DNA of 46,249 nt from Candidatus Micrarchaeota archaeon CG1_02_47_40 (GCA_001871475.1 MNVE01000015.1:1-46249), one strand, 5' to 3'. Positions 1-46,249 are shown, numbered from the stretch's first letter. Numbers and translations: made by a program. The notes: generated from the letters alone by a model not told the origin.

Positions 1-60
1 CAATCAATTGGCTCGATGCAGAAAGAGTTTGAGCAAATGAACCTCATTTCCTTCATGTAG
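1..60 (+). CDS. 3' end of an upstream gene (partial)
   Basis: An open frame runs from the window edge to a TAG at 58-60, giving the 19-residue tail ending NLISFM. A strong hairpin/T-rich terminator follows 6 nt later, which is why I read this as a real gene end rather than a chance frame. Too little is present to name the product. Confidence 0.5.
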   Translation, partial: QSIGSMQKEFEQMNLISFM

Positions 61-66
61 GGAAAA

Positions 67-99
67 CTGCGCCCTTTAGGGCGCAGATATTTATTTTTT
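67..99 (+). terminator. Hairpin plus T-rich terminator
   Basis: CTGCGCCC (67-74) and GGGCGCAG (79-86) form a perfect 8-bp stem with a TTTA loop, followed by a T-rich tract (88-99). It separates the upstream gene from the ftsZ operon. Confidence 0.75.
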
Positions 100-185
100 C
101 ATTTATTATGCCGCAATCATCCTCAAGCAATTTTTTTTCATCGCGCAGGAATAAAAAGCAATTTCAAAAAAACACCAACGATAGG

Positions 186-194
186 TATATAAAC
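186..194 (+). promoter_or_regulatory. TATA box of the ftsZ operon
   Basis: TATATAAAC lies 35-43 nt upstream of the ATG at 229. This predicts transcription start near 215 and a short leader without an obvious Shine-Dalgarno. Confidence 0.65.
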
Positions 195-228
195 GTTTTC
201 TCTGAATATACAAATTGGCGATTCAGTT

Positions 229-1293
229 ATGGATAGCTTAATAAAATCAGTTTTAGGGGAGCGAGAGCCCGCTCAAGATTCTTCTTTCGGCTCTGACCAG
301 ATTAAGATTGTGACTGTAGGAATCGGTGGCGCGGGAAACAACACCATAAATCGCCTTATACGTTCCGGTGTTAAGGGAACAGAGCTTTTGGCGGTGAATA
401 CCGACAGGCAGCACCTTAACATGATAAACGAGAAGGCGAAAAAAATCCTCATTGGCAAAAGCATAACCAAGGGGCTTGGTGCCGGAGGGTATCCTGACAC
501 CGGCGCAAAGGCGGCAGAAGTTGACCGCGGAATGCTGGAGAAGGAGCTTGAAGGGGCTCATCTGGTATTCTTGTGCGCAGGAATGGGAGGCGGAACCGGA
601 ACAGGAGCCGCGCCCGTGATAGCGCAGGTCGCAAAGGAGCAGGGCGCAATCACAGTTGCCATGGTCACATATCCATTCAATTTGGAGAGGGCAAGGAGGT
701 CAAAGGCGGACGAGGGGATTGCAAAACTCCGTGCGCATGTGGACTCCGTAATCATTCTTGACAACAACCGCCTCGTGAAACTTGTGCCGAACCTGCCGAT
801 GAATGAGGCGTTCTCGGTGGCGGATGAGATTTTGGCAAAGGCGATAGGCGGCCTGGTATGGACGATAACGCAGCCATCCCTGATTAACATAGACTTCGCC
901 GACGTGCGCTCAATAGTGCAGGGGGGCGGGGTAGGCTTCATTGCAGTCGGGGAGGGAAAAGGCACCGACAAGGTGCGGGGCGCCGCTGAAGGGGTGCTCA
1001 AAAACAAGCTCCTTGACGTTGATTATGAAGGGGCAAACGGCGCGCTCATACACATTTCCGGCGGCGCGGACCTGACGCTTGGCGATGCCATCAAAGCCGG
1101 TGAAATAATCACCGAGAAGATGGACGCGCAGGCGAACATAAAATGGGGTGCAAGGCTCATACCCGGATACGACGGCAAGATAGAAATAGTTGCCATAGTG
1201 ACCGGTGTGAAAGGCGCTTCTGTGCTCGGGGCCCAGTTTGAGGACCTCGCAAGCAAGAAAGTGACCTACGACGATATTGAAATCATCGGGTAG
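229..1293 (+). CDS. ftsZ: Cell division protein FtsZ (first of tandem pair)
   Basis: Tubulin-superfamily GTPase expected to polymerise into the division ring at the membrane. The 354-aa product has the N-terminal nucleotide-binding loop GIGGAGNNTINRL (31-43), the tubulin signature GGGTGTG (120-126) and the T7 catalytic loop NIDFADV (220-226), which completes the GTPase site of the next subunit. It spans the usual FtsZ core with a short N-terminal extension and ends in an acidic/hydrophobic tail (DDIEIIG) without a long linker. It closely resembles archaeal FtsZ1-type proteins. The gene has its own TATA box and is followed after 12 nt by a second ftsZ, so the two are very probably co-transcribed. 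I assign the family confidently, but which archaeal FtsZ class each copy belongs to needs a tree. Confidence 0.95.
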   Translation: MDSLIKSVLGEREPAQDSSFGSDQIKIVTVGIGGAGNNTINRLIRSGVKGTELLAVNTDRQHLNMINEKAKKILIGKSITKGLGAGGYPDTGAKAAEVDRGMLEKELEGAHLVFLCAGMGGGTGTGAAPVIAQVAKEQGAITVAMVTYPFNLERARRSKADEGIAKLRAHVDSVIILDNNRLVKLVPNLPMNEAFSVADEILAKAIGGLVWTITQPSLINIDFADVRSIVQGGGVGFIAVGEGKGTDKVRGAAEGVLKNKLLDVDYEGANGALIHISGGADLTLGDAIKAGEIITEKMDAQANIKWGARLIPGYDGKIEIVAIVTGVKGASVLGAQFEDLASKKVTYDDIEIIG

Positions 1294-1296
1294 TAT

Positions 1297-1303
1297 GAGG
1301 TGG
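1297..1303 (+). promoter_or_regulatory. Shine-Dalgarno fixing the start of the second ftsZ
   Basis: GAGGTGG lies directly before two consecutive ATG codons (1306 and 1309). An in-frame GTG at 1300 lies inside this element and is therefore an unlikely start. Confidence 0.6.
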
Positions 1304-1305
1304 TT

Positions 1306-2379
1306 ATGATGTTGGAAAGTTTTGTAAGCTCGGCTTTGGAAAATAACGCGTCGCTGCAGGCAAAGCAGGCAGACGATATAAGCAACTCCGACGTGCGCAT
1401 TGCCGTGATAGGAGTCGGCGGGGGAGGGTGCAATACCATCCACCGCATAACAAAGGCGGGGATAAAGAGCGCCACGACCGTTGCCATAAACACGGACCAG
1501 CTCCACCTCAAAAGCATCATGGCTCAAAAGAGGGTGCTAATCGGCCAGGCGGTGACAAAGGGGCTTGGCGCAGGCGGCTTTCCCGAAGTGGGCCAGAAAT
1601 GCGCGGAGATTTCGCGCGACAAGCTCGCCGAAGTAATAGGTGAGAATGAGCTCGTGTTTCTCTGTGCGGGAATGGGCGGAGGGACAGGGACAGGGGCAGC
1701 ACCCGTTGTAGCGCAGGTCGCAAAGGAGCAGGGCGCAATCGTCGTTTCCATCGTAACCTATCCATTCAACCTTGAGCGCATCAGGATAAAAAAGGCGCAA
1801 TGGGGCTTGGAGCAGCTTGCGAAGGTTTCCGACACCGTAGTGGTTATAGACAACAACCGGCTCGTGCAGTACGCGCCGAACATCCCGATAAACGACGCGT
1901 TCTTTTTGGCGGACAACATAACCGCGCGTGCAGTGCGGGGAATTTCCGACACGATAATGATGCCCTCCCTTCTTAACATGGACTATGCAGACGTAAAGTC
2001 CGTGATGGAACAAGGAGGAGTCTCCCTTATATCAGTAGGTGAGGGAAGGGGCACTGACCGCGTTGAGAAAGTTGTAAAAAGCACCCTTGACCACCCGCTC
2101 CTTGATGTAAGCTACGAAGGGGCAAAGGGGGCGCTCATACACATAGCTGGAAGCGCATCGCTGACGCTTGGAGAGGCAATCACGGTAGGGGAAAAGATTT
2201 CCGAGGCGTTTGACAACAATGCAAACGTAAAGCTCGGGGCGCGCATCACTCCGGAAATCGGGGAGGACATTTGCGTGACGGCAATAATAACGGGTTTGCC
2301 GCAGACTCCAAGCATATTCGGAAAAGTGCCTCAAAACGAGCGCGAGAGGACGGTTGTAGAGGAGCTTGCAGCAATATAA
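1306..2379 (+). CDS. ftsZ: Cell division protein FtsZ (second of tandem pair)
   Basis: Second FtsZ paralog of about 357 aa, 12 nt behind the first. It carries GVGGGGCNTIHRI (37-49), GGGTGTG (124-130) and a T7-type loop NMDYADV, so nucleotide binding and interface catalysis should both be intact. The two proteins align along their whole length (shared AGMGGGTGTGAAP, VAKEQGAI, VTYPFNLER, DNNRLV, EGA.GALIHI), consistent with an old tandem duplication. Differences lie in the N-terminal tail (longer here, polar) and the C-terminus, which ends ERERTVVEELAAI. Many archaea need two FtsZs with distinct roles in ring assembly and constriction; having both in one operon should fix their stoichiometry. 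The start is chosen from the GAGGTGG site; ATG 1309 is equally possible. Confidence 0.94.
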   Translation: MMLESFVSSALENNASLQAKQADDISNSDVRIAVIGVGGGGCNTIHRITKAGIKSATTVAINTDQLHLKSIMAQKRVLIGQAVTKGLGAGGFPEVGQKCAEISRDKLAEVIGENELVFLCAGMGGGTGTGAAPVVAQVAKEQGAIVVSIVTYPFNLERIRIKKAQWGLEQLAKVSDTVVVIDNNRLVQYAPNIPINDAFFLADNITARAVRGISDTIMMPSLLNMDYADVKSVMEQGGVSLISVGEGRGTDRVEKVVKSTLDHPLLDVSYEGAKGALIHIAGSASLTLGEAITVGEKISEAFDNNANVKLGARITPEIGEDICVTAIITGLPQTPSIFGKVPQNERERTVVEELAAI

Positions 2380-2383
2380 GCTC

Positions 2384-2480
2384 TTCTTCTTTTCTTTTTT
2401 TCTTCTTTTTATTTTTTCTTTCCCATTAGCTTTTTTCTTCTTTTTATTTTTCTTTTTATCCCTTAGCTTTCTTTTTAAAT
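2384..2480 (+). terminator. Extended T-rich tract after the ftsZ operon
   Basis: About 100 nt of almost pure pyrimidine, with repeated T5-T7 runs separated by C, follows the second ftsZ. Poly-T without a hairpin is the normal archaeal termination signal. The sequence CTTTTTAAATTTTCC near 2470-2484 probably doubles as the TATA region of the next gene. Confidence 0.6.
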
Positions 2481-2502
2481 TTTCCATTCCATTAATCAGC
2501 TT

Positions 2503-3111
2503 ATGGACGCCAGGTTTTCAGGCAATAAGATAATCCTATCGTGTGCAGAGAGAGCTTTGGATAAATTCGTGCTTTCCTTTTGCGATATTCTGCGGAAAAA
2601 CAGCATAAATTACGTGCTTGTTTCCGGCTACGTTGTCATAGTTTTCGGGAGGAGCAGGAATACCGAAGACGTGGACATACTCTTTGAGGACTGCGGACAG
2701 GAGAAGTTTGAGAAGCTTTTCGCAGATTTGGAAAAGGCGGGCTTTGCGTGCATACAGGCAAAAGATGCGAAAAGCGCCTACTCCGTTTATCTAACGGAAG
2801 ATTTGGCGATAAGGTTTTATACTGGCGATAGTCCCATCCCAAACATCGAATTCAAATTTGCGAAAACCGCGCTTGAAAAAGATACTTTGGATGGCAAAAC
2901 CAGCCTAATGCTCAATAGCAAGGAGCTTTTCATTTCCCCTCTTGAAATTCAAATCGCCTACAAACTCTATATTGGGAACGAGAAAGACATTAATGACGCG
3001 CGCTACCTATATCGGCTGTTCAAGGATAACTTAAACATTGCGAAACTTTCCGCGTGCGCAAGAGATTTAAATGTCAAAACGTCCGTATTATACGATTTGG
3101 TGGGAAAATGA
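2503..3111 (+). CDS. Nucleotidyltransferase-fold protein, possible toxin-antitoxin component
   Basis: 202-aa protein. Near residue 40 it has VSGYVVIVFGRSRNTEDVD, matching the G-x-A-x9-G-R-x-T-x-D-x-D core of the nucleotidyltransferase superfamily, in which the two Asp residues bind metal. The second Gly of the usual GG is replaced (SGY). A helical C-terminal half follows (SPLEIQIAYKLYIG). The stop overlaps the start of a 54-aa basic protein as ATGA, so the two are translationally coupled, as in AbiEii-type or related nucleotidyltransferase toxin-antitoxin pairs. Substrate is unknown. It could equally be a chromosomal enzyme of unknown function. Confidence 0.7.
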   Translation: MDARFSGNKIILSCAERALDKFVLSFCDILRKNSINYVLVSGYVVIVFGRSRNTEDVDILFEDCGQEKFEKLFADLEKAGFACIQAKDAKSAYSVYLTEDLAIRFYTGDSPIPNIEFKFAKTALEKDTLDGKTSLMLNSKELFISPLEIQIAYKLYIGNEKDINDARYLYRLFKDNLNIAKLSACARDLNVKTSVLYDLVGK

Positions 3112-3272
3112 AGAAAAAATACACGGGCAAATACGACCTAAAGGAGCTTGAGGAAAGAAAAAAGCAGAATGCAAAAGAGAATCTGGAGTTCATAGATTGG
3201 TATGCCGATTGGGTGAAGAAAACCCCGAATCGGATTTGGTCAAAGGTGCATAAGGAGTTTATGGACTCTTAA
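3108..3272 (+). CDS. Small basic protein coupled to the nucleotidyltransferase
   Basis: 54-aa protein starting at the ATG that overlaps the upstream TGA (ATGA). It is rich in Lys and Glu and has aromatic residues (EFIDWYADWVKKTPNRIW) suggesting two helices. I recognise no family. Size, charge and coupling fit a small antitoxin or partner of the upstream nucleotidyltransferase, but this is inferred only from context. Its 3' end overlaps the convergent membrane gene by 4 nt. Confidence 0.55.
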   Translation: MKKKYTGKYDLKELEERKKQNAKENLEFIDWYADWVKKTPNRIWSKVHKEFMDS

Positions 3273-3586
3273 TGAACAATAATCGATAAAACGAATTCTA
3301 AGAACACCCAAATAATGCTGACAATCAATAAAATTACTCCTACTCCTTGCATTATTCCATCTACTTCAGTCGGTCTTCTTTCATCGTATGGATAAATCTT
3401 CTTCCATTCTCTCCACGCCCCCACTCCGATAAGAAATAAGCCAAATGAGAATAACAATAATTGTTCATTTGAGATTATTTTTGTTTGAATCGGTATAAAC
3501 AATCCCATCAAAAAACCGATTCCACCTAAATAAACGAAGCATTTGTACCATGCATCTAATGACAAATTCTTCAAGAAATCAATCAT
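3269..3586 (-). CDS. Three-TM hypothetical membrane protein
   Basis: 105-aa protein with three predicted membrane spans: WYKCFVYLGGIGFLMGLFI, QLLLFSFGLFLIGVGAW and GVGVILLIVSIIWVFLEFV, separated by a short polar loop (REWKKIYPYDERRPTEVD). The start is well supported by AAAGGAGGAC (3591-3600 on the plus strand), 4 nt upstream of the ATG, one of the best Shine-Dalgarno sites in the window. No family recognised. Confidence 0.65.
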   Translation of the reverse strand: MIDFLKNLSLDAWYKCFVYLGGIGFLMGLFIPIQTKIISNEQLLLFSFGLFLIGVGAWREWKKIYPYDERRPTEVDGIMQGVGVILLIVSIIWVFLEFVLSIIVH

Positions 3587-3644
3587 ATTCGTCCTCCTTT
3601 TTGGGTTGAAATCCTCCCTTTTTCTTTGGGAGTGAAGACCTTAG

Positions 3645-3676
3645 AACACTTTCTTTTTCGGGAAAAAGAAAGGGTT
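3645..3676 (-). terminator. Perfect 11-bp hairpin downstream of tRNA-Ala
   Basis: CTTTCTTTTTC (3649-3659) and GAAAAAGAAAG (3662-3672) are exact inverted repeats with a GG loop; AAC/GTT extends the stem beyond one mismatch. On the minus strand it follows the tRNA-Ala 3' end and includes a T-rich strand, so a terminator is the simplest reading. Confidence 0.55.
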
Positions 3677-3685
3677 ATATGGTAG

Positions 3686-3802
3686 TGGACGGAGAGGGAT
3701 TTTTGGGCTGCTTAATTTTCCTTTTTCAAAATCGGAAAAGAAAGCAGGAACCCTCGGCCTCTTCGTTGCGAACGAAGCGATCTACCGCTGATCTACCCGC
3801 CC
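3686..3802 (-). tRNA. tRNA-Ala(CGC) with a T-loop intron
   Basis: Read on the minus strand. The acceptor GGGCGGG pairs with TCCGTCC and gives the G3:U70 pair that identifies alanine tRNA; the discriminator is A73. D arm is GATC/GATC, anticodon arm CTTCG-TTCGCAA-CGAAG with anticodon CGC, variable loop AGGCC. The T stem GAGGG/CCCTC is split: after TTC (54-56, ending at 3748) come about 45 nt (3747-3703) before AAAT (57-60). Removing this gives a textbook TTCAAAT T loop. In the precursor, GGGTT pairs with AGCCC, a 3-nt bulge CCT follows, then GCTT/AAGC and TTTTCC/GGAAAA continue the intron stem, a half bulge-helix-bulge. The exact junction is inferred from the T-loop consensus. There is no anticodon-loop intron. 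Confidence 0.88.
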
Positions 3803-3822
3803 ATTTGCCAATTATTTGCAAA

Positions 3823-3840
3823 GGGAAATTTAAAATACCC
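3823..3840. promoter_or_regulatory. Shared TATA element between tRNA-Ala and hicB
   Basis: GGG-AAATTTAAAATA-CCC is nearly palindromic and reads as a TATA box on both strands. It sits about 30 nt upstream of the tRNA-Ala 5' end (minus) and about 40 nt upstream of the hicB ATG (plus). Confidence 0.6.
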
Positions 3841-3871
3841 CTTCTGCGATATATGCACATAAGGTGATTTT

Positions 3872-4072
3872 ATGAGGGAATATACTTTGCTTGTTGAACA
3901 GGGGATTGACGGTTATTTCGTTGGAGAAGTAGCCGAGCTTCCGGGTTGCCACACGCAGGCAAAAACACAAAACGAATTAATGGAACGCATGAAGGAGGCA
4001 ATCTCCATTTATCTTGAAGCGGAAAAGCCGATTGACCTGAAATTTGTAGGAATGCAAACATTAGAGGTTTAG
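3872..4072 (+). CDS. HicB-like antitoxin (orphan)
   Basis: 66-aa protein of the HicB/UPF0150 family: a small partial-RNase-H-like fold seen in the pattern YTLLVEQGIDGYFVGEV.ELPGCHTQ followed by a helix MERMKEAISIYLEA. HicB normally neutralises the mRNA-cleaving toxin HicA. No HicA-like frame lies on either side: upstream is tRNA-Ala, downstream a convergent ankyrin gene. The protein lacks the C-terminal ribbon-helix-helix of longer HicBs, so it is a short form. AAGGTGATT directly upstream is a good Shine-Dalgarno. It may be a solitary antitoxin or a non-TA UPF0150 protein, which is common in archaea. Confidence 0.8.
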   Translation: MREYTLLVEQGIDGYFVGEVAELPGCHTQAKTQNELMERMKEAISIYLEAEKPIDLKFVGMQTLEV

Positions 4073-4108
4073 TTCAACAGTTCCTGAATAATCTATAATC
4101 ATCGTAGT

Positions 4109-4390
4109 TCATTGCATAGCGCCGTGTTTTTCAAGATAAGAAACGATATCCGTAAATTTCAATTCCCTTGCAATCTTAAGCGGGGGTTTCCCATCCGCAT
4201 CCCTGCAATTCACATCCGCGCCGTTTCGCACAAGCACCCTGACTGAATGGGCATCATTCTCATTGACAGCTCGCATCATGCGTTCATTAAGGACTTTCTT
4301 GGTTCTTTCGTCCCAAATCTTTTTCTCAAATGCCGGAGGAACGCATCCAACTCCTTCTTTCTTCCCTAAATCTCCCTTAACGATTTCCAT
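4109..4390 (-). CDS. Small ankyrin-repeat protein
   Basis: About 93 aa. The C-terminal half holds one clear ankyrin unit (MMRAVNENDAHSVRVLVRNGADVN) followed by a second, weaker unit (RDADGKPPLKIARELKFTDIVSYLEKHGA). Ankyrin repeats mediate protein-protein binding; the partner is unknown. A longer frame extends upstream to 4516, but that would run into divergent dph6. The TATA element at 4421-4432 lies 36 nt before the ATG at 4390, so I chose that start. The N-terminal region (MEIVKGDLGKKEG) has no recognised domain. It is convergent with hicB. Confidence 0.65.
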   Translation of the reverse strand: MEIVKGDLGKKEGVGCVPPAFEKKIWDERTKKVLNERMMRAVNENDAHSVRVLVRNGADVNCRDADGKPPLKIARELKFTDIVSYLEKHGAMQ

Positions 4391-4420
4391 AGAAACACAC
4401 GGATTGTATTTTATAGCGAG

Positions 4421-4432
4421 AATATATTTAAA
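4421..4432. promoter_or_regulatory. Shared TATA element between the ankyrin gene and dph6
   Basis: AATATATTTAAA reads as a TATA box on both strands, about 29 nt before the dph6 ATG and 36 nt before the ankyrin ATG. A second minus-strand candidate, GCTATAAAATAC, lies at 4407-4417 but is too close to the ATG. Confidence 0.55.
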
Positions 4433-4454
4433 CTTCTCCCGCTTCATTTCTCCA

Positions 4455-5099
4455 ATGAAATCCGCAGTTCTCTTCTCCGGCGGCAAGGATTCCACCCTCG
4501 CTGTATTCTTTTCCATCTTTCAGGGATGGGAAACCTCTTTAGTATGCGTCCAATCCCAGGAAGACTCCTATATGTTCCACCACCCGAATACGGAGTGGTG
4601 CAAAGAACAGGCGGAAGTTATGAATTTGCCGATAAGCTACGTAAAGACAAGAAACAAAACAGAGCTTGCTGACCTCAAAGCGCATCTAAAAAAGCTGAAA
4701 ATAGACTGCATAATCACCGGCGCAGTAGCTTCCGAATACCAAAAACAGAGAATTGATTTGCTGGCGCATGAATTGGGCATAAGGAGTTTTTCTCCAATAT
4801 GGCGCAAGAATGAGAAGGTGCTGGAAGAAATGATGCGTTATTTTGAAATCTACATGGTTGCGGTGGCGGCGGAAGGCATAGATGCAAAGTTTCTCTCAAA
4901 AAGGTTTGATGCGGATATGCTTGAGAAACTGAAAAAACTCAAAATACACCCATTCCTGGAAGGAGGGGAAGGGGAAACATTTGTATCAGACGCCCCGTTT
5001 TTTTCCCATCGTCTGAAGATAGGGGGATGGGATTTTCTTCTTGGGAACACCTCCAGCACTGCAAAAATAGCCGGCTTAAGCAAAATTCCAAAATGCTAA
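4455..5099 (+). CDS. dph6: Diphthine--ammonia ligase (Dph6-type PP-loop ATPase)
   Basis: 214-aa member of the PP-loop ATP pyrophosphatase family that catalyses the last step of diphthamide synthesis on elongation factor 2 (ATP-dependent amidation of diphthine). The PP-loop SGGKDS is at residues 8-13; TGAVASEYQKQRI and the family-typical EGGEGETFVSDAPFF (near 170) match archaeal Dph6/MJ0570-like proteins. The start at 4455 places the PP-loop at the usual distance from the N-terminus and about 29 nt behind a TATA box, so translation is probably leaderless. Its end overlaps the convergent membrane operon by 4 nt. Confidence 0.87.
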   Translation: MKSAVLFSGGKDSTLAVFFSIFQGWETSLVCVQSQEDSYMFHHPNTEWCKEQAEVMNLPISYVKTRNKTELADLKAHLKKLKIDCIITGAVASEYQKQRIDLLAHELGIRSFSPIWRKNEKVLEEMMRYFEIYMVAVAAEGIDAKFLSKRFDADMLEKLKKLKIHPFLEGGEGETFVSDAPFFSHRLKIGGWDFLLGNTSSTAKIAGLSKIPKC

Positions 5100-5773
5100 T
5101 TGCCTAATTTCTCCATTCTTTCTATGATATCCTCAAACTCGCTTCCGTAAGCGTCCCCCACCCTGACAGCCACCCGCACCTGCGTATTCACCGGAATCTC
5201 CCTGTTTATTTTTATCGTGTCCTTAGAAGAGGAAACATCAATTCTCGCCGCCTGCGAAATCGGAATGGTCTTGTCAAAGGTGAAAACAGCCGCCTGCCCT
5301 GTGGAAGAGATTGCAGTCACCTGCTTTGGAAGCTGTAAATTAAATGCAAGCGGAACGGAAAAATCAGAAGGGAAAATCTCGCTTATAGGTATCTCCTCGT
5401 CAATTTTTACTGTAGTCTGTATCGGGCTTGAAACAACTATGTCTTTTGCAGATATTGCGCGCAAATCAGCCGCAATCGCGCGCAATTCCGCCTTCTCCGA
5501 AGCGTCCATTCCTCCAGAAGAGAGAAGCACAAAAGCAAGCGCTGCAAGGGAAACGATAAATGCAAGCCCTGCCAATATTTCCGTTCTTCCGCCTTTTACG
5601 GAACCTCCCCCTGCTTTCTCTTCAATCTCCCTTGGGCTTGGCAGGGAGGGGGGCTTTATGAGAGGCGGCGCTTCGCTGGCAACATTCTCCTCCTTCTTTG
5701 CAAACCCTCCCCTAGACTCCTTGTACGCAACCCCGTAAGGCTTGCTTGAGTAATCTCCTTTTTCATCTGCCAT
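5096..5773 (-). CDS. Single-pass membrane protein closing the membrane operon
   Basis: 225-aa protein: a Pro/Lys-rich, probably cytoplasmic N-terminus (1-64), one TM (about 66-86, ILAGLAFIVSLAALAFVLL) and a beta-rich outer domain with repeated I-x-R/D-E-I-P-I/V motifs (IDEEIPISEIF, FDKTIPISQAA, INREIPVNTQV). It is the last gene of the seven-gene minus-strand operon, 20 nt after the sixth polytopic paralog. Topology (short cytoplasmic tail, one TM, outer globular domain) resembles VirB8-like secretion components, but I see no sequence match and make no family claim. A related beta-rich outer domain might act as a scaffold for the polytopic proteins. Confidence 0.75.
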   Translation of the reverse strand: MADEKGDYSSKPYGVAYKESRGGFAKKEENVASEAPPLIKPPSLPSPREIEEKAGGGSVKGGRTEILAGLAFIVSLAALAFVLLSSGGMDASEKAELRAIAADLRAISAKDIVVSSPIQTTVKIDEEIPISEIFPSDFSVPLAFNLQLPKQVTAISSTGQAAVFTFDKTIPISQAARIDVSSSKDTIKINREIPVNTQVRVAVRVGDAYGSEFEDIIERMEKLGN

Positions 5774-5793
5774 TTTCCAATCCCAAACATTTC

Positions 5794-6810
5794 CTAAATT
5801 AACTTTATTAAACCTCTGCCAAGCTCCGCCAAATCTGCGCCGAACATGGAAGAGGTGCTTCTTATGAACGTGAAGGTAATAATAAGCGAAACCAGCGGAT
5901 AAAACATCGCCTGCAGGTAAAGCGCGCTAATCTGCTCTCCTATGCCTGTAACCTGCCCCATCAGCGACTTTCCTCCCATAAGCAACTCCTCCCCTTTGAA
6001 GAAATACCCCACAATATCGTCAGGGCAGAGGGTTTCAAAATTCGGCACCACGCCAACGGCAGTGCAAAGCGCAAGCGCGCTTGAGCCGGTGTTCATTGCA
6101 ACTTCGCCATTTTCCACTACGAAGCTATTTCCCTGCATCGCAGTCATCGCAACAATGGAGAGCGGGAACACGAAGTAGCAGCCTATCGCTATTGAAATCA
6201 TAATTCCCCCTGCCCCGCGCGAAACCGGGAATGCGCGCAGAACAAGCCCGATTGGCAGGAAAACCGTAAGCATAGTAGCTTCAGCGAAAGCCAGCAGTTC
6301 CTTCAGCACGTACTGGAAGAGCAGTATCCAGGTTATCCTGTTTGAAAAGTAAGATGCCAAGCTTATTATCGGGGAAAATATGGTTGCATCTATCGCCTCC
6401 ACTCCCGCAACATCAGTAACAAAGCTCTGCGCCGGCTTTGCAAAAAACATCGCATAATAAAGCCACTTGTAGGCGGAGATTTCGCACTCAATGACAGTGT
6501 CAAGGTAAGCGTCTGCCACCTCAAACGGGCTCACAGCAGAACTCAACATCTGTCCGCTGCCCGCATAAATAACGCCCCCCGTCACATCCTGCATCACCTG
6601 CCAGCCCACCTCCACCATTCCGACTATTGACATGATGAGCAAAAACCCGACCAGCACCTGCGCATACTCCCCCTTTGCCCATTTTTTTACATTTGGCAGG
6701 TTCAGCCCCAGTGAAAGCATGTACAGCACAGTCGTGAAAAACAGGGTTAGCAACAGCGCCACTAGATTGATGCCTATCCATCCCTGGAAAACGTCAGAGA
6801 AAGCAGTCAT
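5794..6810 (-). CDS. Polytopic membrane protein, VirB6/TrbL-like paralog (sixth in operon)
   Basis: 338 aa with about seven predicted membrane spans. It shares two family motifs with its five upstream neighbours: an early KKWAKGEYAQ (42-51) just after TM1 and the central LPIGLVLRAFPVSRGAGG (185-202) followed by a membrane span ending YFVFP (212-216). It ends with the family-like tail LGRGLIKLI after a last TM. Cys-containing outer loops (VIECE, LCPDD) may form disulfides. No signal peptide: TM1 starts at residue 12. Separated from the previous gene by 13 nt with GATGAGGGATG upstream. The VirB6/TrbL comparison rests on topology and a proline/arginine motif between TMs, not on a database match. 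Confidence 0.8.
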   Translation of the reverse strand: MTAFSDVFQGWIGINLVALLLTLFFTTVLYMLSLGLNLPNVKKWAKGEYAQVLVGFLLIMSIVGMVEVGWQVMQDVTGGVIYAGSGQMLSSAVSPFEVADAYLDTVIECEISAYKWLYYAMFFAKPAQSFVTDVAGVEAIDATIFSPIISLASYFSNRITWILLFQYVLKELLAFAEATMLTVFLPIGLVLRAFPVSRGAGGIMISIAIGCYFVFPLSIVAMTAMQGNSFVVENGEVAMNTGSSALALCTAVGVVPNFETLCPDDIVGYFFKGEELLMGGKSLMGQVTGIGEQISALYLQAMFYPLVSLIITFTFIRSTSSMFGADLAELGRGLIKLI

Positions 6811-6823
6811 CTTGCATCCCTCA

Positions 6824-7906
6824 TCAAATCATCTTCGTTATGCTTGAGATATCCATCTCTTCTCCAAGCATCGTGCTTAATTCCTTTATGAACGCTATCA
6901 GGATGGCGAAATTTATAGCGGTAAGAAACACCGTTGAAATGAAAATGAACATCGCACCTGATAAGAAGGGCATTATGTAGTTGCTTGTACTTCCGGCAAT
7001 TTCCTGCCCGCCTGTAGCTTCCCCGCTTGCCCCGCCGCCTGCGATATTGTTTGCGCTGCCTCTCTGTTCATCTAAATTTATCTGTTCATCCGCCTGTGCG
7101 CCCACATCAGCCATTCCTTCATTCACATCATTCATCCAATCTACATTCTGCGGCGTTCTCACCACGTAATCATTGAGCACAAGAAGCGCGGGATACATTA
7201 TAAACATCCCAAGGGAGAAGGCGATAAGAGAGCCGCCGAACATTCTTGTAGGCTCAAATGCGCGCAGCAGGACTCCGAAGGGGAAGAGATATGTAAGTGC
7301 GGCAATTGACATGTACTGGAGAACTTTCATTTCTATCAGCACAAGCAGGAGGGAGAAGGTAAGCGCCTGCGTTGCAATTATGATTACCTGCGTGAAAGGC
7401 GCCAAGCCCGCAAGGGGCTGTATGGTGAATCCTATTCCCACCGGGTCCGCGAAATACTGCGCGTTCATCGTGTGATTCACCGCAAAAAAGAGCATGATGA
7501 GCATCTGGTAAGCCACGTGGTTTAGCGCAAGCAGATACTCAAGGTAATAGTTTGCCGCATCGTAGAAATTTTTTATATCATGCCCATCATACTGCAGATT
7601 TGCATACTGCCCAGGCGTTCTTCCAAACAGCGAATCAAAAACAGCAGGGTTGAAACTGCACATCCAGGACACGAGCACGATTGCAAGCGCGGCTATCGCG
7701 GCGGTTATGAAAAGCTGCCCCACCTCTGCCCTAACCCACACCTCAAGCTGCGAATTCCCGAAAAACTTTGCTGCCATGTAAAAGAGCGCCAGCATCCCGG
7801 CGGCAATGATAAGCGCAATTCCCACTCCTACTTTCCAGTCGCCCCAAAATGCGGTGTACTCGGGAATCGCACTGCACGCGTCAATTACAAATCCGGTCAT
7901 ATACAT
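6824..7906 (-). CDS. Polytopic membrane protein, VirB6/TrbL-like paralog (fifth in operon)
   Basis: About 360 aa. Early motif NSQLEVWVRAEVGQLF (51-66) and central motif FPFGVLLRAFEPTRMFGG (208-225) with MFIMYP ending the next span. After it comes a soluble, low-complexity Gly/Ala/Ser-rich loop (about 243-300), then two C-terminal TMs and the tail EEMDISSITKMI. The frame opens further upstream at a TTG (7924), but the ATG at 7906 overlaps the TGA of a 32-aa ORF as TGATG, a typical coupling junction, so I use it. The long variable loop is characteristic of this set, in which loop length differs most between paralogs. Confidence 0.78.
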   Translation of the reverse strand: MYMTGFVIDACSAIPEYTAFWGDWKVGVGIALIIAAGMLALFYMAAKFFGNSQLEVWVRAEVGQLFITAAIAALAIVLVSWMCSFNPAVFDSLFGRTPGQYANLQYDGHDIKNFYDAANYYLEYLLALNHVAYQMLIMLFFAVNHTMNAQYFADPVGIGFTIQPLAGLAPFTQVIIIATQALTFSLLLVLIEMKVLQYMSIAALTYLFPFGVLLRAFEPTRMFGGSLIAFSLGMFIMYPALLVLNDYVVRTPQNVDWMNDVNEGMADVGAQADEQINLDEQRGSANNIAGGGASGEATGGQEIAGSTSNYIMPFLSGAMFIFISTVFLTAINFAILIAFIKELSTMLGEEMDISSITKMI

Positions 7907-8004
7907 CACATCTGCGAACCGCAAGCCTCGGCTTTGCCGTCAATTTCGAAACCAACCGTACCCTCACATGCGAACCATGCAATACTGAATCTGCCTTCCA
8001 TCAT
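7906..8004 (-). CDS. 32-aa mini-ORF coupling the fourth and fifth paralogs
   Basis: Starts ATGATG at 8004, 5 nt after the fourth paralog's stop, and ends in TGA at 7908-7906, whose last base is the A of the next ATG (TGATG). The peptide begins MMEGRFSIAWFACEG and continues TVGFEIDGKAEACGSQM, with two Cys and no TM. It fills exactly the one unusually long gap (103 nt) in an otherwise tightly packed operon. It could be a genuine microprotein of the complex or a purely translational coupling ORF. Its length is below most gene-finder cutoffs. Confidence 0.5.
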   Translation of the reverse strand: MMEGRFSIAWFACEGTVGFEIDGKAEACGSQM

Positions 8005-8009
8005 ACCAA

Positions 8010-9158
8010 TCACAATATTCTCATCAGCGAGCCTATATTAACATCCGTTCCAAGGTGCTTTGAAATCTCCCTTATCGCGCTGAAAGTCACGAAAAGGTTG
8101 AGAAGGGGCAAAATCATCCCGACAATCACGAGGAAATACGCCACATCCATAAGCATGCTTATCGCCGCGGAGAAAATCAGGTATGGAATGCCCACAACCA
8201 GCCCGAAGTTGCTTCCGAATATGAGCGTTATAAGAAAGAACGGGGTGGCGCCTATCATGCCAAGGAGGTTCTTAACATAATCCCCTCCAAGATGCGTCTT
8301 GAAAAAGCACTGCACTCCCCATCCCATTGTGCAGTCATTTCCATTTGCGTCAACCAGCTCATATTTCTCCGCTATCGCCATTGCGCTGACATTCATCATC
8401 GCAGGATATACGATGTAAAATCCTATTGCAATTGTAATGAGCGCCCCTCCCATCCCTCTTGTAAGGGAGAATGTGCGCAGGAAAATTCCGGCAGGCAGGA
8501 AGATGCTTAGCATGTATTTTTTTATGAAGCAGAGGAGGAAGAGGTGCACGAACCACTCCCCGAAAACAGCGGAAAGCATTACTATTATCATGTTAAGCAG
8601 GTCCATGATGGGACGGAACATGTAAGAGGTTTGGAAAACAATCCCTCCAAGCCCTCCGGGGTTGAGCAGCACGTGCATCGTTCCCATCACGGAAACCGCC
8701 ACGTTGAAAAGCGTAACAACCATCAAATCCGCGCTGACAGTCCCTCCAATTGCGTGCGCATAGGCAATTGCCATCTCAATGGAGCTTTTGCTCCCCTGCG
8801 AATAAACTGATGAAAGCGAATCAACCACCCCGGTGGAAAGCAAAAAGAAAATAACAACAATTGCCGAAACGAACACCTGAAACAGATTTTCCTTTGCCCA
8901 GGCAATCCCTTTCGGGTTTTGCAGTCCGTAAGAGGCAATAAATGCAAGGGACACAAGGAATACCGAAGCGGCAAGCCCCAATCCCGAAAGCACTATCCAG
9001 GAAGAGTTAAGATTTTGCTGGCTGCCTGCAGGTTCGGGTTGGCAATAAGCAGTTTGCCCGTAACTTTTTAACGCATCGAGCCAGACGTTCGGGTCCACTG
9101 CAAAAGCCAGGCTGGCAAACATGCACGCAAACAAAATTGCAATTAATGCATTTTTCAT
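8010..9158 (-). CDS. Polytopic membrane protein, VirB6/TrbL-like paralog (fourth in operon)
   Basis: 382 aa with a cleavable-looking signal peptide (MKNALIAILFACMFASLAFA), then an outer segment with a Cys (YCQPEP) before TM1. Early motif KGIAWAKENLFQVFVSA (83-99); central motif LPAGIFLRTFSLTRGMGG (221-238) followed by IAIGFYIVYP. The C-terminal tail is LGTDVNIGSLMRIL, matching the -VEIxGLxRL- tails of the other paralogs. An outer loop with two Cys (NDCTMGWGVQCFF) may be disulfide-bonded. Only this paralog and the first have a signal peptide. Gap to the previous gene is 9 nt. Confidence 0.8.
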   Translation of the reverse strand: MKNALIAILFACMFASLAFAVDPNVWLDALKSYGQTAYCQPEPAGSQQNLNSSWIVLSGLGLAASVFLVSLAFIASYGLQNPKGIAWAKENLFQVFVSAIVVIFFLLSTGVVDSLSSVYSQGSKSSIEMAIAYAHAIGGTVSADLMVVTLFNVAVSVMGTMHVLLNPGGLGGIVFQTSYMFRPIMDLLNMIIVMLSAVFGEWFVHLFLLCFIKKYMLSIFLPAGIFLRTFSLTRGMGGALITIAIGFYIVYPAMMNVSAMAIAEKYELVDANGNDCTMGWGVQCFFKTHLGGDYVKNLLGMIGATPFFLITLIFGSNFGLVVGIPYLIFSAAISMLMDVAYFLVIVGMILPLLNLFVTFSAIREISKHLGTDVNIGSLMRIL

Positions 9159-9167
9159 ATACTCAAC

Positions 9168-10436
9168 TTATATCAATCTTGTCAAGCCCGCAATCTCAAC
9201 ATCCCCTCCCAAAAGCGGGGAGAGCGTTTTTATCGCCGAAATTGTTGTCATTATCGCAATAAATGGCATGAACACGGAAAAGAGCATGAGTTTTGCTATT
9301 CCTGCAAACACTCCCTCTTCTCCAAGGTACCATCCCCCAATCACAAGCGAATCGTAAAGCGCCTTTGGAATTGATTTTGCAATTGAAACAAGCCCAGTAA
9401 TCATTTCCCCCAAATTGGTGAATATCCAGCCGACAGTATCAAGGATGTTTTGCGGCTCTCCTTCCTGCACTCCAAATATGTCCCACTGGCTTCTAACCTG
9501 TCCTATATAATCGTCCAGCGCCTCTCCCTCTAAGTCATAAACACTGCTGTTGGGGGGTGCAATCGTGCCTCCATCCGGATTCAAAACATCCTTCATTTCC
9601 CCTTTTTCCATCCCCTCTTCTTGCGGCAGCTCAAGATTATATATAACCGTTTTGTACTGCCCGTTGAAAAGCAATACACTATCAGTATGCCCTGTGGTGG
9701 CGTAAAGCAGGTAGCCGGCAAGGGCGTACATAAAGGGGAAAACAAAATACAACCCCACCCCCATCGCAAGGAGAAGCCCGCCAAGCTTTCTTGTCAGGAA
9801 GAAATTCCGCAGTAAAAACCCGCCTATTAAGAAAATGGGAAACACGGACTGCTGTATGATATCAAGGAGGTTTTGCTGGAACCTTGAAACAATCATTATT
9901 TTCACAAGCAAATCAACTGCAAAATTAATCCCCTCCGTCAGAGTGCTTATTCCCGAAAAAGGCGCCATTCCCAAATCCCCCCAGGGCGCGATTGTGAAGC
10001 GCAGTCCTATCCTTGCCTCGGAAATGAAGAGGAAAAGCGAGTTCATCCAAATCAGCTTTGAGGACATGTCCTCGGCAGTGTCAAACACCACATCAAGGTG
10101 GTTTTTTGCAAGCGCGAAATGGCAAGGAGTAAGATTGGGATTTTGGGGCGCGTTTGGGCCTATTGGCGAGCACAAGACAGCAGACTGCGGGTCAAGGCTG
10201 GCAATCGCGCCCACCCAGTAATCCGTTCCCGTTGCGGCAAACACCACGAGCAGAAGTATTATTGCGGAGTAGAAAATCTGCGAAAGCTCAGCTTTAGCAT
10301 ACGCCTCCAGCCGCTCATCCGAGAGGAATTTGCCTATCATATATAGAAGCGCAACAAGAGAGATGGATGCGAATAGCGCCAAGGCAAGCAGGTAGCCGTA
10401 TTGCGAAAGCAGGTATGCGGCAGTCAACAAAGCCAT
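9168..10436 (-). CDS. Polytopic membrane protein, VirB6/TrbL-like paralog (third in operon)
   Basis: 422 aa if begun at ATG 10436; a GTG at 10460, overlapping the previous TAG, would add eight residues (MKKRCLLK). The ATG start aligns best with the second paralog's N-terminus. Early motif ERLEAYAKAELSQIFYSA (41-58), central motif FLIGGFLLRNFFLTRKLGG (202-220), then LYFVFP, and the tail GGDVEIAGLTRLI. A large soluble loop at 255-330 (acidic, Pro/Asn-rich) separates the central TM bundle from the C-terminal TMs. Two Cys in the first outer loop (VLCSP, TPCHF). Confidence 0.8.
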   Translation of the reverse strand: MALLTAAYLLSQYGYLLALALFASISLVALLYMIGKFLSDERLEAYAKAELSQIFYSAIILLLVVFAATGTDYWVGAIASLDPQSAVLCSPIGPNAPQNPNLTPCHFALAKNHLDVVFDTAEDMSSKLIWMNSLFLFISEARIGLRFTIAPWGDLGMAPFSGISTLTEGINFAVDLLVKIMIVSRFQQNLLDIIQQSVFPIFLIGGFLLRNFFLTRKLGGLLLAMGVGLYFVFPFMYALAGYLLYATTGHTDSVLLFNGQYKTVIYNLELPQEEGMEKGEMKDVLNPDGGTIAPPNSSVYDLEGEALDDYIGQVRSQWDIFGVQEGEPQNILDTVGWIFTNLGEMITGLVSIAKSIPKALYDSLVIGGWYLGEEGVFAGIAKLMLFSVFMPFIAIMTTISAIKTLSPLLGGDVEIAGLTRLI

Positions 10437-10459
10437 TTTCAATAAACACCTTTTCTTCA

Positions 10460-11395
10460 CTAAAATTTCTGCCCCAGAAACTTAATCATGCTTTTTATGA
10501 ACGTGTTCGTTATAATCATGGAAAGCCCGGGCAGGAATATCGCCTGCATTATTATCACTGAAAGGTTTGCAAAGGGATGCAGCATCCAGCTTAAATCAAA
10601 AGAATTGCCAAACACCCTCTTATAAAAACTCGAATTGGGGTCGTATGCAGGCTCAATCCCTCCAAGAGGGTCGCCTGCGCCAGGCGCATCAGGAACTCCG
10701 AGAAAATCAATTCCCGTGTCTTTTGCGTCAATATATTTCATTATGTCATAATGCATTACGTATGTTAGGGGGAATACGAAGTAAAATCCAAATGCGGTTG
10801 AAATTAAGAAAACGCCGGCATCGCGCGTTGCGGGAAATATGCGCAGGATGATGCCTGCGGGCAGAACGAAAGCAATCATCGTTGAGTGTATTATGTGCAA
10901 ACCGAACTGCTGCGCCATTATGGATGCGCTGAAAGGCGTTATTACCATAAGCACGAATTCAAAAACGGATTCAAAGAGGCTAAACTGCGGGAAAAGCGCA
11001 AAGCGAACTCCCCATGCCGTGCCTGCGCCATAGCTGTGCGATATTCCCGAGAGAAGCTGCGAGCCAATCACAATCCCCTCCATCTGCATTAGGGTGGGCA
11101 TGAGAAGGTTCACCACCAGCTTGTCAAGGTATTCCTGCGCGACATCAAAATAATCCTTTCCGCCGAGCATGCTTTTTGAAACATCTTCCATCATGTTCAC
11201 AATCAGGAGCGCCATTATGAGAATGAGCGCGGAGAAGAAAATTTGGTGCGTCTCAACCCGCGCATACGCCTCCCATTCAGGCCTTTTCACCAATTGCGCA
11301 ATCATGTAAATTGCCGCAACCACGAATACCATTAACGCCATGCTCACGGCAAAAATTCCCATCTCCGCGCTCTGCAGTATATCTACAAAAGGCAT
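10460..11395 (-). CDS. Polytopic membrane protein, VirB6/TrbL-like paralog (second in operon)
   Basis: 311 aa, the shortest of the six. Early motif PEWEAYARVETHQIFFSA (39-56); central motif LPAGIILRIFPATRDAGV (178-195), then GFYFVFP. It lacks the charged -VEIxGLxKL- tail, ending FLGQKF. The short loop at 230-262 is Asp/Pro/Gly-rich. It starts 3 nt after the first paralog's stop, so translation is tightly coupled. It has no signal peptide; TM1 begins near residue 12. Confidence 0.8.
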   Translation of the reverse strand: MPFVDILQSAEMGIFAVSMALMVFVVAAIYMIAQLVKRPEWEAYARVETHQIFFSALILIMALLIVNMMEDVSKSMLGGKDYFDVAQEYLDKLVVNLLMPTLMQMEGIVIGSQLLSGISHSYGAGTAWGVRFALFPQFSLFESVFEFVLMVITPFSASIMAQQFGLHIIHSTMIAFVLPAGIILRIFPATRDAGVFLISTAFGFYFVFPLTYVMHYDIMKYIDAKDTGIDFLGVPDAPGAGDPLGGIEPAYDPNSSFYKRVFGNSFDLSWMLHPFANLSVIIMQAIFLPGLSMIITNTFIKSMIKFLGQKF

Positions 11396-11398
11396 ATT

Positions 11399-12667
11399 CT
11401 ACACCAGCTTTGAAAGCCCGAAAATTTCCACTTCCCCGCCAAGCGCCGCAGCCAGGCTCCGGTAGGCGGTTATGGTGATTATTATCTCAAGCACCAGCCC
11501 CGCCACCACAAATGTTAGATATTGCGTCATCACTCCTATTGATTTTAGCGCGCCAAAGTAGAACACTATGGGGAGCTTTCTCATGTCCGTTAAAGATTCC
11601 ATCATCGTGAAAACCATCGTTATGACCTTTCCAATCATTCCGAGTGCAATCCATAGCACGTCAAGCGTGCCGGCAATAAACAGCCATGCAGAGCAGAAAA
11701 GGTTCTTGAGAGCTCCCTGCACCTGTCCGCCGCAATCCACAAACCCTCCGAATGTGTAATCCCTTCCCGTGCGCGCCACTGCCTCCTCTCCCGCATTCTG
11801 CCCGCTTGTCTGCATCTCCTCTAAATACGTCTGCGTGTCCGTTACATCACTCTGCGCAAGTTCAACAATACTCATATAATCCCCGTAATCCGTCACCTGC
11901 GTGTTATACCATACCTCCTTCATCACCATCACGGATGCTGGAAAAACAAAATACGCTACAAGTGCAAACACCACAAGGCTCGTTCCAAGCCTTCTTGTGA
12001 GGAAGAAGCACCTTAAGAGTATCCCAATGGGAAGAAAAAGCTTCAGCATCGTTTTTTCAAAAAACTCAAGCACTAACAGCTGAACGGCAGTTATGCCTAT
12101 CGCCACCCCCATGAAATCCGTTATCAATATGTTCGCCTCGCTGACCATCTGCGTGCCTATCGCCGGAGCAAGGGAAAGCGAAAGCCGGTTCACCGGCGTC
12201 ATGGGGAGGAAGAGAGAGATGCGCATCGTTGAGAAAAACCCTATGAGCATTTCGTACATATTCAGGCTGACATAATTGTGTATTCCCTTTGTTTTCACAA
12301 TATTTAAAAACAGCTTCGGCTGGGAGTAAAAATCCTCATTTCCCGCCAGGGTTTGGCTTATGGCGGCAAAAAGCACGAGAAGCACGGCAACCAGCGCCAC
12401 CATCAGTGCGCTTCCCCCAAGCTCGTAAAGCTCCCCCTTCACCCATGCCTTTAATTGGGGAGAGGAGAAGAACTCGCCAAACATCCACGCAATGCCTGCA
12501 ATGAACGCGCCTATTGCAAGCGCGAGGAGAGTGGGGGCGAAAAATTCACCGCCTGCAAAATCAGATGCAAAACTTTCCCAAGCCAGCTGGCTGCCTGATG
12601 TTCCCTGCGCTGACGCAAGGGAAAAGAAAAAGAAAAATAGCGCAAATGCAAGAAAAGCTTTTCCCAT
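11399..12667 (-). CDS. Polytopic membrane protein, VirB6/TrbL-like paralog (first in operon)
   Basis: 422 aa beginning with a signal peptide (MGKAFLAFALFFFFFSLASA). Early motif PQLKAWVKGELYELGGSA (70-87); central motif FLPIGILLRCFFLTRRLG (211-228) followed by YFVFP (239-243); tail GGEVEIFGLSKLV. The outer loop 250-325 carries a Cys-Gly pair (VDCGGQ) and is polar. The frame extends 16 codons further upstream, but the ATG at 12667 is preceded by a TATA box at the right distance (about 28 nt), so the message is probably leaderless and the signal peptide is then correctly N-terminal. This is the promoter-proximal gene of the operon. Confidence 0.82.
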   Translation of the reverse strand: MGKAFLAFALFFFFFSLASAQGTSGSQLAWESFASDFAGGEFFAPTLLALAIGAFIAGIAWMFGEFFSSPQLKAWVKGELYELGGSALMVALVAVLLVLFAAISQTLAGNEDFYSQPKLFLNIVKTKGIHNYVSLNMYEMLIGFFSTMRISLFLPMTPVNRLSLSLAPAIGTQMVSEANILITDFMGVAIGITAVQLLVLEFFEKTMLKLFLPIGILLRCFFLTRRLGTSLVVFALVAYFVFPASVMVMKEVWYNTQVTDYGDYMSIVELAQSDVTDTQTYLEEMQTSGQNAGEEAVARTGRDYTFGGFVDCGGQVQGALKNLFCSAWLFIAGTLDVLWIALGMIGKVITMVFTMMESLTDMRKLPIVFYFGALKSIGVMTQYLTFVVAGLVLEIIITITAYRSLAAALGGEVEIFGLSKLV

Positions 12668-12690
12668 ACGGAAAATAGTTTCAGTTTGGT

Positions 12691-12700
12691 TATTTAAAAA
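12691..12700 (-). promoter_or_regulatory. TATA box of the seven-gene membrane operon
   Basis: TTTTTAAATA on the minus strand lies about 28 nt before the ATG at 12667. It is the only convincing promoter for the run of genes down to 5096, whose gaps are mostly under 21 nt. Confidence 0.6.
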
Positions 12701-12725
12701 CCCCCCTTTTTGCACATCCTTAACC

Positions 12726-12740
12726 TTAATATTATATTAT
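12726..12740 (+). promoter_or_regulatory. TATA box of leuS
   Basis: TTAATATTATATTAT centred about 25 nt before the leuS ATG implies a leaderless transcript. It is separate from the divergent operon's TATA box. Confidence 0.5.
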
Positions 12741-12755
12741 CTTCATTATTCCCGC

Positions 12756-15512
12756 ATGGAAATTGATTACGAAAAATGGCAGGGCAAATGGCAGGAGGAA
12801 AAGCTCTTTTCCCCAAAGGCAGGAAAAGGCAAGAAATTCTTCCTGACAGCGGCATTCCCCTACCCGAATTCGCCTCAACACATAGGGCATGGGCGGACTT
12901 ACACAACTACGGACATTTATGCCAGATACAAAAGACTGCAGGGATACAACGTGCTCTTTCCAATGGCTTTCCACGTGACAGGCACGCCGGTGCTTGCAAT
13001 GGCGGAGAGGATTGCCGAAAATGATGGGGAAATTCTGGATATTTTTGAGCGCATTTATCACATTCCGCGCGAAAAGGCGCTGACACTCACCAACCCGAAA
13101 GAGCTGGTTTCCTACTTCTCCCGCGAAATAGAAGAAGGGATGAAGCTGATGGGCTTCTCCATAGACTGGTCACGGAAATTTTATACATTTGATGAGAATT
13201 TCAATAAATTCATACAATGGCAGTTCCGCACCCTGCACTCACTGGGGTACATAAAACAGGGCACGCATCCGATTCCCTGGTGCCCAAAATGCGCAAGCCC
13301 TGTATCAGGGCACGACACACGTGGCGACATTGACCCGCGCCTTGAGGAAGTGTGCGTGGTAAAGTTCCCATCTGCAAAAGGTTTCTTTCCCGCTTCCACA
13401 TACCGCCCCGAAACGATATATGGAGTTACCAACCTCTGGGTAAACCCGGCAGCGGAATATACAGAATGCACATTTAAGGGGGAGAAACTATTCCTCTCAA
13501 AAAAAGCCGCAGAAAAGCTTTCCTCCCAATTTGACATAAACATACAAAAGACATTTAAGGGAAGCGAACTTGCAGGCACAAAGTGCATAAACCCCATGAC
13601 AGGCAGTAACATACCCATTCTTCCCGCCTCCTTTGTGGATGAATTGACTGGCACGGGAATTGTGATGAGCGTTCCGGCGCACGCGCCCTTTGATTATCTT
13701 GCCCTTCGCGATGCCGGCTCCAAAATACTGCCAATACAAGTTATAGAACTTCCGGGTTTTGGCAAATGCCCCTCCTGCGAAATAGTAGAACAGCTCAAAG
13801 TGCAAAGCCAAACCGACCCCAAAGCGCAAGAGGCAACAAATATTCTCTACAAAAAGGAAGCTTATGGGGGAAAAATGATTACTGGCAAATATGCGGGAGA
13901 AAGTGCAATGGCTGCAAAGGAAAAAGTGGCACGCGAGCTTGTTGAAAACGATTCCGCATTCCTCATGCACGAGATTGCAAACTCCCCGCTTTATTGCAGG
14001 TGCGGAGCATTATGCACGGTAAAAACCGTGAAAAACCAGTGGTTCATAGATTACGGGAACGAAGAATGGAAGGAGAAAACCACCAATCACCTGAAGAAAA
14101 TGTGCATCCTGCCTGAAAAAACCCTTCCCGAATACGAATACACTATAGGGTGGCTGAAGGCAAAGGCGTGCACGCGCTCAAAAGGGCTTGGCACTGTTTT
14201 TCCATTTGACAAAACGCAGATGATAGAGGCGCTTTCTGATTCCACAATCTATATGGCATTTTATACAATTTCGCACCTGCTTTCCAATTACCCAAAGGGA
14301 AAGGTGAATGATGCGCTTTTTGATTACCTGTTTTTGGGGAAAGAGGCAGAGAACTTTACGCCTGATGCGAAAGCCATGAGAAATGAATTCCTCTACTGGT
14401 ACCCGCTTGATTCGCGGCATTCCGCCCTTGATTTGGTGCACAACCACTTGACTTTTCTCATATTCAACCACGTTGCAATATTCGGAGAGAAGCTTTCCCC
14501 CTGCCAAATCGTTGCAAACGGCTTTGTCACGATGGATGGGAAAAAGATGTCAAAGAGCATGGGGAATATACTTCCATTGCAGGATGCAATAAGGAAATGG
14601 GGGCCTGATGTAATACGCTTTTCAGTTGTAGGAGGGGCGGAGCTTTCCATGGATTCGGACTTTTCGCAGAGCACCGCAAACGGAGTTTCCGGCAAACTGG
14701 GGCAGGCAATGGAAATGGCGCAGAAATATTCCTCTGCAAAAAAACACTCCCCCGAACCGGCTGATATCTGGCTTTCCTCGCGCTTAAACCGCACCATACT
14801 TCATTCAGGGGAGCTTTACGAATCGCTTGAGACGCGCGCCCTTTGCCAGGAAATATTCTACGGAGCGCTTTCCGATGCTGTTTGGTATATTAAAAGAGCA
14901 GAACGCCCCTCCCTGCGCGAATTCTTTGAGAAATGGTCCATACTAATCTCCCCCATAATGCCCCATTTTGCCGAGGAGATTTGGTCAATGCTTGGGAAAA
15001 AGGAGTTTGTGCCAGACTCAAAATTCGCCTGCACTGCTGTTCTTCCCAAAAGCGACAATTCAAAAATAAGCATTGAGGCAGAATTCGCAGAAGAGCTTCT
15101 TGTAAAAACAATTGAAGATATACGCCACATACTCAAGCTGATAAACCGCCCCTCCCCCAAAAAAATAGAATTATACATAGCATCCGAATGGAAGCGAAAA
15201 CTGCAAAAAATCGTTTATAATGCAAAGAGGCTTGACGCTTCCCTGAAAGAGGCGGCAAAAGACCTCTCTCTAAAGAATAATATGAAGGAGTGCGCCCTGC
15301 TTGCAAAGAAATTCACAGGCAACCTCAACGTTCTGACTGATAAAATGCTTACTTCCGAGCAGGAGCTTGCATGCTTCCTGGAGAATGCCGCATTTCTAAA
15401 AAAGGAGTTCGGCTGTGCGATTGAAGTGCTCCCTGATTCGGATGCCAACGGGGAAAGAAAGCAAAAGGCTGCTTGCGCCCTTCCCTCAAAACCATCTATC
15501 TACATTGAGTGA
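12756..15512 (+). CDS. leuS: Leucyl-tRNA synthetase, archaeal/eukaryotic type
   Basis: 918-aa class I synthetase that charges tRNA-Leu with leucine and edits mischarged products. The HIGH signature (HIGH, after PYPNSPQ) is at about residues 45-48 and KMSKS near 600. The CP1 editing domain lies between, with the threonine-rich TYRPETIYG and the GTGIVMSVPAHAPFD segment that carries the universal editing Asp. Cys pairs (CPKCASP, CPSCE, YCRCGALC) suggest zinc-binding knuckles, as in archaeal LeuRS. A C-terminal helical tRNA-binding region follows. Its own substrate, tRNA-Leu(CAG), is encoded at 25289-25410. Transcribed divergently from the membrane operon. Confidence 0.95.
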   Translation: MEIDYEKWQGKWQEEKLFSPKAGKGKKFFLTAAFPYPNSPQHIGHGRTYTTTDIYARYKRLQGYNVLFPMAFHVTGTPVLAMAERIAENDGEILDIFERIYHIPREKALTLTNPKELVSYFSREIEEGMKLMGFSIDWSRKFYTFDENFNKFIQWQFRTLHSLGYIKQGTHPIPWCPKCASPVSGHDTRGDIDPRLEEVCVVKFPSAKGFFPASTYRPETIYGVTNLWVNPAAEYTECTFKGEKLFLSKKAAEKLSSQFDINIQKTFKGSELAGTKCINPMTGSNIPILPASFVDELTGTGIVMSVPAHAPFDYLALRDAGSKILPIQVIELPGFGKCPSCEIVEQLKVQSQTDPKAQEATNILYKKEAYGGKMITGKYAGESAMAAKEKVARELVENDSAFLMHEIANSPLYCRCGALCTVKTVKNQWFIDYGNEEWKEKTTNHLKKMCILPEKTLPEYEYTIGWLKAKACTRSKGLGTVFPFDKTQMIEALSDSTIYMAFYTISHLLSNYPKGKVNDALFDYLFLGKEAENFTPDAKAMRNEFLYWYPLDSRHSALDLVHNHLTFLIFNHVAIFGEKLSPCQIVANGFVTMDGKKMSKSMGNILPLQDAIRKWGPDVIRFSVVGGAELSMDSDFSQSTANGVSGKLGQAMEMAQKYSSAKKHSPEPADIWLSSRLNRTILHSGELYESLETRALCQEIFYGALSDAVWYIKRAERPSLREFFEKWSILISPIMPHFAEEIWSMLGKKEFVPDSKFACTAVLPKSDNSKISIEAEFAEELLVKTIEDIRHILKLINRPSPKKIELYIASEWKRKLQKIVYNAKRLDASLKEAAKDLSLKNNMKECALLAKKFTGNLNVLTDKMLTSEQELACFLENAAFLKKEFGCAIEVLPDSDANGERKQKAACALPSKPSIYIE

Positions 15513-15526
15513 TGCTGCCTTAAACC

Positions 15527-15557
15527 CTCAATTTACATTGAGTAGGAGTGCCTTTTT
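15527..15557 (+). terminator. Weak hairpin/T-tract after leuS
   Basis: CTCAAT (15527-15532) and ATTGAG (15537-15542) pair around TTAC, with a T5 run at 15553-15557. The right arm repeats the last codons of leuS (ACATTGAGT), so it may be a small duplication. Confidence 0.4.
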
Positions 15558-15601
15558 CGTGCCACAAACTTAAAATACTCAAACTCTACAAAGAAGTGCA
15601 T

Positions 15602-18600
15602 ATGGGCGGCTTGAAAACAGCGTTAACTATCTTTGCGCTATTTCTCATCTTTTCAGCTGTCATTTTTTCAGCGCAGGCGGAGGGGAAGGATTCAAGCAGG
15701 CTCCAGCTCTACACGCAGGGAACTACCATTCACGCAAAGCTCACAAAACTGCACCTTGAAACCTACTTTGATTTTAACAACCCTGAAGGGGCGCTTGCGG
15801 AACAGCAGGGCGGCTCGCCTATCCCACAGGGTGTTGATTACTCGGTGATTGCACCGGATACCTCCCCATTGGAAGGGAAGCAAATCAAATTCTACGTGCT
15901 TGAGAGCAGTGGCTTTGAGGAATTGCAATGCAGCGGCCCTGCCGCCGCCATTACCGGAGCGCAAGGAACACCAGAATGGGGAATGGCAAGCTGCACCGAC
16001 CCTGAAATAGAAAATTGGCAGGAATGCAAATCAGTGAAAGCGGTTTTTGAAGGGGAAGCGCAACTTGAAGGTTCGGAATCGCAAACAATGGTTTGCGGCT
16101 CAAAAAACAATTCCCTTAATGCATTTGGCACCTCCCTTTCAGACTCCCTGCAGAACGTGCGCACAAACCCAATACAAGGGGCAATATGCGTTTCCGCATT
16201 TCTCATAATGGGGCTTCTCATCTCCTCAATGTATTACTCGGGCAAAAACCCCCTTGCCCTCTTTGACATAACCGTTCCGCGCCTGCCAAGGGCAAAAAAA
16301 ACAAGGATGGCAAAGATAGTGGTTCGTGCAAACCTGCTGGCAAAGCAGGAGCTGGACAGGCGCGTGGTGGCTACGCTTGGCAAATTCTCAAGAACAACAG
16401 GGGGTGCGCTTGGGGCAGGCAGTGCGCTTGATGCTGCAAGGGCGCAAAAATACAGGGAGATAATGGAAAACCGAAAGCTTGACCCGTCGGTGCGCGCTGC
16501 GGCGCTTCTTGCGCTTTTCGCAGGCAAAACCCTTTCTTATGTGGATTCCATACTCTCCGGCGGGAAAAAATACGTGCAGGAAATTGCCTCGCGCGGGGAG
16601 ATTGAAGGCTTGAAATTCGCAGGCAATGACGACAGCAGAAAAAGGCTCACCGGACTTTTTGACTCGCTCAAAAAAACAGTCGGTCTATCATTAATACAAT
16701 CGGACCAGATGAAGGCGATTGATGAAGCATATGGATACGACAACATACTCTCAAAAAAGGTCTTCCGCCCGTTTTACAATGCGGCTTTTGCGGTGCACCT
16801 GGCAGTCAAGAGAGTTCCCATACTTGGAAAATATCTTCTCGCCCCCTTAATTACAAGCCCGCTTGCAAACCTCCTTGTCCTTCCGGTTGAGGTTACCGCG
16901 CAGATGAAAACCGCAGGCAAAATGCAGGCAAACTATGCAAAGGGTGCATTTGTTGAAACCGTGAATTTTGCAGGCAGAAGGCTTGGGGTGAAGGCGAAAT
17001 CCACGGATAAGGGATTTTGGGGCTGGGTTAAGAAGAACTCCCTGGAAGAGAGGAAGATAAGCTATTTTGAGGATTCAAAGGAAAAGCTTGAGAAGGTGCA
17101 AAAAGACCTTTCACTCACTGCAAAGCAGGACATACTTGCATACGTGATGACAAAAATTGCGCAAAACGAAGCGCTTGCAAAGAAGCTCTCCGATCCGGCA
17201 TTCTCGCAGACGCTTGCAAGATACATACGGGATGAGAAATACCATGAGGCGCTCCAGAGCCTTCTTCAGGTTGAAAGGGGGCGCGTGATTGATGCGCAAA
17301 CTGCAAGAAAGCTTGAAGCGCTCATGAGCAGCATTTGCGCGGAAGATAAAAGATATGCGGGTGCAGACAGGGATGTAAGAGGCAGAGTGACTGATTTGTC
17401 TGCCGCAAGGGATTACATAGCAAACGTCTTTGGGCACATAGACTCCTTTGACTCGCAAAATAAGGAAATACTCCAGATAACAAAACCTCTTTTTGACCGC
17501 AGCAATTTACAGGATAAAAATATGGCAAGAATGAGGGAGTATTTAGTTGCGATGGTATACATGCGGGATGTAAAAAGATGGGAAGAAGAAAAAGGAAGGG
17601 CGCCCACTTACACGGACGCAATAAAAACCGCAAGAGACTACGTTCTGAATGATTTCAATGTTGGCGCCTACAAGTGGGCTGCCCTTCGTGAAATGTATGA
17701 ACTGCGCGGGCAGGGCAGGGGATACGGCACAGATATTTCAAGCGAGACAAGAAGACTGCTTGCGGACAGGATGGAAGGAAGGATAACCGACATGCACAAC
17801 TCCATGTTCCGTGATTTCCGCCAGAGCGTGAATGAGCAGTTTGCAATACTCAAATTCTACATGGACCATCTTCTTCCCCTAATAAACCCATCCGGCAATC
17901 TAAGCAATTTTGCGGCTTATGAGGCGCTCCTGAAAAAGGGAATCACCTGGGGCATGGCTACAAACTTAAAATGGAATTCCGATGACGCCAAAGCAATCAC
18001 CGAAGGGAAAGTCATACGAGGGTGGATTTCAACTTCCGACAGGACGTACAGGCCCCTCTTCGCGGAAGGGCAGTATCAGAAATTCATAAAGGAAGACGGG
18101 CTCAACTTCTTCAAATACGTCCGCGATGCGCAGGGAAAAATCATGAAGGATGTTCAGGGACAGCCAATGAGAACGCCCATAGACGCTTTCGGCGCTTCAG
18201 TTGCCGACAAGCTGGTGCCGGTCTACAACAAGGACGGGAAGCACTGGCTTGAGTCCGGGTACAGCACCCCCACGAAAGCGGTTTTCAAGAAAATGCAAAA
18301 CCCCTTCATAAACATAATGATGGCGGGCATGCTGCCAACAGCAGAGAAGCTTGAAACCGCGTTTGCAATGCAGATGCTGCAGAAGAAGGCATGGAGCGAG
18401 TTCCAGCGGGATTACAAAAAAGGGAATTTTTTTGGAGAGTCAACTCTGCTTAAGGGAATGCGGGACGCAATTGGCGACAGAAAACTCTCAAGCGGCGGAG
18501 ATATTGAGAAATATGGAAAAAGCGCCCTCTTAAGCGAGGAGCAGAGAATGAAGGAATCGTTTGAGTGGCAAAAGCAGCAGTCTGAAAACTCAACCGATGC

Positions 18601-20173
18601 GGTAGGAAGGGCAGTGCACCATGTGCTTAAAGAGATGTCCGGCAAGATGCCCGGCGAGGAAAGAATGTTTGTGAAATTTGAGATAAAAAACTCCCTTGAA
18701 GGCATGAACCTGGCCTCAAAGCAGAAAAGCGAGGCGCTCACAAGGCTCGAGCCCCTTCTAAACCAGTTTACGGATTTGCAGAAAACAAGAAGAAGCGAGC
18801 TGCACGATACCATAAAAGAGCTTCGCGATGACGCAGTATACGGGCGGGCATTTGCACAAACTGCAAAGCTCTCAAGGATGTATGATATGATATTCGCAAT
18901 CAACGAATCCTCCTTCATGAGAGACCCGCGCGCGGCGAGCTCCTCCTTCGGCATCCAGCAGGCGATGGATGTGGGATACCACACAGGGCAGTCCATATAC
19001 GAGCCAAGGCATTATGTCATGAGCCATGATTTGATGCCGGGAGAAGGGGCGACGCGCTTTTTCCTTGCGCCTGCCGAGCGGCTTGCGCGCTGGATTTCCT
19101 ACTTTACGCGCGGGCCCATGGCGGTGTTCACCGGCTACCCCTCTGTTTATGATTTTGGGCAGATGAGCCAAAGAAAGCACGCGGAAGGGGTAAAATCCCT
19201 TTTCAAATTCTGGGAGAACTTTGACCGCTTCTCAAACACCGTTCTCCCGCGTGTGCAATCCCCCTGGAGATATGATGAGGCGGAAGGCTGGACAAGGTTT
19301 GATATAAGCGGAAAAGGCGCGGTAATGCGCATGCCAATAACCTACGAGCAGGAGTGGGGGATGGGAGGAGCAGAAGGGAAAGCGGAAATAGGAAGAAGGA
19401 CGCTGCAGAATATGCTAAACGTGTCCGAAAATTACCTAAGTGCCCATTCTGCAGAACAGGCAAGGAGCATAAATGAAACATACAAGGCGGCAACCGGCCT
19501 TGATTCGGACGCAATCTCACAGAAGGAAACCCACTGGTATGACCCTGTTTTCCAGAAGGGAAAGAACGTGAATCTATTGCTTACCGGCTACAAAATGGCA
19601 ACAGGCCCTGAAAGCGAGCGAACCCCTGAAAAAGAACATCCCTATTACATAAACCAGCAAAAGCCCTTCGCGCCGGGCATGATGTGGCTTGATTATGAAC
19701 AAGGACAGCACTTAAACGTGCGGCTCTCAAATGCGATAATACACAATGCGGATTACAGCTACCTTGCGGATCTTTACAATGTGCGGAAGGACGCGCAGTC
19801 AAACCTCTGGCGCCGCGACAGGATGCCTACCGACATCGGGCTTGGCGTTGACCCGATTTCAGGGCAGGCAGTCAGCCTTGAGGACATAAGGAAGCAGGAG
19901 TTTGAGATGTATGAATTCGGATTGAAAACTCCATTCTTCATAGCGCGGCACCTAAAAACACGCAGTGCAGAAGACGCTTTCAAAAAAGCAGAAGAGCAGG
20001 GAGCCATCGGAGACGCGCTTATGCAGACAGCAAGGCAGACTTATTATTATAGCTTTAACATACAGACTACAATGCTGTTCCCAGGGCTTTTCCTTGCCAG
20101 CATGTTTGACAAATCAAGGATGTTTCGGCCTTCGGAATGGCGCTGGCTGCACAAGAGGGCGCAAAACCCATAA
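15602..20173 (+). CDS. Giant signal-peptide/TM protein of the putative envelope machine
   Basis: 1,523 aa with no recognised family. Order: signal peptide (1-26, ending FSAQA), an outer domain with four Cys (110, 131, 142, 165), one TM at about 191-213 (IQGAICVSAFLIMGLLISSMYY), then roughly 1,300 mostly helical, charged residues predicted to be cytoplasmic, with a possible hydrophobic hairpin (KYLLAPLITSPLANLLVLPVEV) around 415-440 and hydrophobic patches near the end (MLFPGLFLASMF). The helical part is rich in Lys/Arg/Glu and shows many aromatic residues toward the C-terminus. A preceding TATA-like CTTAAAATACTC and the GAAGTG before the ATG support this start over an 18-codon longer frame. 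The lipoprotein gene follows after 12 nt. Shared signal-peptide style and proximity suggest it works with the polytopic operon; this is inference. Confidence 0.8.
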   Translation: MGGLKTALTIFALFLIFSAVIFSAQAEGKDSSRLQLYTQGTTIHAKLTKLHLETYFDFNNPEGALAEQQGGSPIPQGVDYSVIAPDTSPLEGKQIKFYVLESSGFEELQCSGPAAAITGAQGTPEWGMASCTDPEIENWQECKSVKAVFEGEAQLEGSESQTMVCGSKNNSLNAFGTSLSDSLQNVRTNPIQGAICVSAFLIMGLLISSMYYSGKNPLALFDITVPRLPRAKKTRMAKIVVRANLLAKQELDRRVVATLGKFSRTTGGALGAGSALDAARAQKYREIMENRKLDPSVRAAALLALFAGKTLSYVDSILSGGKKYVQEIASRGEIEGLKFAGNDDSRKRLTGLFDSLKKTVGLSLIQSDQMKAIDEAYGYDNILSKKVFRPFYNAAFAVHLAVKRVPILGKYLLAPLITSPLANLLVLPVEVTAQMKTAGKMQANYAKGAFVETVNFAGRRLGVKAKSTDKGFWGWVKKNSLEERKISYFEDSKEKLEKVQKDLSLTAKQDILAYVMTKIAQNEALAKKLSDPAFSQTLARYIRDEKYHEALQSLLQVERGRVIDAQTARKLEALMSSICAEDKRYAGADRDVRGRVTDLSAARDYIANVFGHIDSFDSQNKEILQITKPLFDRSNLQDKNMARMREYLVAMVYMRDVKRWEEEKGRAPTYTDAIKTARDYVLNDFNVGAYKWAALREMYELRGQGRGYGTDISSETRRLLADRMEGRITDMHNSMFRDFRQSVNEQFAILKFYMDHLLPLINPSGNLSNFAAYEALLKKGITWGMATNLKWNSDDAKAITEGKVIRGWISTSDRTYRPLFAEGQYQKFIKEDGLNFFKYVRDAQGKIMKDVQGQPMRTPIDAFGASVADKLVPVYNKDGKHWLESGYSTPTKAVFKKMQNPFINIMMAGMLPTAEKLETAFAMQMLQKKAWSEFQRDYKKGNFFGESTLLKGMRDAIGDRKLSSGGDIEKYGKSALLSEEQRMKESFEWQKQQSENSTDAVGRAVHHVLKEMSGKMPGEERMFVKFEIKNSLEGMNLASKQKSEALTRLEPLLNQFTDLQKTRRSELHDTIKELRDDAVYGRAFAQTAKLSRMYDMIFAINESSFMRDPRAASSSFGIQQAMDVGYHTGQSIYEPRHYVMSHDLMPGEGATRFFLAPAERLARWISYFTRGPMAVFTGYPSVYDFGQMSQRKHAEGVKSLFKFWENFDRFSNTVLPRVQSPWRYDEAEGWTRFDISGKGAVMRMPITYEQEWGMGGAEGKAEIGRRTLQNMLNVSENYLSAHSAEQARSINETYKAATGLDSDAISQKETHWYDPVFQKGKNVNLLLTGYKMATGPESERTPEKEHPYYINQQKPFAPGMMWLDYEQGQHLNVRLSNAIIHNADYSYLADLYNVRKDAQSNLWRRDRMPTDIGLGVDPISGQAVSLEDIRKQEFEMYEFGLKTPFFIARHLKTRSAEDAFKKAEEQGAIGDALMQTARQTYYYSFNIQTTMLFPGLFLASMFDKSRMFRPSEWRWLHKRAQNP

Positions 20174-20185
20174 AAAAGGATTTTT

Positions 20186-22372
20186 ATGAAACACACGGAA
20201 TTTTTTGCACTTTCCTTCATTCTCCTGCTTCTTGCAGGATGTGCCCAAAATGCAGGCGGAGCCACAACTTCAAGCATAAATCACATGTTTGACACAAGCG
20301 ATGTCACCTGCGAGCCGCCAGATGAAACCCCCTGCCAATGCTACGTGTGCGAACAGCACCCTTCCCTATTCTCCTGGATGTATATAAAAAGCTCCCTGCT
20401 TGGGGAGAAATGCTCTTTTGAAGCGTGCAGCAATGAAAGTTATTCCGAGCTTTTGGAGGCTTATCACGCCAATCCCTTCACCACCCTCCTCTCCTCGCCA
20501 AAAATACTCCGCTTTTTCTCCTTTGGCATGGGGCCTGATTTTCATTCATTTGATGAAGCTAACAAATACTGCGGCTATTCAATGGACTTGCCTGTGCAGT
20601 GGCTTTCCTTTTCTGCCAGCTCGCCAGAAGCGCCGCCTACTCCTTCTTACATACAAACCGCCTGCTTTCTTGAGAGGACAATCATCCCCCTGTATATAAT
20701 TTACAATGAAGGAGGGACGATAAACATACTCAAAACAGAGCAGATTGCAAGCTCTCTTAGCAACAACATCGCGCCAATTTACATTACAACACAGCCGGAT
20801 TACGCCGCTTACGATAGCACTACTGCAAATTACGTGCAAGGGCAGATACGTGCGATAAAAGACGTCTGTCCAAACTGCCTTACAGTTCTCATGCTTCCCT
20901 ACATTACTGATGACGCGCAAAAATACTGGAAGGAAACACTTGCAAATGTTATAGGCACTCCGCAGGAAATAGCGCAGGGGCTTGACCCATACGGAATAAA
21001 AAATGACATTGATTTCATTGGAATGGGAATAATAATAACGCCTGAAAGTGTTGCAGAACACGACTGCAATCCGCAATTCAGAATATACGAGGCGGCAAAT
21101 TTCACCTACTCCACAATACTAAAGCAATACCAAAAGCCCTCCATCTGGGCGTATTTTGGCGTTGAGGAGGGTTCGGCTGATGGCTGTGCGATTGATGGGG
21201 ATGATGCTGCCAGCTCCTACGATTACCTTTTCCAGAATGCGCAGATGCTTGCATACTCCGGAATAGTGGGGGTTGCGCATGTTGGTTTCTCGGATGATAA
21301 GCTGCCTTCCGTAGTGCCATTAGACTCGCAGTTTGGACTGGTTTCATCCATTACCCCCCCCGTACAAAACAACCCCCAGCTTAATGCCTGGTCTGACAAC
21401 TGCCATTACTACTATTCCCTCTATGACAGGATTGCAAGCGTCTACTCTCCAAAGGGAAGGGCAACCCATTGCGCCTTCACATTCAACAACCGCATGAAAG
21501 CCGGTATTGTGCACGATGCAACTAAAATGCAAGAGCCGGTGCTTCCGGATACTGAAAACAAATACTCCTGCGGAGCGCAAATCTCTTCAGCGCCTCCTCC
21601 CTTGCGCTACTATTTCAGCGTGTCCCTGCCTTCAATTTCCAATTCCGATACAGCCTGCACCGATTACCCGGAGCTTAGCGCATACGCAGGAGATTATTCA
21701 GTTGACCCTCTTTTCGTGCGGGCAATTTCCTATGTTGAAACCGATGGGCTTGATTTGAATGCCAAAAATTACGTTTTATGCGAAAGTCAGGTCGGAGGAA
21801 CATTCTCCGGTGCCTGCTTGAGTTCTACCATTATTAACGGCGCCTTAAATCCACCACCTCCGCTTAACGCCTGCCCAAGCGGCGATGGAGGGCTTGAATG
21901 CGGTTTGATGGGAAGGATTGAAACATACCACGAGGGCGACGGAGAGTGCGTTCCCACAGACAGATATTACAATCCCTTCAACTCCACAAACGCCTGCCTT
22001 GGCGCAAGGGAATTGAGTATAGATTTTGCTGACACGGACCTTCAGGATGCCATCAACAGCAATTCACAGATGCTTGCCGACCCACTCACCGGAGAGTTGA
22101 ATCAGGAATGGATGAACGCCTACCTTGCAGCGTATGCCTACGACATGGGCAGTCCAAGCGAGGCGGTTGATTTGGTAAATGCTTTCACAACGCAATACAA
22201 CCTGCCCATAAGCGGCTCCTGCTCCGGAAACCACGAATTCATAAATTACGCGAACAATTGCGCCAAAAACGCCTACCCTTCAATGCCAAACGGCAATTCA
22301 ATGCCAAACGGCAACACCTACCCAAGCGAAGTGATCGCCGCCTACGTCGCACTTTCAAACGCCTGCTACTAG
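20186..22372 (+). CDS. Lipoprotein with glycosidase-like and lysozyme-like domains
   Basis: 728-aa secreted protein. The signal peptide ends in a lipobox (LLLLAGC, Cys19). Residues about 145-400 look like an alpha/beta barrel of the glycosidase type, with alternating beta strands (TIIPLYIIYNE, IAPIYITTQP, CLTVLMLPYI, IDFIGMGIII, KPSIWAYFGVEE, GIVGVAHVGF) and acidic residues at strand ends. From about 490 the pattern SVDPLFVRAISYVETDG matches the start of lytic-transglycosylase/SLT folds, with E518 in the catalytic-Glu position; GLMGR and AYLAAYAYDMG resemble the later SLT motifs. Many Cys suggest disulfides. The GGATTTTT before ATG may be a ribosome site. Coupled to the giant protein gene (12-nt gap). 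Domain calls are pattern-based; substrate is unknown. Confidence 0.7.
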   Translation: MKHTEFFALSFILLLLAGCAQNAGGATTSSINHMFDTSDVTCEPPDETPCQCYVCEQHPSLFSWMYIKSSLLGEKCSFEACSNESYSELLEAYHANPFTTLLSSPKILRFFSFGMGPDFHSFDEANKYCGYSMDLPVQWLSFSASSPEAPPTPSYIQTACFLERTIIPLYIIYNEGGTINILKTEQIASSLSNNIAPIYITTQPDYAAYDSTTANYVQGQIRAIKDVCPNCLTVLMLPYITDDAQKYWKETLANVIGTPQEIAQGLDPYGIKNDIDFIGMGIIITPESVAEHDCNPQFRIYEAANFTYSTILKQYQKPSIWAYFGVEEGSADGCAIDGDDAASSYDYLFQNAQMLAYSGIVGVAHVGFSDDKLPSVVPLDSQFGLVSSITPPVQNNPQLNAWSDNCHYYYSLYDRIASVYSPKGRATHCAFTFNNRMKAGIVHDATKMQEPVLPDTENKYSCGAQISSAPPPLRYYFSVSLPSISNSDTACTDYPELSAYAGDYSVDPLFVRAISYVETDGLDLNAKNYVLCESQVGGTFSGACLSSTIINGALNPPPPLNACPSGDGGLECGLMGRIETYHEGDGECVPTDRYYNPFNSTNACLGARELSIDFADTDLQDAINSNSQMLADPLTGELNQEWMNAYLAAYAYDMGSPSEAVDLVNAFTTQYNLPISGSCSGNHEFINYANNCAKNAYPSMPNGNSMPNGNTYPSEVIAAYVALSNACY

Positions 22373-22383
22373 CGTGAATTTCC

Positions 22384-23406
22384 ATGCCAAACTCCCTTTT
22401 TCTTCGCGTTCCCAAAAAAGAAGGGGAGAAATACAGGAGGGAGCTTTCCGATGAAGGAGTTTTGCGCAAAGACGCTAAAATAACCTCCGACCTTTCATTC
22501 ATCTACCTGCCAATCTCAAGGAAATTCAAAACAAACCTCAAGATACTCAAACGCCTCTCCATCCCCCTCTCAAAAAAACCCCGCTCAATTGAAGACGCGC
22601 TCAAAGGAAAACTTAGTCAATCCCAACTCGCATCCCTCACAAAATCATTTGATATTATTGGAGATATAGCGATATTGGAAATACCTGCTTCCCTTCAGAA
22701 GCACGAGCTAAAGATTGCAAAGGCAGTTTCTGCCGTGCATCCGAATGTAAAGTGCGTCTGCAAGAAAACTTCAGGCATGCAGGGAAAATTCCGCATTAGG
22801 AAAGTAAAAGTCCTGCTCGGCAGGCGCAGCACTTCCACCCTCTACACGGAGAATGGAATGCGCATGCTCGTAGACATTTCAAAGATGTATTTCTCCCCCC
22901 GCCTCTCAACGGAGAGGAAAAGGATAGCTGAAATGGTGCGCGAGAAAGAAAACGTCCTCGTTCTCTTTTCGGGCTGCTGCCCCTACCCCCTTATCATTTC
23001 CAAATTCCAGCCGGACTGCAAAATAACCGCAATAGAATTAAACCCGAAAGCGCACGAGTCTGCCCTGAAGAATATTGCGCTGAACAAAGCGGGGAATATC
23101 ACTGCGATTTTAGGAGATGCACGTAAGGTTGTTAAGCGGAGTCACAACCGATACAATAGAATCTGCATGCCCCTTCCCAAAGGCGCAGAGAAATTCCTTG
23201 ATGCGGCTTTTTGCGCTGCCAAGCCAAACTGCACAGTGCACATATACTCCTTCGGTCCCAGGGAAAATCCCTGCGGAAAAGTCCTTGAGGCAATAGAGAA
23301 ACAGGCAGAAAAATCCAAAAGAAAAATCCAAATCCTAAACAAAAAAATGGTGCGCCCCTTTGCGCCGGGAATAGAGCAGTGGGTGATTGACTTTAAAATC
23401 TTTTGA
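22384..23406 (+). CDS. trm5: tRNA (guanine37-N1)-methyltransferase Trm5-like
   Basis: 340-aa SAM-dependent enzyme of the Trm5 class, which methylates G37 of tRNAs and prevents frameshifting. Evidence: the D1/D2 region FDIIGDIAILEIP (about 89-101), the family-typical YFSPRLSTERKRIAEMV, a SAM-site region VLVLFSGCCPYPL, AIELNPKAHESALKNIALN, GDARKV, and RICMPLPKGAEKFLDAA matching the usual NLP motif. The motif-I aspartate found in many homologs (DMFAGVGPF) is replaced (VLFSGCCPY), so activity or subfamily (Trm5a/b/c) should be checked. It starts 11 nt after the lipoprotein stop; co-transcription is possible. Confidence 0.83.
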   Translation: MPNSLFLRVPKKEGEKYRRELSDEGVLRKDAKITSDLSFIYLPISRKFKTNLKILKRLSIPLSKKPRSIEDALKGKLSQSQLASLTKSFDIIGDIAILEIPASLQKHELKIAKAVSAVHPNVKCVCKKTSGMQGKFRIRKVKVLLGRRSTSTLYTENGMRMLVDISKMYFSPRLSTERKRIAEMVREKENVLVLFSGCCPYPLIISKFQPDCKITAIELNPKAHESALKNIALNKAGNITAILGDARKVVKRSHNRYNRICMPLPKGAEKFLDAAFCAAKPNCTVHIYSFGPRENPCGKVLEAIEKQAEKSKRKIQILNKKMVRPFAPGIEQWVIDFKIF

Positions 23407-23420
23407 TTTATTACCTTTTC

Positions 23421-24032
23421 ATGCCCCTCTCCGATTTCTCCGATTACCTGCGCTCCTTCGGGACAGACGAATTCCTGCGTTTGGCGCAATCCTTTTCCTA
23501 CTTTGCGCTTATTGTCGCACTTATTTTCACTCTCCTCAACCCAGCGCAGTCCTTCCTCTCCCGAAATGCCATTGATTCCTTCTACGCAATTCCCTTCCTT
23601 GACATTTTCATTTCCGCGCTTGTTTTTTCTGCCATAGAAATAAACTTCTATAAAACCGACTATTCTGAAGAAAAGAAGACGCAAAAAGGCGTGTTTGCCT
23701 TTCTTTTACTGCTCATCATATTCGCCTCAATCTTCCTTCTCTTCCTGTTCAAATTCCACATTCTGCTCTTCTTCCTCGTGCTTTCATTGGCAAAGGACTC
23801 CCAGCTTATAATCTTCCGCTCTGATTCCGGCATTTCGCATGAGATTTTCCGCAAAACCTACATCAAGCCCATCTCCCTAACTCTTTTTGCCCTTCTTTTA
23901 TACTCTCTAATCGCATTCATCCTGCCTGCCATCATCGCAGAGAGCCAAATCCCTCTTATTTGGGACTTTTTCACTAAAATATGGGCGCTTTGCTGGCTGG
24001 GAGCAGCATTCTGGGCAAGATTTTCAGCATGA
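23421..24032 (+). CDS. Hypothetical multi-TM protein
   Basis: 203 aa with five to six predicted spans, e.g. FSYFALIVALIFTLL, FLDIFISALVFSAIEI, FLLLLIIFASIFLLFLF, LTLFALLLYSLIAFILPAI. No recognised family. ATG 23421 is preceded at about 25 nt by CTTTAAAATCTT inside the trm5 end, so a leaderless transcript is likely. A TTG-initiated longer frame (23403) is less likely. Confidence 0.65.
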   Translation: MPLSDFSDYLRSFGTDEFLRLAQSFSYFALIVALIFTLLNPAQSFLSRNAIDSFYAIPFLDIFISALVFSAIEINFYKTDYSEEKKTQKGVFAFLLLLIIFASIFLLFLFKFHILLFFLVLSLAKDSQLIIFRSDSGISHEIFRKTYIKPISLTLFALLLYSLIAFILPAIIAESQIPLIWDFFTKIWALCWLGAAFWARFSA

Positions 24033-24041
24033 TACAATTCC

Positions 24042-24476
24042 CTACTCTCTCTGCACTACCAAACTCACTTTTTTCGTAAAAATAGTTTCATCTCCTTCTT
24101 CCAGCGACACAATCACGTTGAATTTTGATTCCGAAGCAGGAGAAGATGCCGAAACATTAACCTTGTTAAGCTGGACTTCTCCGGAATATTTCATGGGGTA
24201 AAGCTGCCATTCCTTCTGCCCAAGGATTACATAATCGCTGTCCGCGCTCTTCTCCGTCCTTATCTTCACAATCGGCGAACTCTCCTCATCTTTCTGATTT
24301 TCCACCCTAATCCGTAAAATGGAGCTTTCCCCGTTCTTTATGGTGGAGGGTGCAAACTCCGCATTCAAGCTTCCGCCTGAAGCGGAAGGGAGAGAGGGAA
24401 GAAACGGAACGAGAAATACCAATGCGACCGCAGCAACCGCAACCACCAAAATAGCAGACAGTATTTTTTTATCCAT
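24042..24476 (-). CDS. Membrane-anchored Ig-like secreted protein
   Basis: 144 aa: N-terminal TM/signal anchor (LSAILVVAVAAVALVFLVPFL) followed by a beta-rich domain with the pattern FAPSTIKNGESSILRIRVEN, typical of CARDB-like extracellular Ig folds. TATA box TTTTATAAATC lies about 25 nt before the ATG (minus strand), giving a leaderless start. Function unknown. Converges on the multi-TM gene. Confidence 0.65.
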   Translation of the reverse strand: MDKKILSAILVVAVAAVALVFLVPFLPSLPSASGGSLNAEFAPSTIKNGESSILRIRVENQKDEESSPIVKIRTEKSADSDYVILGQKEWQLYPMKYSGEVQLNKVNVSASSPASESKFNVIVSLEEGDETIFTKKVSLVVQRE

Positions 24477-24556
24477 ATCCTAAACCACCCAAAAGAGATT
24501 TATAAAACTGCCTCTTCCTTCCCACTTTTTCTTTTTCATGCCTTTCCTTTCAATAC

Positions 24557-25237
24557 TCATCGCTTCTTCCTTTTGCTTTTCCCCTTGCCTTCCTTCCCAA
24601 ACTCAATGTAGGAATACGCGACCAAATAAATTACTCCCGCAAAAAGCGCCCCAATCATCAATATAAATGCCATTGCGCCCCCTATAAAAGAGAGCACAAT
24701 AAACAGCATCCCAAGCGCGAAAAACACCTTTGCGCCTTTTGCATGCGTCGTATCCCAAACCTTTTCGCTTGCAAGCGTCCAAGGCGTTTTTATTCCGACA
24801 AAGAAATTCCTTTTTGCGTGCTTTATCAAATCAGAGCAGGCGCAGAGCAATAACCCAACAAGAAAAATAACCGCGCTTCCCATCCTCTCGCGCGCCAGCT
24901 CCACCCCCGCATTTGAGGCAATCATCAATATCTGCACCAGTCCCATGAAAACCAGCAGGGCAAGCTTGAACCTTTCAAACTGCTTTGCGAATTTCCCAAA
25001 ATTCTTCTTATATGGCTCTATTCTCGGAATCACAAGAAGCAATGCATACACAAACACCGCGACAACAGGCAAAATCATCAATCCGAGCCACTTCTCGCTC
25101 CAGCCATCTACTTTTCCCTGCACATTCCAGTGCGCTGCTATTTTCCCCTCCGCGTTGGTCTGTACGTACGGCTCTGCCAGCAGGGTAAGCGCGAATATGG
25201 CAAGAAGCAACATTATCGGCAATGTTTCTTTGTGCAT
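24557..25237 (-). CDS. SdpI-family integral membrane protein
   Basis: 226 aa with about six TMs. The N-terminal DUF1648 motif AAHWNVQGKVDGW (34-46) and the SdpI signature NFFVGIKTPWTL followed by SEKVWDTTH (near 145-165) place it in the SdpI/YhfL family. In Bacillus, SdpI gives immunity to the killing factor SdpC and signals to its regulator; archaeal members have no proven role. The C-terminus is basic (KGKSKRKKR). TATA box GGTTATATCC lies just upstream. It is divergent from tRNA-Leu. Confidence 0.85.
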   Translation of the reverse strand: MHKETLPIMLLLAIFALTLLAEPYVQTNAEGKIAAHWNVQGKVDGWSEKWLGLMILPVVAVFVYALLLVIPRIEPYKKNFGKFAKQFERFKLALLVFMGLVQILMIASNAGVELARERMGSAVIFLVGLLLCACSDLIKHAKRNFFVGIKTPWTLASEKVWDTTHAKGAKVFFALGMLFIVLSFIGGAMAFILMIGALFAGVIYLVAYSYIEFGKEGKGKSKRKKR

Positions 25238-25288
25238 AAGCAGATTTAGGATATAACCTTTTTATTCCTCTGCCCTCCAAATTCTCCT

Positions 25289-25410
25289 GCGGGAGTCGCC
25301 TAGCGGTCAATGGCGCAAGGCTCAGAACCTTGTTCCTTAGTGGATTCGGGGGTTCTTGCCTGTTTTGCAGACGAAGCAAAATACGCAGCCTAAAAATCCC
25401 CTCTCCCGCA
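25289..25410 (+). tRNA. tRNA-Leu(CAG) with a T-loop intron
   Basis: Acceptor GCGGGAG/CTCCCGC, discriminator A73, anticodon arm CAAGG-CTCAGAA-CCTTG with anticodon CAG (25323-25325), and a class II variable arm (25333-25347, TCC/GGA stem) as expected for leucine. The T stem GGGGG (25348-25352) and CCCCT (25398-25402) are separated: after TTC (25353-25355) come about 38 nt (25356-25393) before AAAT. In the precursor GGTT pairs with AGCC, then a 3-nt bulge CTT, then an 11-position stem GCCTGTTTTGC/GCAAAATACGC with one mismatch and an AGACGAA loop. This is the same half-BHB layout as tRNA-Ala. Position 37 is A, not the G methylated by Trm5. No anticodon-loop intron. Confidence 0.9.
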
Positions 25411-25423
25411 TTATTTGTAATTC

Positions 25424-25434
25424 AATTATAAATC
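25424..25434 (+). promoter_or_regulatory. TATA box upstream of secF
   Basis: AATTATAAATC, about 44 nt before the secF ATG and 14 nt after the tRNA-Leu 3' end. Confidence 0.5.
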
Positions 25435-25472
25435 TTCCGAAAGATAAAGACACCCATTCTGTTGTGTTTCTT

Positions 25473-26651
25473 ATGGAACTTCCAAACATATTTGAAGGAA
25501 ATTACAGACGGCTGCTTCCGCTTCCCCTCCTGCTTATAGTGATAGCCATCTTCTTCATTCCAAGCGTGAAGCAGGGGGTTGATTTCAAGGGGGGGGTGCT
25601 AATTTCCCTCCAAACACAGGAGAATGTGGATGCGCTTTCACTTGAGGAAAGTTTGAAAAGCGAGCTTGGCAGCGAGCTTTCCGTGAAAAAGATAGAATCC
25701 GCCCTGGGCGCATCTATAGAAATAAATTTGGCGCAAAGCGAAGCGCTCTCCCGCGCGGAAACACTCAAGGGAGAATTCTTCTCGCAGGTGGATGACGTTT
25801 CAAGACTGGAGGCGGATGCGGCAATATTTGAGAGCGGCACCCTGACAAACGATTCGCTCATAGGCTCCGATGCGCCGCAGAAATATAAAGTAGCGCGGGA
25901 GCGCCTTGACTCAATCGCAAACGAGCTTTTCTTCCTCTCAAAAATGGAGCAAAAAGCGCAGGATGCGCCAAACACAAATGATTTGAGGAAAATGGCAAGC
26001 CGCGCCTACACGAAAATAAACGAGGACTATCAGGCAGGCGTTCGTGCTGCAATTGAGAAGCGCGTGAAATACGATTCCATTTCTTTTGAGATAGTTTCCG
26101 CAAGCCTTTCCGGGCATTTCATCTCCACCGCCCTGTGGGTAGTGGGGGTTTCCTCAATACTTGCAATAATAGCGGTATTCTTCGTTTTCCGCTCCTTCAT
26201 CCCAAGCGCCGCAGTGCTCATAGGCGCCACCGCGGACATTACGATTGCACTTGGCGCGATGGGGCTTTTTGGAATACCCTTAACTCTCGCATCCTTTGCA
26301 GCCCTTCTGATGCTCATAGGCTATTCGCTTGACACCGATATACTGCTTACAATGAGAACGCTCAAGCGAAGCGAGGGGCATGCGCGCGAACGGGCTTTTG
26401 GCGCGATGAAAACCGGCGTCACGATGAACATAACCGCAATGGCTGCCTTTTCCGCCCTTCTCATACTCTCAATACTAACTAACATCTCAACATATTACGA
26501 AATATCCGCAGTCGCGCTTGCAGGGCTTGTGGGCGACCTTTTCGCAACCTGGGGCTTGAATGCGGTAATCGTATTATGGTACGCGGAAAAGAAAGAGAAA
26601 GAAGCAGGAGAGGCAAAATCAAAATTCACGGCATTCTATGGAAAGAAATAA
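25473..26651 (+). CDS. secF: Protein-export membrane protein SecF
   Basis: 392-aa accessory subunit of the Sec translocon, an RND-superfamily membrane protein that with SecD promotes late steps of protein export. TM1 is near residue 15-30, followed by VDFKGGV (SecF/SecD P1 motif), a large outer domain (about 40-215), then five TMs with the conserved stretch IGATADITIALGAMGLFGI and LIGYSLDTDILLTMR. The order secF-secD (11-nt gap) is the archaeal arrangement. The ATG at 25473 puts TM1 at the expected distance; a longer frame would run into the tRNA-Leu intron. Confidence 0.9.
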   Translation: MELPNIFEGNYRRLLPLPLLLIVIAIFFIPSVKQGVDFKGGVLISLQTQENVDALSLEESLKSELGSELSVKKIESALGASIEINLAQSEALSRAETLKGEFFSQVDDVSRLEADAAIFESGTLTNDSLIGSDAPQKYKVARERLDSIANELFFLSKMEQKAQDAPNTNDLRKMASRAYTKINEDYQAGVRAAIEKRVKYDSISFEIVSASLSGHFISTALWVVGVSSILAIIAVFFVFRSFIPSAAVLIGATADITIALGAMGLFGIPLTLASFAALLMLIGYSLDTDILLTMRTLKRSEGHARERAFGAMKTGVTMNITAMAAFSALLILSILTNISTYYEISAVALAGLVGDLFATWGLNAVIVLWYAEKKEKEAGEAKSKFTAFYGKK

Positions 26652-26662
26652 GTTGAATAAAA

Positions 26663-28264
26663 ATGGAAAAACACAACGCACTAAAAGAGCTTATCCTTGA
26701 CAAGCGCGTGATGCTGCTTCTGGCAATTACGCTAATTGCGCTCTCATACTCCTTCCTAAACGGATTGAAATTCGGGATTGATTTTTCAGGCGGCACGAGA
26801 ATACCGGTGCTCCTTGAAATGCCCGTTGACTCGCAGACAATGAACTCTATGATTGAGTCCATAAAGACAAGGACGGCAACGCTTGGAATGACGGAAGTGA
26901 AGGTAAGGGGAGTAGGGGACTCGCAGATATATGTGGAAGTGCCAAGCTCCGACCCTGCGTTTATGAAGCAGGTGCAGTCCGTGCTCTCGCAGCAGGGAGT
27001 GTATTGGGGCATAGTTGACGGGAAGGCGGCAATAAAGGGGGATGATATTTTTTCAGGCACAATAGTGCAGGTGAACCCCCAATATTTACAGGGTTCTGCC
27101 GACTGGGGCGTTTCCTTCACCGTTACGCAGACAGGAGCTCTTCGCTTTGCGCAGGTCGCAAAGGGAAAAGCGAATTACCCGCTTTTCATGTTCCTTGACC
27201 GGCCTACGGACGCAATCATCGTAATAAAAAGGAAAACCTTTACTGAACCCTCTTACGCGCTTGAAGGGGTTTCCTTAACAGATGAGGATTTGGTGTCAGC
27301 GGCGAATTTTGCGCTTTCCCTTGATGATGCCGAAGGAAATTCAATCCCCCTTTACTTTGAGGAGGAGCTGCAAAATAATGCAGATGCGCTCTCGCCCCGC
27401 ACGAACAAGACAAAAGCAATAATAGACGCAAACGCATCTGCGGAGGTAAAAGCCTTCTTGAGGGAAAAAGGATTCACTCTTTTGGAGAAAACAGGGGCGG
27501 AAATGGCGCCCGAGTTCCTCTCTGCCTCAAGCGAATTCTCCGAATTCAAGGCGGTAATTGCAAGATGGGATGCAGTTGGTTTGATGTCAAGCCCGTATCT
27601 CGTGCCGGCAATAACCTCGGGCACCCCAAGCTATTCCTACCAGATTACCGGTCCCGCAAAAGGCACAGGGCAGGAGAGAGCCCTTTCCGCGCACGCAGAG
27701 GCAAAGGAAGTAGAATCAATACTGAAAGGAGGGGCATTCCCGGTGCAGATTTCAATAGGCTCTTCCACCACCATTCCCGCGCCTCTTGGCAGCGAATTTC
27801 TGAAATTGAGCGTGATAGGCGCGATAATTGCCCTGATAGTAATTTCCCTCATTGTTGCCCTGCGCTACCGCAACCCGCGCCTCCTTCTCCCGATAATTTT
27901 CATAAGCGTTTCTGAAATGATAATACTGGTTTCCTTTGTAGGCGCGTTCTCTATAGATTTAGGAGGGATGGCAGGCATACTCGCGGCAATAGGTGTTTCA
28001 GTTGATGCACAGATAGTAGTAACGGATGAGCTTCTCAAAAAAGGAGGCAGTGCGCACGCGCAGAAGAAGCTGGATAGCGCGTTTGCAATCATAATTACAA
28101 ACGCTACTGTTGCAATAATTGCAATGATTCCGCTTCTCTTTTCAGGAATGGTGGAAATAATAGGCTTTGCCACTGCGCACATTTCAGGCTCTCTGCTTGG
28201 AGTTCTGATTTCCCGCCCTGCCTACGGGGCGATTGTGGAGAAGTTTTTGCATATAGAGGAGTAG
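26663..28264 (+). CDS. secD: Protein-export membrane protein SecD
   Basis: 533-aa partner of SecF. TM1 (LLLAITLIALSYSFL) leads to the conserved GIDFSGGT, then a large outer P1 domain (about 50-370) and a five-TM bundle with ILAAIGVSVDAQIVVTDELL, the proton-relay region of RND-type SecD. It follows secF by 11 nt. The many predicted exported proteins nearby (lipoproteins, subtilase, signal-peptide paralogs) would depend on this system. Confidence 0.92.
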   Translation: MEKHNALKELILDKRVMLLLAITLIALSYSFLNGLKFGIDFSGGTRIPVLLEMPVDSQTMNSMIESIKTRTATLGMTEVKVRGVGDSQIYVEVPSSDPAFMKQVQSVLSQQGVYWGIVDGKAAIKGDDIFSGTIVQVNPQYLQGSADWGVSFTVTQTGALRFAQVAKGKANYPLFMFLDRPTDAIIVIKRKTFTEPSYALEGVSLTDEDLVSAANFALSLDDAEGNSIPLYFEEELQNNADALSPRTNKTKAIIDANASAEVKAFLREKGFTLLEKTGAEMAPEFLSASSEFSEFKAVIARWDAVGLMSSPYLVPAITSGTPSYSYQITGPAKGTGQERALSAHAEAKEVESILKGGAFPVQISIGSSTTIPAPLGSEFLKLSVIGAIIALIVISLIVALRYRNPRLLLPIIFISVSEMIILVSFVGAFSIDLGGMAGILAAIGVSVDAQIVVTDELLKKGGSAHAQKKLDSAFAIIITNATVAIIAMIPLLFSGMVEIIGFATAHISGSLLGVLISRPAYGAIVEKFLHIEE

Positions 28265-28293
28265 AATCAACGCAATCTTCAGAAGGGATGTGA

Positions 28294-30336
28294 ATGACAA
28301 AGTTCAAAATCGCAGAATTAGTGAAGGTAGAAAATAAATATGATATTACTCTATTTGCTAAAGAAAGAATTGATTTTATTGAAAGTAGGATTATTGATAA
28401 AGATGAGAAACCATATATAAAATGCTTAATTAGAGAAAAAGAAGTACTGGCAAAGCCAGAAGAAATCATTCAACAGCTTATTCTTGATAAATTATTAAAT
28501 CAATATGATTATCCCCCTGAACTGATAAGAGTTTTGCATCCTGTTCAATTTGGAAGAGAAGTAAAACAAGCAGACATAGTGATTCTAAACAAAACAGACA
28601 AAAGCTCTATTTATTGTGTAATAGAAGTTAAGAAGCACAAAGAAAGGGATGGATTAGAACAACTTAGAAGTTATACTAATGCAACAGGAGCTCCTTTGGC
28701 AGTGTGGACTAATGGAACACAAATAACTTATTTTTTGAGATTAAAGCCAAATATGCTCAAACCAATTAGAGATATTCCAACTTATAATCAGACTATTGAA
28801 GATGTTGAAGAGAGGTCTTTTACTTATTTGGATTTGATGAAAAATGATAAATTGGCTAAGGAAAGAAAATCGCTTAAGGAATTAATTCAATTAATGGAAG
28901 ATGAAGTTCTTGCTAATGCAGGAGTAGATGTGTTTGAGGAAGTGTTTAAACTTATATTCATCAAACTATATGATGAGATGGAAAGTTCTGCCGATAGAGA
29001 TGAGATTGAAAGACAATTATCACTAAATTTTAAGTTAGATATGGTTAATTATCCGGGTTTTAGACAATTGGAGTTTAGGAGTAGAGGAGATGCACATAGA
29101 ACTAAAGAAGTTATAACTAAACTTTTTTCTAAAGCAAAAGAAGAATGGCCTGGAATATTTGATGAAGGAGAGCCAATAAGAATATCCGATGAAAACCATT
29201 TAGATGTGTGCGTTTCGTTCTTGGAAGAAGTTAAGCTTTTCAATTCGAATCTCCAAGTTATTGATGAAGCATTTGAATATTTGGTTAATAAATCTGCTAA
29301 AGGTGAGAAAGGACAATACTTTACACCTAGAAATGTTATTGATATGTGTGTTTACATTCTTAATCCCAAAGAAGATGAATTTATGATTGATACCGCGGCA
29401 GGTTCTTGCGGATTTACAGTTCATACCATCTTTAATGTTTGGGGTAAGTTAAGGGGCAAAGGAAAAGCAAATTTTAGCAATTTTTCAAATAAACGGAAAA
29501 CAAAAGAGCAGGAAAAATATGTGAATCAAGTATTTGGAATTGATTTTGATGAGAAGTCAGTAAGAGTTGCCAGAACTCTTAATCTCATAGCTGGAGATGG
29601 AAACACAAATGTATTACACCTAAATACTTTAGATTATGAAAGATGGGATGAAAAAATAAAAGATGAGGTATGGGTAGAAACTTATCTTGCAGGATTTAAC
29701 AGACTTAAAAAATTAAGAGCAAGCAGTACTTCTTACAAAGATTTTAATTTTGATATAGTTATGGCAAATCCCCCATTTGCGGGAGATATAAAAGATAGCA
29801 GGATAATCCATAAGTATTATTTAAGCCAAAATAAAGAGAAATTCGTAAACAAAATCTCCAGAGATGTGCTTTTTATTGAAAGAAACCTCGATTTCTTAAA
29901 ACCTGGTGGAAGAATGGCGATCGTCTTACCACAAGGAAGATATAACAATACCTCTGATGAAAGAATAAGGGAGTATATTTTAGAAAAATGCAGACTTATT
30001 GCAGTTGTAGGATTAGATGTAAATACATTTAAGCCACACACAGGAACAAAAACATCTGTTTTATTTGTTCAGAAATGGAACGACGATCCTAAAAAAGGAG
30101 TAATCTGTTCCAAAAAGGAAGATTATTCAATTTTCTTTGGGGTTAGTGAACAATCTGGAAAAGATAATTCAGGAAATCCAGTTTATGAGAAAAACAAGGA
30201 TGGAACGATAAAGCTCGATGAACATGGTCATTTGATAATAAAAAGCGATTTAATGGACGTTGCAAAGCAATTTGAAGAGTGGGCTAAAAAGGAAAAATTA
30301 AGCTTCTGGGTTAATAAAGATGGGCAAAGCAGATAA
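28294..30336 (+). CDS. Fused PD-(D/E)xK endonuclease / N6-adenine methyltransferase (BcgI-like)
   Basis: 680 aa. Residues about 40-150 form a type I restriction N-terminal-like nuclease domain with D94 (ADIVI) and E111-x-K113 (CVIEVKK), the metal-binding triad. Then a helical HsdM-type domain, GQYFTP (340-345), SAM motif I DTAAGSCGF (366-374) and catalytic NPPF (492-495), i.e. gamma-class N6-adenine methyltransferase. No helicase domain is present and no separate hsdR is nearby, so nuclease and methylase sit on one chain as in BcgI-type (type IIB) enzymes. Base composition is clearly AT-richer than the flanks. Preceded by GGGATGTGA; 29 nt after secD. Confidence 0.82.
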   Translation: MTKFKIAELVKVENKYDITLFAKERIDFIESRIIDKDEKPYIKCLIREKEVLAKPEEIIQQLILDKLLNQYDYPPELIRVLHPVQFGREVKQADIVILNKTDKSSIYCVIEVKKHKERDGLEQLRSYTNATGAPLAVWTNGTQITYFLRLKPNMLKPIRDIPTYNQTIEDVEERSFTYLDLMKNDKLAKERKSLKELIQLMEDEVLANAGVDVFEEVFKLIFIKLYDEMESSADRDEIERQLSLNFKLDMVNYPGFRQLEFRSRGDAHRTKEVITKLFSKAKEEWPGIFDEGEPIRISDENHLDVCVSFLEEVKLFNSNLQVIDEAFEYLVNKSAKGEKGQYFTPRNVIDMCVYILNPKEDEFMIDTAAGSCGFTVHTIFNVWGKLRGKGKANFSNFSNKRKTKEQEKYVNQVFGIDFDEKSVRVARTLNLIAGDGNTNVLHLNTLDYERWDEKIKDEVWVETYLAGFNRLKKLRASSTSYKDFNFDIVMANPPFAGDIKDSRIIHKYYLSQNKEKFVNKISRDVLFIERNLDFLKPGGRMAIVLPQGRYNNTSDERIREYILEKCRLIAVVGLDVNTFKPHTGTKTSVLFVQKWNDDPKKGVICSKKEDYSIFFGVSEQSGKDNSGNPVYEKNKDGTIKLDEHGHLIIKSDLMDVAKQFEEWAKKEKLSFWVNKDGQSR

Positions 30337-30880
30337 ATTATTTCAGAAAGCTGAACTTGAATATATTACGCCCTTTCTAAAATTGTGGCTCGCTTTTAAT
30401 TGTTGGTATAAAAAAGATTCAGAAGCAGATACTCCTCCTATTAAAACAGATGCTCAAGCAATAACAAAATACAAAGTAAGTGGAAAAGTTAAATTGTATT
30501 TTCTAAGATTTTTCGAGGACACTTCAACAGATGGTAAGAATTTTAATGAAGCGATAAGATTGTTTGTTTTAAATGCTGAAGAAAATTATGAAATTAACGA
30601 CAAAGATAACAACAGAGTAAAATACACAATATTAATTGAAAATCCCGCTTCAAGAACGATAACAACGGACAGTCTTATTAAAGTTGGTGAAGGAAGTAAA
30701 AAATATTTTATTAGGAGTGACCAAAAGGAAGATTTTTTTTCAGAAACATTACAAATTATTTATCATGTAAGATGTTGTTTAGTTCATGGAGATTTTGATA
30801 TTGATGATCAATATTTTATTCAACTTGTAGAAAGTTCATATAAAATCATGTATCCAATTATGGAAAGGGTGTTAGAATAA
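30320..30880 (+). CDS. HEPN-like protein inside the restriction-modification operon
   Basis: 186 aa, overlapping the methyltransferase gene by 17 nt and the specificity gene by 1 nt (TAATG). The N-terminal helix FLKLWLAFNCWY resembles Apea-like HEPN families, and the C-terminal helix has R151-CCLV-H156, the R-x4-H motif of HEPN ribonucleases. Known HEPN proteins in defence loci cleave RNA when the primary system fails (e.g. PrrC-type anticodon nucleases located beside type I systems). Whether this one is an RNase, or only a binding module, cannot be told from sequence. No ATPase domain is attached. Confidence 0.68.
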   Translation: MGKADKLFQKAELEYITPFLKLWLAFNCWYKKDSEADTPPIKTDAQAITKYKVSGKVKLYFLRFFEDTSTDGKNFNEAIRLFVLNAEENYEINDKDNNRVKYTILIENPASRTITTDSLIKVGEGSKKYFIRSDQKEDFFSETLQIIYHVRCCLVHGDFDIDDQYFIQLVESSYKIMYPIMERVLE

Positions 30881-32232
30881 TGTCACAGATTAGTATTATT
30901 GAACTATCCTTAGTAAAATCAGAAAAAAGATTTGATGCAGAATTTTATAAACAAGAATATTTAGAAAGTGAATCAAAAATAACTTCCCAGAAATTCTTAC
31001 CTTTAGTCAAATTAACAGAAAAAATAGATGTTGGTTTTGTAGGACCTATGGTACATGCTTATACTGAAAATGGAATTTTATTATTACAAACAAGAAACAT
31101 TAATGAATTTTTTATCAATCTAGATTCTACTATTTCAATTACTGAGGAATTTCATAAGATTCTCAAAAAATCTAAAGTCGAATATGGGGATATACTAATT
31201 GCTAGAAGTGGTTCTTTTGGAAATGCTTCAATCTACTTAGAAAAAGAGATTTGTAACTCGTCTGATATAATTATAGTACGGGCAAATGAAAAAATAAATC
31301 CGTTTTATTTAGTGGCTTATCTTAATTCAATATTTGGTAGGCATCAACTATATAAATTTGCTAGTGGTGGACTTCAAGGTCACGTAAATTTAACAATTTT
31401 GGAAAATCTCAAAGTTCCAATATTGAGTGAAAGCTTTCAGAAGAAAATCGAATGTTTAATATTGGAGAGCAAAGCAAAGATAAATGATTCTGTCGATAAA
31501 TACAAACAAGCAGAAAAAACTCTTCTCAATGAATTAAATCTGAATGATTATAAGCCTGAACATAAGTTATCATACGACACAAAGCTTAGAGAAATTTTAA
31601 ATTCAAAAAGAATTGATGCCGATTATTATCAACCAAAATATAAGGAAATTGAACAAAAGATAAAGAATTATCGTTTAAGTAGTAAACCATTAAGCGAAGT
31701 AATCAAAATCAAAAACAAAAACTTTTTCCCTGTAGATGATAAGGAATACAAATATATCGAACTCTCAAATATCTCCTCAAATGGAAATATAACTAGTTGC
31801 ACCATAGATCTAGGAAAAAATCTCCCATCCAGAGCAAGAAGAAAAGTTAGTAAAGGAGATGTAATCATTTCTACTATTGAAGGAGCGTTAGAATCTTGTG
31901 CAGTTATCACAGATGAATATGATGGTGTTTTATGCTCCACGGGTTTTTTTGTCATAAACTCAAAAATAATTAACTCAGAAACTTTACTAGTGCTTGCAAA
32001 GTCAATAATTATGCAAAACTTATTGAGGCGTGGATGTAAAGGAACAATCCTAACAGCAATAAGTAAAGATGAGTTAGATAAGATTGAGATTCCACTAATC
32101 AAGGAATCTATTCAGAAAGACATATCTCAAAAAATTATTGAATCATATAAACAAAGAAAAGAATCTAAAGAACTTCTTGAAAAGGCTAAAAAAATAGTTG
32201 AAGATGAAATTGAGAAAGAAGCCAAGAAATGA
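30880..32232 (+). CDS. hsdS: Type I-like DNA specificity subunit (HsdS/BcgI B-like)
   Basis: 450 aa with two target-recognition domains, each followed by a helical spacer: TRD1 about 40-190 (GDILIARSGSFGNASI), spacer with DSVDKYKQAEKTLL, TRD2 about 245-415 (KGDVIISTIEGALESCAV), and a C-terminal coiled helix (SYKQRKESKELLEKAKK). Each TRD reads one half of a bipartite target and the spacers set the distance. ATG overlaps the HEPN stop (TAATG). Strongly AT-rich codon use, as in the two genes upstream. Confidence 0.88.
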   Translation: MSQISIIELSLVKSEKRFDAEFYKQEYLESESKITSQKFLPLVKLTEKIDVGFVGPMVHAYTENGILLLQTRNINEFFINLDSTISITEEFHKILKKSKVEYGDILIARSGSFGNASIYLEKEICNSSDIIIVRANEKINPFYLVAYLNSIFGRHQLYKFASGGLQGHVNLTILENLKVPILSESFQKKIECLILESKAKINDSVDKYKQAEKTLLNELNLNDYKPEHKLSYDTKLREILNSKRIDADYYQPKYKEIEQKIKNYRLSSKPLSEVIKIKNKNFFPVDDKEYKYIELSNISSNGNITSCTIDLGKNLPSRARRKVSKGDVIISTIEGALESCAVITDEYDGVLCSTGFFVINSKIINSETLLVLAKSIIMQNLLRRGCKGTILTAISKDELDKIEIPLIKESIQKDISQKIIESYKQRKESKELLEKAKKIVEDEIEKEAKK

Positions 32233-32368
32233 ATAAAAAAGCAATTGAACTCTATCTGCAATTTTCGGAGTTGTTGGAATCTTATTATATACTTAAAAAC
32301 AGTTATCTCTACCAACGAGTAGTTCTTTAGAATCGTTCTCTGAGAAGTTCAAGGATTTCTGTTCGGTT

Positions 32369-32451
32369 GCTCCTGCGAATACCTTTCATGAAGCGACTTC
32401 CATTCAGTAAGCACCCTGCTGCTCCTGTGAATATCTTTCATGAAGCGACTT
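32369..32451. repeat. Direct repeat of the antitoxin gene tail (2 x 31 bp)
   Basis: Copies at 32369-32399 and 32421-32451 differ at two positions. The second encodes the C-terminus of the antitoxin on the minus strand (SLHERYSQEQ); the first is an out-of-gene duplicate just past its stop, reading the same residues and then a different end. A remnant of a second antitoxin copy or a recombination scar. Confidence 0.8.
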
Positions 32452-32643
32452 GTTTATCTTCCTGCCAAGCTCAAGCGCGTCCTTTTCCGTCAGCTTTGAT
32501 TTTACGCAAATCGCCTTGAGTATCTTCATCTGCCCGAGTTTCTTCCTGATAGCGGCCCGCGCAACCTCGGACCAGTTGATTTCCCTTACCTCGTCCATCT
32601 CCTGCTTCAATTCCTCTGATACTGACAGGGTTATAGTCGGCAT
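32404..32643 (-). CDS. Ribbon-helix-helix antitoxin-like protein (orphan)
   Basis: 79 aa. The N-terminus MPTITLSVSEELKQEMDEV and WSEVARAAIRKKL are the beta strand and two helices of the ribbon-helix-helix DNA-binding fold of VapB/CopG-type antitoxins. The rest is a charged helical region (toxin-binding in families of this type). No PIN-domain or other toxin follows: the 170 nt between it and hsdS contain no gene. It is either solitary or has lost its toxin. A minus-strand TATA box lies at 32693-32701 and GGGTGAT precedes the ATG. Confidence 0.8.
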   Translation of the reverse strand: MPTITLSVSEELKQEMDEVREINWSEVARAAIRKKLGQMKILKAICVKSKLTEKDALELGRKINKSLHERYSQEQQGAY

Positions 32644-32692
32644 ATTTTATCACCCGCATTTAATACAGTTAATTATGTGTATGCACTGAAAA

Positions 32693-32701
32693 TATATAAA
32701 G
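32693..32701 (-). promoter_or_regulatory. TATA box of the RHH antitoxin gene
   Basis: CTTTATATA on the minus strand, about 50 nt before the ATG at 32643. Confidence 0.5.
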
Positions 32702-32708
32702 CTTGTGC

Positions 32709-33227
32709 TCACTCAATAAAAGTAAAAATCTTCTTCATCTCCTTCTTTTCATGAGGCATCGGCTTCTCCGCAGGATAGCCAAGAGGCACAAGCGTAATCG
32801 GATGCAAATATGAAGGCACGCTTAACGCTTCCCTTACCTTCTCCTCCTCAAACGCCCCAACCCAAACGCCTCCCAGCCCTAAAGAGTGTGCAGCAATCAG
32901 CAAATTCTCCACCGAAGCAGAAACATCTATTATTGAATAAAGATTTTTCCCCCTCTCTCCATACCGGTTCTCCTTCTCATCAGCGCATGCGACCACTATG
33001 AGGGGCGCACTTGCAATTCTCTCCCTCTGCCTTTCCGAACAGCAGGAGGCAATCTTCTTTTTCATCCCCTCATCCAAAACAAAGTAAAAATGCCTGCTTT
33101 CCAAATTCCCGGCAGAAGGAGCCGCATTCATGGCATTTGCAAGCAAATCAACCAACTTCTTGTCAATTTTCCGCGCCTCATAACTCCTAACCGACCTTCT
33201 TGTAATTATAGCTTCCATCGCCTCCAT
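32709..33227 (-). CDS. Nitroreductase-family oxidoreductase
   Basis: 172-aa FMN-dependent nitroreductase-fold protein. Seen: MEAIITRRSVRSYEARKI (FMN phosphate contact R-R-S-x-R), MNAAPSAGNLESRHFYFV, and SVENLLIAAHSLGLGGVWVG followed by PLGYPAEKP near the C-terminus, in the standard family order. Electron donor and substrate are unknown. I chose ATG 33227, behind GGGGTGAGGGG and 38 nt from a TATA box; ATG 33218 is possible. Divergent from the P-type ATPase. Confidence 0.87.
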   Translation of the reverse strand: MEAMEAIITRRSVRSYEARKIDKKLVDLLANAMNAAPSAGNLESRHFYFVLDEGMKKKIASCCSERQRERIASAPLIVVACADEKENRYGERGKNLYSIIDVSASVENLLIAAHSLGLGGVWVGAFEEEKVREALSVPSYLHPITLVPLGYPAEKPMPHEKKEMKKIFTFIE

Positions 33228-33260
33228 TCCCCTCACCCCGAAATTCCTTCCCAAAAGAAA

Positions 33261-33269
33261 GTTTAAAAC
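33261..33269. promoter_or_regulatory. Shared TATA element between nitroreductase and P-type ATPase
   Basis: GTTTAAAAC is near-palindromic, 28 nt before the ATPase ATG (plus) and 38 nt before the nitroreductase ATG (minus). Confidence 0.55.
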
Positions 33270-33292
33270 CTATCCTGCCGAATTAAAATCAC

Positions 33293-35929
33293 ATGTCAAA
33301 CCTTTCCCTCTGGAGCAAAACGCAAAAGGAGCTTTTTGCACAATTCACCTGCTCGCAGGCAGGCATCTCTTCAAGGGAAGCAAAGGAAAGGCTTGAAAAG
33401 GAGGGATACAATTCCGTGCCTGAAAAGGACAGGAGGGCATGGCTTGACATTCTCCTTTCGCAGTTTGCAAGCCCGTTAGTACAAATACTGATGGCGGCAT
33501 CCCTTCTCTCCATCTTCCTCGGGGATACGACTGGCGCACTGATAATACTTGCAATTATTGCAGCAAGCTCATTCTTCGGCTTTCTGCAGGAGTACAAATC
33601 TGAAAAGACGCTCTCCGAACTTAAAAAATACCTCTCCCACGGGGCAGTTGCTCTGCGCGACGGGCAGAAAGGGCAGATAGACTCGCGCGAGCTTGTGGAG
33701 GGAGACATAGTGTTTGTGGGCATGGGGGACATAGTGCCTGCGGATTTACGCATCCTTGAAACAAGGGGAATTTCCGCTGATGAGAGCGTGCTGACAGGCG
33801 AATCCCGCGAAGTGCAGAAAAACTCTCTTGATGCCTGCAAGAACTGCAGCACACCGCAGGAGATAAAAAACGGGCTTTTCATGGGAACGACCATTACGGA
33901 GGGGTATGCAAAGGCGCTTGTGATTGCGACAGGAAAAAACACCTTTTTCGGGAAAACCGTTTCCGTATTCAGCTCTAAAGTGCCGGAATCCGATTTTCAG
34001 ATAGGCATACGCAAATTCGGGGATTTGCTTATCCGCATCATAATAATACTTTCAGTTTTCGTCTTTCTAACCAATTACGCGCTCGGGCACGGAGAGAAAA
34101 ACCCGCTTGTGGAATCTCTCATATTCTCCCTTGCAATCGCAGTTGGGATAGCTCCGGAAGCCCTTCCGGCAATCGTTACAATCGCCCTGTCAAACGGCAG
34201 CATGGCGCTGGCAAAGCACAAGGTTATCACGAAAAAACTTGCCGCAATAGAGGATTTGGGGAACATGGACGTGCTCTGCACCGACAAGACAGGCACGCTG
34301 ACAGAAGAGCTTAGGGTGGAGAAATACATAGACCTGGATGAGAAAGACTCCCATGATTTGCTGGAATACGCGCTCCTTTGCAACAGCTCTGTTGGCAGCA
34401 CCGTGCGCATACGCGGAAACTCCGTTGATGTGGCGATAAAAAAATACGCGATAAAAATGGGAGAAGATGTTTCGCGGTTTAAGAAAATACAGGAACTTCC
34501 ATTTGACTTTCAGAGAAGGAGGATGGGGCAGGTAGTGCAGGAGGGAAAGAAAACCTATCTCATAGTGAAGGGGGGGGTTGAATCCATCATTTCCGCCTGC
34601 ACAAAGGTGGAGCTTGCAAGCGGGCTTTACTCCATCTCCTCAAAGAAAACGAAGATACTGAAAATGGTGCGCGATTACAGCATGCAGGGCTACACGGTGA
34701 TAGCTGTTGCGTATAAAGATATTGAGCAGTCCAAGGGACTGCGAAAGACTTGCCCAAAGGGCAAGCAGATAGAGAAGAAAAAGGAATACTCAAAGGAGGA
34801 TGAGAAAGGGCTTATTTTCATCGGCTTTATCATGCTGCACAATCCCCCAAAGCACACCGTGAAGCAGACTCTTGAGCGTTTGAAAAAGCTGAACATACGC
34901 CTCAAAGTGTTAACTGGAGACGACCCGCTTGTAACAAAAAAGCTGTGCTTCGATATAGGTTTCGTTCCCTATAAAAACCGCGTTGTGCTTGGCAGCGAGC
35001 TTGAGAACATCTCCTTGGAAAAGCTTTCAGAAATGGCTGAAAAGTTTGACGTTTTCGCGCGCGTAACACCGCAGCAGAAGCTTGCAATAATAGAAGCATT
35101 GAGGGAGAGAAAGCACGTTGTCGGCTATTTGGGGGACGGCATCAATGACGCGCCCTCCCTCCGCGCCGCTGACGTGGGCATTTCCGTAAATACTGCCGCT
35201 GACGTTGCAAAGGGAGCTTCCCACATAATACTTCTGCAGAAAAGCCTTTCCGTAATATGCGACGGGGTTGAGGAGGGCAGGAAAACCTTTGCGAATATTA
35301 CAAAATACATACTGAATACGATGAGTGCAAACCAGGGGAACATGATTACCGTGGGATTATCTTCGCTCTTTCTTCCCTTCATCCCCATGCTTCCGGCGCA
35401 GATACTTTTCAACAACCTGATTTCCGACCTGCCGATGTTCTGCATTTCGCGGGACAATGTGGATAAGGAAAGCCTGCAAAAGCCCCAGCGCTGGAACACG
35501 GATTTCATACTCAAATTCATGCTCTTTTTCGGGGTGATAAGCACTCTGTTTGACCTTCTGTTTATCTGCGTGCTTTACTTCATTTTGAATGTAGGGATGG
35601 ACGCATTCCGCACCGCCTGGTTTTTGGAATCCGTGCTCTCCGAAATAATAATAGTGTTCTCGCTTCGCACCAGCATGCCTTTCTTTAAGAGCATCCCCGC
35701 ACACCTGCTTATTGCAAGCTCCATAATCGGGGCGGCAGTTGCAATAGGCTCAATTTACTTTACGCCTGTCGCCTCCCTCCTGCGCTTCGTGCCCTTAAGC
35801 GCGGAGCTTCTTGCATTCACCGCAGTTACACTTGTCGCATATTTCGCGCTTACAGAGATTGGGAAAAGAGTTTTTTACTCAAGGTTTGCAAAAGCGCATA
35901 TTCTTACAACACCTAAGTGCATAAACTAA
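33293..35929 (+). CDS. mgtA: P-type ATPase, MgtA-like (Mg2+ importer type)
   Basis: 878-aa cation pump. TGES in the actuator domain, phosphorylation motif DKTGTLT with D331, nucleotide-site region LPFDFQRRRM and the hinge GDGINDAP are intact. TM4 reads GIAPEALPAIVTIAL, matching the PE.LP signature of P3B magnesium ATPases rather than the P2 calcium PEGLP; DFQRRRM is also typical of MgtA. Eight to ten TMs, N-terminal cation-ATPase domain present. Ion identity is inferred from TM4. Leader is very short, 28 nt from a shared TATA box. Confidence 0.88.
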   Translation: MSNLSLWSKTQKELFAQFTCSQAGISSREAKERLEKEGYNSVPEKDRRAWLDILLSQFASPLVQILMAASLLSIFLGDTTGALIILAIIAASSFFGFLQEYKSEKTLSELKKYLSHGAVALRDGQKGQIDSRELVEGDIVFVGMGDIVPADLRILETRGISADESVLTGESREVQKNSLDACKNCSTPQEIKNGLFMGTTITEGYAKALVIATGKNTFFGKTVSVFSSKVPESDFQIGIRKFGDLLIRIIIILSVFVFLTNYALGHGEKNPLVESLIFSLAIAVGIAPEALPAIVTIALSNGSMALAKHKVITKKLAAIEDLGNMDVLCTDKTGTLTEELRVEKYIDLDEKDSHDLLEYALLCNSSVGSTVRIRGNSVDVAIKKYAIKMGEDVSRFKKIQELPFDFQRRRMGQVVQEGKKTYLIVKGGVESIISACTKVELASGLYSISSKKTKILKMVRDYSMQGYTVIAVAYKDIEQSKGLRKTCPKGKQIEKKKEYSKEDEKGLIFIGFIMLHNPPKHTVKQTLERLKKLNIRLKVLTGDDPLVTKKLCFDIGFVPYKNRVVLGSELENISLEKLSEMAEKFDVFARVTPQQKLAIIEALRERKHVVGYLGDGINDAPSLRAADVGISVNTAADVAKGASHIILLQKSLSVICDGVEEGRKTFANITKYILNTMSANQGNMITVGLSSLFLPFIPMLPAQILFNNLISDLPMFCISRDNVDKESLQKPQRWNTDFILKFMLFFGVISTLFDLLFICVLYFILNVGMDAFRTAWFLESVLSEIIIVFSLRTSMPFFKSIPAHLLIASSIIGAAVAIGSIYFTPVASLLRFVPLSAELLAFTAVTLVAYFALTEIGKRVFYSRFAKAHILTTPKCIN

Positions 35930-35970
35930 GCTTTAAAATTGGTTTGGAGCATAATCTTCCTGCCATTTGC

Positions 35971-36192
35971 GCCCCGGTAGCTCAGTGGTAGAGCGACTGA
36001 CTGTTAATTTCCAGAAAATTGGAAAGTTGAAATCAGTAGGTCGCAAGTTCGAACCCCATAAGGGGGGTTTCACCCCCCTTGTCTGCTTGCCCTTCGGGCA
36101 AGTCTCGCCAAATCAGGAATTTGGCGAAGGGCTTCAACCCCCCAAGAAAAATAGAATTGGAGGTTGAATATACGAAAATCCTGCCCGGGGCG
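35971..36192 (+). tRNA. tRNA-Asn(GTT) with an anticodon-loop intron and a large T-loop intron
   Basis: Acceptor GCCCCGG/CCGGGGC with discriminator G73, D arm GCTC/GAGC, anticodon stem ACTGA/TCAGT. Anticodon GTT is at 36003-36005. A canonical 37/38 intron of 25 nt (36007-36031) contains TTTCC/GGAAA. The T stem GCAAG (36043-36047) and CCTGC (36180-36184) are separated by about 125 extra nt (36052-36176, shiftable by a base or two) inserted after TTCG in the T loop; splicing gives TTCGAAT. This intron holds three hairpins: 36062-36078 (6 bp), 36086-36102 (7 bp) and 36105-36127 (9 bp). The mature T stem would keep one A52-C62 mismatch. Confidence 0.87.
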
Positions 36193-36204
36193 TATTTATT
36201 TTTC
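36193..36204 (+). terminator. T-rich terminator of tRNA-Asn
   Basis: TATTTATTTTTC directly follows G73. A GAAACA/TGTTTC inverted repeat (36206-36219) comes next. Confidence 0.5.
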
Positions 36205-36293
36205 TGAAACAGTTGTTTCATAATTGAAACATACTGGCTTCTCTTTCGTTGCAATGAAAAACAAGACTTTGCAGTTCAAGCAAACAAGCGTTT

Positions 36294-37940
36294 CTACCTT
36301 CTCCTTCCGTAATCCCTTTTTCCCCTTGCCGAACTCTTCTGCCCGTAATTCTTCCTTCCCTCAAAATATTCAACGCCGTCACGGGATTTTACTACTCTTT
36401 CAGTTCCGCCGCGCTCTCCGTAACTTCCTCCTCCGCGTCCGCCTTCCCTTCCATAACCGCTTCCGCCATATGAGCGCCTCTGCCCAAATCCTCCGCCTTC
36501 CCTTGCGCCGGCACCGCTTCTTCCATAGCTTCCGCCATCAGAGCGCCTTTGCGTGGCGCCGCCACTCTGCGCCCCATCTCTCCCATAACTGCTTCTTGGG
36601 CTTCCTGAAAATCTGCTTCCTCCCCCTCCGCCATACCTGCCGCCTCCTGCATATGACGAATGTCCTCCGCCATATGAAGGGCGCCCTCCATAACTCCTGC
36701 CTTGCGGAGCTCTTGCCACATCAGTATAAACAATCTTCTCCGGCTCAACCTTCATCTCTTCAACAGGCATTTTCGTAACATGTGAAATTCCATCAATCCA
36801 GCCAAGCTGGTCCTCAAAAATAAGTGAAATCGCCACTCCCTCCGCGCCCATCCTTCCGGTCCTTCCTATCCTGTGCACATAAGTGGTAGCTTCTTCAGGC
36901 AAATCGTAATTTATCACATGGCTGATTTCCAGCACATCTATTCCCCTGCTTGCCAAATCAGTTGCGACAAGCACGTGCACGCTGCCATCGCGGAATTTCC
37001 TCATCGCCCGGTCGCGCGCCCCCTGCCTCATGTCCCCGTGCAGGGATTCCGCCGCAAACCCCTTTCTCTGCAATGTGCCGCATAATCTCTGCGCCGCAAA
37101 TTTCGTTCTGGTGAAAATAAGCGCAAGCTTGGGATTCTCCTGCTTTAGCACTCCCAACAAATACCCCATCCTGCTTCTTGCGTCAACAAGCACGTATTTC
37201 TGCCTTATTCCCTCAACGGTTATCTTATCCTCCGAAACCCTCAGGGTTTGCGGGTTTTTCATATAATCTCTGGATATTTTCAGTATTTCAGAGGGCATTG
37301 TTGCGCTAAAGAGCGCGGTCTGCCTCTCTGGATTTGTTTTCTCCAGAATTTCAGCAACATCATAAATGAATCCCATATCAAGCATCCTGTCCGCCTCATC
37401 CATCACGACAAAACTAACCCCCCCAAGCTCAAGGCTTCCCCTTTTTATATGGTCAAGCATCCTTCCCGGAGTGCCTACAACAATATCCACTCCCCTTTCA
37501 ATCGCCCTAAGCTGCCTGTCTATATCCTGCCCTCCGTAAACGCAAACGATTTTCGCAGGCGCATATTTGCCAAGCCTCTCAAATTCGTAGGCAATCTGCA
37601 CCGCAAGCTCCCGTGTTGGGGACAAAACAAGAACCTTTGGGATGGCAACTCGCTTCTTCTCCCAGTGCCCCCCATCCCTCTGCGCGTGAGCCGCTGCCTC
37701 CCTTCCCGCATGGGCAACCGCGCCTCCTCCTTCTTTCTTGCGCGCACTAAGGCAGTACTCAAGCGCCGGCAAGCCGAAAGCGGCAGTCTTTCCAGTGCCG
37801 GTTTGTGCCTGCCCAACCACGTCCTCCCCCTGCAAAAGCAATGGGATTGCCTGCTCCTGAATAGGGGTGGGGCTTTCAAATCCCGCTTCTTTTACTGCCC
37901 TTAAAAGCGGCTCGGATAAACCAAATTCTTCAAATCGCAT
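36294..37940 (-). CDS. DEAD-box RNA helicase with RG-rich tail
   Basis: 548-aa ATP-dependent RNA helicase. Q-motif region (FGLSEPLLRAVKEAGFESPTPIQ), Walker A AQTGTGKT, PTRELA, VMDEADRM (DEAD box), SAT, and HRIGRTGRMG are all present, so it should be active in RNA unwinding or RNP remodelling. Two unusual parts: an insertion of about 35 residues before PTRELA (Ala/Gly/His-rich, near 70-105), and a C-terminal disordered tail of about 135 residues dominated by Gly, Arg, Ser, Tyr (repeats like GGxSYGR), as in RNA-binding condensate-forming helicases. A structured element lies upstream (37974-38112). Confidence 0.93.
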   Translation of the reverse strand: MRFEEFGLSEPLLRAVKEAGFESPTPIQEQAIPLLLQGEDVVGQAQTGTGKTAAFGLPALEYCLSARKKEGGGAVAHAGREAAAHAQRDGGHWEKKRVAIPKVLVLSPTRELAVQIAYEFERLGKYAPAKIVCVYGGQDIDRQLRAIERGVDIVVGTPGRMLDHIKRGSLELGGVSFVVMDEADRMLDMGFIYDVAEILEKTNPERQTALFSATMPSEILKISRDYMKNPQTLRVSEDKITVEGIRQKYVLVDARSRMGYLLGVLKQENPKLALIFTRTKFAAQRLCGTLQRKGFAAESLHGDMRQGARDRAMRKFRDGSVHVLVATDLASRGIDVLEISHVINYDLPEEATTYVHRIGRTGRMGAEGVAISLIFEDQLGWIDGISHVTKMPVEEMKVEPEKIVYTDVARAPQGRSYGGRPSYGGGHSSYAGGGRYGGGGGSRFSGSPRSSYGRDGAQSGGATQRRSDGGSYGRSGAGAREGGGFGQRRSYGGSGYGREGGRGGGSYGERGGTERVVKSRDGVEYFEGRKNYGQKSSARGKRDYGRRR

Positions 37941-37973
37941 TCTAATTCTACACCACGTAAATCATTCTTGCAC

Positions 37974-38112
37974 GACACCGTGGGGCTAATGCCGCTGACG
38001 TTATCAAGCGAATTAAGTCCCATACCAAATGTTTTCTCAGCGGCACATCGGCCGCTTATAAAACACCGTATGCGATGCCCCCGACGTTGTCGGGGGTTAG
38101 CCACACGGTGTC
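37974..38112. other. Structured element upstream of the helicase, with mutually exclusive stems
   Basis: Outer arms 37974-37989 and 38097-38112 are complementary at 15 of 16 positions. Inside are a perfect 8-bp hairpin (38078-38096, CCCCCGAC/GTCGGGGG) and two competing stems that both use 38039-38044: AGCGGC/GCCGCT (38039-38056) or GCCGCTGA/TCAGCGGC (37991-37998 with 38037-38044). No conserved motif of RNase P, SRP or box C/D RNA is visible. If transcribed it is either the 5' leader of the helicase (minus) or an independent RNA. TATA-like sequences occur on both strands at 38055-38064, inside the structure. Confidence 0.6.
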
Positions 38113-38193
38113 CACCTCCCAAACAAGAGTTGCAAGCAAACTCAAGGAGGCGCATAAGTGTTATTATTAGGCAGACAAAAGAATTAAAAGGGC

Positions 38194-38625
38194 TTACTTT
38201 ACTCCAAGCTCATTTCTTACTCCCGTTTTTATCACATTAAACTCGCAAACACTGTCATAATAAACCTTGTTGTCCATTCCAGAGAGCACTAGCTCCTTCA
38301 AATCCTCGCAGTTGTATATTTGCACATAATTATTCATTCCCGAAACAATCAGCCTGTCAGTATCCCTTGCATTAAAACTCATTTTTTCATCAACACCGGA
38401 GATTACCGCTTCCTTTCCTTCCCTGCTGTTTGCATTGGCGCCAACGCTTCCTGCCTGCACCTGTATTACATTGCTTGCATTCTCCGTTTGTGCCGTTGCT
38501 GCATTCAGCGACTCTGCCGTAATGGTATTTGCAATCCCGCTTCCGCTTGCCTCTCCGTTTCCAGCGCATCCCAAAACAAATGCAAAGGAGAGCACTATGA
38601 TTAAAAGCATGATTTTCTTTGCCAT
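38194..38625 (-). CDS. Small lipoprotein with DUF3060-like repeats
   Basis: 143 aa. Signal peptide with lipobox (FVLGC). The outer part has repeating hydrophobic-polar units (DRLIVSGMNNYVQIYN, KELVLSGMDNKVYYD) like the DUF3060 beta-repeat family of cell-surface proteins. Function unknown. TATA CTTATATTAAA lies about 35 nt before the ATG. Confidence 0.7.
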   Translation of the reverse strand: MAKKIMLLIIVLSFAFVLGCAGNGEASGSGIANTITAESLNAATAQTENASNVIQVQAGSVGANANSREGKEAVISGVDEKMSFNARDTDRLIVSGMNNYVQIYNCEDLKELVLSGMDNKVYYDSVCEFNVIKTGVRNELGVK

Positions 38626-38654
38626 ATTCTGTCGCCATCAAAAATTCCGCTTTC

Positions 38655-38666
38655 GTTTAATATAAG
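38655..38666. promoter_or_regulatory. Shared TATA element between the lipoprotein and the glycosylase gene
   Basis: TTTAATATAAGG is readable on both strands, 35 nt from the lipoprotein ATG and 43 nt from the glycosylase ATG. Confidence 0.5.
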
Positions 38667-38702
38667 GTTCGCATAATGGATGTAATGGCGGGTATATAGA
38701 TT

Positions 38703-39302
38703 ATGGATTTATTGGAAAGTTATCGCTCTTTGCTGAAAAAACACGGGAAACAAGGCTGGTGGCCTCTTCTTGAAACAGGCTATCACCCTAACAACTACGC
38801 TATTCCCCGCACGGATGCAGAAAGGTTTGTAATCTGCATAGGCGCGATACTGACTCAAAACACTGCATGGAAGAATGTAGAGAAAGCGCTTGCGAATTTG
38901 CAGAAGATAAAAGCGCTTAATGCAAAGGCAGTGCTCTTGCTTGACGATGCAACGCTAAAAAATGCCATAAAGCCTGCCGGCTACTTCAACCAAAAGGCAA
39001 AGAAATTGCGAGAGTTTGCAAAATTCTACTTGGGGCTGGAAGACAAAATTCCCTCACGCTCCGAGTTTCTCTCAATTTGGGGAATTGGAAGGGAAACAGC
39101 CGACTCCATTCTCCTCTATGCCTACAAACAGCCCATTTTCGTGGTGGATGCCTATACAAGAAGGCTATTCTCCCTTGATGCTGATTATGATGAGATACGC
39201 CTTCTCTTTGAAGCCGCCCTCCCCCGCGATTACCGCATTTACCAAGAGTTTCATGCGCTGATAGTGGAAGAGGGGAAAAGAAGCCGAGCGAAAACCAAAT
39301 AA
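38703..39302 (+). CDS. HhH-GPD DNA glycosylase, MagIII-like
   Basis: 199 aa of the endonuclease III superfamily, removing damaged bases by N-glycosidic cleavage. Seen: WWP near residue 20, GAILTQNTAWKNVEKAL, the helix-hairpin-helix IWGIGRETADSILLYA and the catalytic Asp in VVDAYTRR. The Lys that gives bifunctional Nth its lyase activity (GVGRKTA) is Glu here, and the C-terminal four-Cys iron-sulfur loop is missing, both as in 3-methyladenine glycosylase MagIII. So a monofunctional alkyl-base glycosylase is most likely. Confidence 0.82.
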   Translation: MDLLESYRSLLKKHGKQGWWPLLETGYHPNNYAIPRTDAERFVICIGAILTQNTAWKNVEKALANLQKIKALNAKAVLLLDDATLKNAIKPAGYFNQKAKKLREFAKFYLGLEDKIPSRSEFLSIWGIGRETADSILLYAYKQPIFVVDAYTRRLFSLDADYDEIRLLFEAALPRDYRIYQEFHALIVEEGKRSRAKTK

Positions 39303-39325
39303 ACCGCAATCTCTATTATCCTTAC

Positions 39326-39463
39326 ATGAACTGTCCAGGTCTTTGCCACATCTGCGGGCAATTAGCCGATTTCACCTGTTGCTGGTGCCTTTCCCCCACC
39401 TGCAGAAACTGCCTTGAAGGGGATGTCTGCAGGGGATGCTCAAAGGGAAGGAAATTGGGCTAA
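39326..39463 (+). CDS. 45-aa Cys-rich zinc-binding protein
   Basis: ATG 39326, TAA 39461-39463. Nine Cys among 45 residues (MNCPGLCHICGQLADF, CCWCLSPTCRNC, VCRGC), spaced as two treble CxxC-type knuckles, resembling B-box/HIT-type zinc fingers. It follows the glycosylase by 23 nt on the same strand and may be co-transcribed. Its last 4 nt overlap the convergent AbiEii-like gene. Too short for usual gene-length cutoffs. Confidence 0.65.
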   Translation: MNCPGLCHICGQLADFTCCWCLSPTCRNCLEGDVCRGCSKGRKLG

Positions 39464-40215
39464 GAAAGGGGATTTTTCCTGTATTTGAAGTATTCGGCTA
39501 TCTTTTTTATCACTTTTTTCCAGCTTGGCTTTGTTTTCGTGAGCGGCAGCAAATCCGCTTCCCAGCGGGAGTATACCCTGCTTCCCGGCTTGAATAGCCT
39601 GCTTATGTCAAACCTTTGGCCGTGTTCTTTCAGTTTTTGCTTTACAAGCCTTTCGTTTATGAACATTCTTCTGATTATGATGTTGTAAAGGTCGTAGTAA
39701 TCCCGCGGCGCGTTGCGCTGGAATGCAGCCGAAACTTTCTCTGCGACAAGCTCTTCAAAATTCAGAGTCCGTATTGAGAATTTCGGAATTTTTCCCCTGT
39801 AAAAATGCTTTACTTCCTTTTCTTCCGGCTTTAGGCGGATTGACGCTTTTTGGTTCAAATCCACAATGATATAATCCGGCTTAAGCGCCGTTTCATAATG
39901 CACAAGCAGGCGGACAAACTGCTTCGTTTTCTTATCGTGGGTTACTTTGACGAACTCTTTTTCCTGCCCAAGAGCCCTGCGGATTTGCGTTTCAACCGTT
40001 CCAATGCTTCCTTTGACGCTGAAGTCCAAATCTTCGCTTAAACGAATGTGGTTGAAGCATATCTTGTTTAATGCGGTGCCGCCCTTAAAGCACAGCCTGT
40101 TTATTCCAGACAGCCTATGCAAAAGAAGCGTCAGATAATAGTCTTTGACGATTGTTTCCAGGTCAAATCCTCTCTCCCCTGCGATGACTTGCAGTTCTTT
40201 CAATTCCATTGCCAT
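39460..40215 (-). CDS. abiEii: AbiEii-type nucleotidyltransferase toxin
   Basis: 251 aa. FKGGTALNKICFNH and LSEDLDFSV (43-67) are the nucleotidyltransferase core of the AbiEii family; AEKVSAAFQRNAPRDYYDLY is the family's second conserved block. AbiEii-type enzymes transfer nucleotides and stop growth during phage infection as type IV toxins. It overlaps the upstream AbiEi-like gene by 16 nt, the standard antitoxin-toxin order. The basic C-terminus (KKVIKKIAEYFKYRKN) is typical. Confidence 0.87.
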   Translation of the reverse strand: MAMELKELQVIAGERGFDLETIVKDYYLTLLLHRLSGINRLCFKGGTALNKICFNHIRLSEDLDFSVKGSIGTVETQIRRALGQEKEFVKVTHDKKTKQFVRLLVHYETALKPDYIIVDLNQKASIRLKPEEKEVKHFYRGKIPKFSIRTLNFEELVAEKVSAAFQRNAPRDYYDLYNIIIRRMFINERLVKQKLKEHGQRFDISRLFKPGSRVYSRWEADLLPLTKTKPSWKKVIKKIAEYFKYRKNPLS

Positions 40216-40709
40216 TTTGATTCCTTTGCTATTTTGTTTTTATTCAGGATGAAAAAGGAGCGCCCCATCATTCTCCGCACTACCGCATTTTTCAGATTAT
40301 TCCGGGTGGTTCTGTGGAAGTTTATCTTTACGTTGAATATTCTTCGGCTTCCCTGCCTTTTTGTTGTATAAACATCAATCTCCCTAGGTATTTGCTCTAT
40401 AAATTTCCAGTAATATTTGGCATACGCTCCGCCGACGAAATAATCCGATCCGTTCATCATCTCATCAACAAGCACAAGCGGATGCTCCGCCCAAAATCCT
40501 TTTTTAGCTTTGATGGGAACCAGAAAATACCTGCTTTTATTCAGTTTTATTATTCTCTTTTTTTTCATCAGTTTGTGCAGATAATAATTCATCAGGCTCC
40601 TGTTTTTGAAAAATTTTTCAACGTCTTTTCTTGCAAAGTAGTATTTTTTCTCAAATTCAAGAAAGGAAACAACCTCTACCTCTTTGGCTGAAAGACCTGA
40701 AACCATCAT
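40200..40709 (-). CDS. abiEi: AbiEi-type antitoxin / transcriptional repressor
   Basis: 169 aa with an N-terminal winged-helix region (AKEVEVVSFLEFEKKYYF...DVEKFF) and a C-terminal domain containing GFWAEHPLVLVDEMM, GSDYFVGGAYAKYYW and IDVYTTKRQGSRRIF, as in the AbiEi family. AbiEi proteins repress the operon by binding inverted repeats at the promoter and counteract AbiEii without binding it. A 35-bp imperfect palindrome abuts the start codon (40710-40744), which fits autoregulation. Confidence 0.83.
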   Translation of the reverse strand: MMVSGLSAKEVEVVSFLEFEKKYYFARKDVEKFFKNRSLMNYYLHKLMKKKRIIKLNKSRYFLVPIKAKKGFWAEHPLVLVDEMMNGSDYFVGGAYAKYYWKFIEQIPREIDVYTTKRQGSRRIFNVKINFHRTTRNNLKNAVVRRMMGRSFFILNKNKIAKESKWQWN

Positions 40710-40744
40710 AACACCTATATTAGCGTTTCGCTAATTTTAGTGTT
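40710..40744. promoter_or_regulatory. Palindromic operator of the AbiE operon
   Basis: AACACCTATATTAGCG - TTT - CGCTAATTTTAGTGTT: two 16-nt arms matching at 13 positions, with a perfect TTAGCG core. It overlaps a minus-strand TATA-like TTTTATAAC (40742-40750) and the first base before ATG, so binding would block initiation. Confidence 0.7.
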
Positions 40745-40793
40745 ATAAAAGCTTTTAAACCTTTGCATGCTTTAAATGATGCTGTCCTCGCGT

Positions 40794-41372
40794 CTACATC
40801 CTCAAAAAATGCTCGTGGAATTTCGTTTCCCCGTTTATTTCAGGGTGAAAAGTAATCGCCAAAAAAGATTTTCCCTCTACTCTCTCCTCAACCGCAACCG
40901 GCTTTCCTGCAAATTCCGCTAAAACCTTCGCATCCCCCCAAACTCTTTCTATTACGGGCGCGCGTATGAATACCGCCTTCAGCCTGCCAATTCCACTCTC
41001 TATCTCTGCCTCAAAAGATTCCGTCTGCGGACCATAGGCATTCCTTGAAACTTCAATATCCACAAGCCCAAGGAATTTCTGCCCTTCCTCCGCTCCCCTC
41101 ACCTTTTTCGCAAGCATTATTGCCCCTGCGCAGGTGCCAAATATTTTCCTTATCTTCTTCACTTCCTCAAACATTCCCTCTCTTTCCATGAGCAGGCTTA
41201 ATGTTGTGCTTTCCCCTCCGGGAATGATTAAGGCATCAAGGGAGGAAAGCTCTCGGCACGTTCTGACTTCAACCACGTCAATTTCAATTCCGCTTTCCTG
41301 TGCAGCCTTCTTCAGCACGCTAACATGCTCCGAAACATCTCCCTGCAAGGCAAGAACTCCCACTTTCTGCAT
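40794..41372 (-). CDS. pdxT: Pyridoxal 5'-phosphate synthase glutaminase subunit PdxT
   Basis: 192-aa class I glutamine amidotransferase that supplies ammonia to PdxS for PLP synthesis. GVLALQGDVSEH at the N-terminus, PGGESTT (oxyanion region), nucleophile Cys in FGTCAGAIML and the HPE triad residues in TFHPEI are all present. pdxS is not in the window. Standard length. Confidence 0.96.
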   Translation of the reverse strand: MQKVGVLALQGDVSEHVSVLKKAAQESGIEIDVVEVRTCRELSSLDALIIPGGESTTLSLLMEREGMFEEVKKIRKIFGTCAGAIMLAKKVRGAEEGQKFLGLVDIEVSRNAYGPQTESFEAEIESGIGRLKAVFIRAPVIERVWGDAKVLAEFAGKPVAVEERVEGKSFLAITFHPEINGETKFHEHFLRM

Positions 41373-41420
41373 ATAGTATATTCTGCAACAAGAAGTTTAA
41401 AGCCGTTTTCTGCCTGCGTT

Positions 41421-41699
41421 TTACGTTATCATTTTCACATCTTTCGTTATGTAAGGCTTCAGCAGAGGGCTTATTGACCTAAAAGTCACCAAATCAACCT
41501 GCCGCCTTATGCTTGCCTCAATTTCGGTTTTCATTCCTGCCATGTCAAAAAGAGTGAATTTATCCGGCGGCTCTATCAGTATATCTACGTCGCTTTTTTC
41601 CCTCTCTTCCCCCCTTGCAAAACTGCCGAAAAGCGCCGCCTTCTTTACATTATGCCTCTTCAGCACAGCCTGGATTTTCCCCACGATTTTCTTGTCCAT
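41421..41699 (-). CDS. MNT-type nucleotidyltransferase (orphan)
   Basis: 92 aa. ALFGSFARGEEREKSDVDILIE is the minimal nucleotidyltransferase signature G-S-x9-D-x-D. Such MNT proteins usually pair with a HEPN toxin, which they AMPylate as antitoxin. No HEPN gene is adjacent; the only HEPN-like protein in the window (30320-30880) is 11 kb away. Shares a TATA element with the subtilase. Confidence 0.83.
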   Translation of the reverse strand: MDKKIVGKIQAVLKRHNVKKAALFGSFARGEEREKSDVDILIEPPDKFTLFDMAGMKTEIEASIRRQVDLVTFRSISPLLKPYITKDVKMIT

Positions 41700-41722
41700 G
41701 GGTTGTTTTAGCCCTCTTATCT

Positions 41723-41734
41723 AATTTAAATATT
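41723..41734. promoter_or_regulatory. Shared TATA element between MNT and subtilase genes
   Basis: AATTTAAATATT is nearly palindromic, about 21 nt before the subtilase ATG and 30 nt before the MNT ATG. Confidence 0.55.
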
Positions 41735-41749
41735 CCCTTCATTATACTG

Positions 41750-44700
41750 ATGATGAAATACCCTTTTTTGGCGCAATTTTTCCTTCTCGCCCTTTCCCTT
41801 CTCCTATTCGGCTCTGTTTTTTCGCAGACGGAATTCTCAAAGGTGGAGGGGCAGGCTCTCGGCGTGCTGAAGGATGAGGGAAAGGTGAGGGTAATAGTCT
41901 TCCTCAAAGACGAAGCCCCAATCTCCAATATAATAAAGGCGCAGGGGCTGGGGGCGCAGGCTGTAGAGGAAAAAAAGAGAGAATATGAAGCGCAGGAAGA
42001 TTCCGTAATTTCGCAGGTTGAAGATTTCACTCCAAAGGCAAAATACCACTACTTCAACGGGTTTGCAGGAGAAGTTAGTGAAAGGCAGCTGGAACAACTG
42101 CAGACCAACCCCAACGTGGAGCGCATCATCTACGACCATCCGGTTCATGCGATGCTTCCACAAGCTCTTCCTCTCCAAAATGTCACTCCTTCATACGGGC
42201 TTTTCATAAACGGGCAGAACATAACCGGAAGGGGGCAGTCTGTCTGCGTGCTTGACACGGGAATTGCATATGGCCATGAGAGTTTCGGGGACTGCACCGC
42301 AGACCAGTTTTTTGCCGGGAACTGCGACAAGATTCCAGGAGGATGGAATTTCATAAACAGCACAAACGACCCGAGAGATGACCACTCGCACGGTTCCCAC
42401 GTTGCCGGAATAGTGGCGGCAAACGGCTCAATAAGAGGAGCAGCGCCTGACGCAAAAATAGTGGCCATGAAGGTGCTTGACTCGAACGGGGTTGGCTATC
42501 TATCAACGGTTGCCCTTGCCGCCGAGAGATGCCTTGACAACAAAACGGTTTTCAACATCTCCGTAATTTCCATGAGTCTCGGGGATGGGGAGGAATATAC
42601 TGAAGCAACATGCCCCGGCAACTATTCTTCTGTGTTTGCCTCTGCCAAGAATTCCGGAATAACGCTGTTTGCTGCAAGCGGGAACGAGAAACACGTCAAC
42701 GGAATTTCGTCCCCTGCCTGCGATCCTTCCGTTATTTCAGTAGGCGCTGTTTATGATGCTGATGTCGGAGGCATAGGCTGGTCTACTCCATGCACCGATT
42801 CAACAACCGCCGCAGACCAGATAACGTGCTTCTCAAACACAGGTCCTAATCTTGATTTGCTTGCTACTGGAGCGATGATTACTTCAGTCGATTACAACGG
42901 AACTTCAAAAATACTGGGCGGAACCTCTATGGCAGCTCCCATGGCGGCAGGCGCAGCCGCCCTCCTAAAGCAGTTCCTGCAGCTGCAGGGAGGGAATGCA
43001 ACACCCGCCGACATAGAAGCCGCCCTTGAGAACAGCGGAAAAAATATTACAGATTCAAACATCACAGTTTCCCGCAGCGGCACGTTCCCGAGAATAAGCG
43101 TTTATGAAGCGTTGATTTACGCTGATGATGAAAAGCCCAAGCCCGTTTTTGTTTCTCCGACTCCAGCCGAGAACACAACACTAAACGTTTCCTATATTTT
43201 CATAAACATTTCAATAAACGAAAACATCTCCTCTGCTCTTTTGGAATGGAACGGAACAAACGAAACTTTAACCAACTCAACAGACACAAGAAATTTCTAC
43301 GCATACAAAAACATGACACCCCTCGCTTTGGGAAGTTATTCTTACAAAGCATACGCGATAGATATAAACAATAATCCAAATTGCACGGAATTACGAAACA
43401 TAACAATCGCCGACCCCTATCCCCAAATATCTTTCTCCGGTTTGACTCCTCAAAACAACTCCGCCATAAATACCTCTTCAATAGAAATCAACGCAACTAT
43501 AACTGCCGGCACACCAAGCAACGTATCGCTGGAATGGAATCTTTCCGAAAACATTACGATGAATGGAATGCACCCATTTTTCGGATACAATAAAACAATC
43601 ATTTACGGTGATGGCAATTACACCTACAAAATTTATGCAAATTCAAGCATAGACGGCTTGTGGAACGTTTCAGGCACGAGAAATGTCCGCATAGACACAA
43701 TACTCCCGGTCCCCTCATTCTCCGACAGAACTCCTTCCAACCAGTCCATCACCTCAAACACCTCCCTCATAATAAACATCTCCTCCTCCGAAACCCTTGC
43801 AAACTCAACTCTTTACTGGAATGGAACAAACTACTCAATGCAGAATCTGACCGGAGATAAATGGTTTTACAACGTTTCAAACCTTTCCGACGGGAATTAC
43901 ACCTACTATGCAACCGTGCGCGATTTTGCGAACAACTCAAACAGCACGGAAGCAAGATACGTCTACATCCAGTTCTTCGACTTGAGCATCTCTTTCATCT
44001 CTCCAACCCTTCCAAACGCCTCAAACACCTCCCAAAACTCGCTCATCATCAATTTCACGCTTACCGGACTTGCAAACAACATAACATTGGAATGGAATTA
44101 CACAACAAACGAGAGCGTGGAAACGGGAAACGGTTCCTACTACAAAAACAAATCCGATTTAACCGACGGAAATTACACCTACCGCATTTTGGCAAACCAT
44201 ACCGCAAGAGGAGGCTGGAATTACTCCGAAACAAGGCTCGTGCGCATCGACACCCTTTACCCGAACGGAAGCTTTTCCGAGGGCTCGCTTGCAAACGGAA
44301 CCATGCAAAATTCAACATCGGCTATTATAAACATCACTTCTTCCGAATCCCTCGCAAATGCAACCCTGAACTGGAACGGCACGCATTACTTAATGTATGG
44401 AAACGGAACGGAGTGGCATCTGAACAGGACAGGTTTGTCTGATGGAAACTATTCTTATTTTGCATACATAACGGACTTGGTGAATAATACAAACATCACG
44501 GAAACGAGAGCGCTTTACATAGATGCCACTACTCCTTCAATTTACGCCCTTCTCATCTACAACATCACAAACGAGAGTGCCACAGTTTATTTCAACGCAA
44601 GCGAGAACGTGAATGCAACCAGCTATTACGGCTTTTCAACCGGTGCAATGCTCAACACCTCCAACTCCACTTCCTTTTCAATCTCAAAAAACATTTCCCT

Positions 44701-46201
44701 TCTCTCCCTGCTTCCCGCCTCCGCTTATTACACAAAGCTCAAGGTTTGCGACTGGGCTTACAACTGTATTTACTCCTCAAATTACTCATTCACCACCTCG
44801 CAAATAGAGCAATTCAATCTTTCCGCCAATTCATCCTATCAAATAAACGCGACAAGTGCAAATGCCACCATCACTATTTCCGCCATAAACGCCTCAAGCT
44901 GGTCGCTCAACATTTCCACCTCGCAGACCTCGCAGAACAATTTCTCAATCGGCGGCATGAATGAAACTGGAGTGCAAAAATTCATTTACATAAACGCAAG
45001 CTCAAACGTTTCAGAGGCGCCCTTTTCCGCCCTATTATATATCTATTATAATGAAACAGAAATTTCCGCGCTCGGCATAAATGAAAGCACCATGCGCCTC
45101 TTCAAATTCAACTCTTCAAACTCCTCCTGGGTGAAATACGACTCTCCAAGGGGCGGAGTGAATACTGATTCAAATTACGTGTGGGCGAACACCACCTCCT
45201 TTTCCGAATGGAGCGCAGGAGGAAAACTGCTTAATGGCAATTCCTGCACATTAAACGCAAGCTGTTCCAGCGGATTCTGCAACCAGAGCACATTCCTCTG
45301 CGGTCCAGTGCCGGTGAATGTTGAAACCACAACGCAGACGGCCTCCACAGCCTCAACTTCAAGCTCTTCAACCTCTTCTTCCGGCGGAGGCGCACCTGCA
45401 GGCGGAGGCTCCTCATCCTCCTCGCTTTCCCTTGGAGTAAGTTCAGGGAAGAAAAGTTACTACTTCACCCGCAAAAACACCGTCTTTTCCGATTTGAAAA
45501 TCACCAAAATAACCATATTCCTGAAAAACAACGACACCAAAGCCATAGAAGACTTCGAATACCGCGAGGAAATACCCTCTTCCGCCGCAAATTCCTCCGA
45601 AAGCGTCATTTTTGCCCTTTCACCTGACAGGACAGAAGAAGGGAGCATAATCGGAGTCTGGAAATTCTCACACCTCCTTCCCGGCGAATCAATAGAAATA
45701 AATTACAACCTCTCGGGCAAAATATACAAGATAACCAACTTCAACTCAAGCATAACCCTTCTTGGGGAAAAAGAAAGCAAAAACATCTTCCTACTCGCAC
45801 CCAAAAACGCATCAATAAACGAAACCACAACTCTGCGCGCAACACTCTTTGGCATTTCTCCCGCAGCAGCAATTCCCATAACCCTCATCTCCCCGCTCGG
45901 GCGCGAGAAAACGTTTTACACGGATGAAAAAGGCGAAGCCTCTTTCGTGGCGGAATATTACGGAGAGTACAAAGCAACCGCAGCAGGCGCAAATGCAGTT
46001 GCCACAATAAGAATACTTTTGCCGCAAGCGCCGCAAGCCGAACCGCAAAAAGAAATAACGCCGCAGTTGCCGCCCGCCCAACCGGCACCCCAAGAAGAAG
46101 AACAACAGGAGGGCACTTTCGCTCCCGCCCTTATTCTCTTTTCTTTGCTTACAGCAGCGTTTATAATGTATTTATTGAAAAAGAAGAAAGAGAAGAGATG
46201 A
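41750..46201 (+). CDS. Membrane-anchored subtilisin-like serine protease with Ig-like repeats
   Basis: 1,483-aa exported S8 protease. Signal peptide (FFLLALSLLLFGSVFS), inhibitor-I9-like propeptide (VRVIVFLKDEAP to VERIIYDHPV), then the catalytic domain with D169 (VLDTGI), H214 (HGSHVAG) and S393 (GTSMAAP). From about residue 465 follow roughly five Ig-like repeats of about 95 residues, marked by S/T-x-L-x-W-N-G-T and DGNYTY motifs, very rich in N-x-S/T sequons. Then a Cys knot-like CTLNASCSSGFC, a Thr/Ser/Gly linker, a second beta domain, a Pro/Gln-rich stretch and a C-terminal TM plus KKKKEKR tail. This is a surface protease-adhesin layout; partner or prey is unknown. ATG 41753 is an alternative start. 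Confidence 0.9.
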   Translation: MMKYPFLAQFFLLALSLLLFGSVFSQTEFSKVEGQALGVLKDEGKVRVIVFLKDEAPISNIIKAQGLGAQAVEEKKREYEAQEDSVISQVEDFTPKAKYHYFNGFAGEVSERQLEQLQTNPNVERIIYDHPVHAMLPQALPLQNVTPSYGLFINGQNITGRGQSVCVLDTGIAYGHESFGDCTADQFFAGNCDKIPGGWNFINSTNDPRDDHSHGSHVAGIVAANGSIRGAAPDAKIVAMKVLDSNGVGYLSTVALAAERCLDNKTVFNISVISMSLGDGEEYTEATCPGNYSSVFASAKNSGITLFAASGNEKHVNGISSPACDPSVISVGAVYDADVGGIGWSTPCTDSTTAADQITCFSNTGPNLDLLATGAMITSVDYNGTSKILGGTSMAAPMAAGAAALLKQFLQLQGGNATPADIEAALENSGKNITDSNITVSRSGTFPRISVYEALIYADDEKPKPVFVSPTPAENTTLNVSYIFINISINENISSALLEWNGTNETLTNSTDTRNFYAYKNMTPLALGSYSYKAYAIDINNNPNCTELRNITIADPYPQISFSGLTPQNNSAINTSSIEINATITAGTPSNVSLEWNLSENITMNGMHPFFGYNKTIIYGDGNYTYKIYANSSIDGLWNVSGTRNVRIDTILPVPSFSDRTPSNQSITSNTSLIINISSSETLANSTLYWNGTNYSMQNLTGDKWFYNVSNLSDGNYTYYATVRDFANNSNSTEARYVYIQFFDLSISFISPTLPNASNTSQNSLIINFTLTGLANNITLEWNYTTNESVETGNGSYYKNKSDLTDGNYTYRILANHTARGGWNYSETRLVRIDTLYPNGSFSEGSLANGTMQNSTSAIINITSSESLANATLNWNGTHYLMYGNGTEWHLNRTGLSDGNYSYFAYITDLVNNTNITETRALYIDATTPSIYALLIYNITNESATVYFNASENVNATSYYGFSTGAMLNTSNSTSFSISKNISLLSLLPASAYYTKLKVCDWAYNCIYSSNYSFTTSQIEQFNLSANSSYQINATSANATITISAINASSWSLNISTSQTSQNNFSIGGMNETGVQKFIYINASSNVSEAPFSALLYIYYNETEISALGINESTMRLFKFNSSNSSWVKYDSPRGGVNTDSNYVWANTTSFSEWSAGGKLLNGNSCTLNASCSSGFCNQSTFLCGPVPVNVETTTQTASTASTSSSSTSSSGGGAPAGGGSSSSSLSLGVSSGKKSYYFTRKNTVFSDLKITKITIFLKNNDTKAIEDFEYREEIPSSAANSSESVIFALSPDRTEEGSIIGVWKFSHLLPGESIEINYNLSGKIYKITNFNSSITLLGEKESKNIFLLAPKNASINETTTLRATLFGISPAAAIPITLISPLGREKTFYTDEKGEASFVAEYYGEYKATAAGANAVATIRILLPQAPQAEPQKEITPQLPPAQPAPQEEEQQEGTFAPALILFSLLTAAFIMYLLKKKKEKR

Positions 46202-46249
46202 GCAAGAAGAAAAGAGAGAGATGAAAAAGAAGAAAGAGAAGAGATGAGC
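46177..46249 (+). repeat. 27-bp direct repeat at the window end
   Basis: GAAAAAGAAGAAAGAGAAG + AGATGAGC occurs exactly at 46177-46203 and 46223-46249, 46 bp apart. The first copy contains the subtilase stop (TGA 46199-46201); the second ends exactly at the last base of the window. Confidence 0.9.

Follow-up and report, generated by a model that had tools for sequence, protein, structure and literature searches.

Six consecutive paralogous genes in the window

The region analysed here (the window) is a stretch of 46,249 nucleotides corresponding to contig C5 of the 1.15-Mb genome, estimated to be 93% complete, of Candidatus Micrarchaeota archaeon CG1_02_47_40, a member of the DPANN archaea that is probably host-dependent. 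Between positions 5794 and 12715, the minus strand carries six consecutive ORFs whose products belong to one family of polytopic membrane proteins (operon 1, with p1 to p6 designating the positions). The first-pass annotation had set the beginning of the array at 5096, which takes in a seventh gene that closes the operon and is not a paralog. The genes are as follows:

11399..12715, minus strand: p1, the first transcribed putative VirB6/CedA-like subunit, 438 aa, or 422 aa from the ATG at 12667; signal peptide; tail GGEVEIFGLSKLV
10460..11395, minus strand: p2, putative VirB6/CedA-like subunit, 311 aa; lacks an acidic tail
9168..10460, minus strand: p3, putative VirB6/CedA-like subunit, 430 aa, or 422 aa from an internal ATG; tail GGDVEIAGLTRLI
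8010..9158, minus strand: p4, putative VirB6/CedA-like subunit, 382 aa; signal peptide
6824..7924, minus strand: p5, putative VirB6/CedA-like subunit, 366 aa; AF2 model with pLDDT 79.6
5794..6810, minus strand: p6, putative VirB6/CedA-like subunit, 338 aa; tail GADLAELGRGLIKLI; AF2 model with pLDDT 81.6; weak NCBIfam CedE match
5096..5773, minus strand: 225-aa single-TM protein closing the operon, with, by inspection, a cytosolic Pro-rich N-terminus and an outside C-terminal domain

All-versus-all BLASTP interlinks the six genes, mostly with E-values of 1e-7 to 1e-15, and also links them to seven further copies elsewhere in the genome. When a family profile built solely from members in other genomes was compared with the window, all six proteins were matched (E 2e-65 to 3e-77), whereas five other polytopic proteins encoded there (SecD, SecF, SdpI, a P-type ATPase and one of 209 aa) gave E-values of at least 0.09; the paralogy of the six genes, which had been proposed from the sequence at first reading, is therefore far beyond chance. 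The profiles of positions 5 and 6 match each other with an E-value of 4e-35 across 315 columns. No Pfam family was found above its cut-off in the six window proteins, no match was returned by a PDB sequence search using the family profile, and a related-loci search with 11 paralogs as query detected no conserved stretch.

The central motif initially described as common to the six proteins (LPxGhhLRxFxxTRxxGG) is present in a looser form, its TR being SR in the product of 5794-6810 and the GG at its end reading GV or GT in two proteins. The accompanying motifs are likewise less strict than described, with WAKEN in place of the early W/Y-A-K/R-x-E in the product of 8010-9158, FIMYP or YIVYP instead of YFVFP after the central motif in two proteins, and a VEIxGL-type tail, said to occur in most, that is absent from the product of 10460-11395. 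The C-terminal tails predicted to lie inside differ by position, as illustrated by LGGDVEIAGLTRLI in p3, GEEIDVTNLTRLI in p5 and GADLAEIGRGLIKLI in p6.

Copies, gene order and spread of the family

The six paralogs of the window are part of a larger family than first assumed, with 13 copies in the genome that correspond to operon 1, to a second operon located on contig C7 (operon 2, locus L009) and to one standalone gene on contig C11. Operon 2 also comprises six genes and is co-linear with operon 1; two of its products reach 751 and 871 aa because they contain large Cys-rich segments predicted to lie outside. In the 20-kb loci read from relatives of the same order, complete arrays always have six genes and are of two types.

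In a maximum-likelihood tree of 113 proteins, the proteins group by position: positions 1, 2, 3, 5 and 6 each form a clade (SH-aLRT 86-99) that divides into an operon 1 and an operon 2 clade (86-99), and position 4 makes the same two clades, which the standalone copy, placed beside position 4, keeps from joining into one. Genes from other orders enter the same position groups at two loci (L145 and L153), and at three others (L148, L149 and L152) those of positions 3, 5 and 6 do so, with positions 1, 2 and 4 on long branches; some supports are low. Since the position clades are each split by operon, the ordered six-gene set predates one whole-operon duplication, which would have taken place in the ancestor of this order and given rise to operon 1 of the window and operon 2 of C7. 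The idea of six fixed subunit positions thus finds support in clades that extend across orders and in position-specific tails, and the sequences suggest that the six subunits may be non-interchangeable. Conservation in relatives was also borne out, with family members in 58 of the 59 genomes of the relatives sample and 220 of the 245 genomes of the phylum sample, and up to 19-20 channel-protein matches per genome of about 1 Mb.

Genes neighbouring the operons

The 225-aa protein has a homolog encoded beside a VirB4-N gene in one genome (G011); only two homologs were found and assignment to VirB8 was not reached. Two further genes are relevant in the window:

15548..20173, plus strand: 1541-aa protein with a signal peptide, an outside part of ~150 aa, one further TM and ~1300 aa predicted inside
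20186..22372, plus strand: 728-aa Cys-rich lipoprotein, of a family with a C-terminal SLT (VirB1-like) domain

In the window, leuS alone separates operon 1 from these two genes, both of which lie on the other strand, and in most of the relatives read, homologs of the 1541-aa protein are encoded beside operon 1 and directly divergent from it. The lipoprotein family occurs in 23 of 29 relatives and displays a nearly invariant Glu518. Its SLT domain was detected by Pfam in 4 of 10 homologs (best 2.2e-5), the window copy falling below threshold, and was missed by a PDB search with the lipoprotein profile. SLT domains represent the VirB1-type activity of T4SSs; such an activity is unexpected where murein is not known to occur. 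In several relatives, operon 2 is followed by genes for a lipoprotein of 1150-1640 aa and for a paralog of the 1541-aa protein. Housekeeping genes also occur as operon neighbours (LeuS, Dph6 and FtsZ). Finally, a 4596-aa open frame that is unlinked to the six-gene operons ends in a HerA/VirB4-like ATPase domain.

Association with type IV secretion genes

VirB4-like ATPases are encoded elsewhere in the genome. Two such genes, VirB4/CedB-like, were found, each preceded by a gene for a 270-309-aa two-TM protein that, in our reading, resembles VirB3 plus the N-domain of VirB4; this upstream gene gave no significant family match, and all of the 39 relatives examined have it, in most cases as two copies. 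The ATPases match AAA_10 (1.5e-13) and P-loop_TraG (1.3e-9). Against NCBIfam, their best matches are to CedB (6.9e-20 and 1.5e-27, below the equivalog cut-off), followed by CedD and VirB4/TraC; TraC is among the best plasmid matches and VirB4 (PDB 4ag5) is also matched. VirB3/VirB4-N-like genes and a VirB4/CedB-like ATPase gene of this genome are located on contig C9 and not on the window contig.

In relatives, VirB2-, VirB6- and VirB4-like genes are joined in operons. In G099, G065 and G063, two VirB4-N-like genes come immediately after the six-gene array, with a VirB4-like ATPase gene behind them. The same succession is found in G086 (L146), with just four array genes called in the ORF list; in G073 the array precedes two VirB4-N-like genes, the ATPase not being called, and G089 (L147) fits the array-VirB4 order with messy ORF calls. 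At four loci (L097, L101, L098 and L099), a standalone member takes part in the order VirB2-VirB6-VirB4N-VirB4, and the standalone copy on C11 of the present genome sits behind a VirB2-like pilin gene. Four pilin-like genes occur in tandem on contig C15. The VirB2/TrbC-like two-TM pilin candidates have the expected size and place, with scores just below gathering scores (PF04956, 1.8e-5 and 3.1e-5; PF18895, 2.8e-5).

In a hand-chosen contrast set of 40 genomes, VirB4-N is present in all 21 genomes having the family and in none of the 19 lacking it (Fisher p 8e-12, a value that ignores shared ancestry, the losses falling in seven families). The link to type IV secretion suggested by the first-pass annotation is upheld by this match and by the arrays of other families in which VirB3/4-like and VirB4-like genes follow the six.

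Comparison with VirB6, TrbL, CedA and known systems

Direct homology to VirB6, suspected from topology and from the central motif, was not detected. PF04610 (TrbL/VirB6) has no match in 58 members of the family, nor at the locus in the genome; HHalign against a proteobacterial VirB6 alignment gave E-values of 0.35 and 0.33, i.e. at the level of the SecF control (0.34), and Foldseek comparison of two good AF2 models (p6 and p5) with the PDB produced no match at E<=0.001. The best Foldseek match in the viral library (BFVD) is a TrbL, with a non-significant E-value of 0.023 and a TM of 0.26. No significant HHalign match was obtained with the polytopic protein of pNOB8, and Sulfolobus plasmid homologs were too few for an archaeal VirB6 profile. 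A parallel noted by hand between VirB6 and the six-gene family (P-x10-TR) was not picked by HHalign and was not counted as evidence. When 18,950 NCBIfam models were searched against the 58 members, the best-represented were CedE (three members, 2.5e-4) and CedA (two members, 1.1e-4), both below the curated cut-off.

The locus had also been put forward as an undescribed system, a view that has to be abandoned: among described machines the archaeal Ced/Ted T4SS-like apparatus comes closest, and Rickettsiales are known to have VirB6 paralogs in tandem. The Ced system of Sulfolobales (CedA/CedE, CedB/CedD, CedA1) shares a CedB/CedD-like ATPase and a chromosomal location, and the candidate pilins and channel proteins described here would correspond to its VirB2-like pilin and its polytopic CedA-like channel protein. 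In Ced, the channel-protein paralog CedE exists and matters, and Saccharolobus has two CedA-like proteins (PMC11868833), whereas Micrarchaeota have six ordered candidates per operon (12 + 1 in this genome) and a VirB4 apparently split into N and ATPase genes, with SLT lipoproteins in addition, as well as very large proteins anchored in the membrane. The Ted system of Thermoproteales has a VirB2/VirB6/VirB4-only archaeal core (PMC9905601) comparable to the one proposed here, but a single VirB6-like protein, TedA, is reported, against six per operon here.

In the Rickettsiales T4SS (Anaplasma), four tandem virB6 paralogs lie in one operon together with VirB3/VirB4, and some of them carry large extensions exposed at the surface (PMC7648143); the likeness, drawn by description, is to a bacterial system with four copies and C-terminal extensions, whereas the arrays of Micrarchaeota have six genes, a phylum-wide order and inserts in loops. 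The VirB6 of R388 (TrwI), whose position in the machine is presumably comparable and which has a proline, noted by hand, 11 residues before TR, forms a homopentameric stalk, the inner-membrane complex being hexameric (PMC9259494), and its profile comparison with the six-gene family is not significant. Finally, giant proteins of Nanohaloarchaeota, which are also DPANN, include a VirB4/TraG-like ATPase that has been connected with a proposed secretion system directed at the host, in a text that makes no mention of VirB6 (PMC10266531).

Proposed function and alternative explanations

Paralogy, gene order, duplication, conservation, operon linkage and co-occurrence with VirB4-like genes are observed, and function was assigned from gene context. 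We consider it likely that the products of p1 to p6 are VirB6/CedA-position subunits, unable to replace one another, of a Micrarchaeota Ced/type IV secretion-like machine, in which together they would build a hetero-oligomeric channel across the cell membrane. Based on hydropathy and signal peptides, each subunit is predicted to have its N-terminus outside, about five TM helices, and the P/R motif and position-specific C-terminal tail inside. VirB3/VirB4-N-like proteins and a VirB4/CedB-like ATPase would dock at the inner side of the channel, from which VirB2-like pilins would extend outside; each operon would come with a lipoprotein and a very large membrane-anchored protein of its own, and putative large Cys-rich outside loops set the six proteins of operon 2 apart. 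The lack of a match to PF04610, to proteobacterial VirB6 by HHalign and to PDB folds, CedA/CedE and TrbC matches below curated cut-offs, and the location of the VirB4 genes of the window genome on other contigs, weigh against this explanation. Analogy does not by itself lead to a six-membered ring, since the VirB6 of R388 is a pentamer (PMC9259494); with six distinct subunits, a symmetry other than that of R388 would be possible. More speculatively, Micrarchaeota may possess two or three parallel Ced/T4SS-like machines, each with an obligate, fixed-order channel of six different subunits that possibly matches a six-fold VirB4 ATPase, the operon-2 machine having turned into a device for contact with the host, with Cys-rich domains on the outside.

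Two alternatives concern the cargo and are compatible with the channel proposed above. The first, import or exchange of chromosomal DNA as in the Ced system of Sulfolobales, which moves DNA (PMC11868833, PMC9905601), would provide neighbour or host DNA for repair or nucleotides. It accounts for ATPases that match CedB and CedD best, for CedA/CedE as best matches of the six-gene family, for the VirB2-like pilins and for a chromosomal, phylum-wide distribution without PF03432 relaxase, but these matches fall below curated cut-offs, and the SLT lipoprotein and the ~1300-aa inside domains are foreign to Ced; we regard it as credible, if short of probable. The second, somewhat more doubtful, is host-directed secretion or attachment, in which the channels would deliver effectors to an archaeal host or take material from it and the Cys-rich loops of operon 2 would bind this host. 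The specialisation into two operons, one of which encodes proteins with very large outside loops, surface lipoproteins with an SLT domain, the absence of PF03432 relaxase and the resemblance of the 4596-aa frame to nanohaloarchaeal giants suggested to subjugate the host in concert with a T4SS (PMC10266531) are all in line with such a role, although no effector was identified and the closest characterised archaeal relatives, Ced and Ted, transport DNA.

That the six genes encode an unrelated, non-T4SS transporter complex merely travelling with VirB4-like genes would agree with the undetectable sequence or fold match to VirB6/TrbL; this is unlikely given the CedA/CedE matches, the strict co-occurrence with VirB4-N and the place of the standalone copy, which in two distant lineages has a VirB2-like gene on one side and a VirB3/4-like gene on the other. 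Integrated conjugative elements, or remnants of these, with ordinary VirB6 expansions share the VirB2/VirB6/VirB4 core of conjugation systems but are highly improbable in view of the vertical pattern by family and order, the housekeeping neighbours, the absence of PF03432 (the one relaxase family searched) and the failure of the standalone member to match anything in 72,556 plasmids.

The membrane channel of a T4SS usually consists of copies of one protein, and a channel of six dedicated paralogs would be an unusual architecture for such a machine. What is new is that there are six copies, that their order is fixed and that they are conserved across the phylum; in the open-access papers searched we came across no description of an ordered array of six genes that was duplicated in its entirety and is almost universal within a DPANN phylum. 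How DPANN archaea and their hosts exchange material is a long-standing question, for which a near-universal VirB4-driven machine represents a concrete candidate.

ATPase genes elsewhere in the genome

On contig C15 of the same genome, near 89 kb (L014), an open frame of 4596 aa was found whose sequenced C-terminal part comprises outside domains, a TM segment and a HerA/VirB4-like ATPase domain, and which resembles the giant proteins of nanohaloarchaea. A 645-aa ATPase is encoded on contig C4 (L048:8913-10850); it matches both CedD and TraD, in each case weakly, and is a possible coupling protein.

Other genes of the window

Besides the operon of VirB6/CedA-like paralogs, the window contains the following features:

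229-2379, two tandem ftsZ genes
4109-4516, minus strand, small ankyrin-repeat-like ORF, recognized by eye
28001-32232, fused HSDR_N/N6-methylase gene and type I specificity-like gene
39460-40709, AbiEii-like toxin gene and its partner
41615-46201, subtilase of 1528 aa that carries an Ig-like domain and is likely to be a surface protease

The region at 28001-32232 is an AT-rich island (GC 0.30-0.34 vs ca. 0.47) and probably corresponds to an acquired restriction system. Pairs resembling the AbiEii-like toxin and partner were also seen by eye close to the second six-gene operon (L009:11543-12934) and to the standalone paralog (L010:14975-16209).

The Cys-rich lipoprotein encoded at 20186-22372 belongs, with its homologs, to an archaeal family that carries a lytic-transglycosylase-like domain; archaea are not known to contain murein.

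Arrays in a Marsarchaeota-labelled bin

Finally, the same six-gene arrays are carried by one bin labelled Marsarchaeota (G250, locus L143), a situation that probably reflects either mislabelling of the bin or transfer.
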